Assembly (NCBI GenBank): GCA_002238605.1 | Contig: MPMR01000010.1 | Span: 62,001-126,000 of the forward strand | DNA length: 64,000 nucleotides | Direction of reading: 5' to 3' | DNA from: BD2-11 clade cluster bacterium bin43 | Lineage (GTDB): Bacteria > Gemmatimonadota > Gemmatimonadetes > Longimicrobiales > Gaopeijiaceae | Shown: positions 1 to 64,000 of the stretch, piece after piece | Position numbering within the stretch: position 1 is the first letter of the stretch | How the letters are laid out: every line of letters begins with the position of its first letter | Position numbers and translations under genes: made by a program | Notes under the pieces: model-generated | What the model saw: the letters and a program-made list of their open reading frames with translations, nothing else | Told to the model about the DNA's origin: nothing | Databases searched by the model: none

Positions 1-777
1 CTCGCCCCGATTACCGACGACCAGCAGGTGGTGCGCTTCTTCGCCGACTCGCTGTCGGAGAACTTCCTGGGCGAGCGCGACCAGGGCACCCGCGTGAGCG
101 CTGCCATCGGCGAGGCGCGCCGGCAGCTCGACGCGCGCCGGGAGGATGGGAGGGAGCGCGTGATCCTTCTGGTGACCGACGGCGAGGCGCACGAGGACGG
201 GTTCGCCGTGGCGGACAGCGCGGCCATCGCGGCCGCCGGGGACGTTGGCATCTGGGTCGCGGGGATCGGCACGGCGGAGGGGGCGGGGCTGGGGGGGGAC
301 GGCGCGGGCGCTCCGGTCACGGACGCAGGCGGCGCACCATTGGTCTCGCGGCTCAATGAACGGCTGCTGCGGGGTGTCGCCCGCGCCGGCGGGGGCGGCT
401 ACCTGGACGCATCCGACGACCGCGGCCTGGCCCAACTCGCCGCCCGCTTCCGCAGGGTCCCCGAGGACGGAGAGGAAGGCGGCGGCCCAGGCGACCCGGC
501 GACCTGGCTGATCCTCCTCGCGCTCCTGCTCGTGGCCGCCGACGGCCTGATGGACCGCCCGGGCCGCGCCCGTCTGCGACCGTCGCCCGGTGCGAGGCCA
601 TCCTCGCGCTGGTGGCGCCCGCCTTGGCGGCCGGTTCTCAATGACCTTGGAGCTGGACGCGTGCTCGGCGGATCGGTGATCGGGTCGTGGTGGCACCTGC
701 TACGCAGGCTTGCCGCCCCGGACCGATCATCACGGCCTTCGGGTTCCCGCGTGCAGTCCCCCGAGGCCGGCCCATGA
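1..777 (+). CDS. batB: BatB-type VWA-domain membrane protein, 5' end cut by the window
   Basis: The frame is open from base 1, so the start lies outside the window. The visible part is the second half of a von Willebrand factor A domain: the strand LLVTDGEAHEDG carries the downstream MIDAS aspartate, followed by a G-I-W-V-AGIGT strand typical of BatB. One transmembrane segment follows (TWLILLALLLVAADGL) and then an Arg/Pro-rich tail of about 80 residues, longer than usual for BatB. The stop overlaps the start of the TPR gene (ATGA), as expected for a batB-batC operon. Bat proteins work at the membrane with MoxR ATPases; the exact role is unclear. It could belong to the same operon type that leaves the window at the right edge. 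Confidence 0.8.
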   Translation, partial: LAPITDDQQVVRFFADSLSENFLGERDQGTRVSAAIGEARRQLDARREDGRERVILLVTDGEAHEDGFAVADSAAIAAAGDVGIWVAGIGTAEGAGLGGDGAGAPVTDAGGAPLVSRLNERLLRGVARAGGGGYLDASDDRGLAQLAARFRRVPEDGEEGGGPGDPATWLILLALLLVAADGLMDRPGRARLRPSPGARPSSRWWRPPWRPVLNDLGAGRVLGGSVIGSWWHLLRRLAAPDRSSRPSGSRVQSPEAGP

Positions 778-1625
778 CCACCCGCACCCGCCTGGGGCTC
801 GCGGCCGTCCTGGCCGCAGCCCTCGCCGCGGTCGTCTTCGCCGAGCGCGCAAGCGAGGAGCGCGCCAACCGCCTGCACCGCCGCGGCGACTGGAGTTCGG
901 CCGCCCGCATCTATCGCGCGCGCCTTCAGGCAGAAGTCCCGCTGGCTACGGGCGAGCGGGACGCCGAGTCGCCCGCCGTGCCGGAGGACCCGGCTCCCGA
1001 CGCCGGGCCGGCACCGGCGGTGACCCCTCCTGCCCCGCATCTCCACTACAACCTGGGCACCACCCTGCTCGAACTGGCCGAGGGATCCGACGCCCGCGTT
1101 CGCCTCTCCCGCGGCGCAGCGGGTCCCGACGACGAACTTCGCTCGCTCGCCTGGTACAACCTGGGCGTGGCCAGCCTGCGCGCCGCCATCGCCGCGCCAG
1201 GGTCCGACTCCGCTCTGGTCCACGTCGTGGCCGCCATGGAGGAGAACCGCAACGCCCTGCGCCTGAGCCCCGGCCGCGAGGACGCGGCCTGGAACCTCGC
1301 CTTCGCCCGCCGCATGCTCGATTCGCTCGACACCGGCGGCCGCCGCGGCGTACAGGCGGGCGAAGCCTTCTCGGACGCCGAGTTGACGGGGGACGACACC
1401 CGGGCGGAAGGCGAGTCCGGCGAGATCATGGCGCCTCCCGGCATGCTCGGCGAGGAGGAGACCGTCGTCGGCCCGGAAGGCGAAGAAGCGCTCTCCCTCG
1501 CCGAGGCGGCCGCGATCCTGAACGGCATCCGCCTCGACGGCGAACTGATCACCCGCAAGCTGCTCGGGCTCGCCAGCCGGTCGGTTTGGGGGACTCGCGC
1601 CCGAACCCTCGGACGCCGCTGGTAA
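774..1625 (+). CDS. TPR-containing BatC-like protein
   Basis: 283 residues. ATG at 774 overlaps the previous stop by 4 bases, indicating translational coupling. An N-terminal signal anchor (about residues 5-24, LGLAAVLAAALAAVVFAER) is followed by a helical region with TPR-like pairs (LHYNLGTTLLELAEG, LAWYNLGVASLRAAIA, ENRNALRLSPGREDAAWNLAFA), then an acidic Glu/Gly-rich tail. The layout matches BatC/BatE TPR proteins encoded after BatB; these are thought to scaffold the VWA proteins at the envelope. The last 30 residues change composition sharply (Arg/Leu-rich). It ends 3 bp before the stop of a convergent amidase. Confidence 0.72.
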   Translation: MTTRTRLGLAAVLAAALAAVVFAERASEERANRLHRRGDWSSAARIYRARLQAEVPLATGERDAESPAVPEDPAPDAGPAPAVTPPAPHLHYNLGTTLLELAEGSDARVRLSRGAAGPDDELRSLAWYNLGVASLRAAIAAPGSDSALVHVVAAMEENRNALRLSPGREDAAWNLAFARRMLDSLDTGGRRGVQAGEAFSDAELTGDDTRAEGESGEIMAPPGMLGEEETVVGPEGEEALSLAEAAAILNGIRLDGELITRKLLGLASRSVWGTRARTLGRRW

Positions 1626-1628
1626 TCC

Positions 1629-3263
1629 CTACGCCAGATCCGGATGCATCCTGTGCCAGTCGGTAACCGACTGGTAGGCGTGCGCCACGCTCAGAATCCT
1701 GTCGTCCGTGAACAGGTCGCCGATAATCGTCGTGCAGATGGGCTGCTCGTGGTCGAAGTCGTCCTCGGTGTTGCCGTCGCCGAAGTCGTAAGGCAAGACC
1801 ACCGCCGGATGTCCGGTCTGGTTCGTGAGCCGCGTCTCCCCGGATCCGGTCACGAACATGTCGAAGCCCTCCATCGCCTGCGCCATCTCCTTCATCAGGA
1901 TGTGGCGGCGCCTCAGCGACTGGACGTAGTCGAGCGCGAGGATGTCACGTCCGCGATGGAACCGGGGCGGGCGGGCTTCCTCTCCCTCCTGCGGCTCGGG
2001 GACCTCCTCCAGCACGCCTCCGGGCGCCACATGGAAGTCGAAGGCGGCCGACGACTCGACGCCGAGCGAGTTGGAGCCGCCCTCGGGCAGTTCCGCCATG
2101 GGCTGCGGGTCGGCTCCGAGTTCCGCCAGCTTCGCGACGAAGGTTTCAGGCGCATCCTCGGTAAAGCCGATGCGCATCCGGGACAGGTCGGGGTTGCGCT
2201 CGAAGCGGAAGGGCGCGGTCAGCGTCGCGGGATCCTTAGGGTCCGCCCCGTGGATGGCGTTGAACACCAGCGCGCAGTCCTCGACGCTGCGGCACATGGG
2301 CCCGGGCTTGTCCATGGTCCACGAGAGCACCATGCCGCCGTGCCGCGAGATGCGTCCGAAGGTCGGCCGCAGGCCGCTCAGGCCGTTGCGCCGCGACGGG
2401 CTCACGATCGAGCCCTGGGTCTCGGTGCCGATGGAAAAGCCGACCAGCCCCGCCGCCGTGGCCGAACCCGGGCCCGCCGACGACCCGCTCGATCCCTGCT
2501 CCGGATTCCAGGGGTTCTTCGTCTCGCCCCGGTACCAGTTGTCGCCCGACGCGAACTGCCCGGTCGCGAGCTTGGCGATCAGGACGGCGCCCGCCTCGCG
2601 CAGACGCACAACCAGCTCCGAGTCCTCGTCGATCACCTGATCCTGGAAATCGGCCGACCCCCAGGTGGTGCGGGTTCCGCGCACGGCAAAGAGATCCTTC
2701 ACGCCCCACGGCACCCCGTGCAGCGGCCCCCGCCAGCGTCCGGCGCGCAGATCGGCGTCGGCGCGCTTCGCCTCCTCGCGGGCCCGGTCCTCCAGGATGC
2801 TCACCGCGCACAGCAGCGTCGGATCGTGGCGCCTCATCCGGTCCAGGTAGATCTCGGTGAGCTCCTCGGACGTGATCTTGCGCTCGCGAATGAGCGCGCC
2901 CAGCCGATGCGCGGGGAGGAACGCGATCTCCTGCGGATCCGTCGGGGCCGGTCCGGGCCACGCCCCGATCTCGATCTCGTGGCGCTCGAAGGGGGATCCT
3001 CCCGACTCCTTCCACAGATTCTCGAGCAGCGATCCCGTGCCTCCGGGATACGCCTGGAACTGGACCGCGGGCGGCTCGCCGTTCCCGAGGGGGGGCAGCT
3101 CCTCCTCCTGTGCCTCCTGAAGCGTCCGCGGCACGCCGGTCGGCAGCCGATGCCGCTCATTCCCGAGGACGATCTCCGGGTGAAGGCTCCCGGCGGCAGC
3201 CCCGGCCGCGGCCATCCCCAGAAAACGCCGTCGCTCGATCCCGCCCTTTGGATTCTCTGACAT
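1629..3263 (-). CDS. Tat-exported amidase (amidase signature family)
   Basis: 544 residues. I chose ATG at 3263 because it is preceded by a GAGAGG ribosome site and gives a clean twin-arginine signal (IERRRFLGMAAAGAAAG, residues 9-25). The Ser-cisSer-Lys triad of the amidase signature family is visible: Lys189 in GVPWGVKD, the Ser cluster 258-262 in QGSSGSSAG, and nucleophile Ser285 in TETQGSIVSP. Such enzymes hydrolyse carboxamides; the substrate cannot be read from sequence. The C-terminal half has an acidic insert (about residues 375-420) absent from compact amidases. A second amidase and a Tat-exported asparaginase lie within 10 kb, suggesting extracytoplasmic amide or peptide scavenging (inference). 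Confidence 0.9.
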   Translation of the reverse strand: MSENPKGGIERRRFLGMAAAGAAAGSLHPEIVLGNERHRLPTGVPRTLQEAQEEELPPLGNGEPPAVQFQAYPGGTGSLLENLWKESGGSPFERHEIEIGAWPGPAPTDPQEIAFLPAHRLGALIRERKITSEELTEIYLDRMRRHDPTLLCAVSILEDRAREEAKRADADLRAGRWRGPLHGVPWGVKDLFAVRGTRTTWGSADFQDQVIDEDSELVVRLREAGAVLIAKLATGQFASGDNWYRGETKNPWNPEQGSSGSSAGPGSATAAGLVGFSIGTETQGSIVSPSRRNGLSGLRPTFGRISRHGGMVLSWTMDKPGPMCRSVEDCALVFNAIHGADPKDPATLTAPFRFERNPDLSRMRIGFTEDAPETFVAKLAELGADPQPMAELPEGGSNSLGVESSAAFDFHVAPGGVLEEVPEPQEGEEARPPRFHRGRDILALDYVQSLRRRHILMKEMAQAMEGFDMFVTGSGETRLTNQTGHPAVVLPYDFGDGNTEDDFDHEQPICTTIIGDLFTDDRILSVAHAYQSVTDWHRMHPDLA

Positions 3264-3610
3264 CTCGATTCCCTCTCTCAAGGTCCAAAGATGGCGCCCG
3301 AACCTGGTTCTTCGTGCGCCTCCACCTCCAACGGGGCAACATACGGCGCTCCGGTGCGGCAGGCGACACGCGTTCTCCCGGTGCGATTGCGAACTCGCAT
3401 CGCCGCGCCCGTGGCCGGTAGGGAGCACTCGACCGCCCACAGTCCCGAACCATCATTCGTGCGCCCGGCGCTTGCGGCGAACAACCACCCCTTGCTTCTT
3501 CGCGGTCTGCGAATGAGAATGATTCTCATACGATTCTCTGCCAACCATCCGGACCACGAGGACACGTGCCGCCAGCCCATGTTTCGCTCCGGCCAGTGGA
3601 GCCGGACGAG
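3264..3610. other. Divergent intergenic region, amidase / feoA
   Basis: About 350 bp between the divergent amidase and feoA. It contains the Fur box at 3514-3528 and the amidase ribosome site next to 3263. I see no convincing gene in it; open frames here have no family resemblance and run opposite or through the Fur box. Confidence 0.6.
3514..3528. promoter_or_regulatory. Fur box (7-1-7 inverted repeat)
   Basis: TGAGAATGATTCTCA is a perfect 7-1-7 palindrome that matches the Fur consensus TGATAATNATTATCA at 13 of 15 positions. It continues to the right into a partial third half-site (CGATTCTC). It lies about 80 bp before the start of feoA, as expected for iron repression of feoAB. Fur control is inferred from motif and context. 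Confidence 0.85.
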
Positions 3611-3883
3611 ATGTCGGAATCCGATCGAGGGCTTCGCGCAAACCGGCTTTCGGCCGGGGAGTGCGGAATGATCTGCGACATCGAGGGGGATCATGAGGAC
3701 ATTGAGCGCCTCAAGACGATGGGCGTGTGCCTGGGACGCCGGCTGCACGTGGTGAAGTCGGGCGATCCGATGATCGTAAGCGTCATGGGGACGCGCCTGG
3801 GGATCGCGGGGCGGCTCGCCCGCCACGTCTTTCTCCAGCCCGACGAAGGCTTCCGCTGCTACGAGCGGCACCGGGCCGACTGA
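3611..3883 (+). CDS. feoA: FeoA-domain ferrous iron transport protein
   Basis: 90 residues from ATG 3611. An upstream in-frame ATG at 3566 would add 15 residues; the shorter form fits the usual 75-90 residue family length. The SH3-like FeoA fold is recognisable: RLSAGECGMICDIEG, then ERLKTMGVCLGRRLHVVKSGDPMIV and the closing V-M-GTRLGIAGRLA segment. FeoA is a small cytoplasmic partner of the FeoB permease. feoB begins 13 bp downstream, and a Fur box lies upstream. Cysteines occur in the N-terminal half and near the C-terminus (FRCYERH). Confidence 0.9.
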   Translation: MSESDRGLRANRLSAGECGMICDIEGDHEDIERLKTMGVCLGRRLHVVKSGDPMIVSVMGTRLGIAGRLARHVFLQPDEGFRCYERHRAD

Positions 3884-3896
3884 CCGCCGGGACGTC

Positions 3897-5948
3897 ATGA
3901 GCCCCGTTTCCCTGCCCGTTGTTCCCGCCCGGGCCACGGTTCCGATCACGGTGGCGCTGGCCGGCAATCCCAATGCCGGGAAGACCACGCTCTTCAACCA
4001 GCTCACCGGGATGCGTGGCAAGACCGCCAACTTTGCCGGCACGACCACCTCGGTACGGCTCGGCAGCTTCGACATGGACGGCAGATCGATCCAGCTGCTC
4101 GACCTGCCGGGACTCTACGCGATGTCGGAGCACAAGGTCGAAGAGCGCAGGGCCCGGGACGCGCTGCTGGGCAAGCTGCCCGGACGCCCGCGGCCGCAGG
4201 CGGCAATCGTCGTGGTGGACGCGACCAATCTCGCCCGCAACCTCTACCTGGCCGGCCAGGTCCGCGAGCTGGGCGTGCCCATGGTCGTCGCGCTCAACAT
4301 GATCGACCTGGCCGAGGCGGACGGGCTCGAGATCGACACCGAGTCGCTGGCGGTCGAACTCGGCGCCCCGGTCGTGGCCGTGAGTTCGCGCTCGGGACGA
4401 GGCTTCGATCTTCTCAAGCGAGAGCTCGCCTACGTGCTGGAGGCGGGCCCGGGAGCGATCCCCGCGCTCCCGGAAGGGATCGCGGCGTGCGGTTCGTGCA
4501 CGACCTGTCCTCACGAGGCGCGCTATGACTGGGCGGAGGAGGTCGGCACGCGCGCGGTGCGGGCGGCGTGCGGCACGCGTCTCATGTCGCTGCGCCTCAC
4601 CGAAGCCATCGACGGATGGCTGACCCATCCGGTCTTCGGCGTGGCCGGCTTCGTGCTCATCATGGCCGCGCTCTTCATCTCGATCTTCTCGATCGCCCAG
4701 TATCCGATGACCTGGATCGAGGCGGGCTTCGGCTTCGCCGGCGACGTATTCGCCAGCATCCTCCCGCCCGGCGACCTCAACAGCTTCGTCGTCAACGGGC
4801 TGATCGGCGGGATCGGCGGCGTCCTCGTGTTTCTGCCGCAGATCTGCTTCCTCTTTTTCCTGATTACGCTTTTGGAGGACAGCGGTTATCTGGCCCGCGC
4901 GGCGTTCGTGGCCGACCGCCCGATGAGCCGCGTCGGGCTGCCGGGACGGGCGTTCGTGCCCATGCTCTCCGCGCACGCCTGCGCGATCCCGGCCATCATG
5001 TCCTCGAGGGTCATCGAGAACCGGCGCGACCGGTTGGTGTCGATCCTGGTGATCCCGCTTCTGACCTGCACCGCGCGCATGCCGGTTTACGTGATGATCA
5101 CCGCGCTCCTCTTCGCCGATCGTCCCGTGGTGGGCGGCCTGGTGTTCACGGGCGCCTACCTGCTCGGGATGACCGCGGCCATCGGGATGGCCTTCGTGTT
5201 CAAGAGCACCATCCTTCCCGGCGCGTCCAGCCCGCTGGTGATCGAGCTGCCGCGCTACCGGCTGCCCTCGCTGCGCAATGCCTTGCTGACGGCATACGAG
5301 CGTGGACGGGCGTTCGTCACGCGCGCCGGCACCGTCATTCTCGGGATCTCGATGGTGCTCTGGGTGCTCGCGACCTATCCCAAGCTGGACGAGTCGGATT
5401 GGAGCGCGGTGGTTCCTGCCGCGACGATCGCCGAGGTGGAGGGTCTGCGCGCCGCTGCGGTCGGGGTCGGAGGTGAAGCGGAAGCCGAGGCGCTTGAGGC
5501 GGAGGTGGGCGCGCTGATTTCGCCGTACGAGCTCGAGTACTCGGTCGCGGGCCGCGTGGGCAAGGCGGTCGAGCCCGTGTTTTCCCCGCTGGGCTTCGAC
5601 TGGAAGATCAACGTCGGGGTGATCTCGTCGTTCGCCGCCCGCGAGGTGATCGTCGCCACGCTGGCCATCGTCTACGGCATAGGCGAAGACGCCGTGGAGG
5701 ACGAGGAAACGCTGAGCGCGACCCTGCGCGCCCAGCGCCACGCCGACGGCAGCCCCGTGTTCACCACCGCAACCGCGCTGGCCCTCCTGGTCTTCTTCGT
5801 GCTGGCGATGCAGTGCCTCCCGACCAACGTCGTGACCCGGCGCGAGACGGGCAGCTGGAAGTGGCCCGCCCTCCAGTTCGGCTACATGACCGTGCTGGCG
5901 TGGACGGCGGCCTTCGTGGTGTACAGGGTAGTGTCGGCGCTGGCATAG
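3897..5948 (+). CDS. feoB: Ferrous iron transporter FeoB
   Basis: 683 residues, slightly short for FeoB. The N-terminal G domain shows G1 GNPNAGKTT (residues 23-31), G2 TANFAGTTT, G3 DLPG and G4 NMID. A helical linker follows, carrying a compact Cys motif CGSCTTC. The rest is the polytopic permease with two Gate repeats (e.g. GIGGVLVFLPQICFLFFLITLLEDSGYLARAAF and a C-terminal counterpart described here only by position, about residues 560-680). It imports Fe2+ across the inner membrane, coupled to GTP hydrolysis in the G domain. It forms an operon with feoA under the Fur box. No feoC-type gene follows. Confidence 0.96.
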   Translation: MSPVSLPVVPARATVPITVALAGNPNAGKTTLFNQLTGMRGKTANFAGTTTSVRLGSFDMDGRSIQLLDLPGLYAMSEHKVEERRARDALLGKLPGRPRPQAAIVVVDATNLARNLYLAGQVRELGVPMVVALNMIDLAEADGLEIDTESLAVELGAPVVAVSSRSGRGFDLLKRELAYVLEAGPGAIPALPEGIAACGSCTTCPHEARYDWAEEVGTRAVRAACGTRLMSLRLTEAIDGWLTHPVFGVAGFVLIMAALFISIFSIAQYPMTWIEAGFGFAGDVFASILPPGDLNSFVVNGLIGGIGGVLVFLPQICFLFFLITLLEDSGYLARAAFVADRPMSRVGLPGRAFVPMLSAHACAIPAIMSSRVIENRRDRLVSILVIPLLTCTARMPVYVMITALLFADRPVVGGLVFTGAYLLGMTAAIGMAFVFKSTILPGASSPLVIELPRYRLPSLRNALLTAYERGRAFVTRAGTVILGISMVLWVLATYPKLDESDWSAVVPAATIAEVEGLRAAAVGVGGEAEAEALEAEVGALISPYELEYSVAGRVGKAVEPVFSPLGFDWKINVGVISSFAAREVIVATLAIVYGIGEDAVEDEETLSATLRAQRHADGSPVFTTATALALLVFFVLAMQCLPTNVVTRRETGSWKWPALQFGYMTVLAWTAAFVVYRVVSALA

Positions 5949-5957
5949 GGGTGAACG

Positions 5958-5980
5958 GACCGGTGCACCCCGGCCCGGTC
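5958..5980 (+). terminator. Possible feoAB terminator hairpin
   Basis: Inverted repeat GACCGG / CCGGTC with an 11-base loop, 10 bp after the feoB stop. It lacks a T tract, so it is only a candidate. Confidence 0.3.
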
Positions 5981-6193
5981 ACTTACTCGCAACGCCACGG
6001 GATGCCGCGTGAGACTCCCACTTCGCAATGCGGATGACCCATCCCGTCATTCCACTGCCCGAGTTGGAGCGATACGTTCAGGGTGTAAACGCCCCGCGCA
6101 ACGTACAAAGCACCCGCAATCGATGGTATGACATGGGTTTAGGATTATTCGTATCATTGCGTTTAGACCACACGCTTAGACCACGATTGCATG

Positions 6194-6227
6194 GAAAAAA
6201 ACGCCCCCGCAAGGTTGCGGAGGCGTT
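6194..6227 (-). terminator. Rho-independent terminator for the 6252-6458 gene
   Basis: Read on the minus strand, a 13-bp stem with one mismatch (AACGCCTCCGCAA / TTGCGGGGGCGTT, 2-base loop) is followed directly by a run of T. It sits 25 bp after the stop of the small membrane protein. This is the best intrinsic terminator in the window. Confidence 0.88.
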
Positions 6228-6251
6228 GCACCCTTCGGGATCGGGGCGGGG

Positions 6252-6458
6252 CTAGTCTACGTCGATTTCGACGGTTGGCGTAGGGTCGGATACGGCGGCA
6301 TCCGCAAGCCCCGTGACCACGTAAGCGCCGATGGCCGCGCGAAGCCATTCCCCGTCTTCGCCTTCACCAAAGCGCCGCATCCCCTTCCGATCCGCGCGCT
6401 TGTTGTCAAGGTGCAACGCCAGTAGCCCGACGCCGAAGGCCAGCAACCAGAATCCCAT
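6252..6458 (-). CDS. Small single-pass membrane protein, unknown function
   Basis: 68 residues from ATG 6458, preceded by an AGGGGG ribosome site. One N-terminal membrane helix (GFWLLAFGVGLLALHL, residues 2-17) is followed by a charged stretch (DNKRADRKGMRRFGEGED) and a mildly hydrophobic tail ending in DPTPTVEIDVD. I do not recognise a family. A strong terminator directly downstream supports it being a real transcription unit. It is divergent from another small membrane protein at 6875, and both lie in an AT-richer patch, so they may have arrived together. Confidence 0.6.
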   Translation of the reverse strand: MGFWLLAFGVGLLALHLDNKRADRKGMRRFGEGEDGEWLRAAIGAYVVTGLADAAVSDPTPTVEIDVD

Positions 6459-6874
6459 GGGGTGCCCCCTGTTTAGGGTGAATCGGTTTCGCCCTGTACC
6501 CTTACCCCCGCCGCCCGTTCCAGCCTTTCTAGGCTGGCGGCGATGGCACGAAGTCGCCCGCCAGGTCCGAAGGGACTCGCGGAAGGGTCTTCCTCCCGGT
6601 CGGCATACCCCACCCTGGGGCCCCATGGGGCTTTCAGATCGGTGTATACCCCCCTTTTGGGGTAGTCCCCCTGCCGCCCCGGATCAGGTCGCCCGCCTTT
6701 CGGATCAGGTCCCCCGATTTCATCGCGTTACCCCCTTGCATCTACTACTGATAACCTATGTTATCGGTATTGCTATCTGCTCCTCTTCCAGCCTCCGGCG
6801 CAACATCCTTCGATGCGATACGAATAGGGCGTTCGCGTATCGTCCCCGTCCTCCGTGAATGCAGGGAAAAACCG
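6459..6874. other. Divergent spacer between two small membrane-protein genes
   Basis: 416 bp with no supported gene. It contains several C- and G-runs, a hairpin TACCCC-N6-GGGGTA at 6647-6664, and near the plus-strand gene the inverted repeat GATAAC-N4-GTTATC at 6750-6765. Promoters for both flanking genes must lie here; I cannot assign -35 and -10 boxes with confidence. Confidence 0.5.
6750..6765. promoter_or_regulatory. Inverted repeat, possible operator
   Basis: GATAAC-CTAT-GTTATC, a perfect 6-4-6 palindrome in AT-rich sequence about 110 bp upstream of the 6875 gene. It has the look of a dimeric repressor site; no regulator is identified. Confidence 0.35.
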
Positions 6875-7168
6875 ATGTCGGCAGAATTGATCGGGGTCCT
6901 GACGGTCGGCCTCATGGTCGCTGGGCTGATCCTTGTGGTTCTAAACGGGCTTCGTTCGGACATCAACGGCTTGCGCAACCAGGTCGACGGCTTTCAGCGG
7001 CAGCTGGACGGTTTCCGGGAGGAGCTGAACGGTTTCCGCGCGGAGCTGGCCTCAATGCGCCGCGATTTCGCCGACCTCGGCGAGCGCGTGGCGCGAGTCG
7101 AGGGCTTGCTGGAAGGGCTCCGGGAATCAATCCGCGAAGCCGCCGCGAGCAGGAAGTCGGCCGCCTGA
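6875..7168 (+). CDS. Small membrane-anchored coiled-coil protein
   Basis: 97 residues from ATG 6875 (AGGGA 8 bp upstream; an earlier in-frame start adds an unlikely 39 residues). One membrane helix (residues 4-23, LIGVLTVGLMVAGLILVVLN) is followed by a near-perfect heptad series in which the unit (N/D)G(L/F)(R/Q)xxx repeats: NGLRNQV, DGFQRQL, DGFREEL, NGFRAEL. It then continues as a coiled coil to the C-terminus. No catalytic motif is present. It likely forms a membrane-tethered parallel bundle; similar short TM-plus-coil proteins are common and functionally unassigned. Confidence 0.75.
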   Translation: MSAELIGVLTVGLMVAGLILVVLNGLRSDINGLRNQVDGFQRQLDGFREELNGFRAELASMRRDFADLGERVARVEGLLEGLRESIREAAASRKSAA

Positions 7169-7174
7169 CAGCCC

Positions 7175-7819
7175 TCACCCCATCCACACCACCACCCCCC
7201 ACACCACCAGCCCCACCCCCGCGACCCGCCCGGCGACCGGTCCGCACGGCGCGAGGTTCTCGATGCACACGACCGCCGCCAGCACGGCCATCCAGAGCAG
7301 GTTCATGACGCCCAACACGAGCGCCAAAGCCATCAGTGCCCAGCAGCACCCCAGGCAGTAGAGGCCGTGCCCCCACCCCATCCCCAGTGCTCCCCGCGGC
7401 CCGTCCCGCCAGCGGGTCAGGAACCAGGTGAGCGGGTTGCGGCAGTGGCGCAGGCAGGCCGCCTTGACCGGTGACAGCTGGTAGAGGCCGGCGCCCACCA
7501 GAAAGAACCCCGCGACCGGCGTGTCGCGACCGAGCGGGACCACCCCCGCCACCCCCAGCTGCACCGCTGCCGCGGCCACGCTGAAGAGCAGCCACACCGA
7601 CAGGTAGCCGGCCAGGAACAGCGCACCCGACCGGACGTGGGCCCACAACCATCTCCTGGGCACCAGTGCCGGCGGCGCCCCAGACCGGACCCGCCCGTCT
7701 CCGTCGCTCAACGAAACCAGCACCCGCACCCACGGCACCGACACCGGCAGCATCATGGCCGCCATCATCCCAAACCACATGAGCGCGGCGAGGGGGAGGG
7801 ACGTATTCAGGGCCGGCAC
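7175..7819 (-). CDS. DUF2182 integral membrane protein
   Basis: 214 residues from GTG 7819. The DUF2182 hallmarks are present: MWFGMMAAMMLPV near the N-terminus, YQLSPVKAACLRHCR (with CxxxC spacing), WGHGLYCLGCCWALM and the closing ENLAPCG. About six membrane helices are predicted by eye. The family is annotated as predicted metal-binding membrane proteins of unknown function and is often encoded beside DUF1326. Here DUF1326 lies 1.6 kb away (9402-10121) on the same strand, with two unrelated genes between. The N-terminus may be slightly longer than the chosen start allows. Confidence 0.85.
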   Translation of the reverse strand: MPALNTSLPLAALMWFGMMAAMMLPVSVPWVRVLVSLSDGDGRVRSGAPPALVPRRWLWAHVRSGALFLAGYLSVWLLFSVAAAAVQLGVAGVVPLGRDTPVAGFFLVGAGLYQLSPVKAACLRHCRNPLTWFLTRWRDGPRGALGMGWGHGLYCLGCCWALMALALVLGVMNLLWMAVLAAVVCIENLAPCGPVAGRVAGVGLVVWGVVVWMG

Positions 7820-7934
7820 GGATCTGCAGGTGTTGGTCTCATGTCACGGGGCTGACCGGGACGGTGGCACAACCGGCACTTCCGAGAGCGGTCGCCAGCA
7901 TCCGGAATTGGCTACGGAGGAATGGAGTGGAGCC

Positions 7935-8270
7935 GTGAAAAACACCATGGAGATCGACGGCTACCAGGCGGTCATTCATTTCGATCCGGACATCGACATG
8001 TTCCGGGGCGAGTTCATCGGCCTGAACGGCGGAGCGGATTTCTACGCCCCCGATGTCGCGGGCCTCAGGCAGGAGGGAGCCACTTCGCTCAAGGTGTTTC
8101 TGGAGATGTGCGAGGAGGACGGCGTCGAACCCCGGAGGTCGTACTCGGGGAAGTTCCATTTGCGCATGTCGCCGGATCTGCACGCGAGCGCGGCAGCCGC
8201 GGCCGCCGCCGAGGGGAAGAGCCTCAACCAGTGGATCGCCCGCACGATCGGCGGAGTGCTGCTGCGGTAG
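7935..8270 (+). CDS. HicB-like antitoxin-family protein, orphan
   Basis: 111 residues from GTG 7935 (GGAGTGG upstream); ATG 7947 is an alternative. The N-terminal part (YQAVIHFDPDIDMFRGEFIGLNGGADFYA) is the degenerate RNase H-like HicB fold. The C-terminus (FHLRMSPDLHASAAAAAAAEGKSLNQWIARTI) is a ribbon-helix-helix DNA-binding domain of the HicB/CopG type. HicB antitoxins normally pair with a roughly 60-residue HicA toxin. Neither flank has room for or shows such a gene, so this is an orphan, perhaps a stand-alone regulator. Confidence 0.82.
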   Translation: MKNTMEIDGYQAVIHFDPDIDMFRGEFIGLNGGADFYAPDVAGLRQEGATSLKVFLEMCEEDGVEPRRSYSGKFHLRMSPDLHASAAAAAAAEGKSLNQWIARTIGGVLLR

Positions 8271-8291
8271 CCGGATCTCTCCCGCCCCCCC

Positions 8292-9335
8292 CTACCTCCA
8301 CCCCTGATCCGCAGGCGCCTCCGGATCGGACAACAGGAACCGGATCACCTCCGCATGATACGGCTCCGGGTACTCGAACGCCGGCACGTGGCCGATCCCC
8401 GGAAACAGCACCAGTTCCGCGTTCGGCAGCGTCTCCGCCACGTTGCGCGCCGCCGCGGGAAAGTCGCGGCTCAACCTGTCGTCCGCTCCGCCGATCACCA
8501 GCGCCTTGGTCCGGATATACTGCCACTCGTGCACGACCGGATCCTCGAACAGGATCTGCCGCTGCGCCGCGCGCACCCGAGCCATGCGGGGCCAGTGGCC
8601 GCTCAGCGTGAGCCCGTACTGGACCTTCACCCACGGCAGGTACTCGTTCTTCCACCCGTTCGGGTAGTAGCGTCTGTGCCCGGCCAGGGTCGACTCATAG
8701 GTCGTGCCGCTCAGCGTCGACTCGTACACCGCCTCCGGGTCGCTCCACGCGCGTCCGTGGCGGGTGTCGGTCAGGCCGATCTGGTTGGACATGATCACAT
8801 GGGTGACCACGTCCGGGTACGTCGACGTAAAGCGCGTCGCCACCATGCCGCCCATCGAGTGTCCCAGGACGGCCACCTGCTCGATGCCCAGCTCGTCCAG
8901 CAGCGCCTTCGTGTGGCGCGCGGGCATGTGCAGGTTGTAGTGGATGACCGGCTTGGATGAGCGCCCGTATCCGAGCCGGTCCACCGCGATCGCGCGGAAC
9001 CCGGCTTCGGTGAGCGCGGCGATGGTGGGCCCGAAGGCCGCGGCGAAGAAGTTCATGCCGTGGAAGAGGACGACGGTCTGCCCGTTGGGCTCGCCCGCCG
9101 GCGCCACGTCCATGTACGCCATCCGATAGTCCTCGCCCATCAGCCGGACGTTCAGGTACTTCACCGGGTGCGGGTAGCGGATGTTGGAATAGTCGATGGC
9201 CGTGGCCTCCCACTCGGGTGGCGGGCTGGCCGGCGGCTCGTCCTGGGCAGAGGCCGGGAACGCCGCGCCCGGTACCGCCAGGAGAAGCGCGGCGGCAAGT
9301 GAAGTCCGGCGGGCTCCGTTCTCGTGATTCAGCAT
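8292..9335 (-). CDS. Secreted alpha/beta hydrolase
   Basis: 347 residues; ATG 9335 has a perfect AAGGAGGA ribosome site. A signal peptide (residues 11-31, ending FPASAQ) is followed by an alpha/beta hydrolase fold: oxyanion segment LFHGMNF, nucleophile elbow GHSMGG with Ser160, acid residue in IGGADDRLS, and catalytic His in GIGHVPAFE near the C-terminus. The substrate is unknown; esterase, epoxide hydrolase-like or lactonase activity are all possible. It lies between the DUF2182 and DUF1326 genes on the same strand. Confidence 0.9.
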   Translation of the reverse strand: MLNHENGARRTSLAAALLLAVPGAAFPASAQDEPPASPPPEWEATAIDYSNIRYPHPVKYLNVRLMGEDYRMAYMDVAPAGEPNGQTVVLFHGMNFFAAAFGPTIAALTEAGFRAIAVDRLGYGRSSKPVIHYNLHMPARHTKALLDELGIEQVAVLGHSMGGMVATRFTSTYPDVVTHVIMSNQIGLTDTRHGRAWSDPEAVYESTLSGTTYESTLAGHRRYYPNGWKNEYLPWVKVQYGLTLSGHWPRMARVRAAQRQILFEDPVVHEWQYIRTKALVIGGADDRLSRDFPAAARNVAETLPNAELVLFPGIGHVPAFEYPEPYHAEVIRFLLSDPEAPADQGWR

Positions 9336-9401
9336 CGGTTCTCCTCCTTCGACAACTTCTCTTGCGTCAGTGGGTTACAGCCTTGTCTCCCCGGCACACC
9401 C

Positions 9402-10121
9402 TCAGCTGCGTTCGGGATCCCCGACCCGCCAGTCGAAACGTGAGTGCAGCCCGTGGGTGCCCTCGTTGCGGAGGCGAATGCCGCCGATGTCGCCGCGGGT
9501 CTCGCCCCGGGCGATGGTCTGCGTGGAGTCGTGGATCTGGTTGAACATGTTCCGGAAGGTGACCGGAAGGTCCCGGTCCCACCCGCGGATGTCCTCGACG
9601 GACGCTTCCAGGAGCGAACCGACCCGCACCCGCTTCACCTTGCCCTCATCCTCCATCTCGATCGGGACGAAGCGCGTGGGCAGCCATTCGGAAACGAACC
9701 GCGCCAGCACCTCCCAGGGCCCACCCGCATCGCCGCGCAGGATGGCTTCCACGGCCTCCCGCTGATCCGGCGAAGCTTCCTGGTCGATCAGCAGCACCTC
9801 CGTCCAATCTCCCGCGATCATCAGCTGCGGGCACTCGAAGGCGACCACCGCGCGAACACCGTCGAGGCTCGTGTCGCCGTACCGGCCCTCGTCGAAACGA
9901 AGCGCCCAGTAGCCGATGCAGCGCTCGTGGGTGCAGCTCTGGCTGAAGTGGACGTGGCCCGGACAGACCACCTGGCAGTTGCAGCTCTCGAACAGCAGCC
10001 CGCGGGCCCACCAATGGTCGACCTGGTGCGTGGCGCGTGACCGGGCCCCGGCGGCGGAGGCGTTCGCGGCGGGCGGGCCGGACGCGGATGCGTCTACGGA
10101 TCCCGCCCGCGCACGAGACAC
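9402..10121 (-). CDS. DUF1326 family protein
   Basis: 239 residues from GTG 10121. The first 35 residues are Ala/Ser-rich and may not be translated. The conserved core starts at HWWARGLLFESCNCQVVCPG, the DUF1326 signature with a Cys-x-Cys-x4-Cys cluster, followed by SQSCTHERCIGYWALRF, so at least five cysteines are available for metal or disulfide chemistry. The family is soluble and uncharacterised and commonly neighbours DUF2182, as here at a distance. The gene is 21 bp downstream of the asparaginase gene and probably co-transcribed with it. Confidence 0.83.
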   Translation of the reverse strand: MSRARAGSVDASASGPPAANASAAGARSRATHQVDHWWARGLLFESCNCQVVCPGHVHFSQSCTHERCIGYWALRFDEGRYGDTSLDGVRAVVAFECPQLMIAGDWTEVLLIDQEASPDQREAVEAILRGDAGGPWEVLARFVSEWLPTRFVPIEMEDEGKVKRVRVGSLLEASVEDIRGWDRDLPVTFRNMFNQIHDSTQTIARGETRGDIGGIRLRNEGTHGLHSRFDWRVGDPERS

Positions 10122-10142
10122 CGAACTATTGTCTCTGCGGGA

Positions 10143-11231
10143 TCAGCTCGTCGGGTAGAGCTGGGTGCCCTCGAAAGTGTGGAGCCCGGAGGAGTTGCGG
10201 TACGTCAGCGTGCCGATGCGGCCGGCGCCGCCCGACATGCGCGCGCAGCCGATCTCGCCGTCCTTGTTGATCGCGACGAACTTCTCGCTGGGCACGAAGT
10301 CGAGGCCGACGGCCCGGTATCTGCCCACGATCATCTCGACCGCGTCTTCGCAGGCTTCCTGCGGAGAGCGTCCCTCGCGCATGCGTCCGACGATGAAATA
10401 GGACGCGCACGACTTGATGACGTCCTCGCCACGTCCGGTGACCGCCGCCGCGCCCACGTCGTTGTCGACGTAGAGCCCCGCGCCGATGATGGGCGAGTCG
10501 CCGATGCGGCCGGGGATCTTCCAGGAGAGGCCGCTGGTGGTGGTAATGCCCGCCACGTCCCCGTTGGCGTCCACGGCCAGCACGTTGGTGGTGCCGTAGT
10601 TGAAGTCGTCCTCGCCCGGGAGCCCGCCGGTCTGCCTGTCGGGCCTGTCGCGGATGTGGTCGGGCGGACCCCAGTCGTCCCGCCGCTCGCTGTGGGTCTC
10701 GCGCCAGCGCACCCAAGCCATGCGCGCGTTCTCGGTCAGCAGATTCTCCGCCTTGAAGCCGAAGGAGAGGGCGAACTCGCGCGCGCCCGGCCCCACCAGC
10801 ATGACGTGGTCGGTGCGCTCCATCACAAGCCGCGCGACCGACGACGGGGTCTTGATGTCCTCGATCGACGCGACGCATCCGGCGCTGTAGGTCTTGCCGT
10901 CCATGCAGGAGGCGTCGAGCTGTACGACACCGTCCTCGTTGGGAAGTCCGCCGTAGCCGACCCCGGCATCGTCCGGGTCCACTTCGATGACGTTGGCCCC
11001 GCGCTCCACGGCGTCCAGCGCGCTCCCGCCCTCGGCGAGAATGTCCCACGCCTGCGCCATGGCGTTGCGCCCGGTCTCGTTGGTGTGGCTGGTGATGATG
11101 AGGGGAGCGCCCGCCTGTTGCCGGCGAAGCAGCCCTCGGGGCCAGCGGCCGAGGGTCAACGCTCCCGCGCCGACGCCGAAGCCCTGCTTGAAGAATCGCC
11201 GGCGGGAAGTACCGGAAGCTGCTCTGGCCAT
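10143..11231 (-). CDS. Tat-exported N4-(beta-N-acetylglucosaminyl)-L-asparaginase (Ntn hydrolase)
   Basis: 362 residues; ATG 11231 with AAAGGAG upstream. A twin-arginine signal RRRFFKQGFGVGAGAL occupies residues 10-25. The family is type 2 asparaginase/glycosylasparaginase, made as a single chain that cleaves itself. By alignment to the known enzyme, the new N-terminal nucleophile should be Thr214 in NYGTTNVLAVD, followed by the conserved IPGRIGDSPIIGAGLYVDN. It would cleave the GlcNAc-Asn link or act on small beta-aspartyl amides. Folded export via Tat suits an autoprocessing enzyme. It sits next to an amidase gene. Confidence 0.92.
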   Translation of the reverse strand: MARAASGTSRRRFFKQGFGVGAGALTLGRWPRGLLRRQQAGAPLIITSHTNETGRNAMAQAWDILAEGGSALDAVERGANVIEVDPDDAGVGYGGLPNEDGVVQLDASCMDGKTYSAGCVASIEDIKTPSSVARLVMERTDHVMLVGPGAREFALSFGFKAENLLTENARMAWVRWRETHSERRDDWGPPDHIRDRPDRQTGGLPGEDDFNYGTTNVLAVDANGDVAGITTTSGLSWKIPGRIGDSPIIGAGLYVDNDVGAAAVTGRGEDVIKSCASYFIVGRMREGRSPQEACEDAVEMIVGRYRAVGLDFVPSEKFVAINKDGEIGCARMSGGAGRIGTLTYRNSSGLHTFEGTQLYPTS

Positions 11232-11388
11232 GACTTGCTCCTTTCAGTCGATGGGGATGCGATGTCGCACGAAGTCTGCTATGCCCGCATGAGCGGGGTG
11301 TTCGAGAACGGGAAAGTTCGTGAAAATCGTAGATGCCGCGCGGAGGGCGGGCAAGGCGGGGAAGCGGCGTCGAAGTGCGATGCCATCG

Positions 11389-11448
11389 CGGCGTCCACCG
11401 GGTCGAGGGGGTCCGGCGCGGCGTCCACCGGGTCGGCGGGGTCCGGGG
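11389..11448. repeat. Two 30-bp tandem repeats
   Basis: Units 11389-11418 and 11419-11448 share the core GGCGTCCACCGGGTCG and GGGGTCCGG, with a few mismatches. They lie in the 227-bp gap just downstream of the amidase stop. Confidence 0.8.
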
Positions 11449-11458
11449 CGCGACGAGG

Positions 11459-12871
11459 TCACTCCGCCAGCGGTGGCCGCTCCGGCGGGCGCAGGCGCTC
11501 GAGGGTGGCGGCCAGGGCCAGCACGGCCTCCTCGCCTGTGGGAGGACCCACCACCTGGAGCCCCGCCGGGAGCCCGCGTGGGTCCAGTCCGGCGGGCACC
11601 GATGCGACCGGAAGGCCGGTGAGCGAGAGGACGAAGGTCGGGGCGAACCAGTCCACGTAGGTCTCGAGCGCCCGGCCCGCGATCTCCGTGGGATGGCTCT
11701 GTTCGACCGGGAAGGGGGGCACGGCGGTGCACGGCGTGATCAGGTAGTCGAAGTCGCGCCGCAATGCGGCGAAGCGACGCCAGAGGTCGCTGCGCACCTT
11801 GTCGGCGCGGCCGAGTTGCGCGGGCGTGGTCGCGAGTCCCGTGCGGATGTTTCCGGCCAGGTTGGGGCCCAGCTCGTCGATGCGGTCCAGCCGGTCCTGG
11901 TGGTGCGCGACCATCCACTGGCCGCGCAGGTCGAGGAAGGCGCGCCGGGCATGCGAGAGGTCCAGGTCGATCTCTTCCACCGCGGCGCCCGCCCGACCCA
12001 GTGCGAACGCCGCCTCCCGGCACACCCCCTCCACCCCCGCATCCACCCCCATCCCCGCCAGGTCCGCGCAGTATGCGACGCGGGCGCCCTGTGCCATGCC
12101 CGCCCGGGCGGCGGCCGGGAAATCCCGCCCCGCGACCGGCTGGCGAAGGGCCGACCCCGTCGACGGACCGGCCACCGCCTGCAGTCCGAGCGCCAGGTCG
12201 TGGGCCGAGCGCGCCATCAGCCCGGTGACCATGATGGTGTCCCACGCCCAGTCGGTGGGCTCGGTGGGGACCAGCCCGGGGGAGGGGCGCAGCCCGGTCA
12301 CCCCGCAGAAGGCCGCCGGGATGCGCAGCGAGCCGCCCAGGTCGGTCCCCTCCGCGAGCGCGAACATGCCGGTCGCGAGCCCCGCCGCCCCCCCGCCGGT
12401 CGACCCTCCGGCCGAGAGCGCCGGATCCCACGGGTTGCGGGTGGCGCCGAACACGTCGTTGAAGGTGTTGGCCCCCGCGGCGAACTCCGGCGTATTGGTC
12501 TTGCCGACCACCACCGCGCCGGCAGCCCGCAGGCGGCGCACCACCAGCGCGTCCTCCGCGGGCACATGGTCCGCGTACAGTGGAGAGCCGTATGTGGTGC
12601 GCAGTCCCGCCACCGCCGTCATGTCCTTGATCCCGACCGGCACCCCGGCGAGCGGCCCGGGATCCTCTCCCCGCGCCAGCTGCCGGTCGATCGCGCGCGC
12701 ATCGTCCAGTGCGCGCGGTGAAAGGGTCACCACCGCGTTCACCACCGGGTTGTGCCGGCCAATGCGGTCGAGCGCCGCCGAAGTCACCTCCTCCGCCGAC
12801 ACCTCCCGCGCCGCCACCAGCGCGGCGAGTTCGCCGGCCGGGCGAAAGGCCAGGTCGCAGGCGGCGCTCAT
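11459..12871 (-). CDS. Amidase (amidase signature family), cytoplasmic
   Basis: 470 residues, ATG 12871, normal length for the family and without a signal peptide. Triad: Lys82 in GVPVGIKD, cis-Ser157 in AGGSTGGG, and nucleophile Ser181 in GTDLGGSLRIPAAFCG. The motif GGSTGGG has Gly where GatA has Ser, as in eukaryotic-type amidases, so this is unlikely to be GatA. No gatB or gatC is nearby. The substrate is unknown. It starts 241 bp from the divergent deacetylase gene and probably begins a minus-strand series running through the asparaginase. Confidence 0.9.
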   Translation of the reverse strand: MSAACDLAFRPAGELAALVAAREVSAEEVTSAALDRIGRHNPVVNAVVTLSPRALDDARAIDRQLARGEDPGPLAGVPVGIKDMTAVAGLRTTYGSPLYADHVPAEDALVVRRLRAAGAVVVGKTNTPEFAAGANTFNDVFGATRNPWDPALSAGGSTGGGAAGLATGMFALAEGTDLGGSLRIPAAFCGVTGLRPSPGLVPTEPTDWAWDTIMVTGLMARSAHDLALGLQAVAGPSTGSALRQPVAGRDFPAAARAGMAQGARVAYCADLAGMGVDAGVEGVCREAAFALGRAGAAVEEIDLDLSHARRAFLDLRGQWMVAHHQDRLDRIDELGPNLAGNIRTGLATTPAQLGRADKVRSDLWRRFAALRRDFDYLITPCTAVPPFPVEQSHPTEIAGRALETYVDWFAPTFVLSLTGLPVASVPAGLDPRGLPAGLQVVGPPTGEEAVLALAATLERLRPPERPPLAE

Positions 12872-13112
12872 GAGGCCGCTTCCATGCCGGGTCCGGCGTC
12901 CGCGGGTGCGGTTCCCCCTGCCACCGGGATCCCGAAGCTGCAGCCGGCGCGCTCGGCCGCGGCTTTCCCTGTCCGGATCCCGGGCACAAGCTCCATGGCT
13001 GCCATCCTCCGCCTCATGTGCCCGCGCCTCACTCGCATACTGTTACGCTCCATACCGAATCCGTATTGTTGCGATTCCGCCCCCCGACCGGAACCCGAAC
13101 CCGGGAGCATTC

Positions 13113-14090
13113 ATGAACCCGCATCCGACCTTCCTCGCCGTCGCGGCCTTCGCCGTCATCCTCTCCTCCTGCGCGCCCGGCGCCGGCACCGCGGACGCCG
13201 CCCAGTCGCCCCAGGCCGACGACGAGCCGGGCTGGCGATGGAGCGACGAACGCGTCTTCGCGACCGTCAACGCGGTAAGGGCCGGACGCGACCTGACGCC
13301 CGCAAGCTGGCCGGGCGGTGCCCGCGCCGCGGTGCTGCTCTCCTTCGACGTGGACAACGAAACCATCCCCATCCGCAACGGGCAACCCACCATCGGCGGC
13401 CTGTCCCAGGGCGAGTACGGCGCACGCCGCGCGCTCCCGCGGGTGCTCGAGGTCCTCGACGAGCACGACATCCCCGCATCCTTCTTCATCCCCGCGATGA
13501 GCATGCAGTTCAACCCGGAGATGCTGGACGCGATTCAGGCTGCCGGCCACCACGAAATCGCCATTCACGGCTGGATCCACGAGACCAACTCGCTGCTCGA
13601 GGCCGACGAGGAGCGGGCCCTGCTGGAGCGCGCGGTCGCGTATTACACAGAGGTCACCGGCGAGCGTCCGGTCGGCTACCGGGCCCCGTCGTGGAACTTC
13701 AGCCCCAACACCCTCGACATCATCCTCGACATGGACTTTCTCTACGACAGTTCGTTGATGGCCGACGACCGGCCCTACGAGATCGTCGCGAACGGGGAGC
13801 CGACCGGCCTGATCGAGCTGCCCGTGGAGTGGATCCTGGACGACGCGCCCCTCCTGAATCCGCGGGGCAACAGCTACAGCGCCCCCCGCGACGTCCTCCA
13901 GGTCTACATCGACGAGTTTGACCGCGCCTGGGAGGAGGGCACCATGCTTGTGCTCACCATGCACCCGCACTACATCGGCCACCGCTCCCGCATCCTCATC
14001 CTGGAAGGCCTCATCGAGCACATCAACGCCCGTGGCGACGTCTGGTACGCGACCCACCGGGCGGTGGCGGAGTACGTGCAGGGAGGGTGA
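13113..14090 (+). CDS. Polysaccharide deacetylase-family lipoprotein
   Basis: 325 residues, ATG 13113 with GGGAG upstream. Lipoprotein signal with lipobox LSSC (Cys20). The NodB-homology domain shows LLSFDVDNE (catalytic/metal Asp), HGWIHE (metal His pair), GYRAPSWNFS and the C-terminal MHPHYIGH. The motif set resembles the PgdA/PuuE cluster of peptidoglycan or cyclic amide deacetylases rather than chitin deacetylases. It probably modifies cell wall or acts on periplasmic N-acetyl or imide substrates, anchored to a membrane. It is followed closely by two Ig-repeat lipoproteins on the same strand. Confidence 0.88.
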   Translation: MNPHPTFLAVAAFAVILSSCAPGAGTADAAQSPQADDEPGWRWSDERVFATVNAVRAGRDLTPASWPGGARAAVLLSFDVDNETIPIRNGQPTIGGLSQGEYGARRALPRVLEVLDEHDIPASFFIPAMSMQFNPEMLDAIQAAGHHEIAIHGWIHETNSLLEADEERALLERAVAYYTEVTGERPVGYRAPSWNFSPNTLDIILDMDFLYDSSLMADDRPYEIVANGEPTGLIELPVEWILDDAPLLNPRGNSYSAPRDVLQVYIDEFDRAWEEGTMLVLTMHPHYIGHRSRILILEGLIEHINARGDVWYATHRAVAEYVQGG

Positions 14091-14227
14091 GGGAGATCCC
14101 TGAGGCCGAGCGCTTCCCGGGTGAGATCGGAACCCGGAACCGTGACTTGACGAGCCCGATCCTGACGCCGGCGCCGTCCGGCGTCCGTGGCGTCTCCGGC
14201 CCTCGTCAGGATTTGCTTCGCCGGGTC

Positions 14228-15559
14228 GTGACGAAGGCCCGCGCCCCCGTGGTCCTGTTGCTGGTCCTGGGAACCGCCAGCTGTCGTCCGGGCACGACCG
14301 GGCCCACCCTCGCGGACCGGAACCGGGCGCCGGTGGCCGCGGCGTCCATCCCCTCCCTGACCCTGGTCGAGGGGCAGGTGGTGCTGGTGGAGGTGTCCCC
14401 CTACTTCACCGACCCCGACGGAGACAGCCTGAGCTACGAGGCGAGGACGGACGCGGCGTCCGCGCGGGTCGCGGTCTCCGGAACCCTGGTGGCGGTCACG
14501 GCGGTGTCCTCGGGGAGGGCGATTCTGACTCTGACGGCCCGCGATCCGGGCGGGCTCGCGGCCACCCAGAGCACCGGCGTCACGGTGCGGACGAACCGGC
14601 CGCCGGTGGCGACGGGCTCGATTCCGGCGGTGAACCTGGCCTCCGGCGAGACGGTCCCGCTGGAGGTTTCCTCGTACTTCGACGACCCGGACGGGGGCGC
14701 GCTCAGCTACCAGGCCTCGTCTTCAAACCCGCGCGTAGTCCTGGCTTCGGTGTCCGGCCTGACGATGTCGATCGCGGGCGTGGCGGCGGGCACGACGACG
14801 CTGATGTTGACGGCCACCGATCCCGGCGGCCTGACGGCGGCGCACGAAGTTGCCGTAACGGTCGTCCCCGGTCCGACCCTCGGCTTCCGGGAGGACTTCG
14901 ATTCGGGCTTGGAGGCATGGGGCGTCGAACAAGCGGACACGGTGCTGTCCGAGGGTGTCCTGGCGCTCACCAATCTCGAACGCGGCATCGCCGGCCGCGC
15001 GAATCGCAACCTTGAGGCGCCGATCAACTTCTGGGAGGTGCGCGCCCGCGTGGGGCGCACGCAGACGGACAGCGTGGTCGCGTCGGTGATCTTCGCTACC
15101 GGGCACGAGCGTTACGCGTGGTACGCGCTCGATGTCGGATCCGGCGTCGCGGTCGGCGGGAGCGATACCAACTACCGCTTCTACACCCTGGACCGGTCAC
15201 GTTGGCCCCCGGAGAACCGCTGGGTGGTCATCGAGGGCGCCTACGGGGTCTCGGATGCCATTCACGACGGTGCCGGCGAGTTTACCGAGATCGCCGCTTC
15301 GCTGGATGACGGCGAACTGCGTGCGTGGGCCGGCGAGACGGAGCTCTTCGCGGTCACCCTGGGCAGCGACCATCCGACTCGCCTGACCGCGATCGGCTTG
15401 TGGGTCTTCCCCCTGGACGGGGCCGAGGCGAGAACCGCCCTCTTCGACTGGGTGGAGGTAAGCGGGACGCACACGGCGGGGGCCGCAACCGCAAGCGCCG
15501 CAACGGCTGCGCCGGCGGGGATGCCCCGTTTGGCGGGTGACCGCCCGGGTGCGCGGTGA
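14228..15559 (+). CDS. Ig-like repeat lipoprotein, short paralogue
   Basis: 443 residues from GTG 14228, chosen because it places a normal signal (KARAPVVLLLVLGTASC, lipobox TASC) at the N-terminus; the frame is open back to 14087. Two Ig/cadherin-like repeats of about 85 residues follow, each with NRxPVA...SIP, YF-DPDGD-LSY and ATDPGGL. A C-terminal domain of about 200 residues (from FREDFDSGLEAW to FDWVEVSG) has a jelly-roll, laminin-G-like look. It is probably a surface adhesin or polymer-binding lipoprotein. It is paralogous to the next gene. Its stop lies inside the first unit of a 21-bp tandem array. Confidence 0.78.
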   Translation: MTKARAPVVLLLVLGTASCRPGTTGPTLADRNRAPVAAASIPSLTLVEGQVVLVEVSPYFTDPDGDSLSYEARTDAASARVAVSGTLVAVTAVSSGRAILTLTARDPGGLAATQSTGVTVRTNRPPVATGSIPAVNLASGETVPLEVSSYFDDPDGGALSYQASSSNPRVVLASVSGLTMSIAGVAAGTTTLMLTATDPGGLTAAHEVAVTVVPGPTLGFREDFDSGLEAWGVEQADTVLSEGVLALTNLERGIAGRANRNLEAPINFWEVRARVGRTQTDSVVASVIFATGHERYAWYALDVGSGVAVGGSDTNYRFYTLDRSRWPPENRWVVIEGAYGVSDAIHDGAGEFTEIAASLDDGELRAWAGETELFAVTLGSDHPTRLTAIGLWVFPLDGAEARTALFDWVEVSGTHTAGAATASAATAAPAGMPRLAGDRPGAR

Positions 15560-15651
15560 CGCCGGCGGGGTGCGCGGCCACGCTGGCCGGGTGTGCGATG
15601 ACGCTGGCCGGATGTGCGGATGACGTCGCTCGGGCGTGCGATCGCGCTGGA
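15547..15651. repeat. Five 21-bp tandem repeats
   Basis: Degenerate units begin at 15547, 15568, 15589, 15610 and 15631 with consensus GGGTGTGCGATGACGCTGGC. The first overlaps the stop codon of the short Ig lipoprotein; the rest lie in the gap before its longer paralogue. A 21-bp period keeps reading frame, so this may be decayed coding repeat. Confidence 0.8.
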
Positions 15652-15758
15652 CGACAACCGCTTCCCTTTTCAGGGACGCTGCCACGATGTTGCACCCGGA
15701 CCGCCGGCTTTGCCGGCATGAACGAGAACTTCCAGCCACTCCAACAAGGCATGCGGTG

Positions 15759-17861
15759 ATGACAGGCTCACGTGTCCCAACTCATTCGGGTGTTCAGCCG
15801 TCCGGCGTTCTCCGGGGACGCTTCGTCCGTCCGCTGGCTCTGCTGGCCGTGATCTGGGCCGCCGCCTGCGGCGGAGACGGAGGCACAACCGACCCCGAGC
15901 CGGCGCCCCAGCCCAACCGCCCGCCGGCGGCGTCGGGCTCGATTCCGGCCCAGAACATGACGGCGGGCGAGTCGGTTACGGTGAGCGTGGGCGGTCTCTT
16001 CAGCGACCCCGACGGCGATCCCCTTACCTTTACCGCGATCTCCTCCAACGCGGGCGTGGCGAGCGTCGCGCTGTCGGGCACCGACCTGACCATCTCGGCC
16101 GTGGCCGCCGGCAGCGCCACGGTCACCGTGACCGCCCGCGACCCCGCGGGGCTCTCCGTCGCGGCCGGCGCCAACGTGACGGTGATGGAGCCCAACCGGG
16201 CGCCGGTGCCGGCCGTGCCGGTCGCGCCCGCGCAGACTGCCATCGTGGGCGACACCCTTAACGTCGACATGTCGCCGTTCTTCACCGACCCGGACGGCGA
16301 CGCGCTGACCTACGCCGCGACCAGCGCCAACGCGTCCGTGGCCACGGTGACCGTGGCAGGCGCCGTGGTGTCCGCCGCAGCGGTGGGTGCCGGATCGACG
16401 ACGCTCACGGTCACGGCGACCGACCCGGACGGCCTGTCCGGCTCCCTCAGCGTACCCGTGACGGTCGAACCCAACCTGCCGCCCGAAGCCACTCGGGACT
16501 CGCTTTCCTCTCAGAGCATTCAGGAGCGCAATTCCGAGACGGTGAATATCGCCCAGTACTTCACCGACCCGAACGGACAGGCACTGACCTACGAGGCGGA
16601 ATCGGACGACGCCGGAGTGGCGACCGTCTCCGTATCGGGCGCGACGCTGACGGTAACCGCGGTGGCCATCGGGACAGCCACGGTGACGGTCACGGCGACG
16701 GATCCGTACGGCCTGACGGCTTCGCTGAACGGTACCGTCACGGTGATCGAGCGGGTAAACCAGGCCCCTGAAGCGCGAAGAACGATCGGCGAAATCACGC
16801 GGTCGGCGGGGTGGTCAGGGACGCTCGAACTGGAGGATGACACGCCGCTCTTCGTGGATCCGGACGGGGACCAACTGAGCTACGAGGCGGAGTCGTCAGA
16901 TCCGAGCGTGGCTACCGTGTCCGTGACGGGCAGCGTGCTCACCGTAGCTACCGTCGCGTTGGGGTCGGCGACGGGGACCGTTACCGCGACCGATCCGGGA
17001 GGTCTGTCGGCATCGGTGTCCTTCAACGTAATCGTCATTCCCGGGGCAGCCCTGATCTTCCGCGACGATTTCGACGATGAGAGTAGCCTCGAAGATTGGG
17101 AGTTCGACAACTCAGAGGGCGAGGTCTCGGAGGGCATTCTGAGGGTGACCAATACGGCGGACAGTGTCTGGGGAATCGTCGGACGTGAATTCGAGACGCC
17201 GATCACCTCCTGGGAGGCCCAGGTTCGCTTGGGTCGTCAGGCCGACACGATACAAACCGCATTGGTCTTCGTGGTGGCGGACCCCGGCGAGCGGAGCACT
17301 CAGGTCTTCCGAATCCTCATCGGCACCAGGGTCTTGGACTTTGGAGGCGGTGATACGGAGACGATCAACTACGGGCTTCAGGTATACTTCGAGCCGGAAG
17401 GTCGGGAGCCAGACTGGTACTACATCTCCGGCGACGGAATTGCCTTCCGCGGAATCTCGGATGCCGTCAATGACGGTCCCGGCGAGTTCACGGACATCAC
17501 GGTCAGGGTGCAGGACGGGCTTTTCCAGGCCTTGGCGGGAGAAGAATTGCTCTTCTCCGCTTCCACGGGCAGACTGAGTTTCGGCGACGCGATTGTGGAC
17601 ATCACGCAAGTGCACCTGTGGACTTTCGACCCGGCGCTCACCGCTCCAAGCCTCCTCGACTGGATCGAGGTCAACGGCGTGCCCACCGAAGGCGGCTCCG
17701 CCACCGCCGGTGCGGACAGATACCGCACGCTGGTCCCCATGGACGTGACGAAGGATTCCGGCCCGGTCCGGGAGGCATCGCCCCGGGTCGTGGGTGCGTC
17801 ACCACCCCGGGTTGTGGGCGAAGGACCGCTGCGGCGCTCTCTGATCCCGGGTCGCCGTTAG
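15759..17861 (+). CDS. Ig-like repeat lipoprotein, long paralogue
   Basis: 700 residues from ATG 15759 (GTG 15756 also possible), giving a signal with lipobox AAAC. Four Ig/cadherin-like repeats follow (roughly residues 50-130, 140-225, 230-315 and 325-410), each with F-DP(D/N)G(D/Q)-LTY, VATV-VSG and TATDP-GL. The C-terminal domain (from FRDDFDDESSLEDWEF to LLDWIEVNG) matches that of the preceding gene, including G(I/V)SDA(I/V)(N/H)DG-GEFT(D/E)I. It is probably a surface-exposed binding protein. The extreme C-terminus repeats RVVGASPPRVVGEG, near a short DNA duplication. Confidence 0.82.
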   Translation: MTGSRVPTHSGVQPSGVLRGRFVRPLALLAVIWAAACGGDGGTTDPEPAPQPNRPPAASGSIPAQNMTAGESVTVSVGGLFSDPDGDPLTFTAISSNAGVASVALSGTDLTISAVAAGSATVTVTARDPAGLSVAAGANVTVMEPNRAPVPAVPVAPAQTAIVGDTLNVDMSPFFTDPDGDALTYAATSANASVATVTVAGAVVSAAAVGAGSTTLTVTATDPDGLSGSLSVPVTVEPNLPPEATRDSLSSQSIQERNSETVNIAQYFTDPNGQALTYEAESDDAGVATVSVSGATLTVTAVAIGTATVTVTATDPYGLTASLNGTVTVIERVNQAPEARRTIGEITRSAGWSGTLELEDDTPLFVDPDGDQLSYEAESSDPSVATVSVTGSVLTVATVALGSATGTVTATDPGGLSASVSFNVIVIPGAALIFRDDFDDESSLEDWEFDNSEGEVSEGILRVTNTADSVWGIVGREFETPITSWEAQVRLGRQADTIQTALVFVVADPGERSTQVFRILIGTRVLDFGGGDTETINYGLQVYFEPEGREPDWYYISGDGIAFRGISDAVNDGPGEFTDITVRVQDGLFQALAGEELLFSASTGRLSFGDAIVDITQVHLWTFDPALTAPSLLDWIEVNGVPTEGGSATAGADRYRTLVPMDVTKDSGPVREASPRVVGASPPRVVGEGPLRRSLIPGRR

Positions 17862-17964
17862 GGTTAGCGGCCCCAAGCGGAAAGGGATTCCTCAACCGGG
17901 TGTTCTGAGGGCCACGCGCTCCTCACCCGTCATACCATCCCGGCCCGGCGCGCCGGAGGTGCTC

Positions 17965-18768
17965 TCAGTCCAGCAGGGCCGGGAGCACCTCCCCCGCCGC
18001 CCCCCGCAGCGCCACCGTGGCGGATCGCGTGAGCGGGGTGTCCTCCAGGTTCACTTCGATGAGGCTGCCACCGGCCTCCAGAGTCGCCAGCGGGATCGCC
18101 GCCGCCGGGTACACCACCGCGCTGGTGCCCACCACCAGGCAAAGGTCGGCGCGCTCGGCCAACGAATAGGCGCGGGCCAGCACGTCCCCCTCCAGCGACT
18201 CGCCGAAGAGCACCACATCCGGGCGGCGCAGGCCACCGCATGAGTCGCACCGGGGCAGTGCGTCGCCCAGGGGCTCGGCGGGGAAGCGCGCCTCGCAGCG
18301 GTTGCAGCGGTCCCGCCCGACCGCCCCGTGCAGCTCGACCGGAAGCGCCGCTCTAGCCGCCTCCGCCGGGCCCGCCGCCGCCTCCGCCTGTCCCGACTCC
18401 GGCCCCGCCCGCCCCGCCGCCGCCTCCAGCGCCGCGCGGGTGTGCAGCCCGTCCACGTTCTGGGTCACCAGCCCGGCCGCGCCGCGCCCGAGGAAGAAGC
18501 GCGCCAGCGCGCGGTGCCCGGGGTTGGGAGCGCACCCGGCCAGCACCGATCGTCGCCAGTCGTACCACTCCCACGCGGTGCGCGGGTCGCGCGCGAACGC
18601 CTGCGGGGTGGCGAGTTCCTCCGGCCGGAAGTTGCGCCACAGCCCGCCCGCGTCGCGGAAGGTGGGCACGCCCGACTCGGCCGAGATGCCCGCGCCGGTG
18701 AGCGCGACCACCCGCCCCGCCCCCCGCACGAGCCGTCGCGCCCGCTCCATGTCCGCCGAGGCGCTCAC
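17965..18768 (-). CDS. Sir2-family NAD-dependent protein deacylase
   Basis: 267 residues from GTG 18768, overlapping the upstream VTT gene by 4 bases, with AGGGGGGA before it. Sirtuin motifs: GAGISAESGVPTFRDAGGLW (residues 25-44), TQNVDGLH (102-109), catalytic His147 in ELHGAVG, zinc cysteines 155, 158, 174 and 177, and VVGTSAVVYPAA. Tyr69 and Arg72 (EWYDWRR) form the YxxR pair of class III (CobB/SIRT5-like) enzymes, so desuccinylase as well as deacetylase activity is plausible. An Ala/Gly/Glu-rich insert (about 111-142) just before the catalytic His is unusual. Confidence 0.92.
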   Translation of the reverse strand: MSASADMERARRLVRGAGRVVALTGAGISAESGVPTFRDAGGLWRNFRPEELATPQAFARDPRTAWEWYDWRRSVLAGCAPNPGHRALARFFLGRGAAGLVTQNVDGLHTRAALEAAAGRAGPESGQAEAAAGPAEAARAALPVELHGAVGRDRCNRCEARFPAEPLGDALPRCDSCGGLRRPDVVLFGESLEGDVLARAYSLAERADLCLVVGTSAVVYPAAAIPLATLEAGGSLIEVNLEDTPLTRSATVALRGAAGEVLPALLD

Positions 18769-19226
18769 ATTCCCCCCTGGATCGCCCCGCCCGCGGCGGC
18801 CGCCCCGTACGCCAGGATGGCGAATCGTGCCCAGCGGCCCGCGAAGCCCAGCGCCAGGAATGCGGCGAAGTTGGTGCGCACGATACCCGCCGCCAGCGAG
18901 ATCACGTAGAAGGGCGGCAGCCCCACGAATGCGCTGACCAGAATCAGCGTCCATCCGGCCTGCTCGAGTCGCCTGGTCTTTTCGGAAGCCCGCTCGAGGT
19001 GGCGCGTCGCCCGGGCCGGCAGCTTCTGGGGCAGCCAGCGGGCCAACGCGTAGAGCGCGGCCTTGGCGATCATCTGGCCCAGCGAACACACCGTGACCAC
19101 CAGCCATACCTGGGGCCCGGGCACCGCGACAGCCGCCGCCGCCACTACCACTTCCGCGTTCACGAACGGCACCAGCCCGCTGGCCACGGAGGCCGCGAAC
19201 GCCGAGGACAGGACCGCGATTTCCAA
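18765..19226 (-). CDS. VTT/SNARE-associated (YqaA-like) membrane protein
   Basis: 153 residues. I chose TTG 19226, which follows GGAGAGGGGC and matches YqaA-type length; the frame is open 42 codons further but that part is hydrophilic and unlike the family. Several membrane helices and re-entrant segments are visible, e.g. GLVPFVNAEVVVAAAA and GWTLILVSAFVGLPPFYVISLAAG, the latter being the conserved VTT region. Members are DedA-superfamily proteins linked to lipid scrambling or flipping. It overlaps the sirtuin start, so the two are translationally coupled. Confidence 0.75.
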   Translation of the reverse strand: MEIAVLSSAFAASVASGLVPFVNAEVVVAAAAVAVPGPQVWLVVTVCSLGQMIAKAALYALARWLPQKLPARATRHLERASEKTRRLEQAGWTLILVSAFVGLPPFYVISLAAGIVRTNFAAFLALGFAGRWARFAILAYGAAAAGGAIQGGM

Positions 19227-19479
19227 GGGAGCCCCTCTCCGGTCATGGATGGCGTGCCGGTCCCCGGGATCCGAGCCGGCCTTCAGCGTGACGACAATAC
19301 TAATCAGTTTCCGTTTACGGGCCGCCTTGATGGTCGTTTCGACCGGGCGCATGAACCGGAGTGGCCGGCCGGGTTGAACGGAGCGGGAGACCCGGCCGGC
19401 GAGCCTTGACCGGCAGGAGCCCGCGATACGACGTTAAAATTCTGTGCTGAATCAACATCGAGCATCGCGGGGGCGAGAT

Positions 19480-19887
19480 ATGAAACGGACCGGAGTACTC
19501 GTTGCAGCCACGGCGCTGCTCTGCCTGGGGGCGTTCCGTCCCGCATTCGCCCAGACCGAAGAGAGGCTCACCACCCTCGACGGCGTCTACACCGAAGAGC
19601 AGGCGTTGCGCGGCGCCGAGGTCACCGAGGCCGTCTGCCGCGAGTGCCACGACGACGAGGAATTCGTCGGCGCCTTCATCCGCTCCTGGGCCGGCGCCAG
19701 CGTGGCGGCGCTCTACGACGACATCTACTCGCTCATGCCGGAAGACCAGCCGGGTTCGCTCCCTCCTCAGCAGTACGCCGACGTCATCGCCTACATCCTG
19801 CAGCTGAACGGCCTGCCCCCCGGCGAAGTCGAGCTCGGCGTCGCCCGCGAATCCCTGGAACGGGTGGTGATCGAAGCCAACCGGTAG
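19480..19887 (+). CDS. Secreted class I c-type cytochrome
   Basis: 135 residues from ATG 19480. The signal peptide ends at FAQ (residue 25). One haem-binding CxxCH is present (Cys53, Cys56, His57 in AVCRECH), with a likely distal Met86 in SLMPEDQPG and the C-terminal helix YADVIAYILQLNGLP typical of this family. It would carry electrons in the periplasm. No oxidoreductase is directly adjacent; the nearest cytochrome partner is the PQQ enzyme 6 kb away. A hairpin follows downstream. Confidence 0.88.
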   Translation: MKRTGVLVAATALLCLGAFRPAFAQTEERLTTLDGVYTEEQALRGAEVTEAVCRECHDDEEFVGAFIRSWAGASVAALYDDIYSLMPEDQPGSLPPQQYADVIAYILQLNGLPPGEVELGVARESLERVVIEANR

Positions 19888-19921
19888 TGGTACCAGCTGC
19901 ACGAGGAGCTTACCGGCGCCC

Positions 19922-19958
19922 TAGTGCCCTCCACGGCGCGGGGCACTATCTTGTGTTT
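19922..19958 (+). terminator. Likely terminator of the cytochrome c gene
   Basis: Perfect 8-bp stem TAGTGCCC / GGGCACTA with an 11-base loop, followed by TCTTGTGTTTAAA, 35 bp after the stop. Confidence 0.6.
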
Positions 19959-20103
19959 AAATAGCGACGAAATCGGCGTTTGTTTGCGACATTCCCGTAA
20001 CCGAGCGTGAAGCTCGCCAGTCCAGGCCAGGACATCGTTGCGGGGCAGCGAACGTCGCTCCAAGGCGAGATGTGACATCGCTCCGAGACGGAGGAGGCCG
20101 GGA

Positions 20104-23100
20104 ATGGACAGGTGGTTCTCACGATTTTCGCGTGTGTGGTGCGTACCGGCGCTGTTGGCCGCTCTATCCGCAAGTCCGGCCCTGGGGCAAGCCCCCGGCA
20201 CCATCGAGGGAACCGTTGTCGACGACGCCGACGACGAGCCCATCGCGGGCGTACAGGTCTTCATCGAGGCGCTGGGCATCGGGGGGGTAACGGACGAGGA
20301 GGGGCGGTACTCGATCCAGGACGTGCCGGCCGGAGCGCACCAGCTCTCCACCAACATCCTCGGCTACCTGGCGGCGACCGAAGGGGTCACCGTGGCTCCC
20401 GGGGAGGCCACCACCGTCGACCTGCGGCTGAGCTTCACCGCCCTCGAGCTCGACGAGGTGGTGGTGACCGGCACCAGCGCGGAGACCGCGGCCACGGAGC
20501 TGCCCTACTCGGTGGCGGTGGCGGCCCGCCGCAAGCTGGAGGAACAAGGCTTCCCGCTCGTGACCGAGTTCTTCAAGGCGCTCGGCGTCAGCCACGGAGT
20601 GGTCGGCGAGCGGCAGAGCTGGTACAACGCCAACGAAGTCGCCGCCGTCCCGGAGACCGTGGCCAACGTGAACCTGCGCGGGCTGGGGGCGTCGCGGACT
20701 CTCGTGCTGCTGAACGGCCGGCGCCAGGTCTATCTCCCGGCCCGCCTCATCGGCGGACGGTATGTCGACATCAACTCCTTTCCGTCCATCGCCATCGACC
20801 GCATCGAGGTCCTGAAGGAGGGCGCGTCCGCCATCTACGGATCGGACGCCGTGGCCGGGGTCGCCAACTTTCTCACCCGCGGCGAGTTCGAGGGGACGGA
20901 GGTGACCGCCTCGCACGAGTACTTCGCCGGCGCGGGCGACACCAACGTGGGAGGGATCGTGGGACGGCGGCTGGGCGAGCGCGCGCACGCGGTTCTGTCC
21001 GCCGAATGGCTGACCCGCCAGCAGCTGACTCCGGAGGAGCGGGACTGGGCGCTGCACGACTACGAGGCGGGCGCCGGCGCATGGTCCTGGACCGGCAACC
21101 CGGGCGCATTCCTCACGCCACATACGACGGGCATGGAGAGCGCCGAAGACCTGGTTGCAACCCTGTCGGGCGCGCACTTCTCGGACGACGACATCTTCAT
21201 CGATCCGCGCTGCCTCGACTTCGGCGGCTACCTCGAAACCTACACGTGCCGGTTCCGCTACCAGCCCTGGGACAACCTGCTGGAGCAGAACAACCACTTC
21301 CGCGCCTTCGCCGAAATCAACGGGGAGGTCGGTGACAACTCCAGCTACCACATCGAGGGCCTCTGGGCCGAGGCATCGACGCCGGCCTGGGTGACGACGC
21401 CTTCGTTCCCGCCCATCAGCCCCTACGACGGGCTGCAGGTCGTCCCCTCGGAGAACCCCGGGCGGCAGGCCTTCTGCGGGCAGCACGCAGCCAGCGCGGG
21501 GTTCATGTCCAGCGCCGAGTGCCTGCAGAACGACTGGTACTTCTTCGGACGGCTGGTGGGGCACTCCGGGCCCGGCCGGACGCTCGAGCGGAATTCGCGG
21601 ACCCAGCGGGTGTCCGCCTCCCTGGACGCCGGCGTGGACTTTCTGGAGGGCCACGACAACCGGCTGAACATCGCCCTCAGCTACTCCAGTTCTTCGGGTA
21701 ACGTGAACCAGCCCGCCGAATACGCCTACCGCAAGTTCCTCGCCTTCCGCGGCTACGGCGGACCCGACTGCGGGGTGGATGTGGTCGCGGATCCCAGCTC
21801 GCCCTCGGGCATGGCGCTGGGGCCGACCGGGGGAAGCATGGCGGGGCAGGGCAACTGCCAGTTCTACAATCCGTTCAGCAACGCCCTCCAGTACTCCCAG
21901 CAACCGGGCGCGCGTTTCGTCAACGAGGCCAACCCCGACTTCTCACCGGGGCTGGCGAACGACCCCGAGCTGCTCGCCTGGATCAACGAAGAGGTCGATG
22001 TCGAGAGTGCCGCCGACATGCTGGTCGCCGACGCGACCTTCACGGGAAGCAGCGGCGCGGCCGAGAACTACGCTTTGGGATACCAGTTCCGCTGGTTCGA
22101 CGTCTCGGCGAACCCGAACGCAGCCGGCAACCTGAACCAGAACCCGTGCTCGGTGCTCGGCAGCCGCGCCTGCCTGGAGAAGGCCGGCCCGTTCACATTC
22201 ACCACCGGGGTCTATCCCTACGCCGCCAGTCAGACGGTGCATCGGTTCTTCGGCGAGCTCCCCCTGCACCTGGCGGACGAGCGCCTGCACATGCAGCTAG
22301 CCGCCAACTACGAGTTCTACAACGTTGCCAGCAGCTTCAACCCGAAGATGGCGATTCGCTACGACATCACCGACCAGTTCGCGCTGCGCGGCTCGCTGCA
22401 GACGACCTTCCGCACGCCCTCGGTCGACGACCTGAACGAGGACCGCACGACCGCGCTCGCGTACGTGAACGAGGCGGGCGTCTACAAGGCGGTCGACACC
22501 TACGGGAGCGAGGACCTCGCGCCCGAGCAGGCGTTCACCTACAACGCCGGCTTCGTCCTGTCGATCGCCGACGAATCGGGCTTCGTACCGGTTCAGTTCA
22601 CCGCCGACTACTGGAGCTACGACTTCAAGGACGTGATTGCGGTGGTGCCCTACAACGCCATCACCCGGCTATACCACGAGGGCGGCGGCGCCAGGGACGC
22701 GATCAAGCAGTACGTCACCTGTTCGGACGGGCGCGGCACCGGCACCTGCGACGTCACGGGCATCGAACGCATCCACGTCGACCTCATCAACTGGCCCGGC
22801 GTAAAGACCTCCGGCTTCGACTTTCAGCTGAACGCTCGTTCCCAGGCCGGAGAGGGCATCTTCAACGCCGGACTCGAGGCGACGTACACCAACAAGTACT
22901 CGATCGAGGCGGTAAACGTCGGCGGCGTCGACATCGCGCCTGATTCGGAAGGCGCCGGGCGCCTGAACAAGTACAACCCCATCGCTCCGCCCCTCCCGAG
23001 CCTGAAGGCGAGACTGTTCGGAAGCTACGGCTGGTCGGACTACAGTGTTGTCGGGTACATCAACTACATCTCGTCCTACAAGGACCACGACGAAGAGGGA

Positions 23101-23307
23101 AGCGAGTACGAGGACATCGGCAGCTTCGTGACGCTGGACGCGACCGCGCTCTGGCGTCCCTCGAGGGGGCTCGGCGTCTCCCTGTCGCTGCTTAATCTGC
23201 TCGATGTCGCTCCGCCCTACGTGAAGTGGGAACAGTCCTTCGACGGCTTCACCCACAGCGCCAAGGGCCGCCGCGTCAAGCTGTCGGCGACATACAGGGT
23301 GTTCTAG
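20104..23307 (+). CDS. TonB-dependent outer-membrane receptor with regulatory-like N-terminal domain
   Basis: 1067 residues from ATG 20104, with GGAGG-type upstream sequence. The signal peptide ends at ALGQ. A carboxypeptidase-regulatory-like domain (GTIEGTVVDDADDEPIAGVQVF onward) spans about residues 30-110. A TonB-box-like LDEVVVTG follows. The plug domain includes VNLRGLGASRTLVLLNGRR and DRIEVLKEGASAIYGSDAVAGV. The remainder is the beta-barrel, ending in the aromatic KLSATYRVF. It imports an unknown ligand with TonB energy. There is no substrate-binding lipoprotein of the SusD type next to it. Large extracellular inserts contain paired cysteines. Confidence 0.94.
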   Translation: MDRWFSRFSRVWCVPALLAALSASPALGQAPGTIEGTVVDDADDEPIAGVQVFIEALGIGGVTDEEGRYSIQDVPAGAHQLSTNILGYLAATEGVTVAPGEATTVDLRLSFTALELDEVVVTGTSAETAATELPYSVAVAARRKLEEQGFPLVTEFFKALGVSHGVVGERQSWYNANEVAAVPETVANVNLRGLGASRTLVLLNGRRQVYLPARLIGGRYVDINSFPSIAIDRIEVLKEGASAIYGSDAVAGVANFLTRGEFEGTEVTASHEYFAGAGDTNVGGIVGRRLGERAHAVLSAEWLTRQQLTPEERDWALHDYEAGAGAWSWTGNPGAFLTPHTTGMESAEDLVATLSGAHFSDDDIFIDPRCLDFGGYLETYTCRFRYQPWDNLLEQNNHFRAFAEINGEVGDNSSYHIEGLWAEASTPAWVTTPSFPPISPYDGLQVVPSENPGRQAFCGQHAASAGFMSSAECLQNDWYFFGRLVGHSGPGRTLERNSRTQRVSASLDAGVDFLEGHDNRLNIALSYSSSSGNVNQPAEYAYRKFLAFRGYGGPDCGVDVVADPSSPSGMALGPTGGSMAGQGNCQFYNPFSNALQYSQQPGARFVNEANPDFSPGLANDPELLAWINEEVDVESAADMLVADATFTGSSGAAENYALGYQFRWFDVSANPNAAGNLNQNPCSVLGSRACLEKAGPFTFTTGVYPYAASQTVHRFFGELPLHLADERLHMQLAANYEFYNVASSFNPKMAIRYDITDQFALRGSLQTTFRTPSVDDLNEDRTTALAYVNEAGVYKAVDTYGSEDLAPEQAFTYNAGFVLSIADESGFVPVQFTADYWSYDFKDVIAVVPYNAITRLYHEGGGARDAIKQYVTCSDGRGTGTCDVTGIERIHVDLINWPGVKTSGFDFQLNARSQAGEGIFNAGLEATYTNKYSIEAVNVGGVDIAPDSEGAGRLNKYNPIAPPLPSLKARLFGSYGWSDYSVVGYINYISSYKDHDEEGSEYEDIGSFVTLDATALWRPSRGLGVSLSLLNLLDVAPPYVKWEQSFDGFTHSAKGRRVKLSATYRVF

Positions 23308-23310
23308 CGG

Positions 23311-23432
23311 CCCGCGGACGACATTCCCGCGGCCGGCGGTCCCACGGACGACGGTCCCGCGGACACGACGTGCCCGCGGACGACGTTCCCGCGGACGACG
23401 TTCCCGCGGACGACGTTCCCGCGGACGACGTT
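23311..23432. repeat. 15-bp tandem array, about eight units
   Basis: Four identical copies of CCCGCGGACGACGTT at 23373-23387, 23388-23402, 23403-23417 and 23418-23432, preceded by four diverged copies from 23311 (one with a 2-bp insertion). It begins 3 bp after the receptor stop. Translated, it would give a VPADD pentapeptide repeat, but no start or family supports expression. Confidence 0.92.
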
Positions 23433-23540
23433 CTCGCGGAAACTCGAGCGGCGGGAGCACGGCCGGAGGCCGGGTTCGTCAGCCCGTCGGGAACCATGCC
23501 GAGGCAGTCGTTCGTCCGCGTTGGCGCCGACCTGGCGGCG

Positions 23541-23632
23541 TGGCCGTTCTGAAGCGAGGGTCATCCCCTGCCTTGTGGCCGTTCTGAGGCGGGGTCATCC
23601 CTCATCGCGGCGTCGCCGTTCTGAAGCGGGGG
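23541..23632. repeat. About 36-bp imperfect tandem repeat, three units
   Basis: GCCGTTCTGA recurs at 23543, 23578 and 23615, each followed by AGCG/GGCG-GGG and, in the first two, GTCATCCC. Spacing is 35 and 37 bp. Confidence 0.75.
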
Positions 23633-23732
23633 ACCAGCCCAGGCCCGGGGCTCGGCGTCGGCCGAACGGTTGCGCGGATTCGTGTTCTGGACGCCCATTC
23701 TGCCAGCCACTTGATCTCCGCTTCCGTAGTCG

Positions 23733-23834
23733 AGGGCCAGGCGGTCACCGGCGCCATCGATGGGCTCGGGCCAGGCGGTTACCTGCGCCATCGATGGGCT
23801 CGGGGTAGGCGGTCACCTGCGCCATCGGGGCGCT
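23733..23834. repeat. 34-bp tandem repeat, three units
   Basis: Exact 34-bp spacing; each unit has AGGCGGT(C/T)ACC, then GCGCCATCG and GGGCTCGGG (last unit truncated). Confidence 0.85.
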
Positions 23835-24071
23835 GAAACAGGCGGCTCGGTTTGGTCCCCGGCCCCTCGCGGCCGTGGCCGAATTCGCATTCGGTAGTCC
23901 CATTCTGCCATTGACGGTTATCGAGTCGGCGATTGGGCGAAGTCCGGGACCTGGCTGTCGTTCCCCGTCAGCAGGGTCTCGCGAGGCCCCTCGCAGCGTT
24001 CGTGCACCGCTTCCACTTCCCAGGGTCTCCCGACCCGACTTCAGCCGTTACAGGCCATCCTGAGGAGCCGC

Positions 24072-24113
24072 TTTTGGCGGTGTTATATTTGTACGTAACT
24101 TATTATTACTTAT
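24072..24113 (+). promoter_or_regulatory. AT-rich probable promoter of the HNH nuclease gene
   Basis: TTTTGGCGG followed by a strongly AT-rich run (TTATATTTGTACG, then TTATTATTACTTATTG) immediately before GGAGAAACG-ATG. It stands out against GC-rich surroundings. Exact -35 and -10 boxes are ambiguous. Confidence 0.45.
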
Positions 24114-24129
24114 TGCCTTAGGAGAAACG

Positions 24130-25905
24130 ATGACCGCAGCCTGCGACTTCCGTTATGATACCGACCGAGCGCCGTCCCCGTGGCCCGCGATGGTGCGGGA
24201 ACCAGTTGCATCCCGATTGGAAGACGCCCCGGATGGTTTCCCGGGCGAAGACGCACTGGGTCCCGTCTCCGGCGAGGACGCCGCGAGTCCCGTCCCGGGC
24301 GAGGACGCCCCGGCTCCCGTCCCGGGCGAGGATGCCGATGACGAACTGTATCTCCTGGGCGAGCGCATCGCGGAGCTGGCCGCGCGCATCAACGCTGCCG
24401 AGTCGCGAATGATGGCCCTCATCGCCGACTTCGACCGCCGGGGCGGATGGAAGGACGGCGGCTACGGCTCCTGCGCCGAATGGCTTGCCTGGAGGATCGG
24501 CATCAAGATTGGCCCGGCTCGGGAAAGGGTCCGCACGGCGCGTGCGCTTGAGAGCCTGCCGCAGACCGCCCACGCTCTCCGGGAGGGGACCATCTCATAC
24601 GCGAAGGTCCGGGCGCTTACCCGTGTCGCGACTGCCGAGCGCGAGGCGGAGCTGCTTGAGTACGCGCGCGCCGGTTCGGCCGCGAAGCTGGAGCGGAGGC
24701 TGCGCATGTGGAAGATGCTGTCGCGCGACGAGGAGTTGACCGCCGAACAGGCCCGGCATCGCAGCCGGACGTTTTCGATGTTTGTGGACGGCGATGGGAT
24801 GTACGTGGTGAAGGGACGGCTCGAGCCGGAGGTTGGTGCCGTGCTCATGCGAGCGGTGGAGGCGGCGTCGGATACGCTGTTCCGGCGTGAGGGCGGGGCG
24901 GATGCCGGTAGCAACCAGGGCGGGGCGGCTGCGCAAACCGGCGCGTGCGGTGCGGGCACCGGTAGGCGAGAGTGCGGTGCGGGCGCCGGCACACCCGATG
25001 GCCATGACGGCGACGCGCGCCCGGATCCGAAGCAGCGCCGGGCGGATGCCGTCGGCCTGCTCGCGGAGCGGGCGTTGGCGGCGGGCTTCTGCGGCGACGA
25101 ACTCGACGACGGCTCGCAGCCTCAGCTCCCTGACGAGGGTCAATTCCACGGCGAGCCCCGGAACCGGACCCGCAAGGGACCGGTAACCCAGCCTCGCGTC
25201 GAGTCCGGCACCCGGGCGGAGCGGTACCAGGTCATGGTTCACTGCGATGCGGCGACGCTGGCGGCGAAAGGCGAGCCCGGACGCTCGGATCTGGACGGGA
25301 TCCGGGTTTCTGCGGAAACTTCGCGGCGCATGGCGTGCGATGCCGCAGTGGTCGGGATGGTCCATGCCAGGGACGGGGAGGTGCTCAACGTCGGGCGCCG
25401 GACCCGCACGATTCCACCACACATCCGGCGGGCGCTGGAGGAGCGCGACCGGGGATGTCGCTTTCCCGGCTGCGGCTGCCGGTTCACCGAGGCGCACCAC
25501 GTGAAACACTGGGCCGACGGGGGCGAGACGAGCCTCCGGAACACGCTGCTGCTTTGCCGGCGGCATCACCGTGCGGTTCACGAGGGTCGGGTGAAGGTCG
25601 CCGTGAACAGTGATGGGACGGTGCTGTTCTTCACACCCGGGGGAAGGATGCTGGCGGATGCGCCGAAGCCGCCAGGATGGGCGGACGCGCGGAAGGGAAG
25701 AAAGCCGATTCGCGCAGGCAGGAAGTCGGAGGAGGTGGATGCAGACCTGCCGCCTGTCCCATCGGCCCAACGCGGGGCCCCGCAAGGCATTGGACACGCC
25801 ACGATGTCCAACGGGGCCGCGCTCTATCCCGACTCAGCCATTCCCTGGTCGATCGAGGCGGCTGCCCGGGAAGCCATGGAGGAGTCGCTGGAGACCCGGA
25901 ATTGA
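24130..25905 (+). CDS. DUF222 (13E12-type) HNH endonuclease
   Basis: 591 residues, ATG 24130, GGAG ribosome site. N-terminal acidic decapeptide repeats (GEDALGPVS, GEDAASPVP, GEDAPAPVP, GEDADDE; residues 39-72) precede the DUF222 helical domain (about 75-260: RINAAESRMMALIADFDRRGGW, then SCAEWLAWR-GI). A variable Gly-rich linker follows, then the HNH nuclease near 440-480 (CRFPGC ... EAHHVKHWADGGETSLRN ... LCRRHHRAVHEG), with the His-His pair and zinc cysteines intact. Such proteins occur in many copies in some genomes and are suspected of being mobile or defence-related; no function is proven. It has its own AT-rich promoter and no operon partner. Confidence 0.92.
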   Translation: MTAACDFRYDTDRAPSPWPAMVREPVASRLEDAPDGFPGEDALGPVSGEDAASPVPGEDAPAPVPGEDADDELYLLGERIAELAARINAAESRMMALIADFDRRGGWKDGGYGSCAEWLAWRIGIKIGPARERVRTARALESLPQTAHALREGTISYAKVRALTRVATAEREAELLEYARAGSAAKLERRLRMWKMLSRDEELTAEQARHRSRTFSMFVDGDGMYVVKGRLEPEVGAVLMRAVEAASDTLFRREGGADAGSNQGGAAAQTGACGAGTGRRECGAGAGTPDGHDGDARPDPKQRRADAVGLLAERALAAGFCGDELDDGSQPQLPDEGQFHGEPRNRTRKGPVTQPRVESGTRAERYQVMVHCDAATLAAKGEPGRSDLDGIRVSAETSRRMACDAAVVGMVHARDGEVLNVGRRTRTIPPHIRRALEERDRGCRFPGCGCRFTEAHHVKHWADGGETSLRNTLLLCRRHHRAVHEGRVKVAVNSDGTVLFFTPGGRMLADAPKPPGWADARKGRKPIRAGRKSEEVDADLPPVPSAQRGAPQGIGHATMSNGAALYPDSAIPWSIEAAAREAMEESLETRN

Positions 25906-25956
25906 GCTGGTGAGCGGGAAGGCAGGCAGGAGTCGCTGGAGACGCGATTCCCGGAC

Positions 25957-28239
25957 TCAATCCCGCAACCTGAAGACGTACAGCGCATTCCCGGAGGCCG
26001 GATGGCGGATCTCCGGGGCCAGCAGCCGGGGCACGATGCGGGGGCTGCCGCCGCCGAGGCCGGTGCTGACGGCCAGGTACTGTTCGCCGCGCACGGAGAA
26101 GGTCACGGGGAAGCCCTGGACGGAGGTGCCCAGCCGGGTTTCCCATAGCGCCTCGCCGGTTGCGACGTCGTAGGCGCGGAAGTAGCGGTCGACGTCGCCC
26201 GCGAAGGCGAGGCCGCCGCCGGTGGTGAGGGCCGCGGTGAGGAAGGAGGCGCGCTGCTCGACGCTCCAGACTTCCTCGAGGGTGCGCACGTCGTAGGCGG
26301 CCAGCTTGCCCAGCCGGCCGTCGGTGCCGGGCATTTCGGCCCAGTCGCGGTCGGCGCCGGTGCCGCCCGAACCCACCTCCATGGCGATCTCGCGGCCGGA
26401 GATCTCGAGGCAGCTCTGCGAGAGCGGGGTGACGAGCAGGCCGTTCTCCGGGCTGTACGCCATCGCGTGCCAGTTGTGACCGCCCGCCGTGCTGGGGCAC
26501 ACGGAGATCCACTCGCCCACGCCGGCCTTCATGATGTCGGCGCGGTAGGTGACCTCTCCGGTCCTCGGGTCGATGTGGTCGAAGACGTTCTGGTAGACGG
26601 TCTCGCGGTGCTCGAGGAACTCGCCCGTCTCCCGGTCGAGCTTCCAGAAGATGCCGTGCTTGCCGATGGCGAAGAGGAGCCTGCGGCTATCGACGTCGAC
26701 CAGCAGCTGCTCGAAGGCCTCGTCGAGGTCGAGCGCCTCTCCGGGGACGTGCTGGCGATACCAGGCCAGCGAGCCGTCGGCAACCCTCATGGCGAGGGTG
26801 GAACTGGTATAGAGCGCCGGGTCGGCTGCGCTGAGCCCGCGGCTGGCGGGCACCCAGGGCTTGGCCTGGGCCGTCCCCCAGTAGATGAGCCCGAGCGCCG
26901 GGTCGTAGCTGCCGGTGGTCCACGCATCCCCGCCACCCCGCAGGTGGAGGGGCAGGTCGCCCCAGGTGTCGCCGCCGGGCTCGCCCGGGCGCGCGATGGT
27001 GAAGGTCCGCCACACCTCCTCCCCGGTGTCGGCGTCGTGCGCGGTGATGAAGCAGCTGTCCTCGTGGAAGCGCCCGCACCCGTTGATGCCGTTGACCACC
27101 AGCCCCTCCACCACGAGGGGGCCGGCGACGTTGGTGTAGCCCTTGCGGGGATCGGCGACCTGGGTGTCCCACACGGTCTTGCCGGTGCGCGCGTCGAGGG
27201 CGACCACGCTCGCGTCCTTCGTGGCGAGGAACACCTTGTCCTGGTAGAGGGCCAGATTGCGCAGCTGGTCGAAGCCGCCCGGACGGATGTGGTCGGGGAA
27301 CTGGCGCCGGTACTCCCACAGCAGGTCGCCGGTGGCGGCGTCGAGCGCCTGGATGACGTTGCCCGGGTTGGCGAGGAACATGATCCCGTCGAGCACCAGC
27401 GGCGTGGGCTGGCTGGTCCCGTCGGCCATGGCCCACACCCACGCCAGCTCCAGGTCGGTAACGTTATCGCGCCGGATCTGGTCGAGCGGGCTGTACCCCC
27501 ACGCGTCGTAGGTGCGGCGGTACATGAGCCAGTCGGCGGGATCCGGGTCGCGCAACATCGCGTCGGTCACCGGCGGAAGAGGGCCGATGCTGCCCTCCAC
27601 GGTGGTGAGGCCGGTGGCGCGCACCAACTCCTCCGGGCCGGCGGCCGGGGAGGTGGGAACGCCCTCGCCTGCGGGGTCGCCGGTCGCAGGTGGTGCCTCC
27701 GGGTCGGTGGCGGCCTGACCGACGCGTCCCGCGCCCCCGGCTCCGGCGCCTGCCGCACCCGCCCCTGCCAGCACGTCGTCGATCGCCTGCTCGTCGGCGA
27801 GCGCGCCCAGGTCGGCGGCCGCCCCGTTGGCCGAGAGCAGAAAGGCGGTCACCGCCAGGTACTGCGCCTCGCTCAGGGTTCCGGGCTCCTCCGGGGGCAT
27901 GTCGCGCACCACGGCCAGCAGCTCGCCGAGCGCGGCGCCGCGCCAGGCGGTTCGGAAGTTCCGGCCCGCCAGCTCGGGCGCCTCGAAGTCGCCGCTCAGG
28001 TCGGCGCGGTGGCATTCCGCGCACGCGCGGTCGTACACCCCGCGCCCGGCTTCCACCTGCTCGGCAACCAGGCGCACCGTCTCCTGCCCGGCGAGCGGTG
28101 CGGCCAGGGCGAGCGATGCGGCGATGGCGAGCGGTGCGGCCAGGGCGAGCGCCACGAGCAGTGAGGCAGCCGGTGCCGGCGTCACCGCGGGACACGTCGT
28201 TCGCAGCGTAATACCCTGGGGTTGCCGGGTCTCTACCAT
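25957..28239 (-). CDS. PQQ-dependent dehydrogenase with N-terminal cytochrome c domain
   Basis: 760 residues from ATG 28239; GTG 28266 is an alternative and neither has a good ribosome site. A long Ala/Leu signal is followed by a cytochrome c domain (CAECH, Cys73/Cys76/His77; [21 protein letters not shown]), an Ala/Gly linker, then an eight-bladed PQQ-type propeller (W-x-Y-G repeats, e.g. [15 protein letters not shown] and [16 protein letters not shown]). Quinohaemoprotein alcohol dehydrogenases carry the cytochrome at the C-terminus; here it is N-terminal. No vicinal Cys-Cys is seen; instead [12 protein letters not shown] offers a spaced pair. It is a periplasmic alcohol or sugar oxidase. 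Confidence 0.9.
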
Positions 28240-28281
28240 ATCATCAGTAGATGCTAGTGATATCACCAGTAATCATCAGTG
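28239..28281. promoter_or_regulatory. Three phased direct repeats upstream of the PQQ gene
   Basis: Copies of ATCAYCAGT start at 28240, 28262 and 28272, about two and one helical turns apart, with the small palindrome TGATATCA between the first two. They overlap the start region of the PQQ gene and the last codons of the DUF4159 gene. They could be an activator or repressor site; inference only. Confidence 0.4.
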
Positions 28282-29097
28282 CGTCAGCGCATACAGCACG
28301 ATGTTGATGCCGAGCGCGTACGACTCCGGGGAGAACCGGAAGAAGAACGACTCGTCCTCGCCCTCGCGCTCCCAGCCGTCCGCGATGTCGGTGTTGTGGG
28401 TCATGACCACCATCGCCCGCCCGTCCTCGTCGAAGATCGCGCGGAAGTGTACTTCGGCGCTCTCGAACCCCCGCTCCGAGGTCGCCTGGCGCCCCGTCCG
28501 GTACCAGTACTGGATCGAGGGCACCTGCGGCACGTTCCGGACCTGGTAGAGCCCGTTCAGGAGCAGGTGATCGCTCGGAACGTCCTGGATGAAGTGATCG
28601 GGGAGCACCTCCAGCATGACCTGCTCCCAGTGCTGCCAGGCGCGCTCGCCCCAGAAGTCGTCCACGTAGAGAAAGCCGCCCTTCAGGAGATAGGTGCGCA
28701 GGCGCTCGATCTCTTCGGCGTCGAAGCCGACCGTCCCCACGTCCGACATGAAGACGAAGGGACACTCGAAGATCTGATCGTCCTCCAGGGACACGACCGC
28801 GTAGAAGGGCTCCCCGTCCTCGGAGCGGCTGACCGCGCTGGTGGTGAGCTGCGAAAAGCGCAGGGAGAAGTTGGCGTCCGAGTTGGGGTAGTCGGTGCGC
28901 CAGCCCTGCCCCAGAGCCTCGTTGCGCACGCTTCGGTAGGCGATGCGGCAGAAGGTGAAGCCGAACTCGGCTGCCTCGCCCGGGTTGGCCATGGGCGCGC
29001 GCCGGCCCCAGCCGCGTCCCCACCGCTGCGCGCTCGCCGGGCTCGCGAGGACCGCCGGGGCGCCCGTCCATATCGTGGCCAGGACGAGCGCCCACAT
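28276..29097 (-). CDS. DUF4159 secreted protein
   Basis: 273 residues from ATG 29097 (AGGA 6 bp upstream). ATG 29157 would add 20 basic residues. The signal peptide ends PASAQ. The DUF4159 core reads FTFCRIAYRSVRNEALGQGW ... TDYPNSDANFSLRFSQLT ... MSDVGTVGFDAEEIERLRTYLLKGGFLYVDDFWG, and the C-terminus SPESYALGINIVLYAL is also typical. The family resembles a class I glutamine amidotransferase-like fold and often accompanies Bat/MoxR genes. Here it sits between a PQQ enzyme and a TPR protein in a minus-strand series. Confidence 0.88.
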   Translation of the reverse strand: MWALVLATIWTGAPAVLASPASAQRWGRGWGRRAPMANPGEAAEFGFTFCRIAYRSVRNEALGQGWRTDYPNSDANFSLRFSQLTTSAVSRSEDGEPFYAVVSLEDDQIFECPFVFMSDVGTVGFDAEEIERLRTYLLKGGFLYVDDFWGERAWQHWEQVMLEVLPDHFIQDVPSDHLLLNGLYQVRNVPQVPSIQYWYRTGRQATSERGFESAEVHFRAIFDEDGRAMVVMTHNTDIADGWEREGEDESFFFRFSPESYALGINIVLYALTH

Positions 29098-29147
29098 GCG
29101 CGTCCTGCCCGACGGGATGAGCGTCCTGGCGGCCCGAAGTGCGACCC

Positions 29148-29214
29148 GCCCCGGCATCAGCACCGCCCCGGCATCTGGAAACGCGCCGGCATCTAGAAGC
29201 GCGCCGACATCAGC
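29148..29214. repeat. Imperfect 18-bp tandem repeat, four units
   Basis: GGCAT (last copy GACAT) recurs at 29153, 29170, 29188 and 29206 within CGCGCCGGCATCTAGAAG-like units. It bridges the end of the TPR gene and the leader of the DUF4159 gene. Confidence 0.75.
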
Positions 29215-30830
29215 CAGACATCGGCGTTGGCCCAGTACTCCATGCGCTCGGCCAGCACCTCGTCGGCGTCCGCGTCGCGGCCCTGGGCCCGCAGCGCCCG
29301 CTCCAGCCCGAAGAGCGACCAGCCGTTGTGCGGATGGTCCACGAGCGCGGCGCGGAACACCTCTTCGGCCTCCGCGTGGCGTCCGGCGTCGTTCAGGATG
29401 GCGCCCAGCCAGTGGCGCGCCGCGAAGTTCAGGGGCTCGGGCTCGTCGTAGCGGAGGCCGTCCTCGACCTCGATCGCCTCCTCGAGCACGCGCACGGCCC
29501 CGTCGACATCGCCTTCGGCGGCAAGGATCTCGCCCTCGAGAATCCCGCCCACGACGGTGATGAGATCGACGGCCGAGTGCCCGCGGAAGGGCGCCTCGTC
29601 CTCGAGCTCGCCGCGCGCCTCCCTCAGCCGCTCCATGTAGAACGCGGCGCTGTCGGGCCGTTCCATGCGCAGATGGGCGAAGCCGCGCCCGAAGTCCCAG
29701 AAGCCCGCGAAGAGGGGCTGCTCGGGCTGCTCCTCGATGGCGAGCACGTCCTCCCAGAGACCGAAGCGGACGCCGGTGAGCGACTCGTAGAAGCTGCCGC
29801 CCGACACGAGCCTGCCGTAGTTGCGCGAGGCCTGCATGGCGACCGCGCCCTCGCCCGCCATGGAGGCGGCGAAGAGCAGCATGTGCAGGTTGTGCGACGG
29901 GTAGATGGCGAAGCCCAGGTCGTGGTTGGCCTTCTGGTCGGAGTGCCAGGCGTGCGTGTTGGCGATCACCGCGTCGTGCCAGCGCCCGATCCGGTTGTAG
30001 GTATGGGACGGCATGTGCTGGATGTGGCTCGCGCCGGGAATCGACTGGCCGAGATGGTCCGCGCACGCCTCCGCCTTGCCGGGACGGGCGGTGGGTTCGG
30101 TCGCGTGGACGTAGAGATGGCACGCGCCCGGGTGGGCGATGTTCAGCGCGAGCGTCTGTTCGAGCACCGCGTGGATCTTCTGCACCTCGGGGTTCTCGAT
30201 GTCCCAGTAGCCGCGCCGGGGCTGGAGCAGCATGAGCGACTCGCCGTAGAAGGTCCCCACCTCCTGGTCCCCGGGATGCGCCTCCCACACCTTCTCCATG
30301 GCGGCGGCGTACGCCTTGTCCAGCTCCAGGCGCTGCTCGTCGCCCTCGTGTTCGGGCGCGTAGCGGACGATCATCGCGTCGATGAGGGCTCGCTCGATCT
30401 CGGTGCCGGACCGTGCGGCCAGCTCCTTCGCCTTGTGGATGGCGGCGTAGGCGGTGGGGGCGTCCTCGGGCAGCATGGCGCCGTTCAGATAGCGGCCCAG
30501 CGACCACGCTTCGCCGAAGTAGCACATCGCGCACTCGGGATCGTGGCGCTGAGCTTCCTTGAAGGAGCGGTTCGCGTCCGAGGGCGTGAAGGCGTACATG
30601 AGCTGCATGCCCTGCACGAAGTAGGCCTGCGCTGCCTCGGAGCCGGTGGTGATGGTGCGCGAGTACGGCCCGAGGGCCGAGGAAATGAGCAGGACCTCCT
30701 CGCCGTCGGGAGCCGGACCTGGTCCGTGCTCGTCGTGTTGGGCGGAGAGGGGCGCCGGCGCCAGGGCGAGCAGGACCGGCGCGGTGCTACAGACGCAGGC
30801 GAGGACGAAGCGAAGGTGGTTCCGGGTCAT
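29193..30830 (-). CDS. Secreted TPR protein with conserved His/Cys-rich core
   Basis: 545 residues from ATG 30830 (AGGAG 8 bp upstream). The signal peptide ends PLSAQ. Multiple TPR-like pairs are visible, from AAQAYFVQGMQLMYAFTPSDA to a closing set (DAGRHAEAEEVFRAALVDHP, GWSLFGLERALRAQGRD). The middle contains a motif rich in potential metal ligands, HPGACHLYVHATE, then SIPGASHIQHMPSHTYNRIGRW, a recurrent signature of this secreted TPR family in environmental bacteria. Its function is unknown. The leader carries three copies of a repeat that includes the ribosome site. Confidence 0.88.
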   Translation of the reverse strand: MTRNHLRFVLACVCSTAPVLLALAPAPLSAQHDEHGPGPAPDGEEVLLISSALGPYSRTITTGSEAAQAYFVQGMQLMYAFTPSDANRSFKEAQRHDPECAMCYFGEAWSLGRYLNGAMLPEDAPTAYAAIHKAKELAARSGTEIERALIDAMIVRYAPEHEGDEQRLELDKAYAAAMEKVWEAHPGDQEVGTFYGESLMLLQPRRGYWDIENPEVQKIHAVLEQTLALNIAHPGACHLYVHATEPTARPGKAEACADHLGQSIPGASHIQHMPSHTYNRIGRWHDAVIANTHAWHSDQKANHDLGFAIYPSHNLHMLLFAASMAGEGAVAMQASRNYGRLVSGGSFYESLTGVRFGLWEDVLAIEEQPEQPLFAGFWDFGRGFAHLRMERPDSAAFYMERLREARGELEDEAPFRGHSAVDLITVVGGILEGEILAAEGDVDGAVRVLEEAIEVEDGLRYDEPEPLNFAARHWLGAILNDAGRHAEAEEVFRAALVDHPHNGWSLFGLERALRAQGRDADADEVLAERMEYWANADVWLMSARF

Positions 30831-30838
30831 GGCGCAGT

Positions 30839-30889
30839 CTCCTGAAGTGAGTCCGAGTGCTCCTCGTGAAGCGAGTCCGAATTCTCCTC
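30839..30889. repeat. Leader repeat carrying three ribosome-site-like motifs
   Basis: CTCCT (AGGAG on the minus strand) recurs at 30839, 30860 and 30884 inside units sharing GAAG(T/C)GAGTCCGA(G/A). Only the copy nearest ATG 30830 has correct spacing. Confidence 0.7.
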
Positions 30890-30948
30890 GCAAACTGCCC
30901 CGATGAGGGGATGTGCGCCAGAGATGTGGAGATGGGAACGCAGGTCCC

Positions 30949-31467
30949 TCAGCGCCCGCCCGACCTGAGGTCGCGGTCGAAGTCCTCGAGGTCGCGGTCG
31001 TAGTCCGGGGTTCCCCGGCCCGGGGCCTTGCGCGTGCGCCCCCCGGCCCGCCGCCGCTCGATCGCATCGTCCAGCCAGCGCTCCGCGGACTTGCTCTCGC
31101 GCCGCGCCAGCTCCTCGACCTTCTCGATCAGCGTGTCGGCGTCGGATCCCAGGATGCGTCGCCCTTCACGAGCCTCGCCGCCCGGCAGATCCGGCCACAG
31201 CCGCTCTCCCGTCTCGTCGAACCCCTTCGCGCTGTGCAGCCTGAGCCACCGGTCGAAGCGCGAGCACAGGCGGATGACGGCGTAGAATCGGCGCGGACGC
31301 CTGCCGCCCCCGGCGATCAGGTCGATGACGACCGCGACGATGGACAGGCTGATCATGACCGCATCCTTGACCCCGTCGAGCGCCAGCTTGGCCTGGAAGA
31401 CCACGAAGTCGCGGACGGTGACCGAGCGGGTGACGACGGGAAGGGAGGGGTTGCCGGGATGGTTCAT
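30949..31467 (-). CDS. Membrane protein of unknown function
   Basis: 172 residues from ATG 31467 (AAGG upstream). One clear membrane helix (about 35-56, DAVMISLSIVAVVIDLIAGGG), then a basic segment (RRPRRFYAVIRLCSRFDRWLRLHSA) that resembles an amphipathic membrane-surface helix, and a highly charged C-terminus ending DRDLEDFDRDLRSGGR. I do not recognise a family. It heads the minus-strand series that continues with the TPR, DUF4159 and PQQ genes. Confidence 0.68.
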   Translation of the reverse strand: MNHPGNPSLPVVTRSVTVRDFVVFQAKLALDGVKDAVMISLSIVAVVIDLIAGGGRRPRRFYAVIRLCSRFDRWLRLHSAKGFDETGERLWPDLPGGEAREGRRILGSDADTLIEKVEELARRESKSAERWLDDAIERRRAGGRTRKAPGRGTPDYDRDLEDFDRDLRSGGR

Positions 31468-31651
31468 GGGGCCTTCATGTGTCTGAGGGTGGCCGGTCCC
31501 GCGGATCGCGCGTCGACTCGCATGCGACGACGTCCGATCGACCCTCTTCTTTACGTCGACTCGCGGGTCTCGTGCAATATCGGGCGGGCCGCGGCCTCGT
31601 ACGGGAGCAATGCCGGCAGGTGTCGGCGGAGACCTGAACGGGAGGCACGAC

Positions 31652-32134
31652 ATGAGCCCCTTTCTGAAGACGGCCCTGTTCACGCTGGTGGTGCCCGGCA
31701 GCGTCGCGGTGCTCATCCCGCTGCTCATCGCGGGGGACCGGGCGGCTGGGGGCGGCGCCACGCGCGTCCTCGCCTTCCTGCTCCTCGCGCTCGGCGCCCT
31801 CGTCTACCTGCGCTCCGCGTGGGACTTCGCGTCGTTCGGGCGGGGAACGCCCGCGATCACCGACGCGCCAGGGCGGCTGGTGACCCGGGGGTTCTACCGC
31901 TACACGCGCAATCCCATGTACGTGGCGGTGCTGAGCGCGGTCGCCGGCTGGGCCATTCTCTACGGCGCGCCGGTCCTTTGGGCCTACGGCGCCGCGATCT
32001 TCGTCTTCTTCTCGCTGTTCATCCGGCTGTACGAGGAGCCCCGCCTCACGCAGGAGTTCGGGGAGGAGTATGTGGCGTACATGGAGCGGGTCGGGCGCTG
32101 GCTGACGCTGCCCGGTCGCGGAAGCCCTCGCTGA
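31652..32134 (+). CDS. Isoprenylcysteine carboxyl methyltransferase-family membrane protein
   Basis: 160 residues, ATG 31652 with GGGAGG upstream. Four membrane helices are evident. The C-terminal cofactor-binding signature of the ICMT/PEMT superfamily is intact: LVTRGFYRYTRNPMYVAVL, then EEPRLTQEFGEEYVAYMERVGRW. Bacterial members methylate phospholipids, thiols or small molecules with S-adenosylmethionine; which one cannot be told. It converges with the sensor-kinase gene, 31 bp between stops. Confidence 0.9.
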   Translation: MSPFLKTALFTLVVPGSVAVLIPLLIAGDRAAGGGATRVLAFLLLALGALVYLRSAWDFASFGRGTPAITDAPGRLVTRGFYRYTRNPMYVAVLSAVAGWAILYGAPVLWAYGAAIFVFFSLFIRLYEEPRLTQEFGEEYVAYMERVGRWLTLPGRGSPR

Positions 32135-32165
32135 CGGGCTCGGCGGGAAGAACGCCGAGGGGGCG

Positions 32166-34487
32166 TCACGAACCAGGCTCGACCATACGGTAGCCGACAC
32201 CGCGGTGCGTGCGAATGTAGGCCGGTTTGGACGCGTCGTCTCCGAGCTTGTGACGGAGCTTTTTCACAACGGTGCGTACCGGCCCGGGGTCGCCCCCGCC
32301 GCGCCGGCCCCACACCTGGCGCAGCAACTCGTCGTAAGCCGTCACACGTCCGGCGTTGCGCGAGAGCACGCGCAATACCTCGTATTCCATAGCGGTCAGC
32401 TCGACAGCGCGGCCGGCCAGCGTCACCTGCCGTTGATCGTAGCGGATGCAGAGGTCGCCAAGCTCGATTGACTCCGGTTGGGACAGGCGCCGCAGGGTCG
32501 CCTGGACTCTGGCCACGAGTTCGGTCGGCGAAAACGGCTTGACCATGTAGTCCGCCGCCCCGAGTTCGAGCGCCTTCGCGATGGTTTCGTCCCTGCGGTA
32601 GCCGGAGATGAAGATTACGGGAAGATCGGCAAGCATGGGGATCTGCTCCATCAGCTTGATCCCGTCGGTCCCGGGCAGGATGAGGTCGAGAAGGACGAGC
32701 TCGGGCTTCTCGGTCCGGATCAGGCGCGACAGTTCCCGCGGGTCGTCTGTCATGAGCGGGGCATAACCCGCCTTCGAGAGAGCGTCGCGAACGAAGCGCA
32801 GCATAAGCGGATCGTCGTCGACCACGAGGACACGCGTGTGCTCGCGCTCGTTCCGCATCGGGGGCTCGGGACTGCGGAAGGAGACGGCTGTCGTCTCCCC
32901 GGCGGCGGGGAGAGAAAAAGTGAACCGCGCGCCGAGGCCCGACCCCCCGCTCTCCACCTGGATCCGGCCGCCATGTGCCTCCACGAGCCCCTTGCAGATC
33001 GCCAGGCCGAGCCCGGTGCCTCCTGTGAGGCCCGCGCGCTTCCGGAACAGGTGCGGGAGCCGGTCGGGCGGGAATCCCTTTCCCTCGTCCGAAACCGAGA
33101 TGGCCACGTGCACGCCATCGCGCGCCGCTTCGACCAGGATCGGAGACGACTCGGGAGCGCGAATTGCCGCGTTGGAGAAGAGGTTTTTCAGCACCTGGAC
33201 GATGCGCTCGGGGTCGGCCATCACCCGCGGCAGGACGGGCGGGAGGTCGACGAGGACAGGATGCCGAGCTCCACCGCTCAGGAAGGTGGTCCGGGCCCGG
33301 TCCACGAGCGAAGCCACGTGCGAGGGTTCTGGCGTGACGGTGAGTGTGCCCGCCTCGATGCCCCCGGCGTCCAGCAGGTCTGCGATGAGACCTGTCATAT
33401 GATTGGCCTGCCGGTCGATGAGGCGGAAGAATTGCATCATCTCGGCCTGGGAAGGGGCGGAGGACGTATCGAGCACGGTGGCGGTCGAACCCTTGATGGA
33501 GGTAAGCGGGGCTCGGAGTTCGTGGCTCACCATGCCGATGAACTCCGCCCGCTGGCGCTCCAGTTCTTCGAACGCGCCCAGGTTCTGCATGGTGACGACG
33601 ACCGATACGAGTTCTTCCGACCCGGAATGGATCGGCGTCACGCTGATGAGCGTCCGGACGGTCCGCCCGTCAGGCACCGAAAGCTCGACTTCCTCGGCGC
33701 GCACGGTCGTGGCGCCCTCAAGGTGCCGCGCCAGGGGCAGATCCGCGAGCGAGAAGTCGGGCCCGTCACCGTGCCGCATCGTCAGGTCTTCCAGGAGTTG
33801 CTCCGACGGGCAGCCCGGAGCGCGGATCCCCTCAACGATGCGCTTTGCCTCGCGGTTGATCGACGCCACACGACCGGTTCGGGCGTCGAACACCACAACG
33901 CCGACCGGCGAGGTCTCGACCAGGGCCTCGAGGTCGGCCCGCGCTCGCTCGACAACGCGGTGCGCGCGCGCGTTCGCGATCGCCGCCGCCGCTTGTGAAG
34001 CGAACAGCAGCAGGATCTCCTCGTCCTCGGCCGTGAATGGCGCGCCGTCCTTCTTGTCGCCGAGGAAGAAGTGGCCGAGACGATCCCCTCGGTGGTGCAT
34101 CGGAGCGCCCTGCAGCGTTCTCGAAGCCCAGGGGGCCGGGGCCAGGCGGAGCGAACTCAGGTAGCCGGGAAAGTCCGCCAACCGGAAAGGTTTCGGACGG
34201 TCCCGAAGGTGCTCGAAGAGCCACGTTCCGTCGGGCCACCCCATCATCATCCGGAGTTGCTCGGGAGAAAAGCCGGAGGTGTGGATGTCTCGAAGGTGTC
34301 CGCGCTCGTCGATCGTCGTAATAACACCCTTACGGGTGCCGGTCAGTGCGCGGGCGCTGTCGACGGACTCCTGAAGCACGGTGGCCGGGTCGAGACTCGA
34401 ACTGATGCGCAGGATGGCGGCCGTCAGCCGGGAGAGCCGGTCCCGCAACGCAGTGTTCTCCCCTCTGAGTCTGTTGAGATCGTTCAA
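32166..34487 (-). CDS. Single-polypeptide two-component system: GAF-PAS-histidine kinase-receiver-winged helix
   Basis: 773 residues from TTG 34487 (GGAG 7 bp upstream). In order: GAF domain (about 28-175), PAS domain (180-300), HisKA with His322 in MVSHELRAPLTS, HATPase (about 410-530; N box LKNLFSNAAI, G1 DEGKGFPP, G2 GGTGLGLAICKG), receiver (about 551-660; DDD near 557, phospho-acceptor Asp601 in LVLLDLILPG, Lys in VKPFSPTE), and an OmpR/PhoB winged helix (675-770; VELTAMEYEVLRVL, VRTVVKKLRHKLGD, IRTHRGVGYRM). There is no membrane helix. Sensor and transcription factor are fused, so it likely senses a cytoplasmic signal and binds DNA itself. Confidence 0.95.
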   Translation of the reverse strand: MNDLNRLRGENTALRDRLSRLTAAILRISSSLDPATVLQESVDSARALTGTRKGVITTIDERGHLRDIHTSGFSPEQLRMMMGWPDGTWLFEHLRDRPKPFRLADFPGYLSSLRLAPAPWASRTLQGAPMHHRGDRLGHFFLGDKKDGAPFTAEDEEILLLFASQAAAAIANARAHRVVERARADLEALVETSPVGVVVFDARTGRVASINREAKRIVEGIRAPGCPSEQLLEDLTMRHGDGPDFSLADLPLARHLEGATTVRAEEVELSVPDGRTVRTLISVTPIHSGSEELVSVVVTMQNLGAFEELERQRAEFIGMVSHELRAPLTSIKGSTATVLDTSSAPSQAEMMQFFRLIDRQANHMTGLIADLLDAGGIEAGTLTVTPEPSHVASLVDRARTTFLSGGARHPVLVDLPPVLPRVMADPERIVQVLKNLFSNAAIRAPESSPILVEAARDGVHVAISVSDEGKGFPPDRLPHLFRKRAGLTGGTGLGLAICKGLVEAHGGRIQVESGGSGLGARFTFSLPAAGETTAVSFRSPEPPMRNEREHTRVLVVDDDPLMLRFVRDALSKAGYAPLMTDDPRELSRLIRTEKPELVLLDLILPGTDGIKLMEQIPMLADLPVIFISGYRRDETIAKALELGAADYMVKPFSPTELVARVQATLRRLSQPESIELGDLCIRYDQRQVTLAGRAVELTAMEYEVLRVLSRNAGRVTAYDELLRQVWGRRGGGDPGPVRTVVKKLRHKLGDDASKPAYIRTHRGVGYRMVEPGS

Positions 34488-34846
34488 GGGTTGTCTCCGG
34501 GCCGCGAGCGCAAAACCGCCGTCGTGCTCCGCCCCGGTTTCCGCGCGCGGCTTTCACATGGTGGAATCTCGACCAATACATGATTTCAACATGGAAAATA
34601 CTGCCCGTGTACACACTACGTCCATACCAGAATGGCTATCTTTAAGGTACAACAACACCATTAGGACAGAGGCGCCACGCATGTGGCCAACGACCATACC
34701 GCGATTGTACGACCGTGCGGCAGCCCGGGTCACGAGACCGCAACAGGCTCCATTCGAATGGGCCCATATACGTCCCGGGATTGGGGCGCATATGGATGCG
34801 AATGGGGCTCCCTTTGCGGCCTCCGATTGGGCCGGAGGAGGACAGC
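34488..34846. other. Divergent spacer upstream of the fused sensor-regulator
   Basis: 359 bp with an AT-richer core at about 34560-34700 that must hold the kinase promoter. It contains the palindrome GTGTACAC (34607-34614) and TGGGCCCA (in the 34760s). No gene is supported here. Confidence 0.5.
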
Positions 34847-35110
34847 ATGAACCCCAGGGGAGCGGACACGGTGCACCTCTTGCGGGATCCCCATGATGCG
34901 ACGAAGACCTGGTGTTCCGGGAACGGCAGGGATCTCCATACGAGCAGTGTGAGTGAAGCCACGTGCGCCCGCTGTCTTCACACCGCGTCGGAGCACTACG
35001 GTGCCCGGTATGAGGAATCTCTGAAGAAGGTGCAGAACCTGATGGACCGTCAGGTGGAAGTGTGGTGTTGCGGTCGCCTCGATGTGCCCCCCGGGGATTC
35101 ATCGCGCTAG
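34847..35110 (+). CDS. Small Cys-containing protein, putative zinc-binding
   Basis: 87 residues from ATG 34847, which has a strong GGAGGAGG ribosome site. The pattern HLLRDPHDATKTWCSG, then VSEATCARCLHTASEHYG (a Cys followed about 18 residues later by CxxC) resembles short phage and actinobacterial zinc-binding proteins of unknown role; a CC pair lies near the C-terminus (VWCCGR). Its end overlaps the convergent beta-barrel gene by 4 bp. Moderately sure it is expressed; function unknown. Confidence 0.55.
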   Translation: MNPRGADTVHLLRDPHDATKTWCSGNGRDLHTSSVSEATCARCLHTASEHYGARYEESLKKVQNLMDRQVEVWCCGRLDVPPGDSSR

Positions 35111-36393
35111 AAGAACCAGTTCGCCGACACGAACAGCACTCGGGGCAGGGCGCCGTACTCGGATGTGAGCGTCCATGTGGGACCGCTGGCCACCGGCTCG
35201 TCGCCGAGGCCGAAAAACGCTCCCAGCCGGAGCCCCAGACTCTCCGTCGCCGAGTAGCCCAGCCCGGGGGACACCAGGAACGATCCGTCGCGCAGGCTGC
35301 CCAGCCAGAGGGCGCTCGCCGATACCAGCGGGTGCAGCGGGTAGGAGAGCTGCAGCACGCCCGTGTCGCGGCCGAGGACCTGCATCTCGCTCTGGGCGAA
35401 GGCGCGGCCGGTCGCGGCGGCGAGCAGCTCGTCCGGGGACGTGGCGCCCATGCCGTCGTGCTGGTACTCGATGACGATGTACAGGTCGCGTTCCGCGATC
35501 GGGAAGGTGCGGTCGAGCCCGATGGCGGTGCGCACCGACGTCCGGCCGTCCAGGTCACGCACGGCCGCTTCCGCCCTGAGCGCCCACAGCCCCACCGCCC
35601 CGCTCAGGAAGGCCGCCGCGCCGAAGGTGTCGTGGACCACGCCCGCCCATCCCCCCACATCCCAGCCCGTGGCGTTGGTGCTCGCGCGCCCGAGCAGGGT
35701 GAGGGTCTCGCGTTCGCCGATGCGGGCGGGGCGGGCGACGACCTCGAACTGGGTGAACGCCCCGCGGTAGTAGCGGAGGCGCGCGGCGTCCACCCCGATG
35801 CGGTACTCGCGGAAGGGATCGGCCGGGTCGAAGGGGGAGAAGGGGTCGGCGGGGGTGAGCACGAGGGTGGTGGCCCACGACACCGGCTGCCGGCCAACGG
35901 TGAGGTCCGCGCTGCCGCCCAGGTCGAGGCGCAGGTTCAGCCGGTCGAACCGGTGCCGCCACTCGGCGCGCTCGCCGGACTCGATTTCCCCGCCCAGCGA
36001 GAACCAGTCGCCTCCGGAGACCGTCCCGGCCGTGGTGAAGAGCTGCGCTCCGGGCGAGCCGGCCTGACGTAACGTCAGGGTTTGCTCGTAGGCGGCCTCC
36101 AGGCGCACCGGCCCGGGCGAGGCGTTCCACATGAGGCGCAGGCGCTGCACGTCCGACGCGCCCGCCGGCCCGAGCACGCTCTCCTGCACATGCGTGGCGA
36201 GGTTCAGGTAGTATCCGGAGAGACCGGGCTGCTGGGCGGCAACGGTACCGGGGGAGAGCCAGAGAGCGGCGAAAAGCCGGAGAAAAACGAGCAGCGAGCG
36301 AGCTTCCGGTGAAGGCCCGCACGCCGTCTTTGGCCGCTCTGCGGCCGATCGCGTCGGGCTCAGCCGCCGGCTACCCCCCACCCCGCACCACAT
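35107..36393 (-). CDS. Outer-membrane beta-barrel protein of the Lol-like operon
   Basis: 428 residues from ATG 36393, overlapping the end of the ATPase gene. The signal peptide follows a long basic N-region (LLVFLRLFAALWLSPGTVAAQ, residues 34-54). The rest shows alternating hydrophobic strands and ends in the aromatic FVSANWFF expected of a BAM substrate. The LTVGRQPVSWATTLVLTPADPFSPFDP segment resembles alginate/phosphate-selective porin-like proteins found after LolCE-like genes. It probably works with the LolA-like carrier and permeases in moving lipidic cargo to the outer membrane (inference). Confidence 0.8.
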   Translation of the reverse strand: MWCGVGGSRRLSPTRSAAERPKTACGPSPEARSLLVFLRLFAALWLSPGTVAAQQPGLSGYYLNLATHVQESVLGPAGASDVQRLRLMWNASPGPVRLEAAYEQTLTLRQAGSPGAQLFTTAGTVSGGDWFSLGGEIESGERAEWRHRFDRLNLRLDLGGSADLTVGRQPVSWATTLVLTPADPFSPFDPADPFREYRIGVDAARLRYYRGAFTQFEVVARPARIGERETLTLLGRASTNATGWDVGGWAGVVHDTFGAAAFLSGAVGLWALRAEAAVRDLDGRTSVRTAIGLDRTFPIAERDLYIVIEYQHDGMGATSPDELLAAATGRAFAQSEMQVLGRDTGVLQLSYPLHPLVSASALWLGSLRDGSFLVSPGLGYSATESLGLRLGAFFGLGDEPVASGPTWTLTSEYGALPRVLFVSANWFF

Positions 36394-37144
36394 CCTCCGC
36401 GATCCGTCCGTCCACCAGCCGGATCAGGCGACCCGCGCGCTTCATCACCCGGGGGTCGTGGGTCGAGAAGACGAACGTGGTGCCCTTGTCGCGGTTGAGC
36501 TGCTGCATCACGTCGAGGAGCGCCTCGGCGGTGGTCGAATCCAGGTTGGCCGTGGGTTCGTCGGCGAGCACCAGCGCCGGCGCCCCGAGCACCGCCCGCG
36601 CCACCGCAACCCGCTGCTGCTGGCCACCGGACAGTTTGAAGGGCCGCCGGTGTTCCATCCCTTCCAGCCCGATCTCGTGGAACAGCCGGAGCACGCGTTC
36701 GCGCCGCTCGCGCGCGGGCACGCCCTGAAGCATCAGCGTGAATTCGGCGTTCTCCAGGGCGGTCAGCATGGGCAGGAGGTTGTAGGACTGGAAGACGAAG
36801 CCGATGTGGTTCTGCCGCACCGCGGCCAGCTTCCGGTCCGGCAGCGCCGAAAGCTCCAGGCCGTCGATCCAGACCTTCCCGCGCGTGGGACGAGTCAGGC
36901 CTCCCAGCAGGTTCAGCACCGTGGTCTTGCCGGAACCCGACGGGCCCGCCATGGCCACGAACTCGCCGCGTTCCACCGTGAGGTCGACCCCGCGCACCGC
37001 CTCAACCGGCCGGGGCTCCTGCGGATAGATCTTCCAGAGCGCCTCGGTCCGCACCGCATGATCCGCGGGCCCGTCAGGCCCCGCACGGTCGGCCGCGGAT
37101 CTCGTCGCCGCATTCGTCGCCATCCGACCCGCCTCCCCTTCCAT
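36371..37144 (-). CDS. ABC transporter ATPase, LolD/MacB type
   Basis: 257 residues from ATG 37144, directly abutting the permease stop. Walker A GPSGSGKTT, Q-loop FVFQSYNLLPMLTALEN, signature LSGGQQQR, Walker B ALVLADEP and H-switch STHDPR are all intact. The NLLGGLTRPTRGKVWIDG segment is typical of the LolD/FtsE/MacB type. It powers the two FtsX-type permeases encoded upstream. The first 30 residues are Ala/Arg-rich and may be shorter (ATG at residue 8). Confidence 0.94.
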   Translation of the reverse strand: MEGEAGRMATNAATRSAADRAGPDGPADHAVRTEALWKIYPQEPRPVEAVRGVDLTVERGEFVAMAGPSGSGKTTVLNLLGGLTRPTRGKVWIDGLELSALPDRKLAAVRQNHIGFVFQSYNLLPMLTALENAEFTLMLQGVPARERRERVLRLFHEIGLEGMEHRRPFKLSGGQQQRVAVARAVLGAPALVLADEPTANLDSTTAEALLDVMQQLNRDKGTTFVFSTHDPRVMKRAGRLIRLVDGRIAEDVVRGGG

Positions 37145-38413
37145 CTATTCCACCTTGACTGACTCAGCCGGGTCCAGGCGGGCCGCGTGCCACGCCGGGA
37201 AGAGGGATGCGGCCAGCCCGATCGTCGCCGTCAGGAGCACGCTCTGCACCACGTGCCTGGCCTGGATCACCGGGACCATGACCGGATCGAAGGCGATGCC
37301 CCCGAAGTTGATGTCGTCGGGCATCAGCCCCGAAAGGTCCATCCCGTCGCGGAAGAACACGAACACGATGACCATGCCGAGCGCCACGCCCACGATCCCG
37401 CTCGCGCCCGTGAGCAGCACGCCCTCGATGTAGACGACGAGCCCCGTCTCGCCGCCGCTCAGTCCCAGGGCCCGCAGCAGCCCCAGCTCGCGCTTGCGGT
37501 TGAGCACCGACATGAAGATGGCATTGAGGATCGCCAGGGCGACGATGATGAAGAGAATGACGTGGAAGGCCCAGTCGCCGCCGTCATCGAGCTGGAGCGC
37601 CGCGTAAAGGTCCGGCAGCGACTCCGGCCACCCCACCACCTGGATGCCGTCGGGACGCGTGGCCGAATCCAGCTCGCCGCGTACCGGATCGGTGAAGGTC
37701 GAGTTGGGCAGCAGCACGGCGACGCTGGTGGCGCCCTCCACTCCCAGCCAGGCGCGCGCGGTGGCGAGCAGGATGTGCACCAGCGACTCGTCGAGACCCT
37801 GGACGCCGGTGCGGTAGGTTCCCACAACGCGCACCAGCTGCCCCTCGATGTCCCCCGAGGCCGACTGCGCCGTCAGCACCATGCGCGACCCGGTGCGGAC
37901 GCCCAGCCGCTCCGCCAGCGACGCACCGATGAAGGCGTGCAGGCGGTCGCCTTCTTCCAGGTAGCGCCCGTCGACAACTTCCTCCCCGAGCCTGGAGAAG
38001 CCCGGTTCGACCGAGGGTTGGACGCCCACGATGAACACCGGGAGCGCGCCGTCGGGAGAGGACGCGAGCCCGCGGGTCTCGACCCGCACCGAAGCCAGCG
38101 GCGGCGCGGTAGCGAAAGCGTCCGGGAACTCGACCTCACCGAGCGCCCGCAGCGCCACCTCCAGCTGGGCGGCCGACAGGCGGTCGTCCAGGCTTTTGCT
38201 GTCGCGGTAGCCGGATGCGGTGAAGGTGACGTGTCCCTCTCCGAGCCGCACCCCCGCGTCGATCCAGTCCTCGTGGGCGCCGTCGGCCAGGGAGCGGGAC
38301 CAGATCAGGAGCGCGAGCCCCAGCGCCATGGCGGCGGCGGTGAGGGCGCTCCGCCGGAACTCCCGGCCCAGGTTGCGCAGCGCCAGCCAGGCAAGAGTGG
38401 GAAGACGGCCCAT
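37145..38413 (-). CDS. FtsX/LolCE-type ABC permease, second copy
   Basis: 422 residues, ATG 38413 sharing one base with the upstream stop. Topology is one N-terminal helix (LTAAAMALGLALLIWSRSL), a large periplasmic MacB-like domain (about 45-270), and three C-terminal helices (FHVILFIIVALAILNAIFMSVLNRKRELGLLRALG, a middle helix, and LLTATIGLAASLFPAWHAARLDP). The motif RKRELGLLRALG is the coupling region facing the ATPase. It probably forms a heterodimer with the preceding permease. Confidence 0.93.
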   Translation of the reverse strand: MGRLPTLAWLALRNLGREFRRSALTAAAMALGLALLIWSRSLADGAHEDWIDAGVRLGEGHVTFTASGYRDSKSLDDRLSAAQLEVALRALGEVEFPDAFATAPPLASVRVETRGLASSPDGALPVFIVGVQPSVEPGFSRLGEEVVDGRYLEEGDRLHAFIGASLAERLGVRTGSRMVLTAQSASGDIEGQLVRVVGTYRTGVQGLDESLVHILLATARAWLGVEGATSVAVLLPNSTFTDPVRGELDSATRPDGIQVVGWPESLPDLYAALQLDDGGDWAFHVILFIIVALAILNAIFMSVLNRKRELGLLRALGLSGGETGLVVYIEGVLLTGASGIVGVALGMVIVFVFFRDGMDLSGLMPDDINFGGIAFDPVMVPVIQARHVVQSVLLTATIGLAASLFPAWHAARLDPAESVKVE

Positions 38414-39675
38414 CAGCGATTGGCCAGCGCGTCGGCGGGAGGGACGCGCACCGCCCGCCAGGCGGGCAGGAGTGCCGAGACGATCCCGGTTGCCACCAGG
38501 GCGAGCCCGCTAGCCAGGGGACCTGCCCAAGAGTACTCGACGGTGAGCAGGGGGCGGACCGCCGAGCCCGCGAAGGAATAGGTCCCGACGTAGCGGCTCA
38601 GGTCGATGGGATTCTCATGGATGTAGACCATCAGCGGCGCGGCCAGCAGGACGCCCGCTCCGAGTGAGATGAGCCCCAGGAGCAGGCCCTCGTAGACCAC
38701 GATCCGGCCGATGGCCCCGCCCGGCGTGCCGAGCGCGCGCACCACCGCGAACTCCCGGCGGCGCTCGAAGGTCGCCAGGAGCATCGCGTTGGCCACGCCG
38801 AAGGCCGCCATCCCGAAGATGAAGGCCGCGACGTAGACGTTCACGGCACCGACGTAGTTGACCATGAAGTACAGCTGGTCCTGGAAGATCGACCAGGGTT
38901 CGGTGCGGAGTCCCGGTGCGATCCCGGCCACGGCCTCCCGGATCGCCGCCGCGGCGGGCTCCGGCTCGCGAATATCCTCCACCGCGATCGCCACCTCGTG
39001 GATGCGGCCCGGGTCCATCGCCATCAACTCCGCGAGCGAGCCCATCTCGAGGAGGGCGTAGCTGTCGTCGAGAGCCCCGACGCCGACGCTGAAGATGCCG
39101 GAGACCGTGAACAGGTCGTTTCCGGTGGAGCCGTCGGCGGCGGGCGCCACCAGCACCACCTCGTCGCCCATCCCGACCGCGACCGTTTCCGCCATGCCGT
39201 CGCCCATCGCGATCTCGCCGGGCGCCGGCATGCGACCCTCCACCAGCGCGCTCGCGAAGCGGCTCACGGCCGCCTCGCGTGCCGGATCGACGCCCACCAG
39301 CACGCCCCCCACGGTCTCGTCCCCGGAGCTGAGGAGCCCGCCCCCGTAAAGCCGCGGGGCCGCTCCGACGACGCCGTTCCGGGTCTCGACGGCGGCGAGC
39401 AGCGCCTCCACGTCGAGGCCCTCCCGGCCGCCCATGGTGTCGTGAATGCTCCGTTCAGGCTCGTAACCCTCGGCGTGGATCCGGACCTGGCCGGTGACCA
39501 CGCGGGTCCCGTTGGCGACCATCTCCTCCACGATGCCGTCCATGTACCCGATCATGAGCACGGAGGCCACGAAGCCGAAGGCGAGGGCGGAGGCGGTAAG
39601 GAGGGTGCGGCGCCGGCTGCGCCACAGGTTGCGCCAGGCGATGCGCCACCAGATGCGGTGGATCATCAGCCTCAT
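38413..39675 (-). CDS. FtsX/LolCE-type ABC permease, first copy
   Basis: 420 residues from ATG 39675 (ATG at residue 4 also possible). Same layout as its neighbour: N-terminal helix (LLTASALAFGFVASVLMIG), a periplasmic domain (about 50-270), then three helices, with the coupling motif ERRREFAVVRALGTPGG. The pair plus LolD-type ATPase, LolA-like carrier and barrel form one operon read from 41702 or 40588 to 35107. Confidence 0.93.
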   Translation of the reverse strand: MRLMIHRIWWRIAWRNLWRSRRRTLLTASALAFGFVASVLMIGYMDGIVEEMVANGTRVVTGQVRIHAEGYEPERSIHDTMGGREGLDVEALLAAVETRNGVVGAAPRLYGGGLLSSGDETVGGVLVGVDPAREAAVSRFASALVEGRMPAPGEIAMGDGMAETVAVGMGDEVVLVAPAADGSTGNDLFTVSGIFSVGVGALDDSYALLEMGSLAELMAMDPGRIHEVAIAVEDIREPEPAAAAIREAVAGIAPGLRTEPWSIFQDQLYFMVNYVGAVNVYVAAFIFGMAAFGVANAMLLATFERRREFAVVRALGTPGGAIGRIVVYEGLLLGLISLGAGVLLAAPLMVYIHENPIDLSRYVGTYSFAGSAVRPLLTVEYSWAGPLASGLALVATGIVSALLPAWRAVRVPPADALANR

Positions 39676-39757
39676 GCTCCGATGTGGCCGTTTGCACCGG
39701 GCTCGGACTCCGGGCGCGACGACTGTCGATCGCGCTCGCGCCGGTCCCGTTTCTTCA

Positions 39758-40588
39758 TCAGCGCGCCCGCAGGTTGCGCCGGCTGAAGAAGCCCTCCTCC
39801 AATCCCGCGTCGAATTCGAGCTCGAGGTAGGTCACCACCGTCCGTTCCGCGGCGTCGGCGGGCTCGATGACGGTGCGCGCGGGCACGGTGCGCCCGCCCA
39901 TGGGGCCGAAATCCGAGAAGGTGATGGTGCGCGAGAGGGTGCCGTCCTCGTCGTAGTAGCGCGTCCACAGCGGCATGTGGTCGCCCTTGCGGATGGCCTG
40001 TTCGATGCTGCCCCAGATCACCGGGGCCTCGGGCCTGGGCGTCATGGTGAACTCCCAGATCTCGTCGCCGTCGCGCTCCCCCTCGAAGGAGATGACGATG
40101 TCGTAGTCCTCGATGATGCGGCTCTCCTTCACCAGGTCGTCGTTGGTGACATGCGAGCCCATCCAGGAGCCGAGCATCATCGAGGGCGGGATCTTGATGG
40201 TGCGGTCGGCGCGGGGCAGGTAGTTCCAGACCTCGTTTTCGACCTTGAGGGTGGCGGTGCCGGCCTCGCGCGGCGGGCTCTCGACGCGAATCAGCGAGTA
40301 CTCGGTCCCGAGCGACCACACCTGCATCTCGAGCGTCCGCGACCAGTTCTCGGTGTCGATCTCCATGCGCATGCGGCCCGTGCTCGATTCGCCGCGCATG
40401 AGGCGGTCGACCTCGTCGATGATGGCCAGCAGCGCGGGGTCGGTCTGGGCTGTGGCGGGCGCGGGAGCGAGGGCGGGGAGAAGCAGAAGCGCCGCCAGGG
40501 CGAGCACCGGGATGGCCGGCGGGACTCGCGGCGCGCGCCGGCGTTCACTCGGGGCCATCTCGCGCGTCATCGTCGTTTGTGGGCTCAT
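39758..40588 (-). CDS. LolA-like outer-membrane lipoprotein-sorting protein
   Basis: 276 residues from ATG 40588; ATG 40570 and 40558 are also possible. The signal peptide ends PATAQ. The LolA/LolB-like unclosed barrel is recognisable from AIIDEVDRLMRGESSTGRMRM, TLKVENEVWNYLPRADRTIKIPPSMMLGSWMGSH, DYDIVISFEG and the C-terminal YLELEFDAGLEEGFFSRRNL. This subfamily regularly precedes FtsX permease genes. It is a periplasmic carrier of lipid or lipoprotein. No separate LolB gene is seen in the window. Confidence 0.9.
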   Translation of the reverse strand: MSPQTTMTREMAPSERRRAPRVPPAIPVLALAALLLLPALAPAPATAQTDPALLAIIDEVDRLMRGESSTGRMRMEIDTENWSRTLEMQVWSLGTEYSLIRVESPPREAGTATLKVENEVWNYLPRADRTIKIPPSMMLGSWMGSHVTNDDLVKESRIIEDYDIVISFEGERDGDEIWEFTMTPRPEAPVIWGSIEQAIRKGDHMPLWTRYYDEDGTLSRTITFSDFGPMGGRTVPARTVIEPADAAERTVVTYLELEFDAGLEEGFFSRRNLRAR

Positions 40589-40631
40589 GCATGGCATCCC
40601 ATGTCGGCGACATGGAGGTCCGGCCCCCTGC

Positions 40632-41702
40632 TCATCTCCGGATGCGCTGAACCTCCAGCAGGCGCCTGCGTACCTCCTCCGCCTTCCCTTCTTCCTCCAA
40701 CTGGCTCCAGAGCCGCTCGATGGTGGCTCCATCCACATACCCCGGAACCGTCGTCAGCCATCCCTGCGCGGCCCGATACGCGTTCACGGCATCCACGGTT
40801 TCCTGGGTGTAGACGTTCCAGTCCTCATCCTCGGGCGAGACGTCGTCGGCGTCCGCGCGGAAATAGCCGAGCTCGTGCAGCATGAGTTTGAGCTGGTATA
40901 CGTCGCGGCCGATCTCCTGCTGGAGCGTGCGGAAGCCGAGGGTCTCGGAGATGTTGTCGTAGATGCGGCGCATCTCCGCGATCGGTTCCCCGTGCTCGCA
41001 CACGTTGATCTGCACCGTGAGGCCGTCCTGGCGGCGGGCCATTCCGGGACGTGGATCGGCGACCATGACCGCGGCGGACTGGGCCTCGCCATGGCGCGCG
41101 TCCCCGCCCACCTGCTGCCCGGCCTGCAGCGCCTCGATGAGTCTGTCGGCCAGGTGGCGGGCCGTGCCCTGGGTGGACTCGAAGCTGTCTCCCACGGCGT
41201 CGATCACTTCCGGCCCCACGAGGATGTTGCCCTGGGTGACGTAGTTGGGGCCCGCGCGATGCCCGGCCCACGGGCGGGCGCCGGTGCCGGTGTGCTGGGC
41301 GGAGCGGCCGTCCACGCCGATGACGCCGATCTGGCGCCGGGTCGGGTTGTCGTCCTCCGCCAGGCGCCGGCCCAGGGCTTCCTCCGGCAGGACGCCCTCC
41401 TCCATCAGGCCGAGGAGCTCGTAGCCGTATTCGGTGCGGGTCGCCGCCTGGGTGGCCACCGCGCCCACGCCCGCGCGCACCCAAGGCACCCCGTTGCCCA
41501 CGCAGGCGTTGCGGGTGGTGACCGCGACCCCCGACTCCCCGGTAGCGGGATCGATGGCGGCGATCGAGAAGGTGTGGAAGAACAGTTCATCGCCGCCCCA
41601 CGCCGCCGGCTCCTGCGCGCCGGCGCGCGCGGCGGACAGAGCGGTGTGTGCGGCAAGGGCCAGGGCGAGCGGCATCCACCGGGCTGCTGGTGTACCGGGC
41701 AT
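40632..41702 (-). CDS. DUF1028 Ntn-hydrolase-like secreted protein
   Basis: 356 residues, ATG 41702 with a strong AGGAGG site. The signal peptide ends ARAGAQ. The DUF1028 domain starts at FHTFSIAAIDPATGESGVAVTTRN and continues through VPWVRAGVGAVATQA and HRAGPNYVTQGNILVG. The C-terminal 100 residues (YQLKLMLHELGYF ... TVDAVNAYRAAQGW) look like a peptidoglycan-binding-type helical domain, as in other family members. Its catalytic activity is unproven. It is 43 bp upstream of the LolA-like gene and divergent from coxS. Confidence 0.9.
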   Translation of the reverse strand: MPGTPAARWMPLALALAAHTALSAARAGAQEPAAWGGDELFFHTFSIAAIDPATGESGVAVTTRNACVGNGVPWVRAGVGAVATQAATRTEYGYELLGLMEEGVLPEEALGRRLAEDDNPTRRQIGVIGVDGRSAQHTGTGARPWAGHRAGPNYVTQGNILVGPEVIDAVGDSFESTQGTARHLADRLIEALQAGQQVGGDARHGEAQSAAVMVADPRPGMARRQDGLTVQINVCEHGEPIAEMRRIYDNISETLGFRTLQQEIGRDVYQLKLMLHELGYFRADADDVSPEDEDWNVYTQETVDAVNAYRAAQGWLTTVPGYVDGATIERLWSQLEEEGKAEEVRRRLLEVQRIRR

Positions 41703-41770
41703 TTGTCATCCTCCTGATGCTGTGCGGAAAATCTTCCCGGCAACGTAGGCAGGGACCGTCGTCGAACAAA

Positions 41771-41931
41771 GATCGCCGGCGGGTGTGAACCGGGATCGGC
41801 AGCGGGTGTGAACCGGGATCGCCGGCGGGGGCGAAAGGAGATTGCAGGTGGCCGCGAACGACGATTGCCCGTGGTCGCGAACGACGATTGCCCGCGGTCG
41901 CGAGCAGAGATTGCGCCGCCCTCGGCACTCG
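41771..41931. repeat. Seven 23-bp tandem repeats in the DUF1028/coxS divergent spacer
   Basis: Units start at 41771, 41794, 41817, 41840, 41863, 41886 and 41909 with exactly constant length, every one beginning GAT(C/T)G. The consensus is GAT-YG-CC-GG-GGTCGCGAAC-GAC with gradual drift from one end to the other. There are no spacers. It occupies most of the 297-bp gap between two divergent start codons, so it may overlap promoters of both the Lol-like operon and the cox genes. Confidence 0.93.
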
Positions 41932-41999
41932 AAGTAACATCGGCTGGAGAAAGCCAATTTGGTTCCAATGAAACTCACCCGATCCGGCAAGGAGGTTCG

Positions 42000-42469
<470 letters not shown>

Positions 42470-42473
<4 letters not shown>

Positions 42474-44845
42474 GTGACAACGGAAGCAACGGAACCGGCT
42501 TCATCGGCGCGAGCCTCAAGCGCAAGGAAGACGCCCGCTTCCTGACCGGACGCGGACGCTACACCGACGACATCAACCTGCCCGGGCAGCTGTACGCCCA
42601 CCTGCTGCGCTCGACGGTCGCGCACGCCAGCCTGGGAAGTGTGGACACCAGCGCGGCGAAGGCGGCGCCGGGCGTGCACGCCGTGTTCACGGGAGCGGAC
42701 ATGGAGCATGTGGGCGGCGTGCCGACCGGGTGGCTGATTCACTCGAAGGACGGCTCGCCCATGGTGGAGCCGAAGCACCCGGCCATGGCCGTCGGCAAGG
42801 TGCGCCACGTGGGTGAAATCGTGGCCATCGTGGTGGCGGAGACGCGCGACCAGGCGCGCGAGGCCGCGGCCCTGATCGACGTCGACTACCAGGACCTGCC
42901 CGCGGTCGCCTCGCTCGAGGCCGCCCGCGCGGACGGCGCGCCGAAAGTGTGGGACGAAGCCGACGGCAACCTGTGCTACGACTGGGAGGTGGGTGACCGG
43001 GCGGCCGCGGAAGCGGCCATCGACGGCGCCGCCCACGTGGTTTCCATCGACGTGGTGAACCAGCGGCTGGTGCCCAACGCCATCGAGCCGCGGGCCGCCA
43101 TCGGCAACTTCGACCCGACCACCGACGAGTACACCCTCTACACCACCAGCCAGAACCCCCATCTGATCCGGCTGCTGCTGGGCGCCTTCGTACTCGGCCT
43201 GCCCGAGCACAAGCTGCGCATCGTGGCGCCCGATGTCGGGGGCGGCTTCGGATCGAAGATCCCCCACTACGCGGAAGAGGCGATCCTCACCTGGACCGCG
43301 GGCCAGCTGTGCCGGCCCGTGAAGTGGACCTCGGACCGTTCCGAGGCCTTCGTCTCCGACACCCAGGGCCGCGACCATCTTAGCACCGCCACGCTGGGGC
43401 TGGACCAGGACGGCAGGTTCGTCGGTCTCAAGGTCTCCACCAAGGCCAACCTGGGGGCCTACCTGTCCACCTTCGCGACCTGCGTGCCGACCTACCTGTA
43501 CGGCATCCTGTTCGCGGGGCCGTACACGACCCCGGCCATCTACGTGGAGGTCGAGGGGGTGTTCACCAACACCGTCCCTGTAGACGCGCTGCGGGGGGCG
43601 GGGCGGCCGGAGGCCACCTACCTGCTCGAGCGCCTGGTCGACAAGGCCGCCGCCGCGACCGGCATCGACCGGGTCGACATCCGGCGCCGCAACTTCATCC
43701 GCGAGTTCCCCTACCAGACCCCGGTCGCCCTCCAGTACGACCAGGGCGACTACGACGCCACCCTCGACCTCGCGCTGAGCGCCGCCGACTGGGACGGCTT
43801 CGAGGCGCGCCGGTCGGAGGCGGGCAGCCGCGGGAAACTGCGCGGCATCGGCATCTCGACCTTCATCGAGGCGTGCGGCATTGCGCCCTCGGCGGTGGTG
43901 GGGTCGCTGGGCGCGCGCGCCGGGCTGTACGAGGTGGGCAGCGTGCGCGTGCATCCCACTGGCTCGGTGTCGGTCTTCACCGGCACGCACAGCCACGGCC
44001 AGGGGCACGAGACCACCTTCGCCCAGATCGTCGCCGAGACGCTGGGCGTCGACTTCGAGGCCGTCGACGTGGTGCACGGCGACACCAACGCAATCCCCTT
44101 CGGCATGGGCACCTACGGGTCGCGCTCACTGGCCGTGGGCGGCACCGCCATCTACAACGCCGTGCAGAAGGTCATCGCCAAGGGCAGGAAGATCGCCGCC
44201 CATCTCCTGGAGGCCTCCGAGGAGGACATCGAGTTTGCCGACGGCAACTTCACGGTGGCCGGCACCGACCGCTCGAAGAGCATCGGCGAGGTCGCGCTGA
44301 CCGCGTATGTGCCCCACAACTATCCCGAGGGCCTCGAGCCCGGCCTCGAGGAGACCGCGTTCTACGATCCCCTCAACTTCACCTTCCCCGCCGGCACCCA
44401 CATCGCCGAGGTGGAGGTGGACCCCGAGACCGGCGTAGTCGAGCTGGTGAGCGTGACCGGCGCCGACGACGTCGGGCGCATCATCAACCCCATGATCGTC
44501 AACGGGCAGCTGCACGGCGGCCTGGCCCACGGCATCGGACAGGCGCTGCTCGAGCACTGCGAGTACGACGCGGAGGGCCAGCTGGTGACGGGTTCGTACA
44601 TGAACTACACCATGCCGCGCGCGGGCGACCTGCCCAACTTCAACATCAACCACAACACGACCCATTGCACGCATAACCCGTTGGGGGTGAAGGGAGTCGG
44701 CGAGGTCGGCTCGATCGGCGTTCCGCCCGCGGTGATCAACGCGGTGGTCGACGCGCTGAGCCCGCTGGGCGTGACCCACATCGAGATGCCCGCCACATCG
44801 GAGCGGGTTTGGCAAGCGATTCAGGCCGCACAGGCCCAGGACTGA
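42470..44845 (+). CDS. Molybdenum hydroxylase large subunit, form II CO-dehydrogenase-like (CoxL-like)
   Basis: 791 residues from ATG 42470. It binds the molybdopterin cofactor: [28 protein letters not shown], and the C-terminal [22 protein letters not shown]. The active-site loop reads [17 protein letters not shown]. True CO dehydrogenases (form I) have AYRCSFR with the Cu-ligating Cys; form II proteins have AYRGAGR, and this one has LRGAGR, so it should not be called a CO dehydrogenase. The substrate is probably an aldehyde, N-heterocycle or similar. It forms a complex with the adjacent S and M subunits, located in the cytoplasm. Confidence 0.95.
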
Positions 44846-44858
44846 CCGGAGAGCGAAC

Positions 44859-45653
44859 GTGGACGATTTTCAATATCACGCACCGTCTTCGGTTGACGGT
44901 GTCCTGAGCGCCCTCAGGGGCGCGGACGACGGCAAGGTGCTGGCGGGGGGCATGAGCCTGCTGCCCGTCATGAAGCTGGCCATGGCCGCCCCGAGCGATC
45001 TGGTGTCGCTGCGCAACGTGCCGGGACTGAGCGACATCGAGGATCACGGGCACTGCCTCAAGATCGGCGCGTGTTGCACGCACGCGCAGGTTGCGGCGTC
45101 GAGCGTGGTGCGGGAGCGCATCCCGGCGCTGGCGGCGATGGCCGGCCGCATCGGCGACCCCCAGGTGCGCAACCGCGGCACCATCGGCGGCTCGGTGGCC
45201 CACAACGATCCCGCGGCGGACTATCCGGCGGCGTGCGTCGGGCTGGGCGCGACCATCATCACCGACCGGCGCAAGATCTCCTCGGACGACTTCTTCGGGG
45301 CGATGTTCGAGACGCCGCTGGAGGAGGATGAACTGGTCACCGCCGTGTGCTTTCCGATCCCGGACCGGGCCGCCTACGCGAAGTTCGAGAACCCGGCGTC
45401 GAAGTACGCGGTCGCGGGGGTGATGGTGGCCGAGGATTCCGATGGCGTGCGGGTCGCGGTGACCGGCGCGGGCGCGGGCGTCTTCCGTGTGGCGGAGATG
45501 GAGGCCGCGCTGGCGGACGACTTCTCGGCCGATGCGGTCGCGGGCATCGGCGTATCTTCGGACGGGCTGCTGTCCGACAACGTGGCGGGCGCCGAGTACC
45601 GGGCCCATCTGGTCACGGTGATGGCGAAGCGGGCCGTGGAGGCCTGCGGCTAG
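44859..45653 (+). CDS. coxM: Molybdenum hydroxylase FAD-binding medium subunit (CoxM-like)
   Basis: 264 residues from GTG 44859 (GGAG upstream), 13 bp after coxL. FAD-binding motifs AGGMSLLPVMKL (residues 30-41) and TIGGSVAHNDPAADYPA (about 108-124) are intact. It is slightly shorter than the typical 280-290. It takes electrons from the iron-sulphur subunit and passes them to a quinone or other acceptor. Confidence 0.94.
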   Translation: MDDFQYHAPSSVDGVLSALRGADDGKVLAGGMSLLPVMKLAMAAPSDLVSLRNVPGLSDIEDHGHCLKIGACCTHAQVAASSVVRERIPALAAMAGRIGDPQVRNRGTIGGSVAHNDPAADYPAACVGLGATIITDRRKISSDDFFGAMFETPLEEDELVTAVCFPIPDRAAYAKFENPASKYAVAGVMVAEDSDGVRVAVTGAGAGVFRVAEMEAALADDFSADAVAGIGVSSDGLLSDNVAGAEYRAHLVTVMAKRAVEACG

Positions 45654-45674
45654 CGGGACCGCACGAACCGGCAG

Positions 45675-46745
45675 ATGGACGAAACAGAGAGGGCGCGGGG
45701 CCGCGCTGAGCAGAGCGGTCCTGCGCCCTCGCCGCGTTCGGTCGACGACGGGGGCGGTCCTGCACCCCTTCCCCGGTCCGTGGACGACGCCGTGGCGCTG
45801 CTCGGCGGCCAGGGGTATGTCGCGGACGCGAGCCTCGGGACCGCTCTCTTTCTGGCGCTCGAGCTGGGCCGTCCCCTGTTCCTGGAGGGAGAGGCGGGGG
45901 TAGGCAAGACCGAGCTGGCCCGGTCGGTGGCGGGCGCGCTGGGCAAGCCCCTGGTGCGGCTCCAGTGCTACGAGGGGCTGGACATGGCCGCGGCCGCCTA
46001 CGAGTGGAACTTCGCGAAGCAGATGATCCACATCCGGGCCGCGGAGCTGGGACGGGATCTGGAGCCGGGACGCGGCGTCCAACCGGGGGCCGGCGCGGCG
46101 GGCAGCGACGGCACCAGAGGCGAAGGCTCGACACACCTCTCCGAGCGCGGTTCACTTCCGGCGGTCGAAGGCGACGTTTTCGGCGAGGAGTTCCTGATCC
46201 GGCGTCCGCTGCTGCAGGCGCTGGACCCGGCGGACGGGGTGGCGCCCGTGCTCCTCATCGACGAGCTGGACCGCAGCGACGAGCCCTTCGAGGCGTATCT
46301 CCTGGAGGTGCTCTCGGACTTCCAGATCACCATCCCCGAGCTGGGCACCATCCGGGCGGAGACTCCGCCGGTGGTGGTCATCACCTCGAACCGCACCCGT
46401 GAGATCCACGACGCCCTCAAGCGCCGCTGCATCTACCACTGGATCGACTATCCGACGGCGGAGCGGGAGATGGCGATCCTCGCGTCGCGGGTGCCGGAAG
46501 CGCCGGAGGGGCTGAGCACCCAGGTCGTGGGTTTCGTGCGCAAGGTGCGCGAGATGGAGCTGTTCAAGCGGCCCGGCGTGGCCGAGACCCTGGATTGGGC
46601 GCGCGCCCTGATGGCCCTGGACCGCCGGGTACTCGACCGCGAGACGGTGAACCGCACGCTGGGCGTGCTGCTCAAGTACCAGGACGACCTCGAGCAGCTG
46701 CGGCGGGACGGGGGCCTGGAGGAGGCGATGGCGGGGGCGGAGTAA
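45675..46745 (+). CDS. coxD: MoxR-family AAA+ ATPase, CoxD-like
   Basis: 356 residues, ATG 45675. An acidic/Pro-rich N-terminus (about 1-40) precedes the AAA+ core: Walker A GEAGVGKTE, the CoxD-type LVRLQCYEGLDMAAAAYEWNFAKQM, a Gly-rich loop insert (about 125-165), Walker B LLIDELDR, and sensor 1 VVVITSNRTREI. CoxD works with the VWA protein CoxE to mature the metal centre of CO-dehydrogenase-type enzymes. Here the coxE-like gene is displaced 3.6 kb downstream by four inserted genes. Confidence 0.92.
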   Translation: MDETERARGRAEQSGPAPSPRSVDDGGGPAPLPRSVDDAVALLGGQGYVADASLGTALFLALELGRPLFLEGEAGVGKTELARSVAGALGKPLVRLQCYEGLDMAAAAYEWNFAKQMIHIRAAELGRDLEPGRGVQPGAGAAGSDGTRGEGSTHLSERGSLPAVEGDVFGEEFLIRRPLLQALDPADGVAPVLLIDELDRSDEPFEAYLLEVLSDFQITIPELGTIRAETPPVVVITSNRTREIHDALKRRCIYHWIDYPTAEREMAILASRVPEAPEGLSTQVVGFVRKVREMELFKRPGVAETLDWARALMALDRRVLDRETVNRTLGVLLKYQDDLEQLRRDGGLEEAMAGAE

Positions 46746-46841
46746 GCCAGGCCGGGTCGGCCCTTTTTCTGCCGGAGCAGGGTATTCCGCAGGGCACTCG
46801 CGGCACTCGCCGCATCCGAACGCCCCGAAGGAGCCAGACAA

Positions 46842-47738
46842 GTGCACTTGCCACGACCTTCGTCCGCCTTGCCGGGGCGGATGCTGTTGCTCATTGCTTC
46901 CCTGATCGTCGTTACGACTGCACTCCCCGCCGCGGCCCGTGCCCAGACGCCACCGGACATCCCCGCTCCGAGCGACGCCCTCTACGAGGTGCGGCTCGGT
47001 GACGGCTCCGTGATCTACGCGCGCGTCGTGGAGTTCGACGAGGCGCGGGTGGTGTTCGAGACCGTGGGCGGTGCCCGCCTCGATGTCGAACGGACCGGGA
47101 TCGAGGGCATCCGTCCGGCTCGTGGACAGGTCGTCGACGGCGAATTCCGCACCGAGGATCCCGGCGCTACCCGGCTGTTCTTCACCTCGACCGGGCGCTC
47201 GCTCGAACGCGGGGAGTCGTACGTCGGCACATACGTGGTCGTCCTGCCGTTCGCCGCGGTCGGAGTGACCGACCGTTTCACGATCGTTGGCGGGGCCCCC
47301 GTTCTCTTCGGCGAGCTCGAGCCGTTCTACCTCGGTCCGAAGGTGCAGATTCTCCGTCACCTCGAGGTACAGGCCTCCATCGGAACCCTCGCCTTCTTCT
47401 TCGACGACGAGGTGGTCGGGGTCGCCTACGGGGTGGCCACGTTCGGAGACACGGACGATGCCCTGTCCGCGGGAATCGGCTACTTCTATTCGGGAGACGA
47501 GGTCCTGAACGAGCCGGCGTTCATGGTGGGGGGCGAAACCCGGGTCAGCCGCAGGATCAAGCTCCTCACCGAGAACTACATCCTTCCCGACGCCGTGGGC
47601 GTCGTCCTGTCCGGGGGAGTTCGGATCATCGGAGACCGCTTCAACACCGAGGTCGGAGCCATGGGCGCCATCGCGGACGGCGGCGACGGCGGTTGCTGCG
47701 TCCCGCTCATCAATTTCTCGTACTCGTTCGGGAGATAG
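46842..47738 (+). CDS. Secreted protein of unknown function, possibly outer membrane
   Basis: 298 residues from GTG 46842 (AAGGAG upstream). The signal peptide (MLLLIASLIVVTTALPAAARA, residues 14-34) is followed by a small beta-rich domain (YEVRLGDGSVIYARVVEFD ... RTGIEGIRPARGQVVDG, about 48-100) resembling SH3-like modules. The remainder is an alternating-strand region ending FSYSFGR, compatible with a small beta-barrel. I recognise no family. It is located between coxD and the FG-GAP lipoprotein, on the same strand. Confidence 0.75.
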   Translation: MHLPRPSSALPGRMLLLIASLIVVTTALPAAARAQTPPDIPAPSDALYEVRLGDGSVIYARVVEFDEARVVFETVGGARLDVERTGIEGIRPARGQVVDGEFRTEDPGATRLFFTSTGRSLERGESYVGTYVVVLPFAAVGVTDRFTIVGGAPVLFGELEPFYLGPKVQILRHLEVQASIGTLAFFFDDEVVGVAYGVATFGDTDDALSAGIGYFYSGDEVLNEPAFMVGGETRVSRRIKLLTENYILPDAVGVVLSGGVRIIGDRFNTEVGAMGAIADGGDGGCCVPLINFSYSFGR

Positions 47739-47770
47739 GCTGGCCCGTGGGCAACAGCAAAAGGCGAGTC

Positions 47771-49402
<1,632 letters not shown>

Positions 49403-49472
49403 TCCACCACCGGGCGTTGCCCCCAGCGCTCACGCGCCGCGACGGCTGACCAGGTCTTCTTGCTGACCCATA

Positions 49473-49505
49473 GATATGGCTGCTATCATATGGCTGACCC
49501 ATATC
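49473..49505. promoter_or_regulatory. Likely VapBC operator
   Basis: Inverted repeat GATATGG (49473-49479) / CCATATC (49499-49505) with an additional CATATGG at 49487-49493, inside a duplicated GCTGACCCATA. It lies 22 bp before vapB and matches the autoregulatory palindromes usual for such modules. Confidence 0.65.
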
Positions 49506-49526
49506 TTCTTCAGGGGAACCGATCTC

Positions 49527-49760
49527 ATGAAAACGACCCTCAACCTGAACGACCACATCCTGCGGCGGGCCAAGCGTCGTGCCAGGAGAGATGGCACAAC
49601 GCTGACGCGCTTCGTGGAGGATGCGCTGCGGACCAGGCTGATGGAGGATTGCCGCAAACCGGCCTTCAAACTGGTGCTTGAGACCGTTCGTGGACACGCG
49701 CCGCCGAACGTCGACGTCTCCGACCGCGAGGCTCTCTATGACGTGATCGACCACGCATGA
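49527..49760 (+). CDS. vapB: VapB-type antitoxin
   Basis: 77 residues from ATG 49527 (AGGGG upstream). The N-terminal ribbon-helix-helix MKTTLNLNDHILRRAKRRAR is followed by GTTLTRFVEDALRTRL and a C-terminal toxin-binding tail. It overlaps vapC by 4 bases. It neutralises the PIN toxin and, with it, represses the promoter at the upstream palindrome. Confidence 0.9.
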   Translation: MKTTLNLNDHILRRAKRRARRDGTTLTRFVEDALRTRLMEDCRKPAFKLVLETVRGHAPPNVDVSDREALYDVIDHA

Positions 49761-50182
49761 TCGCCATCGATACCAACATCCTGATCTACGCGCACCGCGC
49801 CGAAACCACTCTTCACGAATCCGCGGCCACGAGACTGACCGAACTCGCGGAGGGAACCGGGCCCTGGGGGCTACCGGTCTTCTGCATCGCGGAGTTCTCG
49901 CGTGTGGTGACCCATCGAAGGGTATTCAACCCGCCCTCGACGATCGAAAAGGCGTTCGGCTTCATCGAAAACGTGGTTGCATCCCCCACATGCCGTGTCC
50001 TCCATCCCGGGACGGATTATCTCGCGCTGTTGGGCGAGACCGCTCGCCGCGCCGACGCGCGAGGCAATCTGATGTTCGATGCGCAACTGGCGGCACTGTG
50101 CACGGAACACGGCATCGGACGGCTTCTGACGAACGACCGTAACTTTGAGCGGTTCGATCACCTGGAGGTCATCTATCTTTAG
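49757..50182 (+). CDS. vapC: VapC-type PIN-domain toxin
   Basis: 141 residues, ATG 49757. PIN-domain acidic residues are present: Asp5 in IAIDTNIL, Glu46 in FCIAEFSRV, Asp in NLMFDAQLAAL and Asp in LLTNDRNF. VapC toxins are Mg-dependent RNases that cut tRNA or rRNA. It is inserted, with vapB, between the coxD and coxE genes, which suggests later acquisition. Confidence 0.92.
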   Translation: MIAIDTNILIYAHRAETTLHESAATRLTELAEGTGPWGLPVFCIAEFSRVVTHRRVFNPPSTIEKAFGFIENVVASPTCRVLHPGTDYLALLGETARRADARGNLMFDAQLAALCTEHGIGRLLTNDRNFERFDHLEVIYL

Positions 50183-50189
50183 ACTGCGT

Positions 50190-50207
50190 TCGGGCACACA
50201 CGCCCGA
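50190..50207 (+). terminator. Possible vapBC terminator hairpin
   Basis: TCGGGC-ACACAC-GCCCGA, a 6-bp perfect stem 8 bp after vapC; no T tract, so weak. Confidence 0.35.
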
Positions 50208-50331
50208 GCGCGGCCTCGCTCGAGATGAGGTACATCCTCTAGATTCGCGCGGCGCCTCCGGAAGCCGGGAAGAGAATCCTCACGCCTGGTCAGCCGTCCA
50301 CCAATCCTTCACCGGCAAGCCACCGCCGCGT

Positions 50332-51510
50332 ATGCGCCGACAGCCCACCGACCCCACCGGCAGGCTCGCCGACAACGTCGCCCGTTTCGTGCGCATGCTG
50401 CGCGCGGCCGGCATGCCGGTGGGTCCCGGCCACACCATCTCCGCGGCGCGTGCGCTGGGAGCCGTCGACACCACCGAACGGAGCCAGTTCTACTGGGCGC
50501 TGCACGGGACCCTGGTCTCGGCGCCGGAACAGCGCGCCATCTTCGACAGCGCCTTTCGTCTCTTCTGGCGGGATCCGCTGGGGCGGGACGAGGCCCTGCA
50601 GGCGCTGCTCTCCACGTCGCGCATGGGCGAGGGCGAGGCGGGCGAACGGGCCCCGGCCCGACTGTCGCCGGGAACGGCCCCGGGGTACGCGGAAGCCGTT
50701 CGCGCGCGGGAAGGCGAGGAGATCTCCGTGCGCATGGCCTTCTCCCCGTCGGAGGTGCTGCGCACCAAGGATTTCGAGCAGATGACCGCGGCGGAGGTCC
50801 GGCAGGCCAGAGAGGCGCTACGCCACCTGAAGCTGGACTTGCGCCCGATCCCGACGCGTCGCTTTCGCCCCGATCCCCACGGCACCGGGATCGACGCGCG
50901 CCGCACGTTGCGCGCCAGCCTGCGCACCGGCGGGTACCCCATGTCCCTGAAGCGCCGCGCGCACGCCACGCGCCGCCCGACGCTGGTGGCCATCTGCGAC
51001 ATCTCGGGGTCGATGGAGACCTATTCACGCATCCTGCTGCACTTCTTCCATACGCTGACCAATGCCGGCGAGCGCATCCACACCTTCCTCTTCGGCACCC
51101 GGCTCACAAACGTCACGCGCCTGCTTCGAGACCAGGACGTGGACCGGGCGATGGACCGCGTGGGGCAGACGGTGCTCGACTGGTACGGCGGCACGCGCAT
51201 CGGGGCGGCGCTGCGGGCCTTCAACCTGCACTGGTCCCGGCGCCTGCTGGCGGAGGGCACGGTGGTGCTGCTGGTGACCGATGGGCTCGACCGGGAGGGG
51301 GCCAGCGGGATCGCCTTCGAGGCCCGGCGGCTGAGGAAGTCGTGCCGGCGGCTGATCTGGCTCAATCCGCTGCTGCGCTTCGAGAAGTTCGCGCCCCGGG
51401 CCGCGGGCATCCGGGCGCTCCTGCCCGAAGTGGACGAGCATCGGCCGGTGCATGACCTGGCGAGCGTGGAGGCCCTGGCGAGAGCGTTGGGGCATGCACC
51501 CGTCCCTTGA
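50332..51510 (+). CDS. coxE: VWA-domain protein, CoxE-like
   Basis: 392 residues from ATG 50332; no obvious ribosome site. The N-terminal helical region (LADNVARFVRMLRAAGMPVGPG, ERSQFYWALHGTLVSAPEQR) and the RPTLVAICDISGSMETYSR VWA core with MIDAS DxSxS are typical of CoxE. Further motifs are WYGGTRIGAALRAF and LLVTDGLDREG. CoxE cooperates with the CoxD ATPase in maturing the molybdenum enzyme. Its last 4 bases overlap the start of a TonB-dependent receptor, so coxE opens a tightly coupled series of envelope genes. Confidence 0.92.
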   Translation: MRRQPTDPTGRLADNVARFVRMLRAAGMPVGPGHTISAARALGAVDTTERSQFYWALHGTLVSAPEQRAIFDSAFRLFWRDPLGRDEALQALLSTSRMGEGEAGERAPARLSPGTAPGYAEAVRAREGEEISVRMAFSPSEVLRTKDFEQMTAAEVRQAREALRHLKLDLRPIPTRRFRPDPHGTGIDARRTLRASLRTGGYPMSLKRRAHATRRPTLVAICDISGSMETYSRILLHFFHTLTNAGERIHTFLFGTRLTNVTRLLRDQDVDRAMDRVGQTVLDWYGGTRIGAALRAFNLHWSRRLLAEGTVVLLVTDGLDREGASGIAFEARRLRKSCRRLIWLNPLLRFEKFAPRAAGIRALLPEVDEHRPVHDLASVEALARALGHAPVP

Positions 51511-54419
51511 TCCGTCGACACGCGTTTTTCGCAACTGAGCGGGCCGCGTACGGCCGCCGGATCGCCCGGTTGATCGGAATCTGCGGCGTCGCCGGCATCC
51601 TCGCGCTGCCGGGGCGGGCGGCGGCGCAGAACGCTGGAAGCATCTTCGGGCGCGTCGTCGACGCATCCACCGGCGAAGCGCTCCAGGATGCGCTCTTCAC
51701 CGTCGAGGGCACGGAGCTCCGGACCTCTTCCGCGCCCGATGGCCGCTTCATCCTGGTGGCGGTGCCCTTTGGCGACCGGTCGGTGACCGTCTCCCTGCTC
51801 GGCTACACCACCACGACCCTCGAGGGCGTCCGCGTGCGGCCGGGACAGCCTGCCCGCGTCCTCGTCGAGCTGGAGCCCGAGGCCCTGGAACTCGACGAAG
51901 TCCGGGTCGAGGTCGAGCGCGTCCGCCTGGTGGAGCCGGAGGTGAGCGCAACCCACGAGCTGATCCAGGCGAGGGAGTTGCGCGAGCTGCCGATCGACGA
52001 GGTCTCCCAAGCCACCGAGCTGGCGCCGGGGGTCAGCGATGGCCACTTCCGCGGCGGGCGCATCGGACAGGAAGCCTACGTGGTCGACGGGCTGGAGTTC
52101 AAGAACCAGTTCGAGGCGTCGTTCCAGGGTCCCGCGCTGGAGCACCCCTCCGACGCTCTCGAGGAGATCGAGGTGGTGACCGGGGGACTTGGAGCCCGCT
52201 TCGGATCGGCGCTCTCGGGGGTGGTGCACTACACGACAAGGCGTGGAGATCCGGAGCGTTGGCGGGGGACGGCGGCCGTGCGCACCGACCACTGGGCGCC
52301 GGAGCAGTTCTTCCGGGGATTCACGGCGCTCACGGTTTCCGGAGGCGGACCGGCGCCGGTGCTCGGACGGGGATCGGTTGTGTTCGCGAGCGTGCTCGCG
52401 CAGGGCATGCTGGATGCGGAGCCGCGCGCGCGCGGCCTGACCTGCCTCCGGCCGGGCGACGGCGATGCCGAGATGGACGCGCTCGTCGACCGGGTGACGG
52501 GAGATCCGGCCACCGCTGGGCTGGCCTGTCCCTATACGGCGGCCGCCTTCCCCCACCAGGCCGGCGACAAGCTGCTGGCGTTCGCGCGCATCGACCGGCC
52601 GATTGCCGACGGCCTGGCCCTCACGACCACGCTCCTGCACAACCGGGTGCAATCCGGGCTGTATACCTCCGAGTTCAAGTACAACCGCGACTATCAGCTC
52701 GGGCAACGGGCGGACGGCACGCTCGCCGCCGCATCGCTGGATTGGTCCCGGCAGGGGCTCGGAGGGGGCGCGCATGTTACGGTGCGGGGCTCCGCCATGC
52801 GGCTGGACCGCTACCTGGGAGTGGTCGACCCGGACTCCCGGGCGGGCCGCCGCACCCTCGCGGGGTTCGGACCTGCGGGCCTTTCCTTTCTGGGCGAGGC
52901 GTTCGTGCGCAGCCCGGTGCAGGACCAGTTGAGGTCCGGGACTCCCGTGCCCGGATACGCTCTTCCCGGCGGCTCCGTCGGATCTCCCTTCGGACCGGCC
53001 GCGGAGGGCATCTTCTTCACCGAGGGAACCCCGGGCATCGCCAACTGGGCGCGCACCGAGTTCGTCGGCGCCGACCTGTTCGCCGAGCTGCTGTCATCCG
53101 CGGGTCACGTCCTCGGCGCGGGAGTCGGGACCAAGCTCTATCGCGTCGAATCCTACGAGCGGGCAAGAAGCTTCCTGGCCGGATCCTCGCCCAGCTACGC
53201 CCTCTTCCATCCAGGTTCGGTGAGCGCCTTCGTGGACGCGCGCCTCGCCGCCGAGGACGAGATCACCCTCACCTTCGGAGGCAGGATCGACGCCTTCCGG
53301 GCGGGCCTCGATTACCGGCACCACCGGGTGGATTTCCTTGCACCGGGGGCGCGCGCGGGCTGGAAGATCGGACTCGCCCCGCGCATCGGCGTGTCGGGGC
53401 CGGTTCCGGGGACGGAGGGCCGGCTGGCCTTCCGCTTCAACTACAGTCAGGTTGCGCAGCCTCCCGACTTCCGCTTCTTCCTCGACACCACGCTCGGCGA
53501 TTCGCTGCGAACCGACATTCGCCGCCAGGGCAACCCCGATCTGGCATTCGAGAAGGGGACCAGCCTCGAGTTCGGGATGACTCATCAGATCGGTGAGAGC
53601 GCGGGCGTCTCCGTGGTCGGGTTTCGAAAGGAGCTGAACAATCTCGTGACCGGCAGCCTGCGGTTCGGCGGGTTCGGGAAGGGCCAGTTCACGGGAGGGG
53701 ACTTCGGAACGGTCCGGGGCGCGGAGATGTCGGTGCGGGCTCGGTGGCCGTTGCTGCGCCTCCGTCTGGGCTACTCGCTTCAGAAGGCGGTGGGCGTGGT
53801 TTCGACGGCGCTCGACGCCGAGATCGAGGAGCTCGACGCGCCCCGGGAGGAGTTTCCTCTTGCGTTCGACCGGAGGCATTCCGCGAACCTGGCCGTCTTC
53901 GCGGGTCGTGCGGCCGGGGAGGGCGACCGCCGATGGGGCATCGCTCTCGCCACCGTCGCGAAGAGCGGTTATCCGCTGGACCGCGAGCTCCTGGCTCCGG
54001 AGCGCGAGGGCGAACGCCGCGATCTCGACCGCTTCCTGCCCTGGATCGTGCAGCTTGACCTGCGGGCCACGCTCGAACTCGGCGACCTGCCCGTTTGTTC
54101 AGACTGCCGCTGGCGGATCGTGGTTGACGGCCGCAACCTCCTCGACCGTGACAACGTCCTGGCGCTCCGCCGTGACACCGGCACGATTGCGCCCCCCGCG
54201 TCGACGGTTCTCGAATTGGCGCGGGGCGCCCCGGGCGGCTCCATCCCGCGGGAGTCGCCGCGCTACAGCGCGCTCGCGGATCTGGACGGCAACGGCCGCA
54301 TCACCGATCTGGAGTATCGAACGGTGCGGTTGGCGGCGGCCCTGGACCGCATGGATCCGTCCCTGTTCTACGACGAACCCCTTCAGCTGAGACTGGGTGT
54401 CGAGGTGGCCTTCCGATGA
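51507..54419 (+). CDS. TonB-dependent receptor with regulatory-like domain and EF-hand insert
   Basis: 970 residues from TTG 51507 (stop of coxE overlaps). The signal peptide ends GRAAAQ (residue 41). A carboxypeptidase-regulatory-like domain (SIFGRVVDASTGEALQDALF, about 45-125) precedes the plug (ELPIDEVSQATELAPGVS, then EIEVVTGGLGARFGSALSGVV) and the barrel, which ends LRLGVEVAFR. Near the C-terminus a perfect EF-hand loop, DLDGNGRITDLE, is inserted before the last strand. Two Cys (VCSDCRW) lie close by. It imports an unknown ligand and is coupled to coxE and to propeller lipoproteins downstream. Confidence 0.9.
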   Translation: MIRRHAFFATERAAYGRRIARLIGICGVAGILALPGRAAAQNAGSIFGRVVDASTGEALQDALFTVEGTELRTSSAPDGRFILVAVPFGDRSVTVSLLGYTTTTLEGVRVRPGQPARVLVELEPEALELDEVRVEVERVRLVEPEVSATHELIQARELRELPIDEVSQATELAPGVSDGHFRGGRIGQEAYVVDGLEFKNQFEASFQGPALEHPSDALEEIEVVTGGLGARFGSALSGVVHYTTRRGDPERWRGTAAVRTDHWAPEQFFRGFTALTVSGGGPAPVLGRGSVVFASVLAQGMLDAEPRARGLTCLRPGDGDAEMDALVDRVTGDPATAGLACPYTAAAFPHQAGDKLLAFARIDRPIADGLALTTTLLHNRVQSGLYTSEFKYNRDYQLGQRADGTLAAASLDWSRQGLGGGAHVTVRGSAMRLDRYLGVVDPDSRAGRRTLAGFGPAGLSFLGEAFVRSPVQDQLRSGTPVPGYALPGGSVGSPFGPAAEGIFFTEGTPGIANWARTEFVGADLFAELLSSAGHVLGAGVGTKLYRVESYERARSFLAGSSPSYALFHPGSVSAFVDARLAAEDEITLTFGGRIDAFRAGLDYRHHRVDFLAPGARAGWKIGLAPRIGVSGPVPGTEGRLAFRFNYSQVAQPPDFRFFLDTTLGDSLRTDIRRQGNPDLAFEKGTSLEFGMTHQIGESAGVSVVGFRKELNNLVTGSLRFGGFGKGQFTGGDFGTVRGAEMSVRARWPLLRLRLGYSLQKAVGVVSTALDAEIEELDAPREEFPLAFDRRHSANLAVFAGRAAGEGDRRWGIALATVAKSGYPLDRELLAPEREGERRDLDRFLPWIVQLDLRATLELGDLPVCSDCRWRIVVDGRNLLDRDNVLALRRDTGTIAPPASTVLELARGAPGGSIPRESPRYSALADLDGNGRITDLEYRTVRLAAALDRMDPSLFYDEPLQLRLGVEVAFR

Positions 54420-55594
54420 TGCGGATGCGTCGGGGCGCGTGGATGGCGCTGGGGGCCCTGTGCGCTCTTGGCTGCAGGGAAGCCACGGCTCCATTCGACT
54501 CGGCGGATCGTCCGACGCTCGAAGTGGAGGGGCCGCGCCAGCTCACCTTCTCCGCCCTCGACGAGCGAACGCCGGTCTGGCTCGGGCCCGACTCGCTGGC
54601 GTATGCGGCGGAGGGTCTCGCGCCTTTTGCGGAAGGTCGGGGCGTCCTGATGAAGATCGCGGCGACGGGCGGGGCCGCGGAGGCACTGCTCCCGGCGTTC
54701 CAGTTTCCCGGTGGCCCGTCACGCTGGCTGACCAGCCCGGCGCCGTCCCCCGCCGGAGACCGGGCAGCCTACGTGGAGATATGGGCCGTGGCCGACGGTC
54801 AGCTTTGTCCGGCGATCGCCGTGGTTTGCGATCCCTCCGGCGCTCAGCCGATCGCCTCACGCCTGGGCGAGATCCGGCTTCACCTCATGGATCGGGAAGG
54901 AGGAGGCTCGCCGGAACCCGAACGCTCGCTGGTGGTGCCGCTCGAGGGACGCGAGTTCGTACCTGTGCGCGGCGATCCGTTTCTGCCGGGCTTCTTCCGC
55001 ATCCGCTACTACCCTTTCCAGCGCCTGTTCCACGAGGAGAATCCACCCCTCTTCCGGCCCGATTGGCATCCGGGCGGGACTCGTGTCGCATTCAGCGACG
55101 GGCTCCGGGTACTCCTCTGGGACCCCGCCTCCCCCCAGGCGGAAGCGGTGCCCGGCACCGACGGCGGCGTTTCTCCCGCGTGGTCGCCAAACGGCGAGTG
55201 GATCGCGTTCACAAGGCTGGTTCGGGGTGACCCGATTGCCGCGAGCTGCACCCACTCGGGGTTTCTGGGCCCGGTCTGCCGGCAGGAGCGGGTGGACTAC
55301 GAGGTCCGGGATCGCAGGATCGCACTGGTGCGGCCGGATGGTTCGGAGATTCGCGAACTGGGGTCAGGAGAGGAGCCCGCCTGGACGCCCGACTCGGGCC
55401 GGCTGGTCTTCCGGCGGGACGGGCGTCTGTGGACGGTTTCCGCAGGAGGGGGGGCGGCGACTCCGGTTCCCGGCACCGAGGGCGCCCGCGAGCCAGCGAT
55501 TTCCCCCGATGGGGGCCGGTTGGCGTACGTCCGGTTGTTGAGCGGCGGGAAGCACGACCTCTGGGTCGTCCCGTTTGAGGGAGGAGGATCGTGA
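54416..55594 (+). CDS. TolB-like (PD40) beta-propeller lipoprotein
   Basis: 392 residues from ATG 54416, overlapping the receptor stop. Lipobox ALGC (Cys20). WD40-like PD40 blades are visible: RQLTFSALDERTPVWLGPDSLAY, PDWHPGGTRVAFSDG, SPAWSPNGEWIAFTRL, PAWTPDSGRLVFRR and PAISPDGGRLAYVR. Two further cysteine pairs (QLCPAIAVVCDP, SCTHSGFLGPVC) are probably disulfides. Such propellers bind partner proteins or ligands at the membrane; a role with the receptor is inferred from tight coupling. Confidence 0.88.
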   Translation: MMRMRRGAWMALGALCALGCREATAPFDSADRPTLEVEGPRQLTFSALDERTPVWLGPDSLAYAAEGLAPFAEGRGVLMKIAATGGAAEALLPAFQFPGGPSRWLTSPAPSPAGDRAAYVEIWAVADGQLCPAIAVVCDPSGAQPIASRLGEIRLHLMDREGGGSPEPERSLVVPLEGREFVPVRGDPFLPGFFRIRYYPFQRLFHEENPPLFRPDWHPGGTRVAFSDGLRVLLWDPASPQAEAVPGTDGGVSPAWSPNGEWIAFTRLVRGDPIAASCTHSGFLGPVCRQERVDYEVRDRRIALVRPDGSEIRELGSGEEPAWTPDSGRLVFRRDGRLWTVSAGGGAATPVPGTEGAREPAISPDGGRLAYVRLLSGGKHDLWVVPFEGGGS

Positions 55595-56778
55595 TCGTCG
55601 GATGGGCCGCTGGCAGCGGGAGGCTTGTTGGGCCCGGAGGAGGAGCCGCGACGGGCGGCGGGCTTGTTGGGCCCGGAGGAGGAGGCGCGACGGTTGGCGG
55701 GCTCGCACTGGTGCTGGCGGCCGCGCTTGCAGGGTGCGGTGATCCGGTCGTGATTCTCGGGGACGCGCCCGGCGTCATGCGGGTCGTGGCCGGGACGCCC
55801 GACGACCTCGAGCCCGCGGAGCGCGTGCCCGCCACCGACCTCGATCTGTCCTCGCCGCGCGGCCTGGCGTTGGGCGCCGACGGGACGCTCTACATCGCCG
55901 ACCGCCTCGCGGCCCGCATCCTGGCAGTGCACCCCGACGGCGATGTGGTCACCCTGGTGGATCACCGCACATGCGGGGGTCCGGCCGCCTGCATGCGACG
56001 TCCCGAAGGGCTCGCGCTCGGCCCCGACGGCACCCTGCTGGTGGCGGACGGCCAGGCGGGCAGGATCTTCAGGGTGACGCCGGGTGCGGTTGGCGATGGA
56101 GCGGTCTCCGTTGTGGCCGGCGACCCCGGAGGCGTGCCTCCGGCAAGCGGCCTGCCGGCCACCGAGGCTCGCTTCGCGGAGCCCGCCGGCGTGGCGGTGT
56201 CCGGGACGGGTGACGTGTTCGTGAGCGACTGGCCCGAGCGGCGCGTGTGGCGCATCGCCCGGGGCGGTACCCTCTCCCCGGCCGTGGGAAACGGACGCGC
56301 GGGCAGCTCCGGTGACGGCGGGCTCGCCACCGGGGCCCGCCTGCGAGCACCTCGCGGGCTGGCGGTCGCGGGAGGACGTCTCTACGTCGCCGACGCGGCC
56401 GACCAGCGCGTCCGGGCAGTCGACCTGGAAACGGGCATCATCGCGCCGGTTGCCGGCTCCGGGACACCGGGCTTCACCGGCGACGGCGGACCGGCCGTCC
56501 GTGCGAGGCTCGCCTTCCCGGAGACCGTCGTGGCCGTCGACGGCGGAGCGACGCTCTTCATCGCCGACCGCGGGAATCGCCGGGTTCGCGCCGTCGATAC
56601 CGCCACCGGAGTCATCCGCACGTTCGCCGGCAACGGCGCGTCGGACTACAATGGCTCCGGGCTGGAGGCCGGCGAGACCGCGCTGGCTGCTCCGGCGGGC
56701 CTTGCCTCCGACCTTGGCTTCCTCTTCATTGCCGACGACCAGCTCAACCTGGTGTGGCGGACCCCGATCCGATTCTGA
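55591..56778 (+). CDS. NHL-repeat beta-propeller lipoprotein
   Basis: 395 residues from GTG 55591, with GAGGAGG directly upstream and a 4-base overlap. The region before the lipobox LAGC carries a 13-residue duplication (RLVGPGGGAATGG / GLVGPGGGGATVGG), an unusually long Gly-rich n-region. The body has NHL-type blades: PRGLALGADGTLYIADR, PEGLALGPDGTLLVADG, PAGVAVSGTGDVFVSDW, PRGLAVAGGRLYVADA and a fifth with LFIADRGNRRVRAVD. It is a periplasmic or surface binding protein. The start could be internal, which would shorten the n-region. Confidence 0.85.
   Translation: MIVGWAAGSGRLVGPGGGAATGGGLVGPGGGGATVGGLALVLAAALAGCGDPVVILGDAPGVMRVVAGTPDDLEPAERVPATDLDLSSPRGLALGADGTLYIADRLAARILAVHPDGDVVTLVDHRTCGGPAACMRRPEGLALGPDGTLLVADGQAGRIFRVTPGAVGDGAVSVVAGDPGGVPPASGLPATEARFAEPAGVAVSGTGDVFVSDWPERRVWRIARGGTLSPAVGNGRAGSSGDGGLATGARLRAPRGLAVAGGRLYVADAADQRVRAVDLETGIIAPVAGSGTPGFTGDGGPAVRARLAFPETVVAVDGGATLFIADRGNRRVRAVDTATGVIRTFAGNGASDYNGSGLEAGETALAAPAGLASDLGFLFIADDQLNLVWRTPIRF
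55622..55699 (+). repeat. 39-bp in-frame duplication in the NHL lipoprotein leader
   Basis: GGCTTGTTGGGCCCGGAGGA occurs at 55622 and 55661, period 39 bp (13 codons), within the signal region of the NHL gene. Confidence 0.85.
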
Positions 56779-56836
56779 GCCCCGCTGCGGCTCGCCAGGA
56801 AGAATCATCTCCAACCAGGGACCGGGCGATCGAAAC

Positions 56837-58072
56837 GTGACCCTTCCACTTTCGCACCCGCGGTCATCCGCCCGGGCGTGCATCGCCGTCGCTACGCTCT
56901 TCATGGGACTCGCCACGGGATGCGCCCCTGCAGAGGTCGGCCCCGCGCCCATCGTCCGGGACAGCGTCGGCGTCGAGTTCGTGCGCCACGGCCGGCTGGT
57001 CGACTACGGCCGACCTGTCTATCCGGCCGAGTACATCATCGCCATCGGGGACATGGAGGGTCCTCCCGAGATGCTCTTCGCCGAGGTGGCCGGGGTCGAG
57101 CTGCTGGATGACGGTACGATTGCCGTCCTCGACCGGGAAGCGGCCGAGGTGCGGCAGTTTGCGCCGGACGGCTCCTTCATCCGCCGCATCAGCCGCAGGG
57201 GCTCCGGACCGGGCGAGATCAGCGGCGACCTTACAGTGGCGATGGTCGGCATCGGCGCAGGACGCCTGCTCCTGCCCGACGCCATCAACCAGACCGTGAG
57301 CATCTTCGGCCGGGACGGCAGCCTCCTCGAATCGCACCGGTGGGACATCCTGCAGACGTACATGCCGGAATGGCGGGCCGCCAGCGACACGACGCTCGCC
57401 GTGCACCTCTGGTCCGCAGCAGCCCCGTGGCACGTGCTCGCGCACAGGGCCGTCACCGGCGCGCTGCTCGACACCCTGGCCGTGTTCGTGGTGCGGTCGC
57501 CGGTCAGTCCCGTGGACAGGCGCTTTCCGGTCTGGGGGGACATGATCGTCTGGTCCACGCGCGAGCCGGACGAGGTCGTCGCCGGCTGGATGTCCGAGCC
57601 GTGGGTCACCCTCTTCCGGCGCGGCGATCCCGTGCGCAGGATCTCATGGGACCGCGACGAGGAACTGCTGGATGAGGAACAGCAGGAGATCCTCCTCGGC
57701 ATCGTCGCCCGGGGCATGGACCCGAGCGAAACCCCTCCGGACCTGCGCACCCGGGTGCGCCTGCCCGAGCGGCTGCCGGCGGTAGCCGACATAGAGGTCG
57801 GCGCGGAGCTCATCCTCGTCCAGCGCGTCCGGTCCGTCGAGACGCTGGATCAGCGCATCACCTACGTCAACCGGGGACCATCTGGCTTCGGCGGCCCGCT
57901 GTGGGACGTCTTCACCTTCGAAGGCGACTACCGGGGCGTGCTCGACCTGGGTGCCCCGGCCGATGTATTCGACATTCGCGGCGATACCATCCTGGGCGTG
58001 CGCGAGGACAGCCTCGGGGTTCAGCAGCCCTTCCTGGCCCGGCTGCCGGCGGAGCTGCGGGAACCGCGCTGA
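56837..58072 (+). CDS. 6-bladed beta-propeller lipoprotein
   Basis: 411 residues from GTG 56837, chosen because it gives a basic N-terminus before a lipobox (ACIAVATLFMGLATGC); the frame is open far upstream. Signature segments of the 6-bladed propeller family common in this kind of genome: VELLDDGTIAVLDREAAEVRQFAPDGSFIRRISRRGSGPGE (positions about 85-125) and VFTFEGDYRGVLDLGAPADVFDIRGDTILGVREDSLGVQ near the C-terminus. It starts 58 bp after the NHL gene and is likely the last member of the coxE-receptor-propeller series. Confidence 0.85.
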   Translation: MTLPLSHPRSSARACIAVATLFMGLATGCAPAEVGPAPIVRDSVGVEFVRHGRLVDYGRPVYPAEYIIAIGDMEGPPEMLFAEVAGVELLDDGTIAVLDREAAEVRQFAPDGSFIRRISRRGSGPGEISGDLTVAMVGIGAGRLLLPDAINQTVSIFGRDGSLLESHRWDILQTYMPEWRAASDTTLAVHLWSAAAPWHVLAHRAVTGALLDTLAVFVVRSPVSPVDRRFPVWGDMIVWSTREPDEVVAGWMSEPWVTLFRRGDPVRRISWDRDEELLDEEQQEILLGIVARGMDPSETPPDLRTRVRLPERLPAVADIEVGAELILVQRVRSVETLDQRITYVNRGPSGFGGPLWDVFTFEGDYRGVLDLGAPADVFDIRGDTILGVREDSLGVQQPFLARLPAELREPR

Positions 58073-58155
58073 GGCTCGGGGCTCATTCCGCCTTCGTCAG
58101 GCTCATCGGGCCGCGGCGGGTGCCCGTGCCCCGGACTGTCCCTTCCGCTCAAGGG

Positions 58156-58542
58156 TCAGAGCAGCCGAATCGGTCCCGGATAGCGCCCGATCAGCGGATC
58201 GAGCGTAAGCAGGGTCAGCCCTTCGATCTGCGCCTGCGCCACCAGGATGCGGTCGAAGGGATCGCTGTTGACCGGAGGCAGCAGGTCCGCCGCCACGGCG
58301 TGGGAGCTGGCGACGGGGAGTTCCGTGTACCCGTTCTCGAGCAGTCCCCGTCGCAGGAGGCGCGGATCGACGCGGTAGTCCTCGCGCCCCAGCCCGTTCT
58401 TGATCGCCACCTCCCAGAGGGATCCGGCGCTGAACGCGAGGTCCGATTCGGGATTCTCCAGAAGGGTGCGCGCGACGCTTGGAAGCCGCTCGGGCATGCC
58501 CGCGGCATAGAGCAGCAGGTGGGTGTCGAGAAGAAACGTCAT
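58156..58542 (-). CDS. vapC: PIN-domain toxin (VapC type)
   Basis: 128 residues, ATG 58542, overlapping its antitoxin by 4 bases. PIN residues: Asp6 in MTFLLDTHLLLYAA, Glu in AGSLWEVAIKN, Asp in NSDPFDRILVAQA and Asp in LLTLDPLIG. The W-E-V-A-I-K motif is typical of the subgroup paired with Phd/YefM antitoxins. It is a predicted RNase. It converges with the propeller lipoprotein gene. Confidence 0.92.
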   Translation of the reverse strand: MTFLLDTHLLLYAAGMPERLPSVARTLLENPESDLAFSAGSLWEVAIKNGLGREDYRVDPRLLRRGLLENGYTELPVASSHAVAADLLPPVNSDPFDRILVAQAQIEGLTLLTLDPLIGRYPGPIRLL

Positions 58543-58784
58543 GGTCTGCCCTCGAAAGATGCCTCGATCTTCTTCCTGCCCATGCGATCGAAATCGGGTG
58601 GAAGCGTGACGTGCCCGGCGAGGAAGCCCAGGCGCCGTGCGGCTCCGTCCTCGTCCCCGTCCACCGCCGTCACCTTGACCAGCGGCTTGCCCGCGCGGGC
58701 GATGATGAACGGCTCTCCGTCGACGGCCTCCCGTACCAGGCGCGAGAGGTGCGTCTTGGCTTCATGCATGTTGTAGGTGCGCAT
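58539..58784 (-). CDS. Phd/YefM-type antitoxin
   Basis: 81 residues, ATG 58784 with GGGAG upstream. The YNMHEAKTHLSRLVREAVDGEPFIIARAGKPLVKV segment (residues 4-38) is the Phd/YefM DNA-binding fold; the C-terminus (DFDRMGRKKIEASFEG) is the toxin-binding tail. It represses its own promoter with the toxin, probably at the palindrome 58810-58830. Confidence 0.92.
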   Translation of the reverse strand: MRTYNMHEAKTHLSRLVREAVDGEPFIIARAGKPLVKVTAVDGDEDGAARRLGFLAGHVTLPPDFDRMGRKKIEASFEGRP

Positions 58785-58809
58785 GACGATGGCTCCCGTA
58801 AGCGGATGA

Positions 58810-58830
58810 ACTTAGGTCAGTAAACTAAGT
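58810..58830. promoter_or_regulatory. Palindrome upstream of the Phd/VapC pair
   Basis: ACTTAG-N9-CTAAGT in locally AT-rich sequence, 25 bp before the antitoxin start; a likely autoregulatory operator overlapping the promoter. Confidence 0.6.
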
Positions 58831-58913
58831 CTTGTCGTTCCGGTGCCGCAAGGCCTCGCGCGCGGTCCCGGCCTGCATCGCGAGTCCCACCCGCTCCTGG
58901 CCATCCCGGGGCC

Positions 58914-59633
58914 CTATCGCGCCAGCGGCGACGCCCCCGGATTGCGAATGCCGTCGATGATCTGCGCCAGAATGGAGAAGGCGATTTCGGCGGGGGTGCG
59001 GGCGCCGATGGGGAGCCCCACCGGGCTGTGGATGCGCGCTACCGCTTCCGGGCCGAAGCCGGCCTCGACGAGGCGCTCCCGGCGCTGCCGGCGGGTGCGG
59101 CGTCCGCCCAGCGCGCCGATGTAGAAGGCGTCGCTGCCGAGCGCGGCGGTAAGCGCCGGGTCATCGATCCTGGGATCGTGGGCGAGCACCACCACCGCGC
59201 ATCGGTCGTCCAGTTCGATCCGCTCCAGCGCCTCGTCCGGCCACGCCCGAACCAGCTCGGCGGCAGGGAAGCGCTCGCGGGTCGCAAAGCCCGCGCGCGG
59301 GTCGATGATGGTGGCGGGAAGGCCGACCTCCGGGGAGGTGCGCGCCAGTACCTGGGCGATGTGCACCGCCCCCACCACCAGCAGTCTGCGGGGCACCGTG
59401 TACGGGCGGAGAAGGACGGGACCATCGGCGGTCTCGGCCACCCGGGCCTCCTCGGCGCGCAGGGCGGCGTAGACCTGGTCGGCCGAGACGCCCTCCATGG
59501 ACCGCGGTTCGCGTGCCCCGGCGGGCCCGATTCTCAGCAGCTCCTGGGCGCCGTCGCTCAGCCGGGTCGCCAGGACGACGCTGCGCCCCGACCGCTGCGC
59601 TTCAAGAAGGGTGCCGAGGAGGGCGGATTTCAC
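58914..59633 (-). CDS. XdhC/CoxF-like molybdenum-enzyme maturation protein, Rossmann half
   Basis: 239 residues from GTG 59633. The C-terminal XdhC Rossmann domain is evident: RRLLVVGAVHIAQVLART, then TIIDPRAGFATRERFP, CAVVVLAHDPRIDDPALTAAL, YIGALGGRRTRRQRRERL and the terminal IHSPVGLPIGARTPAEIAFSILAQII. XdhC proteins bind and insert sulphurated molybdopterin into hydroxylases. The N-terminal XdhC_CoxI domain is encoded by the gene immediately upstream, so the protein is split. It presumably serves the coxSLM enzyme. Confidence 0.92.
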   Translation of the reverse strand: MKSALLGTLLEAQRSGRSVVLATRLSDGAQELLRIGPAGAREPRSMEGVSADQVYAALRAEEARVAETADGPVLLRPYTVPRRLLVVGAVHIAQVLARTSPEVGLPATIIDPRAGFATRERFPAAELVRAWPDEALERIELDDRCAVVVLAHDPRIDDPALTAALGSDAFYIGALGGRRTRRQRRERLVEAGFGPEAVARIHSPVGLPIGARTPAEIAFSILAQIIDGIRNPGASPLAR

Positions 59634-59636
59634 GGA

Positions 59637-59978
59637 TCAGCGGACCGCTTCGACGTAGATCTCCACCTCGCCGCCGCACGCGAGCCCGACTTCCCACGCC
59701 ATCTCGTTGGTGACGCCGAACTTGAGCCGCTGCGGATCGCCGGATTCGATGACCTCCATCGCGGCGTGGATGACGGCCGATTCCACGCATCCGCCGGAGA
59801 CCGATCCGGTGAAATCCCCGCCGTCGGCCACCGCCATGTGGCTTCCGGCGCGGCGCGGCGCCGAGCCCCAGGTGCGCGTGACCGTCGCCAGCGCCACCCG
59901 GCGCCCATCGCGCAGCCAGCCGGCGGCCTGCTCCAGGACCGGATCCGCGCTCGTGTGTCCGCCGTCAGATGGTGCCAT
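59637..59978 (-). CDS. XdhC/CoxI N-terminal-domain protein
   Basis: 113 residues from ATG 59978; the frame is open to 60164 but the extra part is Arg-rich and unlike the family. The XdhC_CoxI domain reads EQAAGWLRDGRRVALATVTRTWGSAPRRAGSHMAV, then FTGSVSGGCVESAVIHAAMEV and LACGGEVEIYVE, with the conserved SGGCVE cysteine. It is 3 bp upstream of the Rossmann half. It serves molybdenum cofactor delivery to the form II hydroxylase encoded 14 kb away. Confidence 0.9.
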   Translation of the reverse strand: MAPSDGGHTSADPVLEQAAGWLRDGRRVALATVTRTWGSAPRRAGSHMAVADGGDFTGSVSGGCVESAVIHAAMEVIESGDPQRLKFGVTNEMAWEVGLACGGEVEIYVEAVR

Positions 59979-60029
59979 GGCCCCAAGTTGCCCCGACTGC
60001 CCGCGCGCGCGCAACGTTTTGGATGGCTG

Positions 60030-60038
60030 TGCTATCAT
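60030..60038 (+). promoter_or_regulatory. Candidate extended -10 element for the moxR-bat operon
   Basis: TG-C-TATCAT, an extended -10-like motif in a small AT-rich island about 125 bp before the moxR start; no clear -35. Low certainty. Confidence 0.3.
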
Positions 60039-60164
60039 ATTTTCCGGGAAGCGACGCGCAGGTCCGCTGTCACCCGCCGCGCCGTAGATTCGTCGCGGCG
60101 GCGCCTGCTTGAATCGTCGCGGCGCGCGTCCTCGATTCGACATCCACATGATCCGAAAAGGCAC

Positions 60165-61166
60165 ATGACCACCTCAACCAGACACGACATCGCCGCCATC
60201 CAGGACAAGATCCGCGAGGAGAGCGCCTTCGTGGAGCGCCTGCTGGATGAAGTCGGGCGCGTGATCGTGGGCCAGCGCTACATGGTGGAGCGGCTGCTGA
60301 TCGGCCTGCTCTCCGACGGGCACGTGCTCCTGGAAGGCGTGCCCGGGCTCGCGAAGACCCTGACCGTGCGCACCCTGGCGGCGGCCATCCGCACCTCCTT
60401 CCAGCGCATCCAGTTCACGCCCGACCTGCTGCCCGCGGACCTCATCGGGACCCTGGTCTTCGACCCCAGGGAGTCCGACTTCAAGACCCGCAGGGGCCCC
60501 ATCTTCGCCAACATCATCCTCGCCGACGAGATCAACCGCTCTCCGGCCAAGGTCCAGGCGGCGCTGCTGGAGGCGATGCAGGAGCACACCGTCACCATCG
60601 GACAGACCACCTTCCCGCTCGACGATCCCTTCCTCGTGCTCGCCACCCAGAATCCCATCGAGCAGGAGGGCACCTATCCCCTGCCGGAGGCCCAGGTGGA
60701 CCGCTTCATGCTGAAGCTCGCGGTGGGCTATCCCGACAAGGATGAGGAGCTTGAGATCATGCGGCGCATGGCGACGGGGCCTGCGCGCGAGGTGACTCCG
60801 GTGGTGCGTCCCGACGAGATCCTGCGGGCGCGCGACGCCGTCGAGATGGTGTACATGGACCCCCAGATCGAGCGCTACATCGTCGACCTGGTGTTCGCGA
60901 CCCGCGATCCGGCCGCCTGCGGGCTGGACGACCTGGTGCAGCTCATCGCGTACGGCGGTTCACCGCGGGCGAGCATCTGCCTGGCGAAGACGGCGAGGGC
61001 GCACGCTTTCCTGCGCCGGCGCGGCTACGTGACCCCGGAGGACGTGCGCTCGGTGGGGATGGATGTGCTCCGCCACCGGGTGCTGGTCACCTACGAGGCG
61101 GAGGCGGAGGAGGTCACCCCGGAGGATGTGGTGACGCGCATTCTGGACAACATCGAGGTGCCGTGA
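60165..61166 (+). CDS. MoxR-family AAA+ ATPase
   Basis: 333 residues from ATG 60165 (AAAAGG upstream). Motifs: EVGRVIVGQRYMVERLLIGLL, Walker A GVPGLAKT, QFTPDLLPADLIGT, Walker B IILADEINRSPAKVQAALLEAMQE, sensor LATQNPIEQEGTYPLPEAQ and the C-terminal lid with YGGSPRA. This is the classic MoxR subfamily (about 330 residues), a chaperone-like ATPase acting with DUF58 and VWA proteins. It heads the operon moxR - DUF58 - batD-like - batA. The frame is open far upstream, but family similarity begins here. Confidence 0.95.
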   Translation: MTTSTRHDIAAIQDKIREESAFVERLLDEVGRVIVGQRYMVERLLIGLLSDGHVLLEGVPGLAKTLTVRTLAAAIRTSFQRIQFTPDLLPADLIGTLVFDPRESDFKTRRGPIFANIILADEINRSPAKVQAALLEAMQEHTVTIGQTTFPLDDPFLVLATQNPIEQEGTYPLPEAQVDRFMLKLAVGYPDKDEELEIMRRMATGPAREVTPVVRPDEILRARDAVEMVYMDPQIERYIVDLVFATRDPAACGLDDLVQLIAYGGSPRASICLAKTARAHAFLRRRGYVTPEDVRSVGMDVLRHRVLVTYEAEAEEVTPEDVVTRILDNIEVP

Positions 61167-61170
61167 CCGA

Positions 61171-62049
61171 ATGATCGCCAGCGAAATCCTTCGCAAGGTC
61201 CGCCGTATCGAGATCACCACCCGGGGTCTCGTGAACGAGGTCTTCTCCGGCGAATACCACTCCGTCTTCCAGGGACGGGGCATGAATTTCGCGGAGGTGC
61301 GCGAGTATCAGTACGGGGACGATATTCGCAGCATCGACTGGAACGTGACGGCGCGCACCGGCACCCCGTTCGTGAAGGTGTTCGAGGAGGAGCGCGAGCT
61401 CACCGTCATGCTGGTGGTGGACGTGAGCGCCTCGGGCAACTTCGGGACGCGGGTGCGCATGAAGGGCGACGTGGCGGTGGAGATCTGCGCCCTGCTGGCC
61501 TTCAGCGCGATCAAGAACAACGACAAGGTCGGGCTGATCCTCTTCAGCGACCGGATCGAGAAGTTCGTGCCTCCGCGCAAGGGGCGCCGGCATGTGCTGC
61601 GGGTGCTCCGGGAACTGCTGTATCATCGGCCCGACCGGAGCGGTACCGACATCCGGATGGCCCTCGAGTACCTGACGCGCGTGACCCGGCGGCGGGCGGT
61701 GGTGTTTCTGGTGTCGGATTTCCTGGCGGGCGGGTTCGGGCGCGCGCTCAACATCGCCGGGCGGCGCCACGACACCATCGCGGTGCGGGTGCGGGACCGG
61801 CGGGAGGCGGAGCTGCCTCCCATCGGGCTGGTGGAGTTCGAGGACGCCGAGACGGGAGAGCGGTTCGTGGTGAACACCTCGGACCGGAGCTTCCAGGAGG
61901 CCTTCGGGCGCAACCGGGCCGCGGTCGAGGAGGAACTCGAGCGGACGCTCCGCCACGGCAAGGTGGACCTGATCGACGTGCGCGCGGACCGGCCGTACGT
62001 GCGGCCCCTGATGCGCTTCTTCAAGGAGCGGGAGCGGCGGCGGCGATGA
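61171..62049 (+). CDS. DUF58 (VWA-like) protein
   Basis: 292 residues, ATG 61171, 4 bp after moxR. The DUF58 signature is GEYHSVFQGRGMNFAEVREYQYGDDIRSIDWNVTAR (residues about 28-63), then FEEERELTVMLVVDVSASG with a DxSxS-like MIDAS, LILFSDRIEKFVPP and VVFLVSDFLAGG. It is cytoplasmic or membrane-associated and partners MoxR. Its stop overlaps the next start (ATGA). Confidence 0.95.
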   Translation: MIASEILRKVRRIEITTRGLVNEVFSGEYHSVFQGRGMNFAEVREYQYGDDIRSIDWNVTARTGTPFVKVFEEERELTVMLVVDVSASGNFGTRVRMKGDVAVEICALLAFSAIKNNDKVGLILFSDRIEKFVPPRKGRRHVLRVLRELLYHRPDRSGTDIRMALEYLTRVTRRRAVVFLVSDFLAGGFGRALNIAGRRHDTIAVRVRDRREAELPPIGLVEFEDAETGERFVVNTSDRSFQEAFGRNRAAVEEELERTLRHGKVDLIDVRADRPYVRPLMRFFKERERRRR

Positions 62050-63347
62050 GGGGGTGGGCCACGTTGATGTCGAGGTGGGCGAGGCCGGGCGAGGCGATGA
62101 CGTCCTGGGAACGTTGTGCCGGTGCGGCGCGGGTCGCCTTCTGTGCCGCGTTGATGGGGCTTCCGGCGGCGGGCGCCACCCCCACCCCCGCCTCCCCCCA
62201 GGAACTCCCCGCACCCCCCTCCCTCCGCGTGGCGGTCGACACCACCACGACCACGGTGGGCGGGCGCCTCCACCTGACCGTCGCGGTCGAACACGCTCCC
62301 GACGCGACCGTGCAGTGGCCCGACTCGCTCGACCTCGCGCCCTTCGAGGTGCTCGACGCGGTGGTGAACCCCACCACCCTGGCCGACGGCCGCGCCACCA
62401 CCACGGCCGTGCTCACCCTCACCGCCTTCGAACTGGGCGAGCTGGAGATCCCGAGCTTCACGGTGGGAGTAGCCTCCCGCGGGGGCGTCAGCGACCTCGT
62501 CACCGACCCCTTCGGCATTGCCGTGGCGAGTGTCGGGCTCGACGAAGGGCAGGACATCCGCGACATCCGGGGCCCGCTCTCCATCCCGCGCAGCTGGCTT
62601 GCGATCGGCCTCTGGCTCCTCGCGCTCGTCCTGGCCGCGGGCGGCGGCTGGTGGCTCGCACGCCGCGCCCGGCAGCGCACGACCGACGAGGGCCCCGTCA
62701 CCGAAGGCCCACCGCGCCCCGCGCACGAGACCGCTTACGAGGAACTCGAGTGGCTCGAATCGTCGGGGCTGCTGGCACAGGGGCGCATCAAGGAGTACCA
62801 CATCGAGGTGTCGGACATCATCCGGCGCTACCTCGAAGGTCGCTACGCGATCCGGGCGCCTGAGATGACCAGCCGGGAGGTGCTCGAGCACCTGGAGCGC
62901 ACCGACATCGCCTGGGACGTCCACGATCGTTTCAGCGCCTTCATGGAGCACTGCGACCTGGTCAAATTCGCAAAACACCGCCCGAGCCCGACCGCGTGCG
63001 CCCTGATCGTCCCGGATGCTCGCGCGCTCGTCGACGCGACCCTGCCCCCGCCGGAGCCCGAGCTGGATGAGGACACGGAAGGGGACAGGGGGCAGGACGG
63101 AGTGTCCCGCGACCAGGGAAGGAACGACGCGCGGGCCGAGGGCGAGCCGGAAGCGGCCAACAGCGGATCGGAAGCAGCCGAGCGCGGACCCGAAGCGGGC
63201 GACGCCGGACCGGAAGCGGCCGAGGGCGGGCCGGAAACAGGCGGGGGCGCGGGGGCGGACCAGGCTGGGCCGGAGCGCCAGAGCGTCACGGGGCGTGAGG
63301 GCGCGCAACCCCGGGTCATCCCGCTCGCGAGCGGAGAGGGACGATGA
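62046..63347 (+). CDS. BatD/DUF4381-like membrane protein
   Basis: 433 residues from ATG 62046; ATG 62097 would give a more typical signal peptide (VAFCAALMGLPAAGA). A beta-rich extracytoplasmic domain (about 60-170; LRVAVDTTTTTVGGRLHLTVAVEH, LGELEIPSFTV) is followed by one membrane helix (about 180-202), then a cytoplasmic helical region (AYEELEWLESSGLLAQGRIKEYHIEVSDIIRRYLEGRY, positions about 225-262). The last 90 residues are an acidic Ala/Gly/Glu repeat tail (EAAERGPEAGDAGPEAAEGG). It overlaps batA by 4 bases. Confidence 0.85.
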   Translation: MRGWATLMSRWARPGEAMTSWERCAGAARVAFCAALMGLPAAGATPTPASPQELPAPPSLRVAVDTTTTTVGGRLHLTVAVEHAPDATVQWPDSLDLAPFEVLDAVVNPTTLADGRATTTAVLTLTAFELGELEIPSFTVGVASRGGVSDLVTDPFGIAVASVGLDEGQDIRDIRGPLSIPRSWLAIGLWLLALVLAAGGGWWLARRARQRTTDEGPVTEGPPRPAHETAYEELEWLESSGLLAQGRIKEYHIEVSDIIRRYLEGRYAIRAPEMTSREVLEHLERTDIAWDVHDRFSAFMEHCDLVKFAKHRPSPTACALIVPDARALVDATLPPPEPELDEDTEGDRGQDGVSRDQGRNDARAEGEPEAANSGSEAAERGPEAGDAGPEAAEGGPETGGGAGADQAGPERQSVTGREGAQPRVIPLASGEGR

Positions 63348-64000
63348 ACTTCGCGTTCGCCGACCCCGCCTTCCTCTCGCTTCTGCTCGCGGTCCCCGCC
63401 CTGGCGTGGTGGTACTTCCGCCGCCGGACCCGCAGGGGCGGCTCGCTGGTGTATTCGGACCTCTCCGCCGTGCGCCGCGCCGACATCCGCCGGGGCGGAC
63501 GCTGGCGTCACGTCCTGCCCGTGCTGCGCCTGCTGGCCATCGCCGCGCTGGTGGTGGCCTTCGCCCGGCCCCGCGCCGGCGTCACCAGCGAGAACGTCCT
63601 CACCGAGGGCATCGACATCGTGCTGGTGCTGGACATATCGAGTTCCATGCTGGCCGAGGACCTCGAGCCCAACCGCATCGACGCCGCCAGGCAGGTGGCG
63701 GCCGACTTCGTATCGGGACGGATCAACGACCGCATCGGCCTGGTGGTGTTCGCGGGGCAGGCCTTCACCCAGGTGCCGCTCACCCTCGACTACGGCGTCG
63801 TCCGCGACCTCATGGACGAGCTGGAGGTGGGAATGGTCGAGGACGGCACCGCCGTGGGGATGGGGCTCGCGACCGCGATCAAGCGGCTGAACGAGAGCGT
63901 GGCCGAATCGAAGGTGGTGGTGCTGCTCACCGATGGCCGCAACAACCGCGGCGAGATCGACCCGCTCACCGCCGCGCAGATGGCACAGGCCCTGGGCGTG
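63344..64000 (+). CDS. batA: BatA-type VWA-domain membrane protein, 3' end cut by the window
   Basis: ATG 63344 overlaps the previous stop; the frame stays open for 219 codons to the window end. Two N-terminal membrane helices (FLSLLLAVPALAWWYF and VLPVLRLLAIAALVVAFA) flank a short loop, then the VWA domain begins (IDIVLVLDISSSMLAEDLEPNR, with MIDAS DISSS; IGLVVFAGQAFTQVPLT; VEDGTAVGMGLATAIKRL; VVVLLTDGRNNRGEID). The order matches BatA, which is followed by BatB and TPR genes elsewhere, the very genes seen at the left edge of this window. Confidence 0.93.
   Translation, partial: MNFAFADPAFLSLLLAVPALAWWYFRRRTRRGGSLVYSDLSAVRRADIRRGGRWRHVLPVLRLLAIAALVVAFARPRAGVTSENVLTEGIDIVLVLDISSSMLAEDLEPNRIDAARQVAADFVSGRINDRIGLVVFAGQAFTQVPLTLDYGVVRDLMDELEVGMVEDGTAVGMGLATAIKRLNESVAESKVVVLLTDGRNNRGEIDPLTAAQMAQALGV

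Follow-up and report, generated by a model that had tools for sequence, protein, structure and literature searches.

The five genes at positions 50332-58072 of the window, that is, of the whole stretch of 64,000 nucleotides that was analysed, probably mark the meeting point of two independent units, a cox-type hydroxylase unit and a TonB-dependent import module in which propeller lipoproteins would serve as lids. A probability of roughly 60% is given to this reading, which is based on the separation of the two halves outside the genus of the window and on a co-presence within it that is as expected by chance. A sequence-only reading of the same DNA had joined CoxE, the receptor, and the propellers into one system importing the substrate of the neighbouring hydroxylase. 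The distribution of the genes speaks against such a joint system, and import of that substrate is unsupported, the receptor module occurring in no fewer than five further families, with neither CoxE nor CoxD beside it.

All five ORFs are confirmed on the forward strand, each with a coding-type GC3, and so are the overlaps described in the sequence-only reading. The gene coxE (50332..51510) overlaps by 4 bp (TTGA) with the gene of a TonB-dependent receptor with a carboxypeptidase-like domain at its N-terminus (51507..54419; assigned by Pfam, a 22-strand model, and orthologues), which in turn overlaps by 4 bp (ATGA) with the gene of a 6-bladed, TolB-like PD40 propeller lipoprotein (54416..55594; Pfam PD40 and a structure match to TolB). 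The latter overlaps by 4 bp (GTGA) with the gene of an NHL propeller lipoprotein (55591..56778; Pfam NHL), the start codon of which is uncertain because of the repetitive N-terminus of the protein. The fifth gene, encoding a 6-bladed, DUF5128-like propeller lipoprotein (56837..58072; Pfam DUF5128 24.2 bits, lipobox), starts with GTG 58 bp past the NHL stop. In this run, coxE is the end gene of the cox unit, and the receptor gene would most likely be the opening gene of a distinct uptake module. As noted earlier, the genes after coxE have the look of an uptake unit of the outer membrane that includes propeller lipoproteins, in line with their Pfam domains; a SusD-like domain is absent from the eight proteins scanned by Pfam (50.3-63.3 kb). 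Farther downstream (59028-63347), a MoxR ATPase that carries a long extension at its N-terminus, a DUF58 VWA protein, and a BatD-like protein are encoded; a second MoxR/DUF58 pair is present on the same contig (L093 15098-17031).

The hydroxylase genes are located on the same strand upstream of this run. They comprise a coxS-like [2Fe-2S] small subunit (42000..42473; cysteine motifs CxxxxCGAC and CxxCxxGM, and homology, with 72-83% to small subunits in related cox clusters), a coxL-like molybdenum-binding large subunit (42467..44845; Pfam MoCoBD_1, MoCoBD_2, and Ald_Xan_dh_C), a coxM-like FAD subunit (44859..45653; Pfam FAD_binding_5), and a coxD-like AAA ATPase (45675..46745; Pfam AAA_5, with the NCBIfam MadB family below cut-off). 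The active-site loop of the large subunit carries the motif RGAGR, and the protein reaches 650.9 bits versus a cut-off of 991 for the CO dehydrogenase equivalog. Form I CO dehydrogenase is excluded by the RGAGR motif in place of a CSFR-type loop and by the score under the cut-off; judged from its sequence, the enzyme is a xanthine-oxidase-family hydroxylase other than form I CO dehydrogenase. The assignment of CoxE as a VWA factor of the molybdenum-hydroxylase maturation family, as proposed earlier, is upheld by 215 bits to Pfam VWA_CoxE, an intact DxSGS MIDAS motif, and the location of its gene in a cluster with coxD and the hydroxylase genes, arranged as coxSLMDE in relatives. The hydroxylase had been placed just upstream of coxE. 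This holds insofar as coxS-L-M-D do lie upstream, but two envelope genes and a PIN gene with its small partner come before coxE, so that the order in the window is coxS-L-M-D, secreted protein, FG-GAP/UnbV lipoprotein, small gene and PIN gene, coxE, receptor, PD40, NHL, and 6-bladed gene. The two envelope genes (46842-49402) code for a protein that is secreted and probably located in the outer membrane, and for a propeller lipoprotein of the FG-GAP/UnbV type. They are a trait of the genus of the window; in the genomes G016 and G158, coxD adjoins coxE. The PIN-domain gene and the small overlapping gene upstream of it (49476-50182) resemble a toxin-antitoxin pair; in congeners, the interval at this site, between the FG-GAP gene and coxE, measures 20 to about 1150 bp. 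A second cox-type cluster with the order D, E, M, L is found in the same genome (L086 8029-14653). It bears more resemblance to the cox clusters found in other families within the order, and the match of its coxE falls into two pieces, possibly due to a frameshift.

The two halves of the run differ in their distribution over the phylum. Among 395 Gemmatimonadota genomes from 138 genera, receptor orthologues (E <= 1e-100) are found in 26 genomes of 17 genera, spread over five or more families apart from the one to which the window belongs, and CoxE orthologues (E <= 1e-90) in 31 genomes of four genera, all of one family. Both proteins occur together in a single genus, that of the window. With 17 and four of the 138 genera as carriers, random draws would yield one or more shared genera with P = 0.41; co-presence in one genus thus matches the chance expectation. 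None of the 23 CoxE-carrying genomes outside this genus, which come from three further genera in its family, possesses a receptor orthologue, and relatives in which the genes are not adjacent, an observation that the sequence-only reading had named as speaking against itself, are therefore largely what is found. The neighbours of coxE are also different ones there. In genus g25, which with 21 genomes is the second-largest CoxE set, the distance between coxE and coxSLMD is 2 to 8 kb wherever the stretch read includes both, and the genes after coxE code for an aminotransferase and ABC-transporter proteins, as identified from translations; G158 and G016 possess a compact coxSLMDE cluster, beyond which G158 also has an amidohydrolase-like gene.

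Conversely, the receptor keeps its propellers. At the 24 receptor loci outside the genus, PD40 stands beside the receptor in 17 and NHL likewise in 17, as measured with trimmed NHL query ORFs, so that the co-occurrence of the receptor with both lipoprotein families, for which a check had been suggested, is confirmed. At several of the loci that lack a partner, a contig end interrupts the locus or the receptor gene is broken. Some loci contain two PD40 genes in tandem; with more distant receptors (35-41% identity), NHL, or PD40 together with NHL, is kept but transcribed divergently. Neither coxE nor coxD is found beside the receptor at any of these 24 loci, nor is there a match to the DUF5128-like 6-bladed gene. 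In family f2, translations of the neighbouring genes indicate NYN-domain and 3-methyladenine-glycosylase-like proteins upstream of the receptor and electron-transfer-flavoprotein-like proteins downstream. In G195, a molybdenum hydroxylase is encoded at a distance of about 3.5 kb from the receptor. Weighed as a possible independent link, it is taken as chance, since the large subunit shows 29% identity, the genes are on the opposite strand without coxE or coxD, and the case is one among the 24 loci. On the complete chromosome of G195 (CP070722), a second receptor copy is seemingly split into an N-terminal and a C-terminal part (L165 9072-10784 and L116 8001-9041, respectively) about 70 kb apart, either by rearrangement or by misassembly. 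A scan of named genomes returned full-length relatives solely from Gemmatimonadota, from unnamed records, and from four records labelled Gammaproteobacteria with this very locus. These four public draft genomes (L094, L096, L099, and L100, named Gammaproteobacteria bacterium) contain the Gemmatimonadota locus at about 89% identity and are probably misnamed. On the question of how the genus of the window came by the module, through transfer or because it was lost elsewhere, the genus forms one clade on an unresolved backbone.

Within the genus, coxE, the receptor gene, PD40, NHL, and the 6-bladed gene follow one order in the eight congeners with an intact module. This constancy and the short gaps between the genes would fit a single lineage-specific system, in which receptor and propellers import the substrate of the adjacent hydroxylase and are co-expressed via coxE, as would the failure to see a terminator-like site between coxE and the receptor gene in a promoter and terminator scan that is uninformative at this G+C content. 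The same synteny, however, extends to other neighbours where these are on the same contigs, namely an opposite-strand gene upstream and two small genes, MoxR, DUF58, and BatD downstream; as the entire region is syntenic, unrelated genes included, gene order says little on function. The coxE/receptor overlap is not conserved either. It is private to the genome of the window and depends on a TTG start, while the eight congeners have no receptor start at this site, the candidates lying beyond the coxE stop, mostly as GTG 3 to 42 bases downstream. The receptor/PD40 stop-start overlap, on the other hand, recurs in the genus and at several loci of another family (e.g., G055, G049, and G047). In the congener G004, what comes after coxE is a fusion of the receptor gene start with the final portion of NHL, with the 6-bladed gene next in line. 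The junction (L071 11380-11720) lies in a short G+C-rich stretch that is alike in the receptor and NHL genes; coxSLMDE is kept, and no second receptor orthologue was found in this genome. G004 represents a natural loss of receptor, PD40, and NHL with the cox genes retained, although the case comes from a single draft genome (89% completeness, 6% contamination), in which misassembly is possible. With this loss, with no association of receptor and CoxE at the genus level, and with neither half neighbouring the other outside the genus, a single system is considered improbable. Judged by the spacing, read-through from coxE into the receptor module is possible in the genus, and the genes, being adjacent throughout it, may have a genus-specific functional tie or be co-expressed; nothing was found that indicates a shared function of coxE and the receptor module.

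The receptor is a TonB-dependent receptor with barrel and plug. In Pfam, the TonB barrel scores 60.2 bits, which is over the cut-off, and the Plug domain 21.9 versus a cut-off of 23.9; a CarboxypepD_reg domain is present in addition. Structures were predicted for the receptor and for the PD40 protein. In the receptor model, 22 barrel strands were counted at a pLDDT of 71.7, and 184 PDB matches were obtained at E<=0.001, with TonB transporters dominating among the matches listed. Chains of BtuB solved with BtuG lids are among the best matches (target-normalised TM 0.72-0.76), PqqU follows with 0.70, and SusC and RagA are weaker with 0.46-0.49. At a pLDDT of 71.7 and with targets of unequal size, these values are a hint that small-ligand transporters fit the receptor better than SusC and RagA do. 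An EF-hand loop, DLDGNGRITDLE, is encoded at 54279..54314 on the forward strand and corresponds to receptor residues 925-936, as seen from the alignment and its position in the model. Its first Asp (Asp925) and last Glu (Glu936) are invariant in 19 aligned receptors. It is placed between strands 21 and 22 of the modelled barrel and is, if the usual topology holds, predicted to be in the last extracellular loop (loop 11). The module could also be a surface sensor or attachment apparatus instead of an importer, an option brought up by the NHL profile, which matches teneurin-like adhesion proteins as well, and by FG-GAP propeller genes nearby in the genus of the window. It is deemed very improbable, with the barrel of the receptor being normal, the teneurin match reflecting shared NHL repeats, and sigma factor, anti-sigma factor, and histidine kinase unrecognised beside the receptor in a non-exhaustive reading of loci.

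A strict lipobox is present in the NHL and DUF5128-like proteins and in most PD40 orthologues with an intact N-terminus; the PD40 protein of the window (CALGC) departs from the strict pattern solely through Cys at position -4. Directly past the lipid cysteine, the N-terminus is strongly conserved, with CR[ED] ... PF in PD40 and CG[DE]P ... LGD in NHL proteins, as would be expected if the lipoproteins contact a partner. The propellers might be enzymes or periplasmic or structural partners, processing ligands at the surface or having a TolB-like periplasmic role, instead of lids. In support of this, TolB heads the match list of the PD40 model (Z 23.8, rmsd 2.5, 226 residues), with S9-peptidase propellers and oligogalacturonate lyase ranking lower; BtuG and XusB are not among the matches listed, by which a relationship is not excluded. 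Neither the PD40 nor the NHL protein, though, has a catalytic domain beside the propeller according to Pfam and NCBIfam, and a propeller lipoprotein is genetically coupled to the receptor in the manner of a lid, with PD40 and/or NHL adjacent in most loci across families. Such a role is accordingly held to be unlikely, if clearly less so than a sensor or a single system.

Summarizing, the reading as two abutting units would involve the following scenario. In the cox unit, coxS-L-M-D-E would provide a xanthine-oxidase-family hydroxylase with a maturation ATPase and a VWA protein, CoxE, which would act inside the cell in maturation of the metal site of the hydroxylase. The receptor, the PD40 lipoprotein, and the NHL lipoprotein form a conserved Gemmatimonadota module, and the propeller lipoproteins would most likely be located at the outer membrane, over the receptor. 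There, they would capture a small ligand and deliver it to the TonB-driven channel, as do BtuG with BtuB and XusB with XusA, and the EF-hand, placed in the predicted loop 11, may hold calcium close to the ligand or the lid. Lipoprotein-assisted import of a small molecule is proposed on the basis of the barrel model, the N-terminal conservation, the EF-hand, and the likeness to lids. Sequence and structure give no clear indication of the substrate; the imported molecule is probably unrelated to the hydroxylase. Counterpoints are the order fixed in eight congeners, the two envelope genes between coxD and coxE in the genus, the middling pLDDT of the receptor, and the known lid XusB being 7-bladed versus the 6-bladed, TolB-like PD40 protein.

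Tight gene overlaps conserved within one genus are weak evidence of a joint system. What deserves to be retained is the receptor-PD40-NHL module, conserved and carrying an EF-hand in what is predicted to be the last extracellular loop; with it, an unlikely link between CoxE and uptake is replaced by a testable one in a poorly cultured phylum. It is a modest but real find, i.e., a familiar type of machine in a new setting. A search of the accessible literature for the receptor with NHL and PD40 in Gemmatimonadota returned no paper.

Concerning known systems, the aerobic CO dehydrogenase cox cluster of Oligotropha, in which D and E are maturation factors (PMC4240915), likewise unites homologues of S, L, M, D, and E. 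It differs from the cluster described here, in which the RGAGR motif is present, scores remain under the CO dehydrogenase cut-offs, the order is S-L-M-D, two envelope genes, E, and coxF and coxG were not recognised among the genes scanned. With SusC-SusD glycan uptake, the receptor module shares the carboxypeptidase-like N-terminal domain and lipoprotein partners, while the structural match is weaker (TM 0.46-0.49) and no SusD is among the proteins scanned. The lid-type systems of Bacteroides, in which a propeller lipoprotein captures the ligand and passes it to the transporter (PMC10404256, PMC13142918), are closer. XusA-XusB, dedicated to xenosiderophore uptake (PMC13142918), likewise combines a carboxypeptidase-like N-terminal domain, that of XusA, with an adjacent gene for a propeller lipoprotein of the cell surface; unlike the PD40 protein, modelled as 6-bladed and TolB-like, XusB is a 7-bladed DUF4374 protein, and no PepSY reductase was recognised near the receptor module. 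BtuB-BtuG, a TonB-dependent transporter for vitamin B12 with a beta-propeller lipoprotein (PMC10404256), corresponds in this pairing and in the BtuB chains matched by the receptor model. Here, by contrast, there are two or more propeller lipoproteins per receptor, of the families PD40 and NHL, the receptor has a carboxypeptidase-like N-terminal domain and an EF-hand loop, and no riboswitch, that for cobalamin included, was found by Rfam at gathering score in the window and three other receptor loci. The conserved module suggests that propeller-lipoprotein-assisted TonB import may extend beyond Bacteroidota. Receptor, PD40, and NHL might even, at somewhat less than even odds, constitute a distinct Gemmatimonadota importer of small molecules in which each receptor works with two different propeller lipoproteins and loop 11 binds calcium, and which would be convergent with BtuB-BtuG and XusA-XusB.
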